Source: Basidiobolus meristosporus CBS 931.73
Lineage: Eukaryota; Basidiobolomycota; Basidiobolomycetes; Basidiobolales; Basidiobolaceae
Direction: 5' to 3'
Assembly (NCBI GenBank): GCA_002104905.1
Contig: MCFE01000574.1
Span: 1-56,767 of the forward strand
DNA: 56,767 nt
The notes under the pieces were generated by a model. The model saw only the letters and a program-made list of their open reading frames with translations, did no database searches and was not told where the DNA came from. The translations under genes and the position numbers were made by a program. Numbering within the stretch: the stretch's first letter is position 1; each line of letters opens with the position of its first letter. Below are positions 1-56,767 of the stretch, in pieces.

Positions 1-2397
1 AGCGGTACTTGTACTTTCGAGTGCGGTAACCCGAATAGTTTGAATTACTGTGGGGCTGATAATTGCAGTCTTCAAATTTTTTTCTTTGATTGTGGTGAGG
101 ATGGTCGTAGGAGTTAACGTTATGGTACTCTCTTCATCAGTTAGGGTTATTATTGATGTCACAATTGGAGTTATTGTTGAAGTATTCGGATCTGGAACCA
201 TTGTGGTTTCAAGAATAGTCGTTGGCGCTTCCGTTACAACACTTTCCTGACCTGTTATTGTTTGTTCTATGGTTGTGATAGGACTCAAAGTTGAGGTATT
301 TGGATTTGGAACTATTGTGGTTGCAAACACTGTTGTAGGCGCTTCAGTCACAACGTTTTCCTGACCGGTCATTGTTTGCTCTACGGTAGTGACCGGAATC
401 AAAGTTGAAGTATTTGGATTTGGAACTATGGTGGTTGCAAACACAGTTGTCGGCACTTCTGTTACAACGCTTTCCTGACCGGTCATTGTTTGTTCTACGG
501 TAATTACAGGAATCGATGTTGAGGTGTTTGGATTGGGAACTATTGTGGTTGCAAACACTGTTGTCGGCGCTTCAATTACCACACTTTCTTGAGCTGTCAT
601 TGTTTGTTCCACGGTAATTATAGGAATCGATGTTGAGGTGTTTGGATTGGGAACTACTGTGGTTGCAAACACTGTTGTCGGCGCTTCAATTACCACACTT
701 TCTTGAGCTGTCATTGTTTGTTCCACGGTAGTGACAGGAATCGATGTTGAGGTGTTTGGATTGGGAACTACTGTGGTTGCAAACACTGTTGTCGGCGCTT
801 CAATTACCACACTTTCTTGAGCTGTCATTGTTTGTTCTACGGTAGTGACAGGAATCGATGTTGAGGTGTTTGGATTGGGAACTATTGTGGTTGCAAACAC
901 TGTTGTCGGCGCTTCAATTACTACGCTTTCTTGAGCTGTCATTGTTTGTTCTACGGTAATTACAGGAATCGATGTTGAGGTGTTTGGATTGGGAACTACT
1001 GTGGTTGCAAACACTGTTGTCGGCGCGTCAATTACAACACTTTCTTGAGCTGTCATTGTTTGTTCCACGGTAGTGACAGGAATCGATGTTGAGGTATTTG
1101 GATTTGGAACTATTGTGGTTGCAAACACTGTAGTCGGCGCTTCTGTTACAACGCTTTCCTGATCTGTCATTGTTTGTTCAACGGTAATTACAGGAATCAA
1201 TGTTGAAGTATTCGGATTTGGAACTACTGCGGTTTCAAATAAAGTTGTCGGCGCTTCTGTTACGACACTTTCCTGGCCTGTTATTGTTTGTTCCACGGTA
1301 ATTACAGGAATCAATGTTGAGGTATTCGGATTTGGAACTATTGTGGTTGCAAACACTGTCGTCGGCGCCTCAGTTACAACGCTTTCCGGACCTGTCATTG
1401 TTTGTTCTGCGGTAGTGACAGGAATCAAAGTTGAAGTATTTGGGTTTGGAACAATTGGGGTTGTAGACGCAGTCGCCGGCGCTTCAGTAACAACGCTGCT
1501 CTGTACAATACTGGATGGTGTATTCGGTGCAGGCATGTTGCAAGCATTCGAAGATGTATATCCTGTGTAGCCGCAGACTTTGTTGCTAGGGCAACATGAT
1601 AAATGAGGATTTTGATAGCTACCGGTTGGGCAAACGAAGGTGTATGGACTGTCATCGGATTCGCAGTAGTATCCACCGTAATTGCTATTACAAGCGGTCA
1701 AAGCGTTTTGGTACACGCTTTCGGGAAGGTACCCACACCCTTCTCTTACATCATCTTTTTTAATATTGCACCCGTTACTTGATAGTGAGACGCCCACATG
1801 GCCACATACATATCCGCTATCACAGCATTCTGTAGTAACGCTTGTAGTTACGGAATTCCAAACTAATCTGAATGGGCTATAAGCCGAAGGGCAGTAGACA
1901 CCTGAACCAATCGGGTTTAAATCCGAATAAGCGGTTTGTAATTCCTCTTTCGTAGGTTGTTCTGAACAATCTTTCTTGCTGGATCCGGAACCTGAGGTCG
2001 GCTCCCAGTATTGTTGGCATGGCTCAGGTAGGTTATCAACATTTACGCCTGGATTGCCATTCGTATCACACGGAGTGGTATCCCAAAGTCCTACTTCTAA
2101 GGTCGAGTATGTATTTGAGGAGCAACATGTCAGTTGGGCTGGATTATCTCCATCACATTCATAATAGTAGACAGCGTTTGCTACAGGAACCCAATAGTTA
2201 GAAGCGCCGGGATTGAGATCGCTGTTGGCACATTGCTTATTGGCAATTTCTTGCGATGTTTCCATGGAAAAAAATGATGCGCTATCTGCAGCTCTATCAT
2301 CGTTGATTACCGGTTGCGCATTCACGCATGGTGCACTGTTGGCTGCAAGCGCCAGCACAAGCGCTGAAAATCTTAGAAATGATTTCGTCAAAATCAT
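1..2397 (-). CDS. Long-form secreted cysteine-rich protein with 38-aa Ser/Thr/Pro repeat stalk (3' part beyond window)
   Basis: The frame is open from ATG at 2397 to the window edge, at least 799 codons without a stop, so the C-terminus is missing. This ATG aligns with the start of the five 296-aa paralogues. Residues 1-27 form a signal peptide (hydrophobic core LSALVLALTT-like, likely cut after VNA). Residues ~50-290 hold three related cysteine modules with motifs YYC/VYC, a CC pair, VCGH or VCGY, and a final Cys. From ~1500 leftward the protein is about twelve 38-residue units rich in T, S, P and V (core VVTEAPTT and VPNPNTST), decaying toward the left edge. This architecture resembles fungal wall-attached or surface glycoproteins with an O-glycosylated stalk; that role is inferred. 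Module 2 lacks two cysteines that all the short paralogues have. I do not recognise a named family. Confidence 0.85.
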   Translation of the reverse strand, partial: MILTKSFLRFSALVLALAANSAPCVNAQPVINDDRAADSASFFSMETSQEIANKQCANSDLNPGASNYWVPVANAVYYYECDGDNPAQLTCCSSNTYSTLEVGLWDTTPCDTNGNPGVNVDNLPEPCQQYWEPTSGSGSSKKDCSEQPTKEELQTAYSDLNPIGSGVYCPSAYSPFRLVWNSVTTSVTTECCDSGYVCGHVGVSLSSNGCNIKKDDVREGCGYLPESVYQNALTACNSNYGGYYCESDDSPYTFVCPTGSYQNPHLSCCPSNKVCGYTGYTSSNACNMPAPNTPSSIVQSSVVTEAPATASTTPIVPNPNTSTLIPVTTAEQTMTGPESVVTEAPTTVFATTIVPNPNTSTLIPVITVEQTITGQESVVTEAPTTLFETAVVPNPNTSTLIPVITVEQTMTDQESVVTEAPTTVFATTIVPNPNTSTSIPVTTVEQTMTAQESVVIDAPTTVFATTVVPNPNTSTSIPVITVEQTMTAQESVVIEAPTTVFATTIVPNPNTSTSIPVTTVEQTMTAQESVVIEAPTTVFATTVVPNPNTSTSIPVTTVEQTMTAQESVVIEAPTTVFATTVVPNPNTSTSIPIITVEQTMTAQESVVIEAPTTVFATTIVPNPNTSTSIPVITVEQTMTGQESVVTEVPTTVFATTIVPNPNTSTLIPVTTVEQTMTGQENVVTEAPTTVFATTIVPNPNTSTLSPITTIEQTITGQESVVTEAPTTILETTMVPDPNTSTITPIVTSIITLTDEESTITLTPTTILTTIKEKNLKTAIISPTVIQTIRVTALESTSTA
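136..1503 (-). repeat. About twelve tandem 114-bp units encoding the 38-aa stalk repeats
   Basis: A fixed anchor (GGAATC or variants, before GTTGAGGT/GTTGAAGT on the plus strand) recurs at 169, 283, 397, 511, 625, 739, 853, 967, 1081, 1195, 1309 and 1423, a constant 114-bp period equal to 38 codons. The central units (about 500-1080) are nearly identical and the outer units are more diverged, as expected for repeats homogenised by slippage or unequal exchange. Bases 1-135 continue as Thr/Ser-rich coding sequence without a clean unit. Confidence 0.93.
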
Positions 2398-2640
2398 CGC
2401 TTGCAATAGATGTCTCGGGGCACTTCATTCATTTATATATTACATGCAACATCGAATTTGGACTATCTTTTGGCCTGCGATATCTTTTCAGATAACCCTT
2501 TGATGGTCTTGCTGTAGTTGATTGACTGAATTTCTGGTTTGCAGGGTATCTTTTCTCGATATGTATCTATTTGTCTCGATTAGAATCACCGATAAGTACC
2601 ACAAAATGTCGGTCGAAAATAAAATTTTAAACCTAATTGT
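2398..2640 (-). promoter_or_regulatory. 5' flank of the long-form gene, conserved with the array promoters
   Basis: The sequence upstream of the ATG matches the 5' flanks of the short genes: the CATTTCATTC-type block, the block around CTTTTGGCCT, and the segment TTTCTGGTTTGCAGGGTATC at about 2530-2550. The 42-bp CCAAT repeats present upstream of the short genes are not recognisable here. The promoter role is inferred from position and conservation. Confidence 0.5.
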
Positions 2641-5600
2641 TTCAACAGACACTCATTGCAGATACCAACCGTAGCGGTTGCAATGCCATCAATATTTTGG
2701 ATCAGGCAATATCTCAATGCTCGATCCTTGTTACTTGACCTTGGTAAGCGCACATACTGATTCTGGATTCAATCACTTGACAAAAGTAATGGCCGATTGG
2801 CTGCCATTCGGGATAATCAATGCGCGCTGTATGCTGAATGCTCATAGGTGGAGCATTTCGTGAAAACTGGTTGTGAATGCTACTACAATTATCACTGCGT
2901 GTGAGATATGTGCGATGGAACTACTTGTCCAGCGGAACATTTGTCAACCTGGATGTATCGATTTCGAGTTATGCTCTCAAAGCTTAGCGCTCCAAAGGCC
3001 AGAAATACATATGAGGATAGCAGTTACCGGGACCTACTTCATTTCTTCCAGGTGGTCTGTTTGTAGATGGATTTCAAGAATACTAGTCGCGCATCGTGCA
3101 TTGACAAGATGATTATGAATCAATTAACAAAAAGGAGCTCACCACACTAGGGAATTAAAGAAACCTGTAACCCGATTGGTAGCTACTCGCAACCCCCCCT
3201 TCGGTAGAACCTTCGATCGTGACGTCCCTATTGTATAATCTAGATTCTTTGGTGCTATTTTTAGTAATGCCAATATTGGCTATTGATTATCACTTACATA
3301 TATGGAAGTATGTCTACAAAAAAATCAAGAACGTTGATCACGAAGACCGAGTAGCAGAATCTTCGCGCAGACTTAAGGGGAATATTCTGACTTGCTGCAT
3401 ATCGAAAACGATATCGAGATTGTACTTATTTCAACTGCTACGACACGGGCCAGATTTAACTTCGGATAAGTTTAAAGGGCTCAAATAACTCGTCAATATC
3501 CATATGAGTGAGTTTCTAGAATGTTGACCATGCAATCGGAACGTTGGCGGTAGATGTAAGCGGATACTCTATAGGCGGAGTATGGAATAAGAGTTTCGGA
3601 TTTCTCTTAGCAGAGCACAATTGAACATGCTGCTACATATCGAAAATAAGTTAATGTTGACAGATAGGCCTTTCTTCAGAAAAGGTACTTCCCTTGAAGA
3701 AGGAACCGATGTTATATGCTTGGTGAGTTCCACTTCAAACCCGGTTGTAAATGAACACCTCAGATACGTAATACAAGAACGGGAAAATTTACTTACGCTG
3801 GTGGAACTTACTCGATCTAAAGTAGGTCCATTGTGGAGGTTTGGTGGGCTTCTCTGAAATGTCACCAGATAATCCCTGATCCAATTAGAAGGGTCACAAA
3901 TTTTAGTTTTACTAGATCTATTTCCCTAATTAGTCCCGCATTAATTCACTTCAACTATAAATGGTTTTTATAGCGCTCATGCGAATCATCAGAAATGCTA
4001 ATTGAGTAAGGGGGTATGAGCGATGAGAATACCCAATAATTGAGATATTAGTCTTAGGAAGCTAACCCTACTTTCGGGATAATATTTGTGGCTTCTTGAG
4101 TCCACCAGATTGCTGATCTAGATTCACTTACTGCTGCGCTTACCTAGATTGTAAACCCGAGGATATCAGAGAAGCTAATTTAGTCATAATTGATATGTTC
4201 GATCTAATTATTCCGAAGGAGGTGGAGGGTCCCTAATCTTCTCAACATTTCTCAACAAGCAGTAGTACCCTAAGAGACGTAAAGGCTGCTCAACTGCTTG
4301 ATACCAATATTAAATGGTTGCACATAAAGCATTACGGTATACCCCTTTGCTACACTGTGTATACTCAGTATTAGCATTACCGCTGTTGAGAGTGACCGAT
4401 GTCACAACTTTACTTGTAAGTGAATACCTAGAATATCTGATACTAATTGATTTGACGTCAAGACTCGGCTGGTGAGAAGGGCCCAAAATATCAGCCACCT
4501 TGAGGATATTGATTTTGCCAACATGTCGATGGCAAGCTCTAGTGATTACACGATAAATCCATAGCATCTCTTTGTAGAATAGGGATTAAAGAGGTTTCTA
4601 ATCTATTTCTACACAGACCTTACCCGAGCCTTCCTCTATACGATACACCATATCATGCAACAAATCTAGGTTGATCAAGCTCCATCATGATTCCTCAAGT
4701 GACCCTATGAAGAATAATCCCAAACAGCGCAACTTGATCAAATATATTCATGTACCTCATCGAATATCAATATTGATCAAGTTACATTCCAAAATCAGCT
4801 TGAATTACAAACCATACACATGCTGGGTATGAAAATAAAAATTTGGATAACCAGCGATGAGTGGCACTATTACCACTACTATTGAAGACTGATTACAACG
4901 TTTTCCAGAATTTTGAGATCGCTTATTGCGCTGTAGACAACTACCGGTGTTGGCCCGACTATTCCAATTGTAGATTCCATTTTCGCTGACCATTCCAAAC
5001 ATATTTATGAACCGGGATAATCGCGTGCAGTACACGTATTTGCATTCATCATGCCTAGAGTAAACGCGTTCGGAATGGATGTGACACTGGTGGCAAAACA
5101 TGGGACACCAGTTATTGGTGGCAAGAACAAGTTAACATCACATGAATCGGGATGCACATTTAACATGGTCAGTTTTCATACATCTGGATAGGCCCGATTC
5201 CAATATATGTATTAGATCCCGTATTCAGTGCAATAATGCTTCAAAGATGTGATGCGACTCTTCATCTACTGCAAAAGATGATTCCAGCACTACAACAAAT
5301 GTGATATTTTCTATCTCGTATGCTGATTGTAAGAATCCAAACTTGTGCGCATATTGGGTTGCCTTTTCTACATGTGTGATGCGACTATGTCTAGGAACAC
5401 TTAGACGTGTATAGATTCTGACAGGAAATGCTGCTCCACTCTGACAACGCGTCTATCTCCTCACCGTATTTGTCTATGACGTTGATCAAGTCGGTGCTAG
5501 TCCAGCCTGATTAGGCCATGATCACGTAAAGCATATTGATTTTTCCAAGTGATTTCTTCAATTCCAAAATTCATTGGAATTCAGATAAACGATAGTTGCT

Positions 5601-6600
5601 ACAACGGAATCCTTCTTGGGTTATTCTATCTAACTACCAATTTAGTCCTGCATATCTAATGGATATTACATATTAGATGCAGGATACGCTAGCCAAATTA
5701 GTGAAATATAGAATGTTCTATTCCAATACTTCTGGATTCTTCGAGGTGGAAATATTTTGTGAAATAACGATCGATAGAATCGCCCATTTATGGTGATGCC
5801 ATTTAGAGTTATAGATAAGTTATTAACTAGGGAGTTGGCATGGACTACTAAATGCTCCTTAATACAGCTCTCTGACTACATCTATTACTGGAGTCGTCAC
5901 CATTTTTGATCTCCGCCATGCACAGTGAATAGGCCATGACATCGATTCTCTGCATAAACACCATCGGTCTCAATTGAGCTGTTATTCTTGTAGCCAACCT
6001 TTCAGGTAGATGCAGCCAAAACGAAAGTTTATATTCCCAGTGGAACCCACAGAAATGGTTGCGCTAACGCAAACATAGTAGTAGCATTTTTCAACTATCT
6101 TATCGAAAACTTTATAAAGCCAATGTACTTATTCCCATTGGCTCAAAAGATAATATGGTGTTTGCGCTGTCGGTCTCTCGGCAAGCGGAGCTTCCTGTTC
6201 ATGAATAGGGGATTAATTTCCGAATGTTGCAACAAGATTGTATCCATAAAAACACAGTCCTGAAACTCCGGATCATTACACCACAAATATTCCGAAATTT
6301 AGCAGCGTGTGATCCATTATCATTGCGTAACCTTCTAAGCAAGTATGAATGGCAATCACGATAATTGTCAAATCGATTTTGAGTAGTATACCTGACCACC
6401 AACAAAAGGGGGTTTCGGTTCAACTTAACAGAGAAGCCGTAGCCACTGTTCCCTATGAAAAGATTCAAACTTGGATTTTTCACTTTTACTTGACGGTATT
6501 CAGCTGGCATTTAGCCGGGATTCAGCCGGTCAATTTCATCAAAATTTTCAAATAATTTTAACTCACGGAAGATTGTTCTGGTTGCCACCAGAGTCGGTAT
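2641..6600. other. Spacer with no recognisable gene; diverged copy of the array spacer
   Basis: No ORF here looks like a real gene; those present are short and not conserved. Many blocks match the spacers between the short genes, for example the block around 4620-4690 (ends in AAGCTCCATCAT), the block near 5090-5130 (TGGGACACCAGTTA..), the CTCGGCAAG..GAGCTTCC block near 6180 (compare 40810), and the segment around 5510 (CCTGATTAGGCCATGATCACG). The long gene therefore belongs to the same tandem locus, but its spacer is more diverged than those of the array. Confidence 0.6.
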
Positions 6601-6759
6601 TAGGGTTTATGCGACACTGGCCCTTCCATAAATCCACATGCCCTCAAAGTAGCTGTAACCCCAAATGTTGAAAGTTGTAGCTTTAAGGAAACTTGGATCT
6701 CATATGGTATTTTGCTGGCATTCTGCTGGCCTTCATCAAATATTTTTCGTAGCGAGATT

Positions 6760-6865
6760 GTAATTTTTAAATATGTTTGAAGGGAAGGATCAATAAAAGA
6801 CAAAGTACGCAAACAAGAAGATAGTTCTTGCGGAGTGAAGAAACTCTTCAAGGGCAGAAGAGGGA
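6760..6865 (-). pseudogene. Fossil of a LINE ORF2 C-terminus
   Basis: Minus-strand translation from 6872 gives PLLPLKSFFTPQELSS, which aligns with the C-terminal tails of the LINE ORF2s in block B (PPFPLNSVLSTEELSS at ~46.85 kb and PPKPLNFIFTPDEL at ~52.95 kb). The fragment ends abruptly at ~6865 where another LINE 3' end begins, the same arrangement as in block B. A related fragment sits in the same relative position at ~40.95 kb. Confidence 0.55.
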
Positions 6866-6965
6866 AAGTCACCAGTTGGTAAAATATGTGTTCAAACTAA
6901 GTATTACCTATATATTCACTAAGTAAAGAAGCCAACTAAAGTTATCAAAATTTCTAAACTATATC
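6866..6965 (-). mobile_element. Fossil 3' end of a LINE (5'-truncated)
   Basis: The plus strand starts GGGAAAGTCACCAGTTGG and continues to AAAGAAGCCAACTAA, matching the 3' terminus of the LINE at 52.79 kb (GGAAAGTCACCAAGTTGG ... AAAGAAGCCAATTAA). It contains the same 3' hairpin region. No coding sequence is left. The stretch 6966-7077 shows nothing I can identify. Confidence 0.6.
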
Positions 6966-7077
6966 ATCACGCTGATATCCTTTTTCAAGACAAGTAGAAA
7001 TCAAGATCTGTGTTCTTTAGAAAAGAGAAATCTGAGGGGTAGAGGGGGAATCATGAATTTTAAGTGACATCTGTGTT

Positions 7078-7420
7078 TGTTGTGAGATTTTGTGAGGTAT
7101 TGGAAGTGATTGGGAGAACTAGTAGATTATTTGGTTTTCACTTGATCATTTATTGATTTCAAAAGTGGAATTTATACTTTTACAAAGTCTTTGCAAAGAA
7201 CTTGTAGAATGTCATCAGGTAGATTTCAAGAATATGTGTGCAAAGTCTGGGGTCTTTTGGACAGTCTTGAGAAAAGTCATATTCTGGGTACCTGATAAAT
7301 TAGTAAAAATATTCCATGTAAGTCCCAACAAGACATTGGGTCATGGAATAATTGAAGTTTACCATGTAGAATCAGAGTGACTAATGTAGATACTCCGGTG
7401 TAAAATTACAATTCACAACA
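7078..7420 (-). repeat. Copia LTR (minus orientation)
   Basis: This is the reverse complement of the copia LTR found at 8179-8527, ending in ACAACA at 7420 and starting TGTTGTGAG at 7078. The internal TATAAA-like and AATAAA-like signals of the LTR are recognisable in reverse. It is diverged by many substitutions, so it is older than the LTRs at 8179 and 12512. It abuts RNase H-proximal sequence directly, so the usual polypurine tract and end of pol are deleted. Confidence 0.75.
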
Positions 7421-8178
7421 GTATATGTATGTTTAAGCAGATATCAGCAGTTCCTTATAAATACCTGGAAATCTGCTCAATTGTTGAAAAATGATCCGGA
7501 CCATAGGTCTGATTATGTTAGCTGAGAGCTCCCACTGCATATGAAATATCTGGTTGGGTTCCATGCATGATATACTTCAGGCTACAACCATAGACTCAAA
7601 TGGATACTCTTGACTTTCAGATGAGACTAAGTGCTTCTGATTTGGTTGATTTTTGACCATGTTAAGGTTTGTCTCCACTGGGGTTGCTGCTGGTTTGCAG
7701 TCTTCCATCTGGTACCTCTTGAGTATATCTTGGACTTACTCAGACTGACTCAGAGTAATGGTCTGTCCACTTCTGTCCACAGTAATTGATACTCCCAAGC
7801 AGTAACTAGTTTTCTTAGATTGGACATTTTGAACTCCGCAGATAAACAGGATTTGGTTTCTTCAAGTGTCTTCTGGTTGTTGATGGCTATATGAGATTGT
7901 CTACATCTATAGCTAATAGAACTGAGCTTGTTCACTCTGGCCTATAATAGATACACAAGTCAGCTGTACTTCTTTGTAAAATCATAGATTCCAAAAATGC
8001 ATATATCTTGCAATTCCATGCTCTTTGCAATTGTTTCAGGCCATATATTGACTTTTTGAGTTTGCAAACTAAATAGGGGCTATCTGTGTCACTGTGTCCA
8101 TCTGGCTGGTCCATATACACATTCTCATTGAGTTTTTCATTCAGAAATACAGCATTCACATTCATTTGATGTGAATAC
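7421..8178 (-). pseudogene. Copia pol fragment (reverse transcriptase part)
   Basis: Minus-strand frames give MNVNAVFLNEKLNENVYMDQ and SIYGLKQLQRAWN, typical of the copia RT region after the first catalytic Asp, followed by KTLEETKSCLSAEFKMSNL and, further on, the segment equivalent to the RNase H connection. Several frameshifts and stops are present. It is truncated on the right exactly where the copia 5' LTR begins at 8179, and on the left it runs straight into the 7078-7420 LTR, so RNase H is missing. Confidence 0.75.
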
Positions 8179-8527
8179 TATTGTAAAAATTTGTAATTCC
8201 ACCTAAATATTCACCTAACTTAGTCACTTAGATCATTACCCTCAAATCCTAGAGAATACTGACCAAATTCCTTGTTGGGATTTACTAAGAATATTTTCAC
8301 CAAAATACCAGGTACCCAGAACATGAAAATTCTCAAAGTTGTTCAAACAGCCCCAAACTTTGCACACATGTTCTTGGGACCTTCCTTAACCTATTCTACG
8401 TGTTTGTAATGCCAGGACCAGGTAAAAGTATAAATACTACTTTTACATTCAATAAATCATTAAGTGAAAACCACATAAACTACTTGTTCTCCCAATCACT
8501 TCCAATATCTCCAAGACTCTTACAACA
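8179..8527 (+). repeat. Copia 5' LTR
   Basis: 349 bp, homologous to the 3' LTR at 12512-12728 plus 13464-13598. It contains a short palindromic region around TATAAATA near 8430-8445, the likely TATA element, and AATAAATC shortly after, the likely polyadenylation signal. The first bases are mutated relative to the 3' LTR (TATTGTAAA instead of TGTTGTAAG). Confidence 0.85.
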
Positions 8528-8558
8528 GTTTATGAGCCCCAAGCTGTCACTCTCTGCA

Positions 8559-9188
8559 ATGTCTACTACTGCTATTACTAGAATTTTTTGCTCTGCTGAA
8601 AAGTTGGATGGATCTAACTACCAAGTGTGGAAGGTGAAGATGGAGATACCGCTACAAGAAAGAGGCCTTTGGGATATTGTCATGGGAGAAGACTGCCCTC
8701 CTAAAAACGTGGGAGAGGAAGTCTTAAAGTACCAGAAGAAAGAGCAAAGTGCCTTTAACTGCATTTGCCTTAATGTCAAGGACAAATTGCTAATTCAATG
8801 CTCAAGAGCAAAAACGGCAAAGAACGCCTGAAAAGCATTAGAAGACACCTACCACTCATGTTCAGCTGCTAAGAAAATGTATCTGAGACAAAAATTCTTT
8901 ACTACAAAGATGCAGCCAGGAGAAGAAATGAAAAATCTAATTAACAGAATTACCCTGGTGGTAGATGAGATGAAATCTGTGGGTGTACCAACTACTGATG
9001 AGGATGTGATAGTTACCATCCTGAATAGCCTGACAGACAAGTTACAGGGCCTTGTATCAGCCCTAGAGTCCAGAACTGAAGATTTGACCTTAAATTACGT
9101 ATTTGGAAGGCTCCTAGATGAAGAATTAAGAAAATCAAGCACCAATAAGAAGGAAGAAGAAAATGCCTTAATAAGCAATGATAGCTAA
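8559..9188 (+). pseudogene. Copia gag, one in-frame stop
   Basis: Starts MSTTAITRIFCSAEKLDGSN, with the LDGSNYQVWKVKM motif of copia-type gag. The frame is broken by TGA at 8829-8831, where the related fragment at 13.65 kb has Trp (IAWNVFQ), i.e. a TGG to TGA change. The same frame then continues to 9188. The CCHC zinc knuckle (C-N-Y-C ... G-H ... W-C) follows in another frame near 9230-9275, so there is also a frameshift before the nucleocapsid part. Confidence 0.85.
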
Positions 9189-9189
9189 C

Positions 9190-12100
9190 AAAGGAGGTAC
9201 CCAAGACCCTACAAAGGCAACAGCAACCTGTTTTGCAACTACTGCAAAAGGAAAGGACACACATCAGGATGGTGTCTCAAAAAGAGAGATTATCAGCAAA
9301 AGAGGACTGAATATGGAAATGCTGCAACAACTGAAGATAGACTATTCATATCTGCACTAAATATGACCACAAACAAGGATTCTCAGATGTGGTATATTGA
9401 CTCTGGAGCTTCTCAACACTTTACACACCAAAAAAACTTTTTACCCAATATCAAGAAATTCCAATTAAGAAGGTTTTCATGGGTGACAATAGAACACTTG
9501 ATGCAGTGGGAGAAGGAACTATCCAAGTAAACCTAAGAAGCAGTGAAGGAAGCCATACACTGACCTTTAAAGAAGTACTCTATGTACCAGAAATAGCCAA
9601 GAACCTACTCTCCGTAAGCAAGGCCACAGCAGAAGGACTCAGTTTCAGTTTTGACAATTCTGGATGCAGGATCACTGATCAAAATGGTGCCCATATTCCC
9701 TTGGGCATCAGAGATCAGAATCTATACAAGTTGACTTATATTCCATCATATCTGGATGCCAATATAAGTTACTTAAATGAAGAAACACCAATGCTTTGGC
9801 ACAGGAGATTTGGACACATCAATTTTGATTATTTGCGCAAAATGATCAAAGATCAGCTGATTTCTGGAGTGATAACTGATCCCCCAGCTAGTTTAGAGCA
9901 CTGTGAAGCCTGCATATATGGGAAACCAGCCAGACAACCATTTAAGAGCTCTGGGTTAATCAAAACTAAGAAAAAATTAGATCTAATTCACTCAGATCTG
10001 TGTGGACCCATGCAAAATTTATCCTTAGGCGGGATGAAGTATTTAATCACTTTTATTGATGATTATACAAGATACACATGGGTCTACTTCATGGAGAGAA
10101 AGGAAGAAGCTCTGTCTAAGTGCAGGGAGTTTAAAGCCATGGTTGAGAGAGAAACTGGTGGAAAAATCAAGAAAATACGCTCTGACAATGGTGGAGAATA
10201 TACCTCAAACTCTTCATCCACTTCTGCAAAATTCATGGGATAAAGCAAGAGACTACTGTACCATACTCCCCGCAGCAAAATGGAGTAGCAGAACAAGCTA
10301 ACAGATCAATAATTGATATGGCAAGATCTATGATCCATGATCAAAAATTATCCTATGATTTTTGGGCGGAATCAGTTGCCACTGCGGTATACCTTAAAAT
10401 AGGAGTTATAACAGAATACTTTGTGCTTATACTCCATTTGAAGCCTGGCATGAATACAGACCAAGTGCAGAACATCTAAGAATACTTGGGTGTACAGCAT
10501 ATGCCAAAAAACTGGCCCAAAATCAGTCAAAATTTGAGCCAAAAAGTGTAAAATGCATATTTTTGGGCTACTGCAATGAGAGTAAGGCATACAGACTCTA
10601 CAATACCAAAGCAAAGAAGCTGATCAAGTCCAGGGATGTGTTGTTTGATGAAAATTCAAAATTTTCACAAAAAATGACATCAGATGATGACAAAAATTTG
10701 ATCTCAAGTCCACCAATTGTCAGGATTGAATTTGAGCAAAACAGTGAAAATTTTTTCACTCAAGAGGACTCTACAACCATGGTTCAGCCAGAATCAGTGC
10801 CCAGGAATATCCCAGAAGTGATCATTCCAGTACCAAATGCCCAGAGATCCAATTGGACAAGAAATAGTCTAAGTTACTATATCAATGAAGGTACAAACTT
10901 AGTCTATGCCTATTCAGTCCATATTGATGAACCCCAGACTGTAAAAGAGGCCCTAAATAGCCCTCAGACAAAGTTTTGGAGATCTGCAATGACTGAGGAA
11001 TATCAGGCCCTAATAGAAAATCAAACTTGAGATTTAGTCAAATTACCAATCAACCAAAAATCAATTGGATGCAGATGGGTCTTCAAGACATAATACAAGG
11101 CTGATGGTACAATTGAAAGATACAAAGCAAAACTTGTAGCCAAAGAATACTCTCAAACAAAAGGACTTGACTATACTGAGACCTTTGCACCGGTAGCCAA
11201 GTTTAATTCCATCAGATTAATATTGGCTATTGCAGCCAAATATAAGTTTTTTATTCATCAAATGGATGTAAAAACTGCATTTTTGAATGGAGAACTTGAT
11301 GAGGACATGTATATAGACCAGCCTGATGGGTTTGTTGACCAAGATAACCCCCATTTGGTCTGTAAGCCTGAAAGGTCACTACATGGTCTCAAACAATCAC
11401 CAAGAGCCTGGAATTGCAAGATAGATTCTTATTTGGAATCTTTGAGTTTCAAAAGAAGTAATGCTGACTAGAGTATATACTATAAGCCAGATAGAGCAAA
11501 TCCAGTCCTATTAGCTCTATATGTGGATGATCCTATTATAGCTGCCAATAACCTAGAAACATTGGAAGAGACTAAATCCAGCCTTTCTAAGGAGTTCAAG
11601 ATGTCCAATCTAGGAGGACTTAGTTACTACTTAGGGATTAAGTTCTCCATAGACAGAAGTACCCAGACTATCACCCTAAGCCAATCCAAGTATATTCAGG
11701 ATATACTAAAGAAGTACCAAATGGAAGACTGTAAACTGGCAGCTACCCCAAGGGAGACAAACCTCAACTTGGTCAAATCTCAATCAAATCAAGAGAGCTT
11801 GGTGCCATCTGAAAGCCCTGACTTTCCTTATCAATCTATAACCGGCAGTCTGATGTATATCATGCTTGGAACACGTCCAGATATCTTGCATTCAGTGGGA
11901 GTTGTCAGCCAACATAATCAGAACTATGGATCTGATCATATTGCAGCAGTTAAGCAGATTTTTAGATACCTAAAAGGAACTGCTGATATCTGCTTAAGAT
12001 ACACTTATAAGGACTCAGAACAGAATCTTGCGGGATAATCTGATGCTGACTGGGGACAAAATTTGGAAGACAGAAGATCCACCACAGGATGCACCTTTCT

Positions 12101-12500
12101 TTACTGTGAAGGAGCAATTTCATGGAATTCAAGAAAGCAACCAACCGTAGCACTATCCACCACAGAGGCAGAGTATATGGCCATCTGTGAAGCTACAAAA
12201 GAAGCAATGTGGTTAAGAAAGCTCTTTACAGATTTAGGCCTATGTCACAAAACGCCTATAACTTTATTTCAAGATAATCAAGGATGTATGCAATTAGGTA
12301 GAAATCCAACTTTTCATGCTAGAACTAAGCTCATAGATATTAGACATCATTTCATATGTGAAGCTATAGAGAATAACTTAGTTAGCTTAGTCTACTGTCC
12401 TACAGATGAAATGATTGCAGACATATTTACCAAACCATTAGCTAGAGACAAGTTTGAATATCTTAGGTCAAAATTAGGACTAGTCAGTATGAACATTTAG
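9190..12500 (+). pseudogene. Copia pol: protease, integrase, RT, RNase H with multiple lesions
   Basis: In order: CCHC knuckle (~9230-9275); protease DSGA at ~9399; integrase HHCC (H-R-R-F-G-H ... C-E-A-C, ~9800-9925) and catalytic Asp in LIHSDLCGP and FIDDYTRY, with the Glu in QQNGVAEQ after a frameshift near 10240; RT with QMDVKTAFLNG and YVDD at ~11519-11530; RNase H with TTEAEYMA and C-terminus LVSMNI ending at 12500. In-frame stops include TGA at 11028-11030 (Trp in related copies), TAA at ~11090, TAG at 11469-11471 and TAA at 12036-12038. It cannot give a full polyprotein. Confidence 0.88.
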
Positions 12501-12511
12501 CTGAGTGGGAG

Positions 12512-12728
12512 TGTTGTAAGAATTTGTAATTCCACCTAAATATTTACCTAACTTAGTCACTTAGATCATTACCCTCAAATCCTAGAGAATACGGACCAAA
12601 TTCCTTGTTGGGATTTACTTAGAATATTTTCACCAAAATACCATATACCCAGAACATGAAAATTCTCAAAGTTGTCCAAACAGCCCCAAACTTTGCACAC
12701 ATGTTCTTGGGACCTTCCTTAACCTATT
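12512..12728 (+). repeat. Copia 3' LTR, left segment
   Basis: Begins TGTTGTAAGAATTTG directly after the polypurine tract and matches the 5' LTR to 12728 (ACCTATT). It resumes at 13464 after the inserted foldback element. Removing the insert and one copy of ATT restores the uninterrupted LTR sequence seen at 8390-8400. Confidence 0.88.
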
Positions 12729-13463
12729 AGACTTGTTCCATCGGATAGTGCCACATTGAGCCATGAGTGCCAAATGATGCCCTAGTGTGCCAGAGAGGCC
12801 AAGTGAGCCTCTACCTGGCCACAGAGTGTGAAACATAGCTCCACATCTTCATGCAAAGCAGCCCCTGTGTTTCACCCATTGCGCAGGAGAAAATCCATTT
12901 TTTGACCTTTTTTTTTGGATCAATGTTGTGCAGGATGTGTTAGAGCAAAAGCAGATTGAAGATATGCATCTGGTACTCAATACCCATGGCACTCTGAATC
13001 TAGCTCCTGTAGCTTGTATCATGTCACAAAAATGAATGGCACTATCTTGGTCCACTGGTACTATCTGGCACTATAAGTGCTTTGTATAGATCTTACTTTA
13101 GGGCTAATATTTAAATATAGTGCCAGATAATACCAGTGGACCAAGATAATGCCATTCATTTTTGTGACATGATACAAGCTACAGGAGCTGGATTCAGAGT
13201 GCCATGGGTATTGGGTACCAGATGCATATCTTCCGTTCTGCTGTGCTCTTTCACATCCTGAGCTACATTGGTCCACAAAAAAAGGTCAAAAAATGGATTT
13301 TCTCCTGCGCAATGGGTGAAACACAAAGGGCTGCTTTACATGAAGATGCAGAGCTATGTTTCACACTCTGTGGCCAAGTATAGGCTCACTTGACCTCTCT
13401 GGCACACTATGGCATCATTTGGCACTCATGGCTCAATGTGGCACTATCCAACGAAACAAGTCT
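12729..13463. mobile_element. 735-bp foldback (long inverted-repeat) element inserted in a copia LTR
   Basis: Left arm 12729-13075 and right arm 13116-13463 are reverse complements of each other along nearly the full ~347 bp, with scattered mismatches. The loop is only ~40 bp. Termini are AGACTTGTT...AACAAGTCT. Flanking ATT is duplicated (12726-12728 and 13464-13466; TATT if the last T is counted as flank). No transposase is encoded. It is a non-autonomous DNA element of MITE or foldback type; the superfamily cannot be told from a 3-4 bp duplication. Confidence 0.88.
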
Positions 13464-13598
13464 ATTCTACGTGTTTGTAATGTCAAGACCAGGTAAAAGT
13501 ATAAATACTACTTTTACACTCAATAAATCATTAAGTGAAAGCCACATAATCTACTTGTTCTCCATATCACTTCTAATATCTCCAAGAATCTTACAACA
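13464..13598 (+). repeat. Copia 3' LTR, right segment
   Basis: Continues the LTR from ATTCTACGTGTTTG, through the TATAAATA and AATAAATC signals, to CTTACAACA at 13598. Together with 12512-12728 it reconstitutes a 349-bp LTR, the same length as the 5' LTR. Confidence 0.85.
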
Positions 13599-14140
13599 AA
13601 TCCAAGATGCCTTAATGTGAAGGATAGATTGGTAATTCTATGTTTAAGAGCCCTACTGCTGAGATTGCATGGAATGTATTCCAAGACACCTATCAAGCAA
13701 GTTCTGCTAATGAAATGTTGTATTCAAGAAAAATATTCCTCACAGTATTGATGCTCCAAAGAGAAGCTGTGAAAAGCTTCATTCATAAGGTCACAATGCT
13801 GGTGGATGAGCTGAAATCAGTTAGGGTGGAAGTTACTGCTGAAGATATGATAGCCATACTCCTCAATAGCCTGACAGACAGGTTTTCAAGCCTAGTACAG
13901 ATCCTGAAGTCCAGATTTGTATTGACACTTAATGATGAGAGCAGAAGGCTACTGCATGAAGGATCACAAGTATTACCATCAAATAAGAAAATAAAAGATT
14001 TTGCCTTAATAAGCAAAGTTGGACACCAAAGAAGGTATTCAAAGCATTCAAAGAAAGGAACAACTACACAGATGAGAACTGCAAAAAGAAAGGTCATTTG
14101 TTCAGGAGTGGCTTTTATAGCAACCCTATCAAAAAGCTGA
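13599..14140 (+). pseudogene. Copia gag fragment, separate copy
   Basis: Encodes a gag segment (CLNVKD-like start, then EIAWNVFQDTY, VDELKSV, AILLNSLTDRF, LISKVG) homologous to residues encoded at ~8765-9180, but diverged. It lies directly after the 3' LTR, with the ~240 bp that separate LTR and this gag segment in the 5' copy missing. The open stretch is 13640-14140. The knuckle region is frameshifted. Confidence 0.75.
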
Positions 14141-14708
14141 GTGATGATCCAGTCAAAAGGCCATAACATGATCTACATTATGTGAGGGAGGGATTATAAT
14201 CCTGCAGGAAGCTCAAATATATTCTGTAGAACAAATTCCACCCAATTTGTGGTGAAAAACTTGGCTAAATTTTGAGTATCTATTGCCCCTGAAGCACTGA
14301 TTTATTGGCTTTCATTCATTTTGCTCACCTCCAGATTCTGCACTCTCATTAATCCCTCACTATTATGGTATGCTCATTGGCTTATTCCTTGTCAGACTTG
14401 AATTGATTCTTAATATCATCCTGTATAGACTGATACCTAATATTAACCATCATTTCATGCCTTTGCCCAACCTCCTACTGCATTGGTAGCTCCATCAAAA
14501 CCTACCCCTGAAGAGGTGTATCTGGCTCAGTGTCTTTCTTCCAACAACTTGGAGGTGTCTCAATGTCCTTGTGCCTGCTGTTTCTCACTTCTTCCCATAC
14601 ATCCTGGTGTAGTGGCAACTGGCTACCCTTAAGTAGTACTAAGACTATTTCCTCCATTTATTGTTGACAATATTTGTAGACATTTTCTTTAGCATTTCTG
14701 CAAAGAAG
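14141..14708 (-). pseudogene. Unassigned minus-strand remnant, left of the gypsy insertion
   Basis: No intact gene. Read from 14708 on the minus strand, a frame gives ASLQKC then RKCLQILSTINGGNSLSTT, interrupted by stops. This frame continues directly from the reading LKRLLVISE at the other side of the gypsy element (20791 onward, minus strand), so the two pieces probably come from one older element split by the gypsy insertion. Family not recognised; gag-like is a guess. Confidence 0.4.
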
Positions 14709-15386
14709 TGTTGTGCATCAACATTGAAAACTTAGCCAATTTACACTCTGTGAGAAAATCTAGTACCCTAACTGATATTCCCTAACCCAAACATAACCAA
14801 TCCCTGTTATAGTTTATTTTATCACTTCCCAAAATCTATTTTTAGCTGTCACCTGATCAAATTTCAAGTGGTCATTATGTCCTCAACTGATCTGCTAAGC
14901 CTTTCCAAAGGATTAGTCATCTGAGATCCATCCAACCACTTAGTAGTTGCCAAGACATCAGCTGATTAATGATGCAATTTTTTATTAATCTTATGCATCT
15001 ATCAACACCCCAACAAATTTCAATTAGTCCAGTCTCTTGGGGCTTACTAGTTAAACTTGATCAGAAGAATATAAATAAAGATTACTGAGCCTTTAGGTTA
15101 AGTGTGTGTCTCAACACAGTTAAGATTATGCCTCAGCAAAATTAAGAATTTGACAATTCTGTTCTAGTTTCCACCCAAGCCTAGCATATCTAGCATTCCC
15201 CAGAACACCAAGCCTAGCCTGTATTGCAAACCAACTCTGTTGCCTTTATAGCCCAACTCAACTATTTACAAAACCAGTATTGGACCAGAACCTCTCTGCT
15301 AGTACCTATGTCACCCTTAGCAATTCTTAGACTCTGTGCTTAGTTGTCACCTAGGTTCAGTTGACTCATTCCAGAGTTTTATTACA
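14709..15386 (+). repeat. Gypsy 5' LTR (block A copy)
   Basis: 678 bp, homologous to 20115-20790 and 48031-48708. A TATAAATAAAG motif at ~15070 is the likely TATA element and contains an AATAAA. Confidence 0.88.
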
Positions 15387-15447
15387 CTTTTCTCTTGGAT
15401 ATATCATCTTTTTTGTTGAATTCCATTACATTCAACTGCTTTACAAT

Positions 15448-16740
15448 ATGTCCACAGCAGCAAGCAATCCAAATCTCTCCATGTTAGAAGAAGCCTGCAG
15501 AATTCAGGAAGAACAAACTGAACAGCCTGAAAACATCACGCATCAAAGATACACTTTGATGCTTAAGCATTCAAAGCTTGCCAAGACAAGATCTGACAAT
15601 CATTGTGGAGATAAACTTCTTGAAGTTTTTTCTGGTTACCAAGATGAAATTGAAATTGTCAAAGAAGCACTGGAGAATGTTGCAATTGTAAATGACAGCA
15701 TTGAAAATCCACCAAGCCTTGCTTTGCATCAGCCACCAAGAAGTCATGCCTTTGGATCCTCCAGATCTGCATCTCCCTCCAGACCTGCCCTGGTGGTTGT
15801 CCCACAATCCTTGCCTCTTTATGCTGAAGGAGCTAATGCCATAAAGAATCCTACTGAGTCTCTTTACAAGCTTGGTCATTTCTTAGCTGCACACCAGCTA
15901 GAGCTCAACACCAATTGAGTCTCTTTACAAGCTTGGTCATTTCTTAGCTGCACACCAGCTAGAACCCAACAACAATTGAGTCTCTTTACAAGCTTGGTTA
16001 TTTCTTAGCTGCACACCAGCTAGAACCCAACACCAATTGGGCTAGACTTCTGCCTCTCTGTCTCACCATGCAAGGTGCTGACTGGGTTGAAGTGAACATT
16101 CCTTCCAATAGTACATGGAAAGTTGCCCAGAACTGCTTTTGCAGCCATTTTGAAGATCCCCTCAAGAAAGCGCATCTAAGCTGTGACTTATGGAAAACTA
16201 AAATGCAAAAAGGTGAATCTGTGCAACACTTCTGTGATAGATTCCAAAGACAAATGAGATTAGCTGGAGTTAGTGATGATAATCCATTGCTTACTGCTCA
16301 TTTTCTTTCAAACTTTTCACACCAGCTACAGAGCAATATTGCTATTGTCAAAGCATGCAACCCTGCACGTACCTATGACCAGATCTCAGGGATATGTACA
16401 CTGGCAATCACCTTGACTGCAGCTGTTAGCCAGACTTCAGGCAACTCAACCCAAGATCCCACAACAGCCAGAAAAGGGACCAGTCATTTGACCAAGAAAC
16501 AGTAAACCGCTACCAAGCACTGTGAGCTTCATGGAAAATGCTATCATTCTACCAGTAAATGCAAAGGCATCACCAAGCAGTCAAACAAGTCAGGAAACAC
16601 CTCAGAAAAGCAGCAAAACACCAAAACTGATAATCCATATGCTGATGACAAGTGCTTTAAATGTAGAAAGATGGGACATAGATCACATGCCTGCCATGAG
16701 TAGAACTCTGCACCATTGGCAAAGATTACCCAGATCCTAC
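15448..16740 (+). pseudogene. Gypsy gag (block A copy)
   Basis: Starts MSTAASNPNLSMLEEA at 15448, followed by a Glu-rich region and the capsid-like segment (QGADWVEVNIPSNSTWK, FCDRFQRQMRLAGV). The frame is destroyed by a 61-bp tandem triplication at 15856-16038. The CCHC knuckle (CFKCRKMGHRSHAC) is encoded near 16657-16698, after further frame changes and a stop at 16503-16505. The solo LTR at 16751 separates gag from the protease region. Confidence 0.82.
15856..16038 (+). repeat. 61-bp tandem triplication inside gag
   Basis: The segment GAGTCTCTTTACAAGCTTGG ... CACCAATT starts at 15856, 15917 and 15978, a 61-bp period. The gypsy copy in block B has this segment only once (~49175-49235). Because 61 is not a multiple of three, the triplication shifts the frame. 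Confidence 0.92.
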
Positions 16741-16750
16741 ATGAAACTTC

Positions 16751-17100
16751 TGTTGTAATTATTGAATTGTCACCTAAATATTCATGCTAACTTAGTCACA
16801 TAGATCTTATTCTGTGATTAGCATTCTGTCCTGACTAGATTTCTTGTCGGGATTTACTTAGAATATTTTCACCAAATTGTCAGGTACCCAGATTATTATT
16901 TTTCTCAAAGTCGTCCAAAAGACCCCAAACTTTGCACACATATTCTTGGGACCTTCCTTAACAAACTCTACACGTTTGTTTTCTTCTACTTTATCAAAAG
17001 TATAAATACCATACTTTTGATCAATAAATCTACAAGTGAATAACATGTAAATCTTCTAGTTCTCCACATCACTTCCAATACTCCTCAGAATATTGCAACA
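16751..17100 (+). mobile_element. Solo copia LTR inserted in the gypsy element
   Basis: 350 bp, TGTTGTAATT...ATTGCAACA, homologous to the copia LTRs (shared blocks CACCTAAATATTCA, GGGATTTACTTAGAATATTT, CCCAAACTTTGCACACAT, AGTATAAATA). It is flanked by the 5-bp direct duplication ACTTC (16746-16750 and 17101-17105), the hallmark of integrase-mediated insertion followed by LTR-LTR recombination. It postdates the gypsy insertion. Confidence 0.93.
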
Positions 17101-17105
17101 ACTTC

Positions 17106-20095
17106 AACCAATGAAATGTCAGGGTATGAGGAAGCATATGAAGAGCTTACAGTTCCAGATTATCACAACCTCTTTGAAATTCTGGCTAAAATTGCAACTT
17201 TTCAAGAAAAAAGCAACCAATTGGGCAGCCAAAAGCTATAGAGGTGCCACTCAAGCCCAATGGCCAATCATATGTAGCATTGCTGAATACTGGATCATCC
17301 CACTCTATTGTATCACCTAATGTAGTCAAAGAACTCAATTTGGAAATAGAAAAGTGACCAGGAAAATTCATATTTGCAGCTAAGGACCTCTCAACCCCAA
17401 AAATTGATATCACCAACTCAATCAGCATTCTTTGTGGTTCAATCACTATAATCCATCAAATGGAAGTTATTGACATTCCAGATGGACCTCAGGTAGTCAT
17501 TGGTCTAAACACCATAACCAAACCTGGCTTTCACATTGGTGGACTACCAGTTTCATAACCTGAAGTCACTAAGTCTCAGTTGCCCATAATAGATCAGATT
17601 CCAGAGATTATCTCTCCCCATCCAGAAGCAGAGGAGTCAACCCCAACTTTTTAAGCATATTCTTAATCAATCAAATTGAATATTCAGCCAGCCATTGAAA
17701 GAAACCAAGCCATCTCCAGCAACAGTTTTGGCACTATTCCAGAATCCATTGTTACACTAGAAGCCCCACCTGGTGAGTCAACCTGGAGGAGCCAATACCC
17801 TATTCCACATTCTAGTCAACACTTGGTTGGTGAAATAGTCCAAAAGTGGGCTGACAATGGAATTATCACTCAAGCTCCTGTCAATACAACATTCAACAGC
17901 CCTTTAATGCTTGCATCTAAGAATGATGCTGATGAAAATCCAATTCTGAAGAGACCCAGTTTGGATCCTGGACCTCTAAACAAACTTCTCCAAGATGATA
18001 AATTTCTAAATCCAAGAATCCAGGGTATCTTTTCCTCACTATCAGGTGCAATAGTATTCTTCAAATTGGACTTGAAGGATGCATATCACCAATTCCAGAT
18101 CCATCCTGATCATCAGCATAAGTCTGCCTTTACTTGGAGTAATATTCAATGGATGTTGCAGGGAGCTCCATTTGGCCTAAAGGCGCTTACCAGCAAGTTC
18201 CAGAGAGTTATGACTATAAGACTCAAGAATGCACCATATGCCTTAGTATTTGTTGATGATGTCATATATTTTCCACAAGCTGTGATGATCATGCAGCTCA
18301 TGTCATTGATGTAATCAATAGACTGACAGCTGCTGAACTGATTCTTAATGCTGAAAAGTGCAGCTTTGCTTGCCTAAAAATCAATCTACTTGGATTCATA
18401 GTCACACCAGATGGCCACCAACGTGACCCTTTCAAACTGGTCAATATTCCTAAATGGCCAAAACCTACAAGCGCTATGCAACTCCAACATTATCTTGGAG
18501 TATTCAACTATTTCAGGGAACACATTCCTCTCATGCCCTCTCTGAGTGCCCCTTTGGATGCGTTACGCCATAGTCCTGATCTTCCCTCAGCCTGGAACAA
18601 TGCTCATGACTAAGCATTTGAGTCACTCTGCCAATTGCTCCCACAAGCACCCCCACCATTCTACCAAGACCTTTGTTGTTGCTACAGATGCATCTAATGT
18701 TGGGTTAGGGGCTGTCCTATTCCAGGATGAGAACCAGAATCCACCTCACTGGATCTCTTTTCAAGCCAGATCCCTACAACCTGCTGAGAGAAACTACTCT
18801 ACCACCAAGAAGGAGCTACTTGCCATAGTCTTTGCCTTGAAAAAGTTTCATCAGTACTTATGGGGTAGCCCTTTTACTTTGTAAACCAACCACCAAGCCC
18901 TTGTCTATATCCATAGTCAAAAGACCCTGACTCCAATGCTTACCAACTGGCTTGATACTCTACTCAATTATGAATATAACATTATTTATTGCCTAGGAAT
19001 CCTCAACATCTGGACTGTCCACCTTTCAAGACTTTTCCCAACTTCACCTTGGGAGGGACATGTGATTACTGATATAATCAGTAAGCTAACTACAACTTCC
19101 AAAATAATCCCACAACTGGATTCAGCAACCTGGAAAATCCCATATGCTTATGAAAGGAAAACATTAATACAGAGGAGTCATTCACTTGGCTACTTTGGAG
19201 CTGACACACTGATGAAGGAGCTACAATCTGATGAATATCACCAGCAGAATATCAAAGCTGACTGCTTAGAATTTGTGAAGTCTTGCAGTGAATGTCAACT
19301 GTACAATATAATATGTGCCAGAATAGCGCCATTGATCACTGTCTGATCACTCCATATCATCCCTAAGCTAATGGACTTGCTGAAAGACATGCTCAGACCT
19401 CAGTGAACATCATCAGTTAATCCATCAAAGGTATCAAGAAGAATTGGGACAAGTACATTTCCACCATACAGTATGCTACCAGCACCAAAATTGTTGCTCT
19501 ACATGGATCATTGCCATTTTCTTTGATGTTTAGGAGAAGATAACCACTTTGGGGACTACCAGAATACAGAGTTAGCAAGTTAGAATACAGACAAGATAAA
19601 GAACCGGCCTGAGCATCTCACCAATATTGTCTACCCTGTTATCAGTACCAGAAGTAAGGCCTTACAGCAAAAGATGACTTCATCCAACGCCTCAAGACAC
19701 AGGAACAGCAGCTTCCCAGATGGGTCATATGTCATGACACTAGACCCAATCCAACAATCTAAACTTGACCCCAAATATGAAGGCCCATTCAAAGTTGTCA
19801 GAAGTACCACTGGAGGATATTATGTACTTCAGGACATTACTGGAGCACTGCTACCCAAGAACTTTCCACCTTCTTCACTCAAGCTTATATCTCAAGACCC
19901 AGTTACTTCTGAATCCTATTAAGTTGAAGCTATTGTTGACCATGATGGAGATGAACCAAATTGCCTTTATTCAGTCAGGTGGAAAGGTTATGATGCCAAA
20001 CACAACACCTGGGAACCTTACACCAACTTTGATGATGTTGCCATCATTGATCAGTACTGGAGCTGCAGGGGAACCCAGAAGGTATCAGAAAACTC
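17106..20095 (+). pseudogene. Gypsy pol: protease, RT, RNase H, integrase, chromodomain (decayed)
   Basis: Protease region near 17280 (LNTGSSHSIVSPNVV, with Asp of the DTG motif changed to Asn). RT at ~17676-18320 (KLDLKDAYHQFQIHPDHQ, GAPFGLK, FVDDVIYF). RNase H at ~18670-18890 (VVATDASNVGLGAVL). Integrase zinc-binding part at ~19160-19310, then a deletion that removes the catalytic core relative to the block B copy. The C-terminus, in frame with the 19674 segment after a TAA at 19920-19922, is a chromodomain (LYSVRWKGYDAKHNTWEP, ~19960-20020). Numerous stops; inactive. Confidence 0.85.
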
Positions 20096-20114
20096 CTCTC
20101 CTGGAAGGAGGTGA

Positions 20115-20790
20115 TGTTATGCATCAGCATCTAAAACTTAGCCAGTTTCACTCCATTAAAAAATCTTGTACTCTAACTGATTTTCACTAACCCAAACATA
20201 ACTAATCCCTTTTATAGTTTAATTGATTACTTCTCAGAATCTATTTTTAGCTGTCACCTGATCAAATTTCAAGTGGTCATTATGTCCTCAACTGATCTGC
20301 TAAGCCTTTCCAAAAGATTAGTCATCTGAGATCCATCCAACCTCTTAGTAGTTGCCAAGACATCAGCTGATTAATGATGCAATTTTTCATTAATCTTATG
20401 CACCTATCAACACCCCAACAGATTTCAATTAGTCCAGTCTCTTGGTTTTTACTAACTCAAATGGATCAAAAAAATATAAATAAAGATTACTGAGCCTTTT
20501 GGTCTATTGTGTGTCTCAACAAATTAAGAATGTGCCTCAGCAAAATTAAGAATTCCACAATTCCATTGTAGTTTCCACCCAAGCCTAGCATATGTGGCAT
20601 TCCCAAGAACACCAAGCCTAGCCTGTTTAGCAAACCAACTCTGTTGCCTTTATAGCCCAACTCAACTATATAAAAAACCAGTATTAGACCAGAACTTCTC
20701 TGCTAATATTTCTATCACCCTTAACAATTCAAAGATTCTGCGCTTGGTTGTCACTTGGGTTCAGTTAGCTCATTCAGCAGTTTTATTACA
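20115..20790 (+). repeat. Gypsy 3' LTR (block A copy)
   Basis: 676 bp, TGTTATGCATC...TTTTATTACA, preceded by the polypurine tract. It differs from the 5' LTR by scattered substitutions and small indels, so the insertion is not very recent. Confidence 0.88.
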
Positions 20791-21915
20791 CTTCTGATAT
20801 AACAAGGAGCCTCTTGAGTGCTTTGTTGTACCCTAACTCCTGACAAAATTCCAATGTGGACATTGCAACAAACCTGTGTCTTAGAAACCATGATGCTTTG
20901 CTGTATGGTAGGATCTCTACCATATATACCACTGGAGAGGCTGTAGTAAACTCATACTCATTCTCCATGGATTCTTCATAGTTTTCTGCCTCTTATAGCT
21001 TTTAATGTTCTTGTGATATTTTTTAAATAGTCCAATGCCAGCCCAAGACCAACTGTTGTGCTTCCAGGCTCCTATGATACTCATCTACTGAGATGTTGGA
21101 TGTAGGTCAGTACTTGACCCTATCACAAAGCTGTTTGAGTTATTTCTTTACATCAATGATACTTATCTCTCTATATTGAATAGGGATTGCTCTACACTCA
21201 GTGTCCACTCATCCTGCCTCACTCTGGCTTCCTGAGTACCTTAGACTATTGCATCTAGCCAATCAGGCTTTCCATTGATGTGCTCTATCACTCCATCATT
21301 ACATCCTGCCAACTGATTCTTAATGACATAGGGCTGTGTCATTTGGAACAGAAAAGTGACATTGTATGTGTATGGTGTGGTTACTGCATCTTCATTTGCT
21401 TCCATATTATGGTTTTCTTGTTCCTGTGCAGACCTCCTCCCTTGTGGACCTCCCTTTGAGCCTGATTGGTGGGTATCAACAATAACACAATGTACATCAT
21501 CAGCATTGCTTATTCTGGTCCTAAAGGTTTTCACTGGACTGAACACCAAAGCATGCTGCTGACCAACTGGATTGTGGCTTGTGCTTGTTATGGCACTTTT
21601 CTGGGGATGTGCAGGCTTTGCAGATTCATTTGGCAGCATTTAAATGGAAATGAGTCAAACCAAATGGAATAGTATGACATTTGATTTGGTTGGAGATGCA
21701 ACAAGTTTATATATACTGCTTACAGTGGCATAAAATAAATACATCTTACTTTTAGAAAGTAGTAATGTCTCATATATGAGACTCTCTAAGACATGCAGGA
21801 TATCCAATAGAAAATGATATATTAGTGCTATAATGCTGATCACTGATTGATTTCCCCTCATGGACAAAGCTGCTCTTATGAAATGGTGCAAACAAGGAGA
21901 AACAGCACCATGCAA
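20791..21915 (-). pseudogene. Unassigned minus-strand gag-like remnant, right of the gypsy insertion
   Basis: The longest open part runs from 21639 to 21241 (MLPNESAKPAHPQ ... GKPDWLDAIV). After a stop, readable sequence continues (EARVRQDEWTLSVEQSLF, then in another frame VDEYHRSLEAQQLVLGWHW) to LKRLLVISE at 20791, where it joins the piece at 14708. Length, composition and absence of enzyme motifs suggest a retrotransposon gag, but I recognise no family. An AT-rich stretch (21660-21800) upstream could be leader or LTR sequence. Confidence 0.35.
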
Positions 21916-23160
21916 CTATGTAACAAGCTTCTCAGTCAAGAAGCACAAAAACAGCACAGAATGTACTTCAAAAAATATGGCTGCTGTGTTGGCACACATT
22001 TACCAACTAAAAATTCCACAACAAAAGAACTTTCAATGGCATTTAGGCAGTCACTTGGCAATCTCTCAATGGTACATGACTCCACTCTTGCCTTTTCTGC
22101 AACTAAGTGGAGAGGGTATAATAAGTTATGTAGTCCTCCTCAAAGTCCCAAGGGGGAGTTACCTTGAAGTACTACTGACAAAGAGGACTTACAAATGGAC
22201 TGTAAGCCTATCTTGGAGAGCAAAAATACCCAGCACAAGGCTGGCAAAAACCCAGAATATGAAATGTCAGAAATTTTGATGGATATTCTGCATAGCCAAG
22301 TAAGCCCACTGATCCAGTCACTGCCACAAGAAGAGATGCTTGGCTTGAGAAGTGGTGTATCTCTACCAGTGTTGGTAACAGGAGTTTTGGGAACGTACTG
22401 CTGATACTTGTCAATCTCATACCACAATGTAAGATGCACCTACCTTGTATAGGTGACAAAGAGTAATGCTGCAGGCCACTTATTACCCAGAGCTAGTACT
22501 GATACTATCATGTATCAATAGCTGTATGGCATTCTCACCAATGTTCAGCTTGCAAGAAGACAGCAACTAATGGCAGCAACCATTGATCAAATTAAGAGTA
22601 TATTGCAGTAATACCCTGTCTAAAGATGCTGATGCAATCAAATCAATACCATCATGCTAAACAGTACACCATCAATTTGAGCCAACCAAAGAATTCAAGG
22701 CTATATATGATGGAGAGTGTTACATAGAGCTGAGGAGTAGGAGTACGTGCTTGTTTTAAGGTATTATGGACCATGCTTTGCCCTGGCACTTGTTGAATTC
22801 TCATTGGGCAAGTGCATTGACAGTAAATCTTGCTGACCACTGATTCTCAGCAATTTGAATTTGCCACCAATGTTACAATATCAGAGCAGAAATCTAATGG
22901 TAGTATCACTGATATCTGGTCCAAAATTACCATCCTACTCTCCAGAGAGATACTAGTGAATGGCCATCAAGTTAAAAGCACATATTGTACACTGCATTGG
23001 GAACACACCAACAATTGTTGACATTGTTGGATTTTCTGGGTGAAATGGATGGTATTACTGTCAAATTTGTCAGACACAGGGGATGTACTCCACCATATTT
23101 ACACACTATGGCATAAGGCACCTTTGGGTTGGTGTTGGAGTAATTTTTGAGGAATGAAAG
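21916..23160. other. Unidentified stretch, no convincing gene
   Basis: Several short ORFs occur on both strands (for example 21860-22279 plus, 22140-22439 minus), but none shows a recognisable domain, conserved motif or matching copy elsewhere in the window. It probably consists of decayed repeat DNA, because it lies between TE remnants and the resumption of array spacer near 23160. Confidence 0.4.
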
Positions 23161-23689
23161 TCACTAGTTGATCAAATCTTGACTTAAACTAAGTAGCAAC
23201 TAGTTGCTAATTAAATCAGAGAAGTCAACAAGCTCATATTCTGTTTTAAGACAAATATGAGTCTAAATTGGTTCCAGTTCCTCAGTAGCTTGAGAGCTGA
23301 GTTATATTCACACAACTTGTGAGCATACTCATCATCAAAGTCAATTGGTTCTTAGTAAATATTCTATTCAAATGTATAAAGTTTTGACAAAAATTATTTG
23401 CTACAACCCAAGTATCCCATAACTACAGAATAATATGTTGGTGATGATCCAAAGATTTGGATTGCTACATTAAGGAGATTTGAAGGAATATAAATAACGC
23501 TTCTGTCCAGAGAGTTGCAGAAATGTTTCCTGTGGGATACCATCATAGAGCAAGAATTCCTCATGTATTAACCTGTATTACCAGCTTGGCCATAATGCTC
23601 AACAAATGTGATCAAGTATTGCAGGAGAGCAAGCTGGTGTGCTGTTTTGCAAACAGATTGTGTGTATTTCTTCATTAACCAGAAAGTAC
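23160..23689. other. Resumption of the array spacer, 3' side
   Basis: Around 23180-23320 the sequence aligns with spacer at 36900-37020 and 41050-41160 (AAGCTCATATTCTGTTTTAAG versus AAGCTCGTATCCGTTTTTTA, and the TTCATGCAAC-type block). Block A therefore sits inside one spacer that originally linked 2640-6960 to this point. No gene. Confidence 0.5.
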
Positions 23690-23950
23690 AAGTTGAGACA
23701 ATCTTAGAGTTCTTTATTTTGAAGTATCACTACAACTCATAAAATTTCTGGTTTTATCTAATTTTCACTACTGGAAGTTGTATTTGTTACTACTGGTGAA
23801 AATCATAGTTAATAGTAGAGATTCCTGGGCATTTCATTTATAAACTAGATGCAACACCGCATCAGGACAATCTTTTGGCCTTTGAAATCGTTTCAGATAA
23901 CCCTGTGACCGCTGGTGATCGACTAAATTTCTGGCTAATGAGAATATCCC
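23690..23950 (-). pseudogene. Emptied array locus: cysteine-rich gene with almost the whole CDS deleted
   Basis: The left part (23690-23790: GTTGAGACAATC, CTTTATTTTGAAGTATCACTAC, ACTACTGGAAGTTGTATT) is the 3' flank and last codons of the short-form gene. It is followed directly by GGTGAAAATCATAGTTAATA (ATG at 23806), which is the start codon region, and then by the usual 5' flank to ~23935. About 850 bp of coding sequence is missing. What remains would encode about a dozen residues before a stop. The upstream repeats are also lost, because the sequence jumps at ~23938 to spacer sequence. Confidence 0.8.
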
Positions 23951-25254
23951 AATAGCTGAAATGTTGGTCTTGGAAAGCTAACCCTACTTTCTGTACAATA
24001 TATGGCGCTTCTTGAGTCCACTAGATTGTTGATTTGGAGAACCAACCATTCGATCAACCTGCTTCTCCATAGGCTTGGTGCTATTGGCAGACTATGTTTG
24101 TAAACCTTGAGATCTTATTGATCTGGATATATTTACTGCGACGCTTACTTAGATTGTATACTTGAAGAAGTTAATTAAGCCTCACTAATAAGTTCAGCCT
24201 ATCTTTGCTGAAGGAAGCGGAGGGTCTCCAATTTTTTCAACAGGCAGTTTTATCTAGAAGATTAGTCTCCATGAGGCACCTATAGCAAGCTCTGGTGGTT
24301 ACAGGATAATCGTCGCCATTGAAGAAGTTTCTAAATTGATTTTGCTCAGAACTTACCAGAACATGTTTTTTCCGTAAGCCACGTCCCTGCTGTTAAGAAT
24401 CTAGGTCGACTAAGCTTCATCATATGAAAATAATGATATTCCCAATACTATTCATCGAATATCTATATGGATAAAGCTACATTGCGTGTGGTATTGATAC
24501 TGTTGGCAAAACATGGGACAAAGCCGTTACTGGTGACCAGAACATACTAATAAGATTTAACAAGTGTGACAAATGTCAGTATAAATCGGGAAACACATCA
24601 AGCAACTAAGAATACACTACACATATTTGATTCTTATATTTTTGTGATTGTGATGATGCTATGCAAATATTGCTTATCTACTGCCATTAAACATACTTGT
24701 ATTGATATTGAATGTTGCTTTATCCTTGTGGCGAATGTTATTATATCTCAATTTCCAGGCCTGCAAGCACCCAAATGGCTGGAACATTGTATTCTAGCTG
24801 GATGATTTGGAACTGTTTAGATTATATTGTAATAGACAAACCATAACATTGGTCGTCCTTCCCAGGATAATGGGATATTCGAATACCTCGATGAATGTGA
24901 GTAGTATCGCGATACTGCATTGTTGTCGTCCTTTGCTTGTTTGACAGATTAGTTTCCACGCATATGGGTAGGCCTCATTCCAGGACAAGTATAAGATCCC
25001 ATATTCTATGCCGCATTGTTTTCTTGACTTGCTACAACTCTTCATTTGCTGTAATAGATGATTCCAGCACCACAATCAAGGTGGCATCTTCTCGCTTGTA
25101 TACAATTTGTAAATATCCATAATTACGCGCATTCCTCTATACAATACATTGGTTTGTCTTTCCTCAACGAACAGTTGGACCTGTATAAGTTCTGAGACAA
25201 GATGCTGCTCTACTCTGGCAACGCATCTATATCCTGGTCGTTATTGTACCCTCT
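23951..25254. other. Array spacer, no gene
   Basis: Matches the corresponding parts of the other spacers (blocks GGAAAGCTAACCCTACTTTC at 23973-23992, CCATTCGATCA.CC at ~24047, GTTAAGAATCTAGGTCGACT near 24395, TGGGACAAAGCCGTTACTGG near 24515, CAGGCCTGCAAGCACCCA near 24757). ORFs are short and not shared between spacers. Confidence 0.6.
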
Positions 25255-25487
25255 TTATCTGTGACCGTTATTATTAATATCAAAATTGGAGTCGACGTCG
25301 ATGTAATCGAATTTAATGCTGTTATGATTCTAGGAATCATCATTGGCGGTTCCGTTATAAAACCTTTCGGACCACTGATAGTTTCTTACACAGTAATGAT
25401 GGAATCAATGTTGAGGTAGGAACATTTCTTATTTCTAGAATACTTTATTTTGGAGTATCACTACTACTGATATGATTTCTGGTATTT
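25255..25487 (-). pseudogene. Decayed stalk sequence downstream of the first short gene
   Basis: Read on the minus strand, ACCTCAACATTGATTCCATC, a GAAACTATCAGTGGTCCG block and ACGGAACCGCCAATGATG align with one 114-bp stalk unit of the long gene. Farther on, ACTCCAATTTTGATATTAAT aligns with the outermost repeats at ~160 in the long gene. Frameshifts and stops interrupt it. It is what is left of a longer stalk after internal loss. Confidence 0.75.
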
Positions 25488-26378
25488 TTAGTTTACACTA
25501 CTGGAAGTGGTATTCGCTACCAGCATGTTGCAAGCATTCGAAGTTGTATATCCCGAGTGGCCGCAGACTTTGTTGCTAGGACAACACGACAGATGAGGAT
25601 TAAGATAGTCACCAGTTGGGCAAACAAAGGTGTATGGACTGTCTTCGGATTCGCAGTAGTATCCACCGTAATTGCTATTACAAGCGTTCAAAGCGTTTTG
25701 GTACACGCTTTCGGGAAAGTCCCCACACCCTTCTCTAACATCCTCTTTTTTTACGTTGCACCCATTGCTTGTTAGTGAGATGCCCACATGGCCGCATACA
25801 TCTCCACTGTCACAACATTCGGTGTCAACGCTTGAAGTTGCGGAATTGCAAACTAATTTGAAGGGGCTATATGCCGAAGGGCAGTAGACACCACCACTGC
25901 CAATAGCGTTGCAGATGCTTACAGCGCTCTGAAACTCCTCTTGCGAAGGTTTTGCTGAGCAATCTTTCTTGCTGGATCCTGAACTTGAGGTCGGCTCCCA
26001 GTATTGTTGGCATAGCTCAGGTATGTTATCAACATTTACGCCTGGATTGCCATTCATATCACACGGAGTGGAATCCCAAAGTCCCACTTCCAAGTTGGTG
26101 TATGTATTTGGGGGGCAACATGTCAGTTGGGCCGGACTTGCTCCATCACATTCGTAATAGTAGACGCCGTTTGTTTCAGGCACCCAGAAGTTGGTAGCGC
26201 CGGCATTGAGATAGCTGTTGCGACATTTCTCATTGGCAACTTCTTGGGATGTTGCCATCGAGAAAAATGCAGCTCTGTCACCGTTGAATGTAGGGTGCGC
26301 ATTTGCGAGTAGTTCACTGCTGGTTGTAAGTGCTAGCACAAGTGCCGACAATCTCATAAAAGAATCGGTGAACATCAT
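25488..26378 (-). CDS. Secreted cysteine-rich protein, short form, array copy 1
   Basis: 296 aa, single exon. Signal peptide residues 1-27 (cut after ANA). The mature part has 22 cysteines. Two clear 8-Cys modules lie at C140-C207 and C218-C283 with nearly equal spacing (about 16-10-11-11-1-6-12), each with a CC pair, VCGH and a closing Cys. Residues 52-123 are a related but shorter module. It ends ANTTSSSVN, exactly where the long form starts its repeat stalk. No catalytic motif; likely extracellular, disulfide-rich. A role as effector or surface ligand is possible but not shown. It carries Asp in SGDVCGH where copies 2-4 have Asn. Its 5' flank class matches copy 3 and its 3' flank class matches copy 4. 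Confidence 0.9.
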   Translation of the reverse strand: MMFTDSFMRLSALVLALTTSSELLANAHPTFNGDRAAFFSMATSQEVANEKCRNSYLNAGATNFWVPETNGVYYYECDGASPAQLTCCPPNTYTNLEVGLWDSTPCDMNGNPGVNVDNIPELCQQYWEPTSSSGSSKKDCSAKPSQEEFQSAVSICNAIGSGGVYCPSAYSPFKLVCNSATSSVDTECCDSGDVCGHVGISLTSNGCNVKKEDVREGCGDFPESVYQNALNACNSNYGGYYCESEDSPYTFVCPTGDYLNPHLSCCPSNKVCGHSGYTTSNACNMLVANTTSSSVN

Positions 26379-26790
26379 AGTTAATAATAGATATTCCCGA
26401 GCATTTCATTCATTTATAAACTAGATGCAACACCGCATCAGGACAATCTTCTGGCCTTCGATATCTTTGCCGATAACCCTGTGACCGCTGTTGATTGACT
26501 AAATTTCTGGTTTGCAGGGTATCTTTTCTTGATTTGTATCTCGATGTATCCGATTGGAATGTATCTTTTGGTGATATATGTCTAGATTCAATGACTGGGC
26601 ACAAGTAATGGCCGATTGGCAGCCATTCGGGATAATCAGTGCGCGCTGTAAGCTGGTAAGTTTAGCCACCCGGGACAAGTCAATACGCTTTGCAAGCTGA
26701 AAGTTGAGCCACCCTGAAAACGCAACGGGCTTTGTGGGCTGATAAGTGGAGCCGCCCGGGTGAACTAATTGTGAATGATGGTAAAAAAAT
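26379..26790 (-). promoter_or_regulatory. Upstream region of array copy 1
   Basis: Contains TTTATAAA ~31-38 bp before the ATG, the CTTCGATATC..GGCCAGAAG block, one copy of the 42-bp CCAAT unit (minus-strand CATTCCAATCGGATACATC at ~26540-26560; the other copies have two), and three degenerate units around CCACCCGGG (26675-26765). The promoter role is inferred from conservation in all five copies. Confidence 0.5.
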
Positions 26791-29034
26791 CTCAAAGAGT
26801 GGCATATTGACGGTATTCATACTGCTTCCCTAATGAGCTCAGTATTGAAAACGAGATCCTAATTGGGCTTCAAACCCAGTTGCAAATAAATACTTCAAAT
26901 AAGTTACTAAGGACCAGTAAATATTCTTATGCAGGTAAAACCTGCTCGATCTAAATAGCAGTGCTATGGAGTTTTGGTGGGCTAATCTGAACTGTCCCCG
27001 GACTATCGCTGAACCAATTCGAAGGGTTACCAATTTCAGTGTTACTAGATCCATATTCCTAATTAGTCCCGTAATTAATGCACTCCAGCTATAAAGGGAT
27101 GTTATGGCGCTCAAGCGAATCATCAGTAATGCTAATTGGGATGTTAGTATTAGGAAGTAAACCCTACTTTCTGTTCTATGCTTGTGGCTTCTTGAGGCCG
27201 CTTGAATGTCGATCTGAAAATCCAACCATTGGATCAATCCGCTTCTCGAAGGGCTTGGTGCTATTGGCCGACTATATTAGTAAGCCTTGGGATTTAATTG
27301 ATATGGATACACTTACGGCCGCGCTCATCCAGATTGTAAACCCGGAGAAGTTGATTATGCCTTTATCAATAAGAAGTCCAGGGTTTTTTCCGAAGGAGAG
27401 GGGTCCCAAATTTTCCCAACAAGCAGTATTTCCCAGAATATTGGCCGCAATGAAGCTCCTTTAGCAACCACTAGAATTTACAGGATAATCATAGACTTTG
27501 AAGAAGTTTCTAATCTAAATTTGTTCAGAACTTACCCGAACATACCGTTTCCATAAGCCACATCCCTGCTGTTAAAGACCTAGGTCGACCAAGCTCCATC
27601 ACACCAAGAATAATGAACTTTCTCAATACTATTCATCGAATATCTAAATTGATAAAGCTACATCGCGGGTGGTATTGGTACTGTTTGCTAAACATGTATC
27701 AAAGTCGTTACTGCGAATCAGAACAAGAGAATAGGATTAAAAACTGTGACAAATGTCAGTAAGAAATGGGAAACACATTTAGCGAGAAATCACTACACAT
27801 ATTCAATTCTAATATTTTTGTGATCGTAATTATGCCATGCGACTATTGATTATGTACTGCTATGAATATAAATAGATATTAAATGTTGCCTTGCCCTCGT
27901 AGTGAATGTTATCATACCTCAATATCCAGACATGCAAGCACCCAGATGGCTGGAACATTATATTCTTGCTGGTTGTTGTAGAAATGTATAGATAATATTG
28001 TAATATACGAACCATATCATTGGTCGTCCTACCGAGGCTAATGAGAAATTCGAAAACCTAGATGAATGTAAGTTATGTTGTCACGATACTGGCACTTTTG
28101 TCATCCTCTATTTAAATGACTAATCAGTTTCCGTGCCTCTGGATAGGCCCCATTAAAGTGTAAGTATTAGATCCCGTATTCGGTACCATAGTGTTTCGCA
28201 TAATGTATAAGATGATTTCAGCACTACAGCCTATGAGATATTTTCTCTCTCGTATACTATACGTGAATATATAAAATTGCGCGCGTTCCTCTATGCCATA
28301 GATTGGTTTGTCTTTCCTACATATGCGATGCGACTACGACTTATTAATCCTGAATTTATTCTTCCAAATGATTACTTGAGTTCCAAAATCCTTTATAAGT
28401 CGGATAAATTGTTTGTTGCTACAGCGGAGTCCTTCTTGGGTTATCCTATAGAATTACCTCTTTAGTCCTACGTAATACTTACAAGATGAACCATGCGCTA
28501 TCCAATTAGTAAAAAATAGAATATTCCATTTCAATATTTCTGGATTCATCGAGTTGTAAATAATTTGCGAGAAAACGATCGCTAGAATCACCTAATTGTG
28601 GAAACTCCATTAAGGGCTCAAGTTGTTATCAGTGAGTTGGCATGGACCATTAAATACTCCCTAATACAGCTCTCGGATTACATATGCTAATAGGGTCGTC
28701 ACCAATCCTGATCTCCACCGTGCAGAGTGGGTAGATCATGGAGTAAAATTCACTACACACATACCATCCACATCAACTCAGCCTTTCAGCGATTTATCCA
28801 AAGCGAAAGAACTATCAAGTTTGGCATTATCTGCACTGAAGTAAATTTCATGTCGACTAATCCAAAATGAATGTTTACGCCCCCAATGGGACATATAGTG
28901 ACGACTGTACTGACACAAATATGGAAGTATTTCTTAACTATCGTATGGGAAACATAATTGCCTATAAATTTACATCACTAGGTTTTAGGCAACGGTGACC
29001 TGACTGATAGACTGACCATAACAGTATGTGGTTA
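26791..29034. other. Array spacer between copies 1 and 2
   Basis: No convincing gene. Conserved landmarks shared with the other spacers: the AGATCCTAATTGGGCTTCAA block (~26850), CATATTCCTAATTAGTCCCG (~27051), CATCCCTGCTGTTAA (~27560), TCCAGACATGCAAGCACCCA (~27925), and TTTCAGCGATTTATC (~28785). The Thr/Val-rich remnant found ~400 bp downstream of copies 3-5 is deleted here (junction near 28980). Confidence 0.6.
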
Positions 29035-29277
29035 GTGTACTCACTTTATCTGTGATGCTTAATATTAATGCCGAAATTGGTTAGAATTATATGTAATCGA
29101 ATTTAGCGCTATAATCTTGATAAGGATTGTCATAGGGATTTCTTAGTAAAACCTTTCTGACCACTTATAGCTCATTACATAGCAATGATGCACTCAATGT
29201 TAAGGTAGGAGCTGTTGTTATAGTAAGAACCCTTTATTGTGGAGTCTCACTACGGCTCGTTAAATCTGTGGTATTTT
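29035..29277 (-). pseudogene. Decayed stalk sequence downstream of array copy 2
   Basis: Same block structure as 25255-25487, with ACCTTAACATTGAGTGCATC and GTGGTCAGAAAGGTTTT aligning to the stalk unit. It is nearly identical to 33000-33252 over the 130 bp nearest the stop codon, and less similar to the copy 1 and copy 4 remnants. Confidence 0.72.
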
Positions 29278-30168
29278 CTAATTAACAACACTTGAAGTTG
29301 TATTCGTTACCAGCATGTTGCAAGCATTCGAAGTTGTATATCCCGAGTGGCCGCAGACTTTGTTGCTAGGACAACACGACAGATGAGGATTTAGATAGTC
29401 ACCAGTTGGGCAAACAAAGGTGTATGGACTGTCTTCGGATTCGCAGTAGTATCCACCGTAATTGCTATTACAAGCGTTCAAAGCGTTTTGGTACACGCTT
29501 TCGGGAAAGTCCCCACACCCTTCTCTAACATCCTCTTTTTTTACGTTGCACCCATTGCTTGTTAATGAGATGCCCACATGGCCGCATACATTTCCACTGT
29601 CACAACATTCGGTGTCAACGCTTGAAGTTGCGGAATTGCAAACTAATTTGAAGGGGCTATATGCCGAAGGGCAGTAGACACCACCACTGCCAATAGCGTT
29701 GCAGATGCTTACAGCGCTCTGAAACTCCTCTTGCGAAGGCTTTGCTGAGCAATCTTTCTTGCTGGATCCTGAACTTGAGGTCGGCTCCCAGTATTGTTGG
29801 CATAGCTCAGGTATGTTATCAACATTTACGCCTGGATTGCCATTCATATCACACGGAGTGGAATCCCAAAGTCCCACTTCCAAGTTGGTGTATGTATTTG
29901 GGGGGCAACATGTCAGTTGGGCCGGACTTGCTCCATCACATTCGTAATAGTAGACGCCGTTTGTTTCAGGCACCCAGAAGTTGGTAGCGCCGGCATTGAG
30001 ATAGCTGTTGCGACATTTCTCATTGGCAACTTCTTGGGATGTTGCCATCGAGAAAAATGCAGCTCTGTCACCGTTGAATGTAGGGTGCGCATTTGCGAGT
30101 AGTTCACTGCTGGTTGTAAGTGCTAGCACAAGTGCCGACAATCTCATAAAAGAATCGGTGAGCATCAT
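29278..30168 (-). CDS. Secreted cysteine-rich protein, short form, array copy 2
   Basis: 296 aa, same signal peptide and 22-Cys layout as copy 1. It differs mainly at the start (MML instead of MMF), at SGNVCGH (Asn), and at the C-terminus (VTNTTSSVVN). The protein equals copy 3 except for residue 3. Coding sequence is far more similar between copies than the spacers, which points to recent exchange or selection. Stop TAA at 29278-29280. Confidence 0.9.
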   Translation of the reverse strand: MMLTDSFMRLSALVLALTTSSELLANAHPTFNGDRAAFFSMATSQEVANEKCRNSYLNAGATNFWVPETNGVYYYECDGASPAQLTCCPPNTYTNLEVGLWDSTPCDMNGNPGVNVDNIPELCQQYWEPTSSSGSSKKDCSAKPSQEEFQSAVSICNAIGSGGVYCPSAYSPFKLVCNSATSSVDTECCDSGNVCGHVGISLTSNGCNVKKEDVREGCGDFPESVYQNALNACNSNYGGYYCESEDSPYTFVCPTGDYLNPHLSCCPSNKVCGHSGYTTSNACNMLVTNTTSSVVN

Positions 30169-30620
30169 AGTTAATAGTAGATATATCCAGGCATTTCATT
30201 CAATTATATACTAGATACAACATCGCATCAGGACAATCTTTTGGCCTTCGATATCTTTGCGGATAGCCCTGTGACCGCTGTTGATTGACTAAATTTCTGG
30301 TTTGCAGGGTATCTTTTCTTGATTTGTATCTCGATGTATCCGATTGGAATGTGTCTGTTCTTGATATATATCTAGATACATCCGATTGGAATGTATCTTT
30401 TGGTGATATATATCTAGATTCAATAAGCGGGCACAAGTAATGGCCGATTGGCAGCCATTCGGGAAAATCAGTGCGCGCTGTAAGCTGATAAGCTGAGCCA
30501 CCCGGGAGAATCAATGCTCTTTGCAAGCAGGATAGTTGAGCTACTCCGGAGAAGCAATGCGCTTTGTGAACTGATAAGTGCAGCCACCCGGGAGAACTAG
30601 TTGTGAACGACAGTGCAACA
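30169..30620 (-). promoter_or_regulatory. Upstream region of array copy 2
   Basis: The ATG-proximal class has TATATACTAG instead of TTATAAACTAG. Two 42-bp units carry CCAAT on the minus strand (CGATTGGAAT at 30341 and 30383 on the plus strand). Three CCCGGG/CTCCGG-type units follow (~30490-30600). The region is also open in a minus-strand frame of 157 codons (30200-30673), probably a by-product of the 42-bp, frame-preserving repeat. Confidence 0.5.
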
Positions 30621-32999
30621 ATCTCAAACTGGGGATATATACGGTATTCGTACTGCTTCCCGAAAGAACTCATTATTGATAACGAGGTTCTAATTGGGCT
30701 TGAAACCCGGTTGCTAATGGATACCTCAAATATGTTACCAGGGACCGGTAAATATTCTTATGCAGGTAAAACCTGCTGGGTCTAAAATAGCAGTGCTATG
30801 GAGTTTTGGTGGGCTAATCTGAACTGTCCGCGGGCAGTCGCTAAACCAATTAGAAGGGTCACCAATTTCAGTGTTACTAGATCCATATTCCTAATTAGTC
30901 CCGTAATTAATGCACTCCAGCTTTAAATGGTTGTTATGGCGCTCAAGCGAATCACCAGTAATGCTTATTGAGAACGGGGGTATAGTCGCGATGAGAATGA
31001 CCCAATAATTGAGATATTAGTCTTAGGTATCTAACCCTGCTTCCTGTGCTATGTTTATGGCTTCTTGAGGCCACGAGAAAGTTGTTCTGAAAAATCTACT
31101 ATTTGATCACTCAACTTCTGGAAGGGCTTGGTATGTTTGGTCGACTATATTTGGAAAACTTAAGATTTAATTGATATGGATATACTAACTGCCGCACGTA
31201 CCTAGATGGTAAACCCGGAGAAGTTAATTAAGCCTTTATTGATACATTTCGGCGATTTTTTCCGAAGGAGGAGGGTCCGCAATTTTCCCAGCAAGTAGCA
31301 TTACTTAGGTCGTTGGTCATCAAGAAGCACTTATAGCAAGCACTAGTGATTACATGATAATTACCGGCATCGATGAAGTTTCGCATCTAATTTTGATCAG
31401 AACCCACCTGAACATGCCTTTTCCATAAGCCACGTCCCTACTGTTAAGAATCTAGGCCGACCAAGCTCCATCAAATGAAAAATAATGAGATTTCTCAATA
31501 GTTTTCATTGAATACCGATATGCATAAAGCTGCATTGCGGGTGGTATTGAAATTGTTTGCAAAACATGGGACGAAGTCGTTACTGATGATCAGAACAAGC
31601 TGATAGAAATAAAATCTGTGATAAATGCTAGTATGAATCCGGCATGACATTTAGCAAGTAAGAATTTACTACACATATTTGATTCGTATATTTTTGTGAT
31701 CGTGATTCTGCCATGCAACTATTGATTATGTACTGCAATGAGTATACTTGTAATAATATTAAATGTTGCATCGCCCTCTTGGTGAATGTTATTATACCTC
31801 AATTTCCAGGCCTGCAAGCACCCAGATGGCTGAAATATTGTATTCTTGCTAGCTCTTTCAAAAATGTATACATAAAATTGTATTTTACGAACAATATCAT
31901 AGGTCGTCCATCCGAGGCCAGTGAGAAATTCGAAAATTAGATGAATACATGCAATGTCATCACGATACGGACACTTTTGTCGGCCTCTACCTGCTACACT
32001 AATCGGTCTCTATACATTTGGGTAGGCATCATTACAGTACAAGTTTTACATCAGGTATTCGGTGTCATAATGCTTTATCTACTGTAAAAAATGATTAAGG
32101 CTCGTCGTACTTGTCTATGACGTTCATCAAATCCATGCTAGTCGAGCCTGATTAGGCCACGATCACGTATAACATATTTGTTCTTGCAAATGATTTTTTA
32201 AGATTAGCGGCAGTTGCTACAACGTAATCCTTCTTGAGTTACCCAATCTAATTACCACTTTGTTGCTACGTAGCAAATGGATAATGCTTACAAGATGCAC
32301 CATGCTCCAGCCAAATAAGTAAAATATAGAATATTCTATTCCAATGATTCTGGATTCATTGAGGTGTAAATATTTTGTGAGAAAACGATCGTTGGAATCG
32401 CCCATTTGTGGATATGCCATTTAGAGCTATTGATAAATTATTAACTAGTAAGTTGGCATGGACCACTTTATACTCCCTAATACAGCTCTCGGATTACATA
32501 TACCATGGAATCGTCACCACAATTGATCTCCGCCATGTACAGTGGGTAGAGCATGGCGTCAATTCTCTACACACATAACATCAACCTCAGCTTAGCCTTT
32601 CAGCGATTTGTTCGAAGCGATTGCACTATTAAGTTGAACATTATCTACACCGGAGTTAACTACAAGTCGATTAAGCCATAATAAATGTTTACATACCCAA
32701 TGCAACAAACAGTGGTGACTGTACTGACAAAAACACGGTAGTATTTCTTAACTATCGAATAGGAAACTCTTTTGCCTATAAATGTATGATTTTTGTAAGT
32801 GAATGCGATTGCCGTTGTTTGAGTCGCCATATCAGAGTCTGCCATGTCATGCCCACAGATACTGGAATAAAAATTGCCACTGCTAACGTTGGGACAGCAA
32901 TCCCGATTACGGGATTCAAGGACAGGATTCAATAACAGTACATGTTTCACTAATAGTTTAGGTAACGGTAACCTGACTGATAAACTGATCATAACAGTA
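30621..32999. other. Array spacer between copies 2 and 3
   Basis: No convincing gene. Shares the spacer landmarks. At ~32780-32930 a minus-strand reading gives hydrophobic, Thr/Val-rich sequence (VPTLAVAIFIPVSVGM), similar to readings at 37060-37200 and 41200-41320; it may be the decayed far end of the ancestral stalk gene. Confidence 0.55.
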
Positions 33000-33252
33000 T
33001 GCGATTAGCGTACTCACTTTATCTGTGATGGTCAATATTACTGTCGAAATTGGATTTGGCGATGATGTAATCACATTTAGTACTGTTATCTTTGTAAAAA
33101 TTGTTATATGCGGATCAGTTGCACAACCTGTCTGACCACTTATTATTCATTACATAGCAATGATGCACTCAATGTTAAGGTAGGAACTGTTGTTATAGTA
33201 AGAACCCTTTATTGTGGAGTCTCACTACGGCTCGTTAAATCTGTGGTATTTT
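33000..33252 (-). pseudogene. Decayed stalk sequence downstream of array copy 3
   Basis: Aligned to a long-gene stalk unit and to 29035-29277 (almost identical in the 110 bp next to the stop). Frames are interrupted. Confidence 0.72.
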
Positions 33253-34143
33253 CTAATTAACAACACTGGAAGTTGTATTCGTTACCAGCATGTTGCAAGC
33301 ATTCGAAGTTGTATATCCCGAGTGGCCGCAGACTTTGTTGCTTGGACAACACGACAGATGAGGATTAAGATAGTCACCAGTTGGGCAAACAAAGGTGTAT
33401 GGACTGTCTTCGGATTCGCAGTAGTATCCACCGTAATTGCTATTACAAGCGTTCAAAGCGTTTTGGTACACGCTTTCGGGAAAGTCCCCACACCCTTCTC
33501 TAACATCCTCTTTTTTTACGTTGCACCCATTGCTTGTTAATGAGATGCCCACATGGCCGCATACATTTCCACTGTCACAACATTCGGTGTCAACGCTTGA
33601 AGTTGCGGAATTGCAAACTAATTTGAAGGGGCTATATGCCGAAGGGCAGTAGACACCACCACTGCCAATAGCGTTGCAGATGCTTACAGCGCTCTGAAAC
33701 TCCTCTTGCGAAGGCTTTGCTGAGCAATCTTTCTTGCTGGATCCTGAACTTGAGGTCGGCTCCCAGTATTGTTGGCATAGCTCAGGTATGTTATCAACAT
33801 TTACGCCTGGATTGCCATTCATATCACACGGAGTGGAATCCCAAAGTCCCACTTCCAAGTTGGTGTATGTATTTGGGGGGCAACATGTCAGTTGGGCCGG
33901 ACTTGCTCCATCACATTCGTAATAGTAGACGCCGTTTGTTTCAGGCACCCAGAAGTTGGTAGCGCCGGCATTGAGATAGCTGTTGCGACATTTCTCATTG
34001 GCAACTTCTTGGGATGTTGCCATCGAGAAAAATGCAGCTCTGTCACCGTTGAATGTAGGGTGCGCATTTGCGAGTAGTTCACTGCTGGTTGTAAGTGCTA
34101 GCACAAGTGCCGACAATCTCATAAAAGAATCGGTGAACATCAT
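33253..34143 (-). CDS. Secreted cysteine-rich protein, short form, array copy 3
   Basis: 296 aa, layout as in copy 1. It combines the MMF start and 5' flank type of copy 1 with the TNTTSSVVN end and 3' flank type of copy 2, a recombinant configuration. All 22 cysteines are retained. Confidence 0.9.
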   Translation of the reverse strand: MMFTDSFMRLSALVLALTTSSELLANAHPTFNGDRAAFFSMATSQEVANEKCRNSYLNAGATNFWVPETNGVYYYECDGASPAQLTCCPPNTYTNLEVGLWDSTPCDMNGNPGVNVDNIPELCQQYWEPTSSSGSSKKDCSAKPSQEEFQSAVSICNAIGSGGVYCPSAYSPFKLVCNSATSSVDTECCDSGNVCGHVGISLTSNGCNVKKEDVREGCGDFPESVYQNALNACNSNYGGYYCESEDSPYTFVCPTGDYLNPHLSCCPSNKVCGHSGYTTSNACNMLVTNTTSSVVN

Positions 34144-34530
34144 ATTTAATAATAGATATTTCCAAGCATTTCATTCATTTATAAACTAGATACAACATCG
34201 CATCAGGACAATCTTTTGGCCTTCGATATCTTTGCGGATAGCCCTATGACCGCTGTTGATTGACTAAATTTCTGGTTTGCAGGGTATCTTTTCTTGATTT
34301 GTATCTCGATGTATCCGATTGGAATGTGTCTGTTCTTGATATATATCTAGATGCATCCGATTGGAATTCATCTTTTGGTGATATATATCTAGATTCAATA
34401 AGTGGGCACAAGTAATGGCCGATTGGCAGCCATTCGGGAAAATCAGTGCGCGCTGTAAGCTGATAAGCTGAGCCACCCGGGAGAATCAATGCGCTTGGTG
34501 GGCTGATAAGTGGAGCCACCCGGGAGAACT
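34144..34530 (-). promoter_or_regulatory. Upstream region of array copy 3
   Basis: TTTATAAA class near the ATG, two 42-bp CCAAT units (~34310-34375), and two CCACCCGGG units (~34475 and ~34515), one fewer than copies 1, 2 and 5. Confidence 0.5.
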
Positions 34531-37269
34531 AGTTGTGAACGACAGTGCAACAATCTCAAAAATGTGGGATATATACGGTATTCGTACTGCTTCCCGAAAG
34601 AACTCATTATTGAAAACGAGATCCTAATTGGGCTTCAAACCCAGTTGCAAATAAATACTTCAAATATGTTACCAAGGACCAGTAAATATTCTTACGCAGG
34701 TAAAGTCGCTAAACCAATTAGAAGGGTCACCAATTTCAGTGTTACTAGATCCATATTCCTAATTAGTCCCGTAATTAATACACTCCAGCTATAAAGGGAT
34801 GTTATGACGCTCAAGCGAATCATCAGTAATGCTAATTGAGGTGTTAGTCTTAAGAAGCTAGCCCAATAATCTATATAATAAATGTGGCTTCCTAAGTTCA
34901 CTAGATTGGTGATCTGAAACAACTACCGTTCGATCACTCCGCTTCTAGAAGGGTTTGGTGCAATCGACTGACTATATTTGTAAACCTCAGCATATTACTT
35001 ACCTGGATACACTTACTACCGCGTTTACGTAGATTGAAAGCCCGAAGAAATCGATTTAGCCTTCATTAATAGTTTTGAGCGATTTTTGCCACAGGATGCA
35101 GATGGTCCCCAATTTTTTGACAGGTAATAATACCTAGAATACTGTTCGCCATGAAGATCTTTTGTAAGGTCTAGTGAATGATTGATAATTACCGGCATTG
35201 AAGAAGTTTCTAATCTCATTTTACTCAGAGCATACCCGTACATACGTTTTCCATAAGCCACATCCCTGCTGTTAACGTTCCAGGCCGACCAAGCTCCATC
35301 ATATGAAGAATAGTGAGCTTTCTCAAAAAAATTCATCGAATAGCTATATTGATAAAGTTGTATTGTGGGTGGTACGAATATTGTTTATAAAACATGGGAC
35401 AAAGCCGTTACTGGTGATCAGAACATGCTAATATGATTAAACGAGCGTAATAAATGCCAGTATGAATCCGGAATGACATTTAGCCTGTAAGAAATTACTA
35501 CACCTACTTGATTCTTATATTTTTGTGATCGTATTATGTCTTGCAACTAATAATATTTTGTGATCATGATTATGCCATGCAAATATCGATGATCTACTAC
35601 TATGAACATACTTGTATTAATATTAAATGTTGCGTTATACTCGTAGTGAGTGTTGTTAAACCTGAATTTTTAGGCCTGCAAGCACTCGAATGACTGCTAC
35701 ATTGTATTCTTGCTAATTTTTTTAGCAATGTATAGATTACTTTGTAATAGACGATCTATACCATTGGTTGTCCTGCAGAGGCAAATGAGAAATTCAAATA
35801 CCGAGATGAATGTGAGTAATTTTGTCACGATACTGATACGTTTGTAGACTTGTTTGACTAATCAGTTTCTATACATTTGGATAGGTCCCATTCTAGTACA
35901 AGTGTTAGATTCCGAATTCTGTGCAATAATGTTTCATAAATGCGATACGACTCTTCATATATTGTAATAGAGGAATCCAGCACTACAACCTATGAGATAT
36001 TTTCTCTCGCGTATACAGTTTTTTAAAATTCATAATCGCGCGCGTTCCTATATACAATATATTATTTGCCGTTCCTACACATGTGATGCGACTATGTTAA
36101 CGAACACTTCGACGTTAATAAATTCTGAGTGGCGGTACCGCTACACTCCGACAAGGCGTCTATCTCAGCTTGTACATGTCTATGACGTTGAACAAGTCGA
36201 TGCCAGTCGAGCCTGATTAGGCCATGATCACGCAAAAACATTTATTTTTCCAAATGATCTCCTCAAATGCTAAATTCATTGGAATTCAATCATTCTTTTC
36301 AGTTACCTATCTAATTACCACTTTGTTGCTACGTAGCAAATGGATAATGCTTACAAGATGCACCATGCTCCAGCCAAATAAGTAAAATATAGAATATTCT
36401 ATTCCAATGATTCTGGATTCATTGAGGTGTAAATATTTCGTGAGAAAACGATCGTTGGAATCGCCCATTTGTGGATATGCCATTGAGAGCTATAGGTAAG
36501 TTATTAACTAGGGATTTGGCATGGGCCACTATATACTCCCTAATACAGCCCTCGGATTGCATATACAAATGAAGTCGTTGTCAATTTTGATCTCCACCAT
36601 GCACTGTGGATAGATTATGGCATCAATTCTCTGCACACACACCATCGATCTGAACTTAGCCTTTCAGCGATCTATCTGAAGCTATTCAGCTATTACGTGT
36701 TGCATTATCCGCACCGGGGAAACTTTCAGGTCGATTCAGCCAAATTAAAAGCTTACATTCTCAATGGAACACATAGTGATGACTGTATCGACAAAAACAA
36801 GGCAGCATTTCTCAATTATCACATTGAAAACTTCATAGCCTATAAACGTATGGTTTTTGTAACCCTGAAATTCGCCAGTTGGGAGAAATTTGATTCAATT
36901 AGAGCATTAGCGAACTAATTACTTAAATAAAGAAACCAGTAAGCTCGTATCCGTTTTTTAAGCCAAATATGAACCCAAGTTCTTCTGTGGGTCTTCAGCA
37001 AAATCATATTCATGCAACATGAAGAGCGGCGGCCATTACTCTACACTTTGGCAATTTTACACTCGTTGCGATTGCTGTTGTTTGAATTACCACTACCAGC
37101 ATTGCCCATATCATGCTTACTGATACTGGAACAAGCATTACCACTGCTAATGTCGGGAGAGTGATCGCGATAAGTGGAATCAATAAGAAGGCTCAATGAA
37201 AGTACTTTTTTCACTATATGCTTAGGTAATAAAGACTTGACTCATAGACTAATCGCAACATGATGAGCA
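34531..37269. other. Array spacer between copies 3 and 4, with a fossil LINE 3' end
   Basis: No convincing gene. Shares the spacer landmarks. At ~36880-36950 (CCAGTTGGGAGAAATTTGAT ... AATAAAGAAACCAGTAAG) it carries a decayed LINE 3' terminus like those at 6866 and 41018. A Thr/Val-rich remnant lies at 37060-37200 (LPTLAVVMLVPVSVSM in one minus frame). The 36320-36470 segment is nearly identical to 32240-32400, a patch of recent exchange between spacers. Confidence 0.55.
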
Positions 37270-37494
37270 TAACTGTAATGGTTATTATTGAGGTCAAAAT
37301 TGGGGTTGACGTAGAGATAATCGAATTCAGTACTCTTTTGATTGTAAGAATTGGCGGTTCTGTTACATAACTTTCTGACCACTTACCATTGGTTGCACAG
37401 TAATGATGTAATCAATGTTGAGGTAGGAACAGTTCTTATTTCTAGAATACTTTATTTTGGAGTATCACTACTACTGATATGATTTCTGGTATTT
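37270..37494 (-). pseudogene. Decayed stalk sequence downstream of array copy 4
   Basis: Aligned to a stalk unit. Nearly identical to the copy 1 remnant (25400-25487) over the last ~90 bp, including TATTTCTAGAATACTTTATT. Confidence 0.72.
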
Positions 37495-38385
37495 TTAGTT
37501 TACACTACTGGAAGTGGTATTCGCTACCAGCATGTTGCAAGCATTCGAAGTTGTATATCCCGAGTGGCCGCAGACTTTGTTGCTTGGACAACACGACAGA
37601 TGAGGATTAAGATAGTCACCAGTTGGGCAAACAAAGGTGTATGGACTGTCTTCGGATTCGCAGTAGTATCCACCGTAATTGCTATTACAAGCGTTCAAAG
37701 CGTTTTGGTACACGCTTTCGGGAAAGTCCCCACACCCTTCTCTAACATCCTCTTTTTTCACATTGCACCCATTGCTTGTTAGTGAGATGCCCACATGGCC
37801 GCATACATTTCCACTATCACAACATTCGGTGTCAACGCTTGAAGTTTCGGAATTGCAAACTAATTTGAAGGGGCTATATGCCGAAGGGCAGTAGACACCA
37901 CCACTGCCAATAGCGTTGCAGATGCTTACAGCGCTCTGAAACTCCTCTTGCGAAGGCTTTGCTGAGCAATCTTTCTTGCTGGATCCTGAACTTGAGGTCG
38001 GCTCCCAGTATTGTTGGCATAGCTCAGGTATGTTATCAACATTTACGCCTGGATTGCCATTCATATCACACGGAGTGGAATCCCAAAGTCCCACTTCCAA
38101 GTTGGTGTATGTATTTGGGGGGCAACATGTCAGTTGGGCCGGACTTGCTCCATCACATTCGTAATAGTAGACGCCGTTTGTTTCAGGCACCCAGAAGTTG
38201 GTAGCGCCGGCATTGAGATAGCTGTTGCGACATTTCTCATTGGCAACTTCTTGGGATGTTGCCATCGAGAAAAATGCAGCTCTGTCACCGTTGAATGTAG
38301 GGTGCGCATTTGCGAGTAGTTCACTGCTGGTTGTAAGTGCTAGCACAAGTGCCGACAATCTCATAAAAGAATCGGTGAGCATCAT
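37495..38385 (-). CDS. Secreted cysteine-rich protein, short form, array copy 4
   Basis: 296 aa. It combines the MML start and 5' class of copy 2 with the ANTTSSSVN end and 3' class of copy 1. One private change is Ala to Glu in CNSETSSVD. All 22 cysteines and the signal peptide are intact. Confidence 0.9.
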   Translation of the reverse strand: MMLTDSFMRLSALVLALTTSSELLANAHPTFNGDRAAFFSMATSQEVANEKCRNSYLNAGATNFWVPETNGVYYYECDGASPAQLTCCPPNTYTNLEVGLWDSTPCDMNGNPGVNVDNIPELCQQYWEPTSSSGSSKKDCSAKPSQEEFQSAVSICNAIGSGGVYCPSAYSPFKLVCNSETSSVDTECCDSGNVCGHVGISLTSNGCNVKKEDVREGCGDFPESVYQNALNACNSNYGGYYCESEDSPYTFVCPTGDYLNPHLSCCPSNKVCGHSGYTTSNACNMLVANTTSSSVN

Positions 38386-38770
38386 AGTTAATAATAGATA
38401 TATCCAGGCATTTCATTCATCTATATACTAGATACAACATCGCATCAGGACAATCTTTTGGCCTTCGATATCTTTGTGGATAGCCCTGTGACCGCTGTTG
38501 ATTGACTAAATTTCTGGTTTGCAGGGTATCTTTTCTTGATTTGTATCTCGATGTATCCGATTGGAATGTGTCTGTTCTTGATATATATCTAGATGCATCC
38601 GATTGGAATGTATCTTTTGGTGATATATATCTAGATTCAATAAGTGGGCACAAGTAATGGCCGATTGGCAGCCATTCGGGAAAATCAGTGCGCGCTGTAA
38701 GCTGATAAGCTGAGCCACCCGGGAGAATCAATGCGTGTTGTAAGCTGATCAGTAGAGCCACCCGGGAGAT
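38386..38770 (-). promoter_or_regulatory. Upstream region of array copy 4
   Basis: TATATACTAG class as in copy 2, two 42-bp CCAAT units (~38555-38620), two CCACCCGGG units (~38715 and ~38758). Confidence 0.5.
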
Positions 38771-40929
38771 CTAGTTGTGATGAATTGTACAATCTCAAAA
38801 ATGTGGGATATATACGGTATTCATATAACTTCCTTAATGAATTGCATGTTGAATATGAGATCCTAATTCGACTTCAACCCTGGTTGAAAATAGATACCTC
38901 AATTAAATCACAATGGGCGGGAAATTATTTTTATTCTGGTAAAACTTGCTCAACATAAAATAGCTCCGCTATGGGGTTTTGTAGGAATTATCTGAATTGT
39001 ATCCAGCTCATGGCTGATCCAATCAAAAGGGTTACCAATTTCTGTTTTACTAGATCCATATTCCTAATTGGTCCCATAATCATGCACTCCTACTATAAAT
39101 GGTTGCAATGGCGCTCAAGCGAATCATCAGTGATGCTAATAGAATAAAGGGGATATTCGAGATTGGAATGTACCAATATTCGAAATGTTGGTCTCGTGAA
39201 GCCAACCCTACTTTCCGTCAATGATTGTGGCTTCTTGAGTCCAGGATATTTTTGATCTGGAGAACCAACCATTCGATCACTCCGCCTCTAGAATGACTTG
39301 TTGCTATTGGCCGGCTATATTTGTAAACCTTAAGATCTAATTAATCTAGATACATATACTACCGCGCTTACCTAAATTGTAAACCCGGAGAGGTTAATTA
39401 AGCCTTATTAATAAGATCGGTCTGTGCGTTGAAGGAGGCGGAGGGTCCCCGATTTCTTCAACAAGTAGTATTACCTAGAATATTAGTCACTATGAAGTTC
39501 TTATATCAAGCTCTAGTGGTTTCAGGATAATCATGAGCATTGAAGAAGTTTCTAATCTAATTTTGCTCAGAACTTCTCAAAACATGCCTTTTCCATAAGC
39601 CACAACCCTGCTTAAAAGATCTAGGCCAACCAAGCTCCATCATATGAAGAATAGTGAGCTTTCTCAATAATATTCATCGAATTTCTATATTGATAAAGCT
39701 ACATTACGGGTGATATGAATACTGTTTGCAAAATATGGGACAAAGCCGTTACTGGTGATCAGAACATGCCAATATGATTAAAAAAGCGAAACAAATGTCA
39801 GTATGAATCCGGAAAGACATTTAGCCAGTAAGAAATTACTTCACACACTAGATTTTTATATTTCGTGATCATGATTATGTCATGCAACTATTGATGATCT
39901 ACTTCTATTAACATACTTTCGTTCATGTTAAATGTTGCGTTATACATATAAATTCTGAGAGGCGATGCCCCTCCACTCCGACAATGCGTCCATCTCTTCG
40001 TCGTGCTTGCCTTTGGCGATTATCGTGTCGGAGCTAGTCGAACCTGATTAGGCCATAATCACGTAAAGGACATTAATTTCACAAACGATCTCCTCAATTG
40101 CTAAATCCATTGAAATTCAGATACATTGTAGTTACTCCTACGGGTTCATTTTTGAGTTATCCTATTTAATTGCCACTTTGTTCCTACGTGTGGACTACTA
40201 AATACTCTCTCATATAGCTCCCGGATGACATATGCAAGTGAAGTCGTTGTCAATTTTGATCTCCAACATGCACTGTGGATAGATTATGGTATCAAATCTC
40301 TGCACACACACCATCGATCTGAGCTTAGCCTTTCAGCGATCTATCTGAAGCTATTCAGCTATTACGTGTTGCATTATCCGCACCGGGGAAACTTTTAGAT
40401 CGATTCTGCCAAAATAAAAGCTTACATTCTCAATGGAACACATAGTGATGACTTTATCGACAAAATATGGCAGCATTTCTAAAATATCATATTGGAAACT
40501 TCATAGCCTATAAACGTATGGTTTTCGTAAGTGCAGGTCTTAATTGCTGCTAGAGTTGTTGCTTTGATTACACCAGGGTTTGAGCTACACAAACCTCGAA
40601 GCATGCTTGAGAATTAATGTCAAACAAAGTCGGATATTATCATATGCACCTTGGCCATACTAGATTATTGCTCAGCATTACCAAGATCATTATTTAATCA
40701 CTGAATCGTATAACTGTACTCAATTGTCCACATTATGGTTAAGCTTTCGATACAAATTAGGCGCCTGTTTCTAATTACCCAAAAGATTATATGGTGTTTG
40801 CTCCATCCGTCCCTCGGCAAAATGAGCTTCCCGTTGAACAATTACCAACAAAAGAGATCCTGATTTCACCACTAACAAAAGAGCCATAGCCACCTCTGCA
40901 ATTTCTTAACTAGAAGGGAAGGAGTATGG
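38771..40929. other. Array spacer between copies 4 and 5, left part
   Basis: No convincing gene. The spacer landmarks recur. The segment 40215-40520 duplicates 36560-36870, and the CTCGGCAA..GAGCTTCC block at ~40810 matches ~6180 in the long-gene spacer. Confidence 0.55.
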
Positions 40930-41095
40930 AACGGCAGATATATAAAGTGAAGATCCTTCTCCAGTAGTAAAGAAACTCTTCAGGGACATCAGAGGGAGAT
41001 AAAAGGAAGGGAAACTCACCAGTTGGCAAACTTTTGATTCTAACTGAATGATATCAAACTGCCTCATAAAATAAAGAAGCCAGCAAGTCCATACC
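40930..41095 (-). mobile_element. Fossil LINE pieces in the spacer: ORF2 tail and 3' end
   Basis: On the minus strand, LPLMSLKSFFTTG (~40970-41010) corresponds to the ORF2 tail fossil at 6760-6865. At 41018 GGGAAACTCACCAGTTGG starts a LINE 3' terminus that runs to AAAGAAGCCAGCAAG. The same pair in the same order occurs at 6760-6965, so the insertions predate the duplication of this spacer. Confidence 0.55.
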
Positions 41096-41419
41096 CTGTC
41101 TCAAGGCAAATATAAATACAGGGTCTTCTGTAGCTCTTCAGCAGAATCAAATTCATGCAACTTAAAAAGTGGCGGCTGTTACACTAAATATTGGCAATGT
41201 TACACTCGTTGCGATAGCCATTGTTTGAGTTACCACTGCCAGAGTCACCCATGTCATGCTTACTGATACTGGAATGATCATTACCATTGCTAATGTCGGA
41301 AGAGTGATCATGATTAGTGAATTCAATGCTAAGGCTCAATGAGAGTACTGGTTTCACTAATGGTTTAAGTAACAGTGATCGCGACTGAGATTAATCAGAA
41401 CATTTTTAGGTTAGTGTAC
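41096..41419. other. Spacer right part with Thr/Val-rich remnant
   Basis: A minus-strand frame over ~41200-41330 reads LPTLAMVMIIPVSVSM and T/V-rich sequence, matching 32780-32930 and 37060-37200. Position (about 400 bp past the stop of the short gene) and composition suggest the decayed distal end of the stalk region; the alternative is conserved spacer with no coding past. Confidence 0.4.
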
Positions 41420-41657
41420 TCATTTCATCTGTGACAGTTGTTATCAATATCGAAATTGGAGTCGACGTCGATGGAATCATATTTAATGCTATTGTGATTG
41501 TACGAATTATCATTAACGGTTCCGTTGCATAACTTTCTGACCACTTTGAGTTTCTTACACAGTAATGCTGTAATCAATGCTGATGTAGGAACAGTTGTTA
41601 TTTCAAGAATACTTTATTTTGGAGTCTCGTTACAACTCGTAGTGTCAGCGTTATTTT
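41420..41657 (-). pseudogene. Decayed stalk sequence downstream of array copy 5
   Basis: ACATCAGCATTGATTACAGC and GTGGTCAGAAAGTTATG on the minus strand align with a stalk unit, and ACTCCAATTTCGATATTGAT with the distal repeats near 160. It forms a third 3' flank class, distinct from copies 1/4 and 2/3. Confidence 0.7.
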
Positions 41658-42548
41658 CTAATTTACAATACTGGAGGTTGTATCCGATACAAGCATATTG
41701 CAAACATTCGAGGCTGTATATCCCGAGTGGCCGCAGACTTTGTTGCTAGGACAACACGACAGATGAGGATTTAGATAGTCACCAGTTGGGCAAACAAAGG
41801 TGTATGGACTGTCTTCGGATTCGCAGTAGTATCCACCGTAATTGCTATTACAAGCGTTCAAAGCGTTTTGGTACACGCTTTCGGGAAAGTCCCCACACCC
41901 TTCTCTAACATCCTCTTTTTTTACGTTGCACCCATTGCTTGTTAGTGAGATGCCCACATGGCCGCATACATCTCCACTATCACAACATTCGGTGTCAACG
42001 CTTGAAGTTGCGGAATTGCAAACTAATTTGAAGGGGCTATATGCCGAAGGGCAGTAGACACCACCACTGCCCATGTCGTTGCAGATGCTTAGAGCACTTT
42101 GTAATTCCTCTTGCGAAGGTTTTGCTGAACAACCTTTCTTGCTGGATCTTGGACTTGAGGTCGGCTCCCAGTATTGTTGGCATAGCTCAGGTATGTTATC
42201 AACATTTACGCCTGGATTGCCATTCATATCACACGGAGTGGAATCCCAAAGTCCCACTTCCAAGTTGGTGTATGTATTTGAGGAGCAACATGTCAGTTGG
42301 GCTGGACTTGCTCCATCACATTCGTAATAGTAGACGCCGTTTGTTACAGGAACCCAGTAGTTAGATGCGCCGGCATTGAGATAGCTATTGAGGCATTGCT
42401 CATTGGCAACTTTTTGCGATGTTTCCATGGAAAAAAATGCAGCTCTATCGTAGTTGACCGTAGGGTGCGCATTTGCGCGTGGTGCACTGCTGGTTGTAAG
42501 TGCTAGCACAAGTGCTGACAATCTCATAAAAGAATTGGTAAACATCAT
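41658..42548 (-). CDS. Secreted cysteine-rich protein, short form, array copy 5 (mosaic)
   Basis: 296 aa. From about residue 160 to 280 it is practically identical to copies 1-4. The N-terminal half carries changes that instead match the long gene at 1-2397: SMETSQ, ASNYWVPV and CCSSNTY. It also has private changes (SSPRSSKKGCS, ICNDMGSGG). It keeps all 22 cysteines. The signal peptide differs slightly (SSAPRANA). The pattern indicates gene conversion of the 3' half by the array, or retention of an older 5' half. Confidence 0.9.
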   Translation of the reverse strand: MMFTNSFMRLSALVLALTTSSAPRANAHPTVNYDRAAFFSMETSQKVANEQCLNSYLNAGASNYWVPVTNGVYYYECDGASPAQLTCCSSNTYTNLEVGLWDSTPCDMNGNPGVNVDNIPELCQQYWEPTSSPRSSKKGCSAKPSQEELQSALSICNDMGSGGVYCPSAYSPFKLVCNSATSSVDTECCDSGDVCGHVGISLTSNGCNVKKEDVREGCGDFPESVYQNALNACNSNYGGYYCESEDSPYTFVCPTGDYLNPHLSCCPSNKVCGHSGYTASNVCNMLVSDTTSSIVN

Positions 42549-42975
42549 AGTTAATAGTAGATATTCCTGGGCATTTTATTCATTTATAAACTAGATGCAA
42601 CATCGTATCAGGACAATCTTTTGGCCTTCGATATCTTTGCGGATAGCCCTGTGACCGCTGTTGATTGACTAAATTTCTGGTTTGCAGGGTATCTTTTCTT
42701 GATTTGTATCTCAATGTATCCGATTGGAATGTGTCTGTTCTTGATATAAATCTAGATGCATCTGATTAGAATGTATCTTTTGGGGATATATGTCTAGATT
42801 CAATAATTGGGCACAAGTAAAGGCCGATTGACAGCAATTCGAGAGAATCAGTGCGCGCTGTAAGCTGATAAGCTGAGCCACCCGGGAAAATCCATGCTCT
42901 TTGTAAACAGGATAGTTGAGCCACTCCGTAGAAGCAATGCGCTTTGTGGGCTGATAAGTTGAGCCACCCGGGAGA
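42549..42975 (-). promoter_or_regulatory. Upstream region of array copy 5
   Basis: TTTATAAA class, two 42-bp units of which the distal one has lost the CCAAT core (GATTAGAATG instead of GATTGGAATG at ~42767), and three CCCGGG-type units (~42875, ~42925 degenerate, ~42965). Confidence 0.5.
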
Positions 42976-43512
42976 ACTAGTTGTGAACGACAGTGCAACA
43001 ATCTCAAACTGGGGACATATACGGTATTCGTACTGCTTCCCGAAGGAACTCATTATTGAAAACGAGGTCGTAATTCGGCTTCAAACCCGGTTGCTAATAA
43101 ATACCTCAAATAAGTTACCAAGGACCAGTAAATATTCTTATGCAGGTAAAATCGCTAAACCAACTAGAAGGGTCACCAATTTCAGTGTTACTAGATCCAT
43201 ATTCCTAATTAGTCCCGTAATTAATGCACTCCAGCTATAAAGGGATATTATGGCGCTCAAGCAAATCACCAGTAATGCTTATTGAGAACGGGGCTATAGT
43301 CGCGATGGGAATGACCTAATAGTTAAGATGTTGGTCATAGGAAGCTAACCCGTTATTTGTATAATGCTTATGGCTTAACGCATCCTCCTGATTGTTGATC
43401 TGAAAAGCCAAACATTTTATTACTCCGCTTCTTGAGAGATATGGATAAACCATCTGCCTCGTTTACCTAGATTGTAAACCATGTGTAGCTAATTAAGCCT
43501 TAATCAAAAAAT
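42976..43512. other. Last piece of array spacer before TE block B
   Basis: Continues the spacer pattern (GGTCACCAATTTCAGTGTTACTAGATCC at ~43170-43200, CTTATTGAGAACGGGG near 43280, AAACCATGTGTAGCTAATTAAGCC near 43476-43500) and stops at ATGGGTTAGAGGGG (43511), where the first LINE 3' end of block B begins. Confidence 0.6.
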
Positions 43513-44020
43513 GGGTTAGAGGGGAGACAGTCACCAACAGGTGAAATCTTTATTTCAGTTGAAACAAAGAAGCCAGCGCTACTGCTGTAGCTTGGATACA
43601 AGAGTGTGTAGCTGAGGGGAATTTGTAGGTAAGTTAATAAGAAGTGATGATAGTTCTTCAGTGCTCAAGACACTGTTCAGTGGGAAGGGGGGTAGCAAGA
43701 GAGGTAATTTGTAGGTAAGTTAACAAGGAGAGATGATAGCTCTTCAGTGCTCAAGACACTGTTCAGTGGGAAGGGGGGTAGCAAGAGAGGTAAGAATGAT
43801 TTGTGAACAACATAAATAAATGGAAGATGATATGGATTAATATTCATCATAAAGTGAGTGTGCTACTTCAGATATTGCTGCCAAAGGTCTGTCAAGTGCT
43901 TCAGGTAGGCCAGCTTGGGCTTTTCTGACTGCAGAATATAATGAGCAAACTTCTAGACATCTGGATCTCCAAGTATAGTTCTCCAGCAGGAGCCAGGTGT
44001 AGCATGGTGAGTGCTCTTCC
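43513..44020 (-). mobile_element. LINE copy a: 3' end, cut by a copia LTR
   Basis: The plus strand starts GGGTTAGAGGGGAGACAG and then follows the 3' part of the LINE at 46722-48030. It contains the ORF2 C-terminus in decayed form and an internal 86-bp tandem duplication (43620-43705 and 43706-43791). It ends at CTCTTCC where the copia LTR starts at 44021; the intact copy has CTCTTCCAGGCC at ~47135, so the copia inserted into this LINE. Confidence 0.85.
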
Positions 44021-44370
44021 TGTTGTAAGAGTCTTGGAGATATTGGAAGTGATTGGGTGGACAAGTCGATTATGTGGTTTTCACTTAATGATATATTGAA
44101 TGTAAAAGTAGTATTTATACTTTTACATGGCCTTGGCATAACAAACACGTAGAATAGACTTAGAAAGGTCCCAAGAACATGTGTGCAAAGTTTGGGGCTG
44201 TTTAGACAACTTTGAGAATTCTGATGATTTGGGTACCTGATATTTTGGTGAAGATATTCCAAGTAAATCCTGACATTGACTTTGGTCACTATTCACTAAG
44301 ATTGGGTAGGAAATGATCTAGGTGACTAAGTTAGGTGAATGCTTAGGTGGAATTACAAGTTTTTACAACA
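44021..44370 (-). repeat. Copia LTR (element 2)
   Basis: 350 bp, reverse complement of the copia LTR consensus (ends TGTTGTAAGAG at 44021 and TTTTACAACA at 44370 on the plus strand). Confidence 0.88.
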
Positions 44371-44381
44371 CTCCCACTCAA

Positions 44382-46097
44382 CTAAATGTTCATACTGACC
44401 AGTCCTAATTTTGACCTAAGATATTCAAAGCTGTCCCTAGCTAATGGTTTGGTAAATATGTCTGCAGTCATTTCATCAGTAGGACAGTCAACTAATTTAA
44501 GTAAGTTATTCACTAAAGCTTCACATATGAAATGATGTCTAATACCTATGTGCTTAGTTCTGGCATGAAAAGTTGGATTTCTACCTAATTGTACACATGC
44601 TACATTATCTTGAAATAGAGTAATAGGCGTTTTTTGACATAAGCCTAAGTCTTGAAAAAGCTTCTTTAGCCTCATGGCTTCTTTTGTAGCCTCACAGGCT
44701 GCCATATACTCTGCTTCTGTGGTGGAAAGAGCTATGGTAGGTTGTTTTCTAGAATTCCATGAAATTGCTCCTTTACAGTAAAGAAAGGTGTATTGTGTGG
44801 TGGATCTTCTGTCTTCTAAACTTTGTCCCCAAATAGCATCAGTATATCCCACAAGATCCTGTTTGGAATCCTTATAGGTGTACCTTAAGGAGATATCAGC
44901 AGTTCCTTTTAGGTATCTAAATATCTGCTTAACTGTTGCAATATGATCAGATCCATAGATCTGATTATGCTGACTGACAACTCCCACTGAATGCAAGATA
45001 TCTGGACGTGTTCTGAGCATGATACACATCAGACTGCTGGCCATGGATTGATAAGGAAAGTCTGGGCTTTTAGATGGCACCAAGCTCTCCTGAATTAGGT
45101 TACGTTTTGACCAAGTTGTGGTTTGTCTCTGTTGAGGTAGCTGCCGGTTTACAGTCTTCCATTTTGTACTTCTTTAGTATATCTCAAATATACTTGGACT
45201 GGCTTAAGGTGATAGTCTGGGTACTTCTTTCTATGGAGAACTCTATATTTAAGTAGTAACTGAGTTTGCCTAGATTGGACATCTTGAACTCCTTGGATTG
45301 GCTGGTTTTAGTTTCTTCCAATGTTCATAGGTTATTGGCGGCTAAAATAAGATCATCCACATATAGAGCTAATAAAACTGGATTTGCTCTATCTGGCTTA
45401 TAGTATATACTGTAGTCATCATTACTCCTTTTGAAGCTCAAAGATTCCAAATAAGAATCTATTTTGCAATTCCAGGCTCTTGGTGATTGATTGAGTCCAT
45501 ATAGAGATTATTTAAGCTTGCAGACCAAATGGGGGTTATTTTGCTCAACAAACCCATCAGGCTGGTCCATATACACATCCTCATCAGGTTTTCCATTCAA
45601 AAATGCAGCTTTTACATCCATTTGATGTATAAAAAACTTATATTTGGCTATAATAGCCAATATTAATCTGTTGGGATTAAACTTGGCTAACAGTGCAAAG
45701 GTTTCAGTTTAGGCAAGTCCGTTTGTTTCGGAGTATCCTTTGGCTACTAGTCTTTCTTTGTATCTTTCAGTTGTACCATCAGCCTTGTATTTTGTCTTAA
45801 AGAACCATCTGCATCCAATTGATTTTTGGTTGATTTGTAATTTGACTAAGCCCTAAGTTTGATTTTCTATTGGGGCCTTATATTCCTCAGTCATTGCAGA
45901 TCTCCAAAACTTTGTCTGAGGGCTATTTAGGGCCTCTTTCACAGTCTGAGGCTCACCAATATGGACTGAATAGGCATAGACTAAGTTTGTATCCTCATTG
46001 ATATAGTAATTAGGGCTATTTCTTGTCCAATTTGATCTCCGGGCATTTGATATTGAAATGATTACTTCTGGGATATTCCTGGGCACTGATTCTGGCT
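44382..46097 (-). pseudogene. Copia element 2 pol: RT and RNase H
   Basis: Minus-strand order: TQPESVPRNIPEV linker (46097), EALNSPQTKFWRSAMTEEY, RT with YVDD (encoded at ~45352-45363), then RNase H with TTEAEYMAACEATKEAM and C-terminus LVSMNI at 44382. RNase H and the end of RT are open over 45083-44382; the RT core has frameshifts and a Trp-to-stop change. Translation through 46122 would give a chimera with LINE sequence (MVTVSP joined to ITQPESV), a junction artefact. Confidence 0.83.
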
Positions 46098-46512
46098 GGG
46101 TTATGGGGGAGACAGTAACCAACAGGTGAAATCTTTATTTCAGTTGAAACAAAGAAGCCAGCACTACTGTTGTAGCTTTGATACAAGAGTGTGTAGCTGA
46201 GGGGAATTTGTAGGTAAGTTAATAAGAAGTGATGATAGTTCTTCAGTGCTCAAGACACTGTTCAGTGGGAAGGGGGTAGCAAGAGAGATAAGAATAACTT
46301 GTGCACAACATTAATGAGGGGAATGTGATAAGGATTGATATTCATCATAAAGGGAGTGTGCTGCTGCAGATATTGCTGCCAAAGGTCTGTCAAGTACTTC
46401 AGGTAGACCAGCTTGGGTTTTTCTGACTGCAGAATATAATGAGCAAACTTCTTGACTTCAGGATCTCCCAGTATAGCTCTCCAGCAGGAGCCAGGTGTAG
46501 TGTGGTGTGTTC
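46098..46512 (-). mobile_element. LINE copy b: 5'-truncated 3' end
   Basis: Starts GGGTTATGGGGGAGACAGTAACC, runs through the ORF2 C-terminal region and stops at GTGTGTTC (corresponding to ~47130 in copy e), followed at once by a TTAGGG-type tract. About 410 bp of the LINE 3' end. Confidence 0.87.
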
Positions 46513-46534
46513 TTAGGGTTAGGGGTTAGGGGGG
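46513..46534 (+). repeat. Short telomere-like tract between LINE copies b and c
   Basis: Plus strand reads TTAGGG, TTAGGGG, TTAGGGG and then GG of the next LINE end. It is not present at the equivalent internal LINE position (where CTCTTCCAGG follows), so it is junction sequence. The orientation is the G-rich strand pointing right. Confidence 0.85.
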
Positions 46535-46690
46535 AGACAGTCACCAACAGGTGAAATCTTTATTTCAGCTGAAACAAAGAAGCCAGCGCTACTGTTGTAG
46601 CTTTCATACAAGAGTGTGTAGCTGAGGGGAATTTGTAGATAAGTTAATAAGAAGTGATGATAGTTCTTCAGTGCTCAAGACACTGTTCAG
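46529..46690 (-). mobile_element. LINE copy c: 5'-truncated 3' end
   Basis: GGGGGGAGACAGTCACC through CAAGACACTGTTCAG, about 160 bp, then interrupted by TTAGGGGGGAGACAG where copy d begins. Intact copies read CTGTTCAGTGGGAAGG or CTGTTGAGTGGGAAGG at this point. Confidence 0.87.
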
Positions 46691-46714
46691 TTAGGGGGGA
46701 GACAGTCACCAACA
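46691..46714 (-). mobile_element. LINE copy d: only the last ~20 bp of the element
   Basis: TTAGGGGGGAGACAGTCACC then AACAG, followed directly by GGTTAGGGGGGAGACAG of copy e. It consists of just the terminal nucleotides of the LINE between two telomere-like motifs. Confidence 0.8.
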
Positions 46715-46716
46715 GG

Positions 46717-48030
46717 GTTAGGGGGGAGACAGTCACCAACTGGTGAAATCTTTATTTCAGTTGAAACAAAGAAGCCAGTGCTACTGTTGTAGCTTTGATA
46801 CAAGAGTGTGTAGCTGAGGGGAATTTGCAGGTAAGTTAATAAGAAGTGATGATAGTTCTTCAGTGCTCAAGACACTGTTGAGTGGGAAGGGGGGTAGCAA
46901 GAGAGGTAAGAATGACTTGTGAACAACATTAATGAGGGGAATGTGATAAGGATTGATATTCATCATAAAGGGAGTGTGCTGCTGCAGATATTGCTGCCAA
47001 AGGTCTGTCAAGTACTTCAGGTAGGCCAGCTTGGGTTTTTCTGACTGCAAAATAAATTCAGCAAACTTCTTGACTTCAGGATCTCCAAGTATAGTTCTCC
47101 AGCAGGAGCCAGGTGTTGTGTGGTGTGTTCTCTTCCAGGCCTTAATCAGTGGGTTGGTGCAGTTGTGAAGTCTGAGGTATAATCTGGTTCTAAGGTAGAG
47201 AAGTCTGATCTTATAGGGCATAAACCCAAAAGCACCAAGAATAGCATGTCTGTAGGGGCATTCAGGCAAATGAGGCACCAAGGAGGTAATGCACCATACT
47301 GCAAACTTGTCAAGCTTAGTGCAGTCTCTAGAAGTAAGAGAGAGAAGTGGTAAGCCAAATTCCAGGACAGGGAAGACAAACTGCTTGAGTAGAAGGAGGC
47401 AGCTGGGAGCTGAAGTTGTAGGAGGAGTAACAGCCAGTAGCTGGTGGAGTGCCTGTCTTGCCAGGATAATTCTCTTCTTCAGGTGTGCTCCAGAGTCTAG
47501 TCCAGTAGGAAGGAAAGGAAAGCCAAGATATGTAGCAGAAACCTGAGCAGGTAGAGTGAAGTTCTTCAAGTTGATGGGAGAGCCCAAAGATACTGTCTTT
47601 GCAATGGAAAGCTGGAGATTGTTCTTCTGCAGATACTGGTGGATGGTCTGGGAGTCTTGTTGCACATTGGAGGAGGATATTCTGATGTCATCAGCAAAGA
47701 GAGTAACCAGGCAGTCAGCTGAGAGTCTTGGGAAATCATTCAGGAAGATGGCAAACAGTATAGGACCAAGCACAGAGCCTTGAACCACTCCATTAGGAAC
47801 TGAGAACACAGCTGATTGCTCACTTGGGTGCAGAATTCTTGCTTGTTGATCCAGAAACAAAGACCTGACAAGGAGGGTGAGAGAGGTACTGGAGAAGCAT
47901 TGCAACTTGGACCAAAGCAGATTTCTGTCAACTGAATCAAAGGCCTTAGTAATATCAAACAGAACAGAGGGATACTTGCACTGGAGAGAGTGATCTTGGC
48001 TAAGTATGACTGCATATTCCAAGGAGAGGC
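46717..48030 (-). mobile_element. LINE copy e: 3' 1.3 kb with open RT frame, cut by gypsy LTR
   Basis: 3' end GGTTAGGGGGGAGACAG at 46717. A 3' UTR of only ~60 bp contains AATAAA on the minus strand, then the ORF2 stop at 46781. It is the best preserved LINE segment. The gypsy 5' LTR starts at 48031 inside the RT region, and the LINE 5' part does not reappear to the right of the gypsy element. Confidence 0.88.
46781..48030 (-). CDS. LINE ORF2 C-terminal part: reverse transcriptase and tail (5' part missing)
   Basis: About 416 codons open. Motifs in order: FDITKAFDSVDR (RT motif A), NGVVQGSVLGPILF (motif B), LVTLFADDIRIS (motif C with FADD), then thumb and a C-terminal domain ending LHTLVSKLQQ. 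No endonuclease or RT fingers remain. The Met at 48046 comes from gypsy LTR sequence and is not the native start; native LINE coding starts at about SLSLEYAVILSQDHS. The absence of frameshifts, unlike the LINE at the right edge, suggests a recent copy. It cannot make a working enzyme as it stands. Confidence 0.85.
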
Positions 48031-48708
48031 TGTTGTGCATCAACATTTAAAACTTAGCCAATTTTACTCCGTTTGAAAATCTAGTACCCTAACTGATTTT
48101 CCCTAACCCAAACATAACAAATCCCAGTTACAGTTTATTTTATCCCACCTCAGAATCTATTTTTAGCTATCACACCTGGTCTATTTTCAAATGGTCATTA
48201 CGGTATCAACCTATCTGCCAAGCCTTCCCAGGTGATTAGTCATCTGAGAACTATCCAACCACGGTGCAGTTGCCAAGACATCAGTTGATTGATGATGAAA
48301 TTTTCATTTATCTTATGCACCTATGAACACCCAAATTTATCTCAATCAATCCAGTCTCTTGGCGCTTACTAAGTCAACTTGATCAGAAAAGTATAAATAA
48401 AGTTTACTGAACCTTTTGGTTTAGTGTGTGTCTCAACAAAATTAAGATTCTGTCTCAGCAAAAATAAGAATCCAACAATTCCGTTCTAGTTTCTATCCAA
48501 GCCTAGTATATCTAGTACTCCAAAGAACACCAAGCATAGCCTGCCTAGCAAACAAATATCATTGCCTTTATAGCCAACCCAGCTATATCCAAGACCAATA
48601 TTAGATCAGAATCTTTCTGCTAATATTTCCACCACTCTCTGACAATTCTAAGATTCTGCACTTAATTGTCCCTTTGGTTCAGTTAAACCATTCAAGAGTT
48701 TTAATACA
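48031..48708 (+). repeat. Gypsy 5' LTR (element 2)
   Basis: 678 bp, same length as the block A 5' LTR and homologous throughout, with the TATAAATAAAG motif at ~48391. Confidence 0.88.
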
Positions 48709-48767
48709 CTTTCTCTTGGATACAACATTTTTTTTGTTGAATTCCATTACATTCAGCCAATTAGAAG

Positions 48768-51220
48768 ATGTCCTCAGCAGCAAGCAATCCAAACCTTTCC
48801 ATGTTGGAAGAGGCCAGAAGAAATCAGGAAGAACTTACTGAACAGCTTGAAAACATCATGCTTGAAAGAAATACCATGATGCTTGAGCACTCAAAGCTTG
48901 CCAAAACAAGATCTGATAATCACTGTAGAGATGAACTCCTTGAAGTTATATCCGGTTACTAAGATGAAATTGGAATAATTAAGGAAGCACTGGAGAATAT
49001 TGCCATAGTAATTGACAGCATTGAAAATCCGCCAAGCCTTGCTCTGCATCAGCCACCAAGAAGTCATGCCTTTGAGTCCTCCAGATCTACATCTCCTTCT
49101 AGACCTGCCCCGGTGGTTGTCCCAAGATCCTTGCCTGCTTATGCTGAAGGCACCAATGCCATCAAGAATCCAACTGAGTTTTTTTACAAGTTTAGTCACG
49201 TCTTAGCTGCACACCAGCTAGACCCTGACACCAACTGGGCTAGACTCCTGCCTCTCTGTCTCACAATGCAAGATGATGACTGGGTTGAAGTGAACATTCC
49301 TTCCAATAGTACGTGGAAAATTGCCCAAAACCTCTTTTGCAGCCATTTTGAAGATCCTCTCAAGAAAGCACATCTGAACTGCGACTTATGGAAAACTAAA
49401 ATGCAAAAAGGTGAATCTGTGCAACACTTCTGTGATAGATTCCAAAGACAAATGAGATTAGCCGGAGTTAGTGATGATAATCCATTGCTTACTGCTCATT
49501 TTCTTTCAAACTTTTCACACCAGCTACAGAGCAATATTGCTATTGTCAAAGCATGTAACCCTGCACGTACCTATGACCAGATCTCAGAGATATGTACACT
49601 GGCAATCACCTTGACTGCAGCTGTTAGCCAGACTTCAGGCAACTCAACCCAATATCCCACAACAGCCGGAAAAGAGACCAGTCATGTGACCAAGAAGCAA
49701 TCAACCGCTACCAAGCACTGTGAGCTTCATGGAAAATGCTATCATACTACCAGTGAATGCAAAGGCATCACCAAGCAGTCAAACAAGTCAGGAAACACCG
49801 CAGAAAAGCAGCAAAACACCAAAACTGATAATCCATATGCTGATGACAAGTGCTTTAAATGTGGAAATATGGGACATAGATCACCTGCCTGTCCTGAGAA
49901 GAACTCCACACCATCAGCCAAAATTACCCAGATCCTTGATGATCATTCAGCCAATGATACAACAAGGTATGAAGAAGCATATAAAGAACTTACAGTTCAA
50001 GATTATCACAACCTCTTTGAGTTTCCGGCTAAAATTGCAACTGTTCAAGAAAAGAAGCAACCAATCACCCAGCTCAAAGCCATAGAAGTGCCACTCACCC
50101 TCAATGGCCAATCATATGTAGCACTACTGGATACTGGATCATCCAACTCTATTGTATCACCCAATGTAGTCAGAGAACTCAATTTGGAGATAGAAAAACG
50201 TCCAGGAAAAATCATTCTTGCAGCTAAGGATCTCTCAGCCCCAAGAATTGGCATTACCAACCCAATCAACATACATTGTGGCTCAGTAACCATAATCCAT
50301 CAGATGGAAGTGATTGACATACCAGATGGACCTCAGGTAGTCATTGGTCTGGACACCTTCAGCAAACTTGGCTTTCACATAGGCGGACTACCAGTTTCCT
50401 ATCCAGGAATCACTAAATCTCAGCCACTCATAATGGATCAAATCCCAGAGATTATCTCATCCCAACCAGAAGAAGAAGAGTTAACCCCAACTTTTCAAGA
50501 ATATTCTCAATCAGTCAAATTGGATATTCAGCCGGCCATAGAGAGAAATCAGGCCATTCCAAGGAACAGCTTCTGCACCATCCCAGAATCCATTGTTACA
50601 CTAGAGACCCCACCTGGTGAGTCAACATGGAGGAGGCAATACCCAATTCCGCATTCATGTCAACACTTAGTTGATGAGATAGTCCAAAAATGGGCTGACA
50701 ATGGAATTATCACTCAAGCCCCTGTCAACACAACATTCAACAGCCCTTTGACGCTTGCACCAAAGAAAGATGCTGATGGAAATCTAACCTTGAAGAGACC
50801 CTTTTTGGACCCCAGACCTCTGAACAAGCTTCTCCAAGATGACAAGTTTCCAATTCCAAGAATCCAAGATATCTTTTCCGCACTATCAGGAGCAAAAGTA
50901 TTCTCCAAGTTGGACTTGAAGGATGCATATCACCGATTCCAGATCCATCCTGATCACCAGCATAAGACTGCCTTAACTTGGAATAATATGCAATGGATGT
51001 TTCAGGGAGCTCCCTTTGGCCTAAAGACACTTACCAGCAAGTTTCAGAGAGTCATGACTATAATACTCAAGAATGCACCATACGCATTGGTATTTGTTGA
51101 TGATGTCATCATATTTTCCACTAACTGAGATGATCATGCAGCCCATGTCACTGATGTAATCAACAGACTGACAACTGCTGGACTGATTCTCAATGCTGAA
51201 AAGTGCAGTTTTGCCCCCTC
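48768..51220 (+). pseudogene. Gypsy element 2 gag-protease-RT, two in-frame stops
   Basis: One reading frame from MSSAASNPNLSMLEEARRNQ at 48768, broken only by TAA at 48960-48962 (CAA in the block A copy) and by TGA at 51126-51128 right after the RT core; a frameshift follows near 51220. The 671-codon open stretch 49113-51128 holds capsid-like gag, CCHC (CFKCGNMGHRSPAC, ~49850-49893), protease LLDTGSSNSIV (~50130), and RT (KLDLKDAYHRFQIHPDHQ, GAPFGLK, FVDDVIIFS at ~51095-51118). Gag and pol are fused in one frame, common in chromoviruses. The two stops could be recent single-base changes. Confidence 0.88.
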
Positions 51221-51229
51221 AAAATCAAT

Positions 51230-52575
51230 CTACTTGGATTTATAGTCACACCAGCTGGCCACCAAGTTAGATCCTTTCAAACTGGTCAATATCCCAGAAT
51301 GGCCAAAACCCACTAGCGCCAAGCAACTTCAACATTATCTTGGAGTATTCAACTATTTCAGGGAACACATACCACTCATGTCCTCATTGAGTGCCCCTTT
51401 AGATGCATTACGCCATAGCCCTGATCTCACCTCAGCCTGGAACAAGACTCATGACCAAGCCTTTGAGTCACTCTGCCAACTGCTTCCACAAGCACCCACC
51501 TTATCCTACCCAGACTTTACTAAGCCCTTTGTTGTTGCTACGGATGCATCTAATGTTGGGTTAGGGGCAGTCCTCTATCAAGATGAAGACCAAAATCCGC
51601 CTCACTGGCTCTCTTTCCAAGCCAGGTCCCTACAACCTGCTGAGAGAAACTACTCTGCTACCAAGAAGGAGCTACTTGCCATAGTCTTTGCCTTGAAGAA
51701 GTTTCATCAGTATCTATGGGGTAATCCTTTTACCTTGTACACTGACCACCAAGCCCTTGTCTATATCCACACTCAGAAGACTCTGACTCCAATGCTTACC
51801 AACTGGCTTGATACTCTACTTGATTATGAATATACAGTTATTCATCGCCCAGGAATTCTCAACATCCTTCCTGACCACCTGTCAAGACTTTTTCCAACTT
51901 CACCTTGGGAGGGACATGTGATTACTGATGTAATCAGTAAACTCTCTACAACTTCCAAAATAATTCCTCAACTGGATTCAGCAACTTGGAAAATCCCACC
52001 TGAAGAACAAAGGAAAACATTGATACAGAGGAGTCATTTACTTGGCCACTTTGGAGCTGACACACTTATGAAGAAGCTACACTCTGATGGATATCACTGG
52101 CCAAATATCAAAGTTGACTGCTTAGAATTTGTCAAGTCGTGCAGAGAATGTCAACTTTATAATATCAGCCGCCATGGATTTCATCCTTTGAGCCCCATCC
52201 ATGCAAGCCTTCCTATGGATCATATTGCAATTGATCTAGCTGGACCTTTCACCACTAGTGATGATGGTAATCACTACCTCTTTGTCATTGTGGATGTCTG
52301 CACACGTTTTGTCTACCTCAAAGCTATTCCAGACAAGTATGCTGCCACTATTGCACAAGAACTATTCAAGCTCTTCTGCCTTTTTGGATTCCCTAAGGTC
52401 ATTCAATTGGATAATGGAACAGAATTTGTGAATCACGTGATCAAAGCCTTTGCAGAATAGCGCCATTGATCACCGTCTGATCACTCCATATCATCCAAAG
52501 CTATGGACTGCTGAAGACATGTTCAGACTCAGTGAACATCATCAGAATCTATCAAAGGTATCAAGAGAATTGGAC
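51230..52575 (+). pseudogene. Gypsy element 2 RNase H and integrase (3' truncated)
   Basis: Open from 51378 to 52460: RNase H (VVATDASNVGLGAVLYQDE, TKKELLAIVFALKKFHQYLW), integrase HHCC (HFGADTLMKKL ... CRECQ), and core motifs HIAIDLAGPF and VIQLDNGTEF. The frame is lost at 52458-52460 (CAGAATAGCG) and continues in another frame as SAIDHRLITPYHP, with further single-base losses before truncation. The same CAGAATAGCG string is in the block A copy. Confidence 0.83.
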
Positions 52576-52626
52576 AAGTACATCGACTGTACAATAGACT
52601 GTTCTGTGGATAGTGCCAATAGTGCT

Positions 52627-52784
52627 AGGGGGAGACAGTCACCAACAGTGAAATCTTTATTTCAATTGAAACAAAGAGCAGCGCTACTGTTGTAGCTTTG
52701 ATACAAGAGTGTGTAGCTGAGGAATTTGTAGTAGTTAATAAGAAGTGATGATAGTTTCAGTGCTCAAGACACTGTTCAGTGGGA
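52627..52784 (-). mobile_element. LINE copy f: 5'-truncated 3' end with many small deletions
   Basis: Starts TAGGGGGAGACAGTCACC (52626) and follows LINE copies a-e to CACTGTTCAGTGGGA (~52784). Compared with them it lacks many single or double bases (for example CAACAGTGAAATC for CAACAGGTGAAATC, AAAGAGCAGC for AAAGAAGCCAGC, GAGGAATTT for GAGGGGAATTT). Confidence 0.82.
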
Positions 52785-52876
52785 GGGGTAGGGGGAGGGA
52801 AAGTCACCAAGTTGGTGAAATCTTTATTTGAGTTAAGAACTAATCTAAGTACAAATAAAGAAGCCAATTAAGAGGT

Positions 52877-55731
52877 CTAGAACCTCTCTAATAAGTAATC
52901 TAATCTATGTTTTGTTTCATCTCTAATGTTTGTTTCAATAAAGTAAAGCTCATCAGGGGTAAATATAAAATTCAGGGGTTTTGGGGGAAGTACAAATTGT
53001 AGATGTTTCTGATCAATATAATCCAAGACTGGAACCCAGCCTGGGATTAGGTGTAGTAGGAAAGGTGTGTGGACTTGTAAGTAGCTCTGCCACATAGATC
53101 TTAGATGGTCCTGAGCCAGTAGTCTTGGTTTCTCAGCTTTTTGAAGTTTTGAAGCAAGCTCTGTTACTACAGCAGAGCCAACCAGGGTGTGCCAGCAAGA
53201 AGATTTCAGGGAGGAGTTAGATTGAAGCCATTAGTTTGATGGAGGGGTTATGTGATTTCTGAAGTTTGACTAGGAAGGAAGCCCGGAGATAGATCATTCG
53301 GATTTGGTATGGGTAGAACCCAAAGGCTCCATTAGTTGCATGGATATAGGGAGATACTGGAAGATAAGGTACCAAGGATCTGATACACTGATGGAGAAAT
53401 TTATCCAGGCGGTGAAGTTCTCTGGAGGTTAGGGGTATAATGTGGAGACCAAATTCAAGTACCGGCAGCACATACTGCTTCAGAAGTATAGGGATCTTTT
53501 GAATTGGAGTGTCTGGAGTGACTACTACCAGAAGCTTTTTGAGAGCCTGTTGGGCAAGACGGATCCTATTATTCAGGTGGAGCTTTGAGTCAATCCCATG
53601 TTGACAAAACGGCAGACCTAGATATATTGCAGTTTGTTGTGGCAGAATGCTAGTGTTCTGTATAGTTGTAGTGCATCCAATTGGGACTGTCTTGGAAATT
53701 GAGAGTGAGAGGTTGTTGGCAGCCAAGTACTTCTCAATGATGGCAGTGTCTGCTATGGGATTAGGAGTAGCAATCTTGATATCATCCGCATAGAGAGTTA
53801 GTAGTGGATAGGGAGAGTCTGGTGAGGGGCCTTTTGGAAATAAAGGAAAGTCATGTAGGAATATCACAAATAGTAAGGGACCTAGTACAGATCCTTGGAC
53901 TACTCCATTTGGAACCTCATAAGTCTCTGATGTGACAACTTGGATGCAAAATTTTGGCTGAGTTCTCACAAAATAGAGAACGTACAAGAAGGGTCATTGG
54001 TAGTGTGGTAACTGCTAATAGCTTTCTCCAAAGCAGAGCTCTGTCCACAGAGTCAAAGGCTTTAGTAATGTCAAACAGAATGGTTGGCAATGAGAATTGA
54101 AGTGAATGATCATGGCTTAGCACTACAGCCATATCCAAGGAGAGTTTGGGCAAGAAGCCAAACTGAGAAGGATGGAATGGATATAGTTGAGATTGCAAGG
54201 ATCTTGCTATCATAAGCTCAAAGATTTTCCGGCAGGTTGGTAGGAGTGAAACTGGCCGGTAAGAACCTGGGAGTGAGTGTTTCCCCTTCCCTTTGTATAA
54301 GGGTATTACATTTGCCTGTGACCAGGCCTTTGGGGTAGTCAATTGTTGGGCACAGATAGAGTAGAATGGGAGAAGTAAGTGACTCATTTTGGAGTAGCAC
54401 ACCTGGAGTAGATCGTAGGTAATCAAGTCATGTCCAGGTGCAGTATTTGCAGGAAGCTTCTTTAAAATTTTCTCCAGAAGCTTTGCTGAAACCACAATTG
54501 GAGATGTTGGACTGGTAGATATGTTACCAGTATGGTAGAAAGGAGGAGTGGGATGCATCGGTTGAATCAAAGAATATAGGGGCCAGTTTGTCTGGTGATG
54601 GTATACTCCTTGCTTGGGGTCTCATGGCTTTGTATACTCTTGATATGGACCTTGTGGTGGCATTCATATTTACTAAGGGCAAGGTATCCATGATATGAGC
54701 CCATAATCTAGTATGCTCAGTGATCTGTAGTGACTTGGAGTAGGAGATTGCGCTTTCCAGGAGGTTCTGTGTTTTTGGGTTAGGGAAACATAGGTAGCTG
54801 GAATTTAAGGCAGAAATGATGGATTTCCATTTAAGTTGGTTTGCAGATGGCTTTTGGTAGGACTTGGTGGGCAGGGCCAGACAGCCAGTGATTATGATGA
54901 AATGCTGGTAAAATAGCCATAATGCATTTATATCATCACAAATCCATGCAGGTAAGCTGGGAAATGCATATTCTGTAAGCAAGGATAGGTAGTTGGCAAA
55001 GTCCTGTGTCCTGTGATACTGAAGCTTTGGCTGGCAGGATTGTAAACGGCTGAAGAAGGGTGCCAATTGGTAGGGTTTTTCTGGCAGAAATGATAATGTG
55101 TATTGGCTTGTGATCAGATTTCTCTAGTGAACCACAGCTGATATCCTCTGGAATGCTTGTAACCTGGTGGATGTACTGTAAGGCAGCTGGAGTAGCTGTT
55201 ACCCAGTCAACACAACGTTGAGCTTGCTGAGTGTTTACAGTGACCAGATGGTTTTGTCGGAGGAACTTTGTAAAGTGCTCCTCTCGGGTTCTAAGTCTGG
55301 ATGAAATAGTGGTGATATTTTCAGGGTGGGGAATATTTATATCTCCCACTACCATACAAGGGATTGATGAGCTGTTGAATGAATTCTGATGTGGCCAAGA
55401 AAATTGCCAGTGTTATGGAGTTAGACAGAGATGGAGGGAGATAGATAATAATGGCTACTATAGTTGGAAGTGTTAGAGCATAGCAGTAATACTCATAGAT
55501 GATGGATACATTTGCTGAGGGTGCAAGCTTAGAAGATGAAAGAGCAACAAGTGCCATTGAGTGAGCTGGAAATTTTGGGTGAGCAGATGAATATGCATTC
55601 AGTCTAGAGGGAAGTTTTGGCAACTTAACATCAATTAGTAGGAGCAAGGAATATTCCTTTTTCAGTAAGTTTTCTAATTCAGCTACAGTTGGAGTGATGG
55701 AGTTGCAATTGAGTAAGAGTATGTTCTGTAG
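52877..55731 (-). pseudogene. LINE copy g ORF2: APE endonuclease, RT and C-terminal domain, frameshifted
   Basis: Minus-strand pieces in order: NILLLNCNSITPTVAELENL (55725-55665) and the following EN segment to 55321; EN C-terminal part with VVGDINI and SDHKPI (55355-54936); linker (55066-54524); RT fingers/palm with KGKGKHSLPGSYRPVSLL and FDITKAFDSVDRALLW (54570-53917); RT with NGVVQGSVLGPLLF and LYADDIKIA (53940-53217); tail ending LDYLLERF (53095-52877). Successive pieces change frame at least four times, so ORF2 is inactive or the sequence carries errors. The active-site motif is YADD, versus FADD in copy e. Confidence 0.85.
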
Positions 55732-56767
55732 TCAGGCAGACTCTGAGGTTGCCTGTTCCTGCTGAAACTCTTGCACTGCCCTTTGTAAATTTCCAGAATT
55801 ATTCCACAACTCTTCAAATGGAGCTTGCGTAATGTCTTTCAGGATTCTAATTGCTTCCTCTTTCAAGAAGTAGGCCACATCATAGGTTGGAGCCTGTTTC
55901 TTAATGGCAGCAAAGAAAGCCATAATTGCCATGTGAGCTGGGGGCTTGTTGAATATTCCTGGCTCAGTGTCCATTGACTCTGGTGGAATGATTGTGAATT
56001 TGGTAGGCACCCAGTTTAGATTTTTTGCCAGATACTTAGTCAATGCAGTGGAGAAGTTTCTGTCTACAATCATTTCTAGGATCTTTCCTCTTCTCCAAGC
56101 TAGGTTAACAATTTTTGAAGTGTCAATATTTAGAGAGCGGAATGTATGTCTGATGTTTGATATAGTAGTCCATGGAACATTGGCAAAGTATAGCAAGGAC
56201 CAATTCTGGAGCTGAGGTAAGTTTGCTGGAGGCTTATAGGTAGACTTCCTGGCAGGTTGTGTGGTAGGCTTTAGTGTTTCCAAGTTAGCAAGTTGTGGTT
56301 GAGACTTTTTGGAATTACGTATGACTTTGGAAAGAATTCTGCCAGCAACTGTGTCAGGAATGTTAGTACTCATTGCTGGTGCAGGGCCTGGCTCCTGGTA
56401 CTGCTTTTGTAGAATACTTGAGTATGTCTCTTTTTGTTTTCCTTTATCCAATGTGCTATGCCTTGGAATGGGATTTTGGGGAATAGAGAATTCAGGTATC
56501 AACTCTGGGGTCTGGTGATTGTCCAACATTGTTGCTTGAGCTTCCAGCTTTTCCTCTAAGATTTGAACTCTCTGCTTAAGCTCATCATTTGATGCTATAA
56601 GTGTTGCATTGTTTGGAGCCAGGTCAGGTGTTGAGTTATGAAGGCAGGTTGAGCAGCGTTCTAACTCCTTGGTTTGGTCATCCAACTTTTCTTCTAAGGT
56701 TTGAACCCTCAATTTGAGTGCACCATTTGAGGTTAGAAGCTCCAAGTTATCAGCCTGCAACTTCTTT
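55732..56767 (-). CDS. LINE copy g ORF1 (gag-like, 5' part beyond window)
   Basis: Open for at least 345 codons from the window edge to TGA at 55732-55734. No native Met is visible near the edge, so the start lies to the right. The N-terminal part contains two related coiled-coil stretches (LELLTSNGALKLRVQTLEEK and LIASNDELKQRVQILEEKL), followed by a basic, Pro/Gln-rich linker and a domain with SLLYFANVPWTTISNIRHTF, which may be an RRM-like nucleic-acid binding fold as in many LINE ORF1 proteins. ORF2 continues in the same frame after the single stop. ORF1 itself shows no lesion. Confidence 0.8.
   Translation of the reverse strand, partial: KKLQADNLELLTSNGALKLRVQTLEEKLDDQTKELERCSTCLHNSTPDLAPNNATLIASNDELKQRVQILEEKLEAQATMLDNHQTPELIPEFSIPQNPIPRHSTLDKGKQKETYSSILQKQYQEPGPAPAMSTNIPDTVAGRILSKVIRNSKKSQPQLANLETLKPTTQPARKSTYKPPANLPQLQNWSLLYFANVPWTTISNIRHTFRSLNIDTSKIVNLAWRRGKILEMIVDRNFSTALTKYLAKNLNWVPTKFTIIPPESMDTEPGIFNKPPAHMAIMAFFAAIKKQAPTYDVAYFLKEEAIRILKDITQAPFEELWNNSGNLQRAVQEFQQEQATSESA

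What the first reader, a model, noticed from the sequence alone, without database searches (positions are those of the whole stretch)
43513..52800. Chain of LINE 3' ends joined through TTAGGG-like motifs, all in one direction
Six LINE 3' ends (43513, 46098, 46529, 46691, 46717, 52627) and a seventh of a second lineage (~52790) all have their 3' terminus facing left. Each is preceded on the plus strand by GGGTTAG, GGGTTATGGGG, TTAGGGG or TAGGGGG. The G-rich strand followed by antisense LINE sequence is the product expected if the 3' end of a telomeric G-strand primed reverse transcription of LINE RNA. Chromosome-end attachment by non-LTR elements is known (HeT-A/TART in flies, telomere-targeted LINEs in other eukaryotes). 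Here it would be an array of truncated copies growing to the right. An alternative is a LINE whose own 3' tail is a CCCTAA-type repeat, or target choice at interstitial telomeric repeats.
Basis: partly seen in the sequence, partly recalled or inferred. Interest (0 to 1): 0.85.

Follow-up and report, generated by a model that had tools for sequence, protein, structure and literature searches.

The report
LINEs and SINEs capping fungal chromosomes
In a soil fungus, mobile elements appear to be copied one after another onto the tips of chromosomes, always pointing the same way and joined through scraps of telomere repeat, so its chromosome ends look built by telomerase and mobile elements together.

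Summary
The window is contig C840 of an 89-Mb genome that protein matches name as Basidiobolus meristosporus. The LINE 3' word has 953 hits. I read 99 of the first 100 listed, all exact: A plus G-run in 99, TA in 94, TTA in 84. On contigs of 50 kb or more, 38 of 38 copies point their 5' end at the nearest contig end, within 18.3 kb; a gypsy control shows no polarity (14 of 25). Of 40 right ends of LINE-bearing contigs read, 21 carry (TTAGGG)n, 14 of them directly on LINE or SINE sequence. A telomerase domain is encoded. A tRNA-like SINE sharing the LINE 3' end is chained alike. Best explanation: LINE/SINE RNA is reverse-transcribed onto bare or barely capped chromosome 3' ends, the G-strand annealing to the RNA's terminal C-run; telomerase then recaps. 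Joints carry at most about two telomere units in 95 of 99. Whether telomerase laid that short primer, or longer tracts were lost later, is open. The lifestyle is known (MoTeR, FoTeR, GilM/T, Athena); an APE-like LINE plus SINE is a new variant.

The parts
43513..43524 (.). telomere-like joint GGGTTAGAGGGG
43513..44020 (-). LINE-1-type copy, 5'-truncated, 3' end facing left, with an internal 86-bp direct duplication (43620-43793)
   Evidence: BLAST; TRF
44021..46097 (-). copia-type LTR retrotransposon fragment that meets the LINE at an LTR-like border (TGTTGTAAGAG, also seen at L140) and is cut on the right by the next LINE
   Evidence: PF07727 in two pieces; borders
46098..46109 (.). joint GGGTTATGGGGG
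46098..46513 (-). LINE-1-type copy truncated at about reference position 420
46513..46534 (.). joint TTAGGGTTAGGGGTTAGGGGGG
46523..46691 (-). LINE-1-type copy truncated at about position 173
46690..46699 (.). joint GTTAGGGGGG
46690..46716 (-). LINE-1-type copy, only about 27 nt of 3' end
46715..46726 (.). joint GGGTTAGGGGGG
46714..48030 (-). LINE-1-type copy with a 421-aa reverse transcriptase C-terminal part (ORF 46781-48046)
   Evidence: (PF00078 4.2e-18)
48040..52625 (+). gypsy-type LTR retrotransposon with broken frames, cut on the right by the next LINE; not seen to resume before the contig end
52626..52632 (.). joint TAGGGGG
52628..52788 (-). LINE-1-type copy truncated at about position 181
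52785..52799 (.). joint GGGGTAGGGGGAGGG
52790..56767 (-). second LINE lineage (same 3' hairpin), reverse transcriptase, endonuclease-like and ORF1 pieces in broken frames, running to the contig end

Best explanation
The region is a subtelomere built by terminal retrotransposition. When a chromosome end is bare or carries only the first one or two TTAGGG units, its G-rich 3' end anneals to the C-run that closes LINE (or SINE) RNA just after a conserved CACC-loop-GGUG hairpin (shown: the hairpin-forming sequence and C-run in the copies; inferred: the RNA's true end and the annealing). The LINE reverse transcriptase extends the chromosome end along the RNA, so the antisense copy grows outward and often stops early (shown: orientation and 5' truncation; inferred: priming). 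The new end is capped by telomerase (shown: LINE or SINE sequence running straight into terminal TTAGGG arrays; inferred: that telomerase made them). Later loss of the tip exposes a new bare end and the cycle repeats, leaving a chain of truncated copies, with LTR elements that had inserted in between also cut (their cut ends are seen in the window).
For: 99 of 99 joints A plus G-run, 94 TA, 84 TTA; 95 distinct flank-plus-joint sequences among the 99 places on 60 contigs, the repeats being SINE 5' ends; 38 of 38 copies on contigs of 50 kb or more outward and within 18.3 kb of the contig end, median 4.1 kb; 21 of 40 contig ends carry terminal (TTAGGG)n, abutting LINE-1-type in 8, SINE in 6 (4 of them at the SINE's 5' end), family 3 in 2, copia in 1, unmatched in 4; 45 of 59 LINE 5' boundaries run into a TAGGG joint; 56 of 60 left boundaries start at the LINE 3' end, while an LTR-type insertion at L155 does show the interrupted LINE resuming, an internal positive control; gypsy control 14 of 25 outward and 5 of 25 more than 20 kb inside; telomerase RNA-binding domain hit above its cut-off in two pieces, one with an in-frame TAG; four tandem SINE units on C96 differ by substitutions and joint length, so they look like successive additions rather than one recent duplication.
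Against: No transcription, 3'-end or biochemical data. The endonuclease-like domain is retained (GD[LFI]N and SDH), so nicking inside telomeric DNA cannot be excluded. Nine of 132 joints carry a longer telomere run (4 of 99, 5 of 33), as expected for insertion inside an array. Contig ends are not all proven chromosome ends: 19 of 40 lack telomere repeats. Gypsy copies also crowd near contig ends (20 of 25 within 20 kb), so closeness to an end is not special to the LINE; the polarity is. Part of the chains could have been copied between ends by recombination.
Confidence: 0.7

Rival explanations
1. Telomere-array insertion with survivorship: the element's endonuclease nicks inside (TTAGGG)n as in SART/TRAS or MoTeR; interstitial tracts of three or more units are fragile and are lost, so mainly joints with at most two units remain.
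For: MoTeR work reports tracts from half a unit to more than 20, with stable ones having at most two units (passages of PMC7367193). Endonuclease motifs are conserved here. Longer tracts exist in 9 of 132 joints.
Against: Two-unit tracts nearly all start at TTAGGG (15 of 16), one-unit tracts start in any phase (19 of 65 at TTA; Fisher 2.7e-6). Independent loss of whole units predicts equal phases, although a sharp length ceiling could mimic this. In 80 of 99 joints the telomere-phase stretch beyond the G-run is 8 nt or less, while the terminal arrays read have 25-38 units, except one with 8.
Confidence: 0.2
2. The LINE RNA itself ends in a telomere-like tail (about CCCUAACCCUAAG), which supplies the joint; broken ends of any sequence prime on it by microhomology, without prior telomerase action.
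For: The telomere-phase stretch is at most 9 nt beyond the G-run in 95 of 99, as one template pass would give; same joint on diverse flanks.
Against: The C before TTAGGG that would mark such a template is equally common at the starts of longer (TTAGGG)n arrays (54 of 100 listed, against 21 of 35 at LINE joints, Fisher p=0.56), which points to telomerase for both. Most of those starts lie near the right contig end by position, but I did not check each for a following element.
Confidence: 0.25
3. Recombination: ends were healed by break-induced copying from other subtelomeres, which spread pre-formed LINE-TTAGGG joints.
For: Tandem amplification by copying is reported for MoTeR arrays in telomerase knock-outs (passages of PMC8381367).
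Against: 95 distinct flank-plus-joint sequences among 99 places; tandem SINEs differ in sequence and joint.
Confidence: 0.1
4. Assembly artefact: repeats pile up at contig ends because contigs break there.
For: Gypsy copies are also frequent near contig ends (20 of 25 within 20 kb).
Against: A break at repeats does not produce one-way orientation (38 of 38 against 14 of 25, Fisher 7e-6) nor terminal (TTAGGG)n directly on LINE and SINE sequence.
Confidence: 0.03

Closest known systems
MoTeR1/2 of Magnaporthe (Pyricularia) oryzae
   Same: 5' end nearest the chromosome end, head-to-tail, separated by TTAGGG tracts from half a unit upward, truncated copies, LTR element insertions into arrays, a probably non-autonomous partner (passages of PMC7367193)
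   Different: MoTeR has a restriction-enzyme-like endonuclease (same source); here an N-terminal APE-like domain, and no CCHC motif of that type in the LINE's own ORF2 or 4 relatives. Here the partner is a tRNA-like SINE. MoTeR 5' ends carry TTTGGG repeats; no (TTTGGG)2 occurs in the DNA fetched here.
FoTeR of Fusarium oxysporum
   Same: terminal, truncated copies retain telomere repeats on the side opposite the truncation (PMC12857005, sections 16, 18, 19 read)
   Different: 3' tracts of about 3-7 repeats and a REL endonuclease there; mostly two units or fewer and an APE-like domain here
SART/TRAS of Bombyx mori
   Same: APE-class endonuclease and coexistence with telomerase (passages of PMC5537684), two ORFs (passages of PMC4700185)
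   Different: they insert inside telomere arrays; [quoted passage not shown] Here short joints and a C-run instead of poly(A).
GilM/GilT of Giardia
   Same: head-to-tail arrays in one direction between subtelomere and telomere repeats, 5' truncation (passages of PMC5537684)
   Different: different host and element; their RT clade was not compared here
Athena terminal Penelope-like elements, and the LINE Hebe beside them, in bdelloid rotifers
   Same: Athena: short telomere stretch at the 3' end and 5' truncation, read as end-attachment at uncapped ends (passages of PMC5537684). Hebe: APE-type LINE in subtelomeres, in chain with Athena (passages of PMC2861651)
   Different: Athena RT is closest to telomerase and lacks endonuclease; here the RT is LINE-type (PF00078; best PDB match LINE-1 ORF2 protein). 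Hebe lacks 5' truncation and has poly(A); here truncation is the rule and no poly(A) is seen.
HeT-A/TART/TAHRE of Drosophila
   Same: outward terminal chains made by end-primed reverse transcription (mostly recalled; start of the abstract of PMC5537684)
   Different: Drosophila lacks telomerase; here a telomerase domain hit and TTAGGG arrays are present

Membership tests
Telomere-associated non-LTR retrotransposons (functional class) | location at chromosome ends, one polarity, 5' end outward | tested here: met
   38 of 38 on contigs of 50 kb or more; terminal arrays at 21 of 40 contig ends
Telomere-associated non-LTR retrotransposons (functional class) | 3' end joined to telomere repeats | tested here: met
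   TTA plus G-run in 84 of 99, TA in 94, A in 99
MoTeR/FoTeR/CRE-type | C-terminal restriction-enzyme-like endonuclease with CCHC motif | tested here: not met
   motif pattern absent in 4 of 4 relatives and in the LINE's own ORF2; weak Exo_endo_phos match in 3 of 4 relatives instead. A pattern search only, no structure.
SART/TRAS (R1-type, APE) | APE endonuclease domain | tested here: inconclusive
   weak Pfam matches below curated cut-off; GD[LFI]N and SDH kept, second motif reads LIDV[KQ]
SART/TRAS (R1-type, APE) | insertion within a long telomere array | tested here: not met
   95 of 99 joints have at most 9 nt of telomere phase beyond the G-run; 4 of 99 and 5 of 33 have more
SART/TRAS (R1-type, APE) | poly(A) tail at the 3' end | tested here: not met
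   C-run and TTAGGG joint directly after the 3' hairpin in the copies shown
Athena-type terminal PLE | RT of the Penelope/telomerase lineage, no endonuclease | tested here: not met
   RVT_1 match and LINE-1 ORF2 protein as best PDB match; endonuclease motifs kept. No RT tree was made.
Drosophila HeT-A/TART | replaces telomerase | tested here: not met
   telomerase RNA-binding domain hit, (TTAGGG)n ends
tRNA-derived SINE with LINE partner | internal box A and box B, 3' end shared with a LINE | tested here: met
   TAGCCTTGTGG and GGTTCAAATCC starting 43 nt apart at the 5' end (the box A pattern also matches six times elsewhere in the unit); shared 3' region. ARAGORN and Rfam found no tRNA.

The most novel reading that the evidence does not exclude
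A LINE/SINE pair hijacks the first product of telomerase: telomerase lays one template pass (about CTTAGGGTTAGGG) on a bare chromosome end and the LINE reverse transcriptase takes over that G-strand as primer, without needing its endonuclease. Chromosome ends would then be maintained jointly by telomerase, an APE-like LINE and a SINE, and a SINE would be extending chromosomes.
Probability: 0.35. Interest if true: 0.88.

Novelty: new variant of a known kind. Interest (0 to 1): 0.75.

Why it matters
It is a natural series of hundreds of candidate end-attachment events, ordered by position, in a fungus that also seems to have telomerase, so the hand-over between telomerase and a retrotransposon RT can be read at single-base level by comparing LINE joints, SINE joints and terminal arrays. 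It places chromosome-end retrotransposition in an early-diverging fungal phylum (Basidiobolomycota), with an APE-like LINE and a SINE taking part. The listings of ten literature searches (open-licence PMC only, titles and abstract starts seen) showed no report of this for Basidiobolus and none of a SINE building chromosome ends. I did not open the papers that mention Basidiobolus.

Tried and rejected
Considered and rejected: internal insertion of LINEs in LINEs (no resumption of the interrupted copy by a LINE insertion); simple tandem duplication (SINE units differ); a known structured RNA or tRNA gene (none found); a direct PDB match for the endonuclease region (none). Led nowhere: placing the RT in a named LINE clade (hits mostly unnamed; no tree made); structure prediction (not accepted); two papers not held (Gladyshev and Arkhipova 2007, and the Giardia paper of Arkhipova and Morrison 2001). 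The third 3'-end family (TTCTAGTGCTTTATTGGG) was not counted genome-wide. The names 'copia', 'family 3', 'lineage 2' and 'LINE-1-type' in my scripts are my labels; LINE-1-type does not mean mammalian L1.

Limits of the counts: the 100 places are the first listed of 953 and all exact, so joints with fewer than three Gs before GAGACAG were excluded by the search word. One of the 100 places (C110:11285) was not read. The 40 contig ends are right ends of contigs chosen because one search lists the LINE on them. The 33 joints come from the first 30 loci of 482 hits and were reduced to distinct 60-nt flanks; one has TTTGGG instead of TTAGGG, and I did not check that each belongs to a SINE rather than to another element with the same 3' word. 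In some searches I used L009-L041 (without L038), L137-L166 (without L156), L229-L231 and the window; the two dropped loci hold minus-strand copies. Matches shorter than 60 nt or under 90% identity (93%) were dropped, and boundaries were reduced to distinct sequences. The array starts exclude arrays preceded by G, 100 of 111 were listed, and some T cases may be variants within an array. The gypsy control used 28 of 40 listed matches (those with known contig length), 25 of them on contigs of 50 kb or more, the window's own copy included.


Full report
What the window is. C840 is a 56,767-base contig of an 89.0-Mb, 1311-contig genome. The best protein matches of the 421-aa RT fragment are named Basidiobolus meristosporus CBS 931.73, phylum Basidiobolomycota. 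The telomere repeat is TTAGGG: 8002 forward and 103 reverse copies of the 18-mer. At about 28 such 18-mers per array that is roughly 290 arrays (a rough estimate). A telomerase RNA-binding domain matches at C880 in two exon-like pieces, best E 1.6e-8, one piece with an in-frame TAG.

The observation. All seven 3' ends and their joints are as described. Between them lie a copia-type fragment (PF07727) and a gypsy-type element that begin at LTR-like borders against LINE sequence and are cut on their right by the next LINE joint.

Genome-wide test. The LINE 3' word (28 nt, up to 3 mismatches) occurs 860 times forward and 93 times reverse. I read 99 of the first 100 listed places (with L024, L025 and L040). 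They lie on 60 contigs and give 95 distinct flank-plus-joint sequences; the repeated ones are SINE 5' ends, and 14 of the 99 flanks carry that SINE motif. Every one has A plus a G-run before the element; TTA in 84, TA only in 10, A only in 5. On the 23 contigs of 50 kb or more, all 38 copies have the 5' end toward the nearest contig end, at 301-18,236 nt, median 4,117. Control: of the 40 listed gypsy matches I obtained contig lengths for 28; of the 25 on contigs of 50 kb or more, 14 have that orientation and 11 the opposite, and 5 lie over 20 kb from an end. Gypsy copies are thus also enriched near ends, but without polarity (Fisher 7e-6).

Chromosome tips. I read 40 right ends of contigs on which one search lists the LINE; 21 carry terminal (TTAGGG)n of 49-235 nt. 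What abuts the array: LINE-1-type sequence in 8, SINE in 6 (in 4 the array starts at CTTGG|TTAGGG, within a few bases of the SINE 5' end), family 3 in 2, copia in 1, unmatched in 4. C337 shows the logic in 921 bases: LINE piece, five TTAGGG, a full-length SINE, CTTAGGGTTAGGGGG, about 46 nt of a second SINE, terminal array.

No resumption. In the DNA read, 60 left boundaries of LINE segments were found: 56 start at the element's 3' end. The other four are an LTR-type insertion at L155, where the LINE resumes with a 4-nt overlap; a segment at L157 that follows an LTR-type border; a repeated 5' region at L022; and the window's 86-bp duplication. Of 59 distinct 5' boundaries, 45 run into TAGGG followed by the 3' end of a lineage-2/SINE element (21), a LINE-1-type element (17), a terminal array (4) or something else (3). 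The 14 others are LTR-type borders, the 5' repeat, duplications and unassigned DNA; one of them, L030, is a LINE joint with a G-run but no TAGGG. Truncation points range from reference position 68 to the full 4665.

The element. The longest copy read is about 4.67 kb (L039:727-5391). ORF1 is 511 aa with only weak matches, several to coiled-coil families. ORF2 is about 920 aa: RVT_1 at 2.6e-25 and weak endonuclease matches below the curated cut-offs. Relatives from unnamed contigs are 57, 55 and 60% identical over 100, 94 and 76% of a 420-residue query; a fourth is 82% identical over 39%. The three that reach it keep GD[LF]N and SDH, as does the LINE itself, and lineage 2 has GDIN and SDH. In the two relatives that reach further, and in both Basidiobolus lineages, the second motif reads LIDV[KQ] rather than the usual QE (QE recalled, not from a call). 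The nuclease may therefore be active, altered or dead. The RNA 3' end folds into a hairpin pairing CACC with GGUG, followed by a pyrimidine and C-run, in LINE-1-type, SINE and lineage 2 (z -2.3, -1.3 and -1.6, so thermodynamically modest; sequence conserved).

The SINE. 482 hits of its 3' word (448 forward, 34 reverse, up to 2 mismatches), unit about 527 nt, box A TAGCCTTGTGG and box B GGTTCAAATCC near its 5' end. On C96 five copies of the 3' end stand in tandem, 525-534 nt apart, with substitutions and different joints. Joints in 33 distinct flanks from the first 30 loci: 28 have at most 9 nt of telomere phase, five have 18-39. ARAGORN and Rfam see no tRNA there, so the tRNA origin rests on the boxes.

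Reading the joint. Beyond the G-run, the telomere-phase stretch is 1-9 nt in 95 of 99 and 11, 15, 24 and 41 nt in the rest. One-unit tracts start in any phase; two-unit tracts start at TTAGGG in 15 of 16 (Fisher 2.7e-6). The base before TTA is C in 21 of 35 LINE joints and in 54 of 100 listed array starts (expected 0.23 from local composition), with no difference between the two (p=0.56). I read this as one template pass, most likely by telomerase, before the LINE takes over. A stability ceiling on tract length, as reported for MoTeR, is the main rival and is not excluded.

Comparison. The lifestyle is known from MoTeR, FoTeR, GilM/GilT, SART/TRAS, Athena and HeT-A/TART (sections, passages or abstracts as named under Closest known systems). 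Differences here are the APE-like rather than REL nuclease, joints of mostly two units or fewer on otherwise non-telomeric DNA, the C-run end without poly(A), and the participation of a SINE. I file it as a new variant of telomere-associated non-LTR retrotransposition, not as a member of any named family.

Noticed in passing
whole genome; Contigs are mostly written with the telomere at the right: TTAGGG 18-mers 8002 forward against 103 reverse, LINE 3' ends 860 against 93. This looks like a property of the assembly or deposit; unexplained.
   Followed up: no
window 25488-42548: Five 296-aa minus-strand ORFs about 4 kb apart (25488, 29278, 33253, 37495, 41658) with 42- and 43-bp repeats nearby; the one scanned has no Pfam match.
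   Followed up: partly
window 1-2406: 802-aa open frame over a 114-bp tandem repeat of 11.6 copies; no Pfam match.
   Followed up: no
L039:9005-9787, L041:4815-6270, contig ends C23 and C45: A third family whose end TTAGGGTTCTAGTGCTTTATTGGG also sits on telomere-like joints, followed outward by 86-bp repeats containing TTAGGG next to the terminal array.
   Followed up: partly
L039:5050-5391, L041:2490-2640: The LINE 5' region contains TTAGGGTTAGGG and, in L039, a repeated stretch with GGAT runs, a possible promoter or VNTR.
   Followed up: no
C1:184730: One isolated (TTAGGG)3 lies about 160 kb inside contig C1, a candidate relic of an old end.
   Followed up: no
P0001: A deposited Basidiobolus protein with a precomputed carnitine acyltransferase domain consists largely of three tandem copies of the LINE ORF2 C-terminus; the Pfam label is probably spurious.
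   Followed up: no
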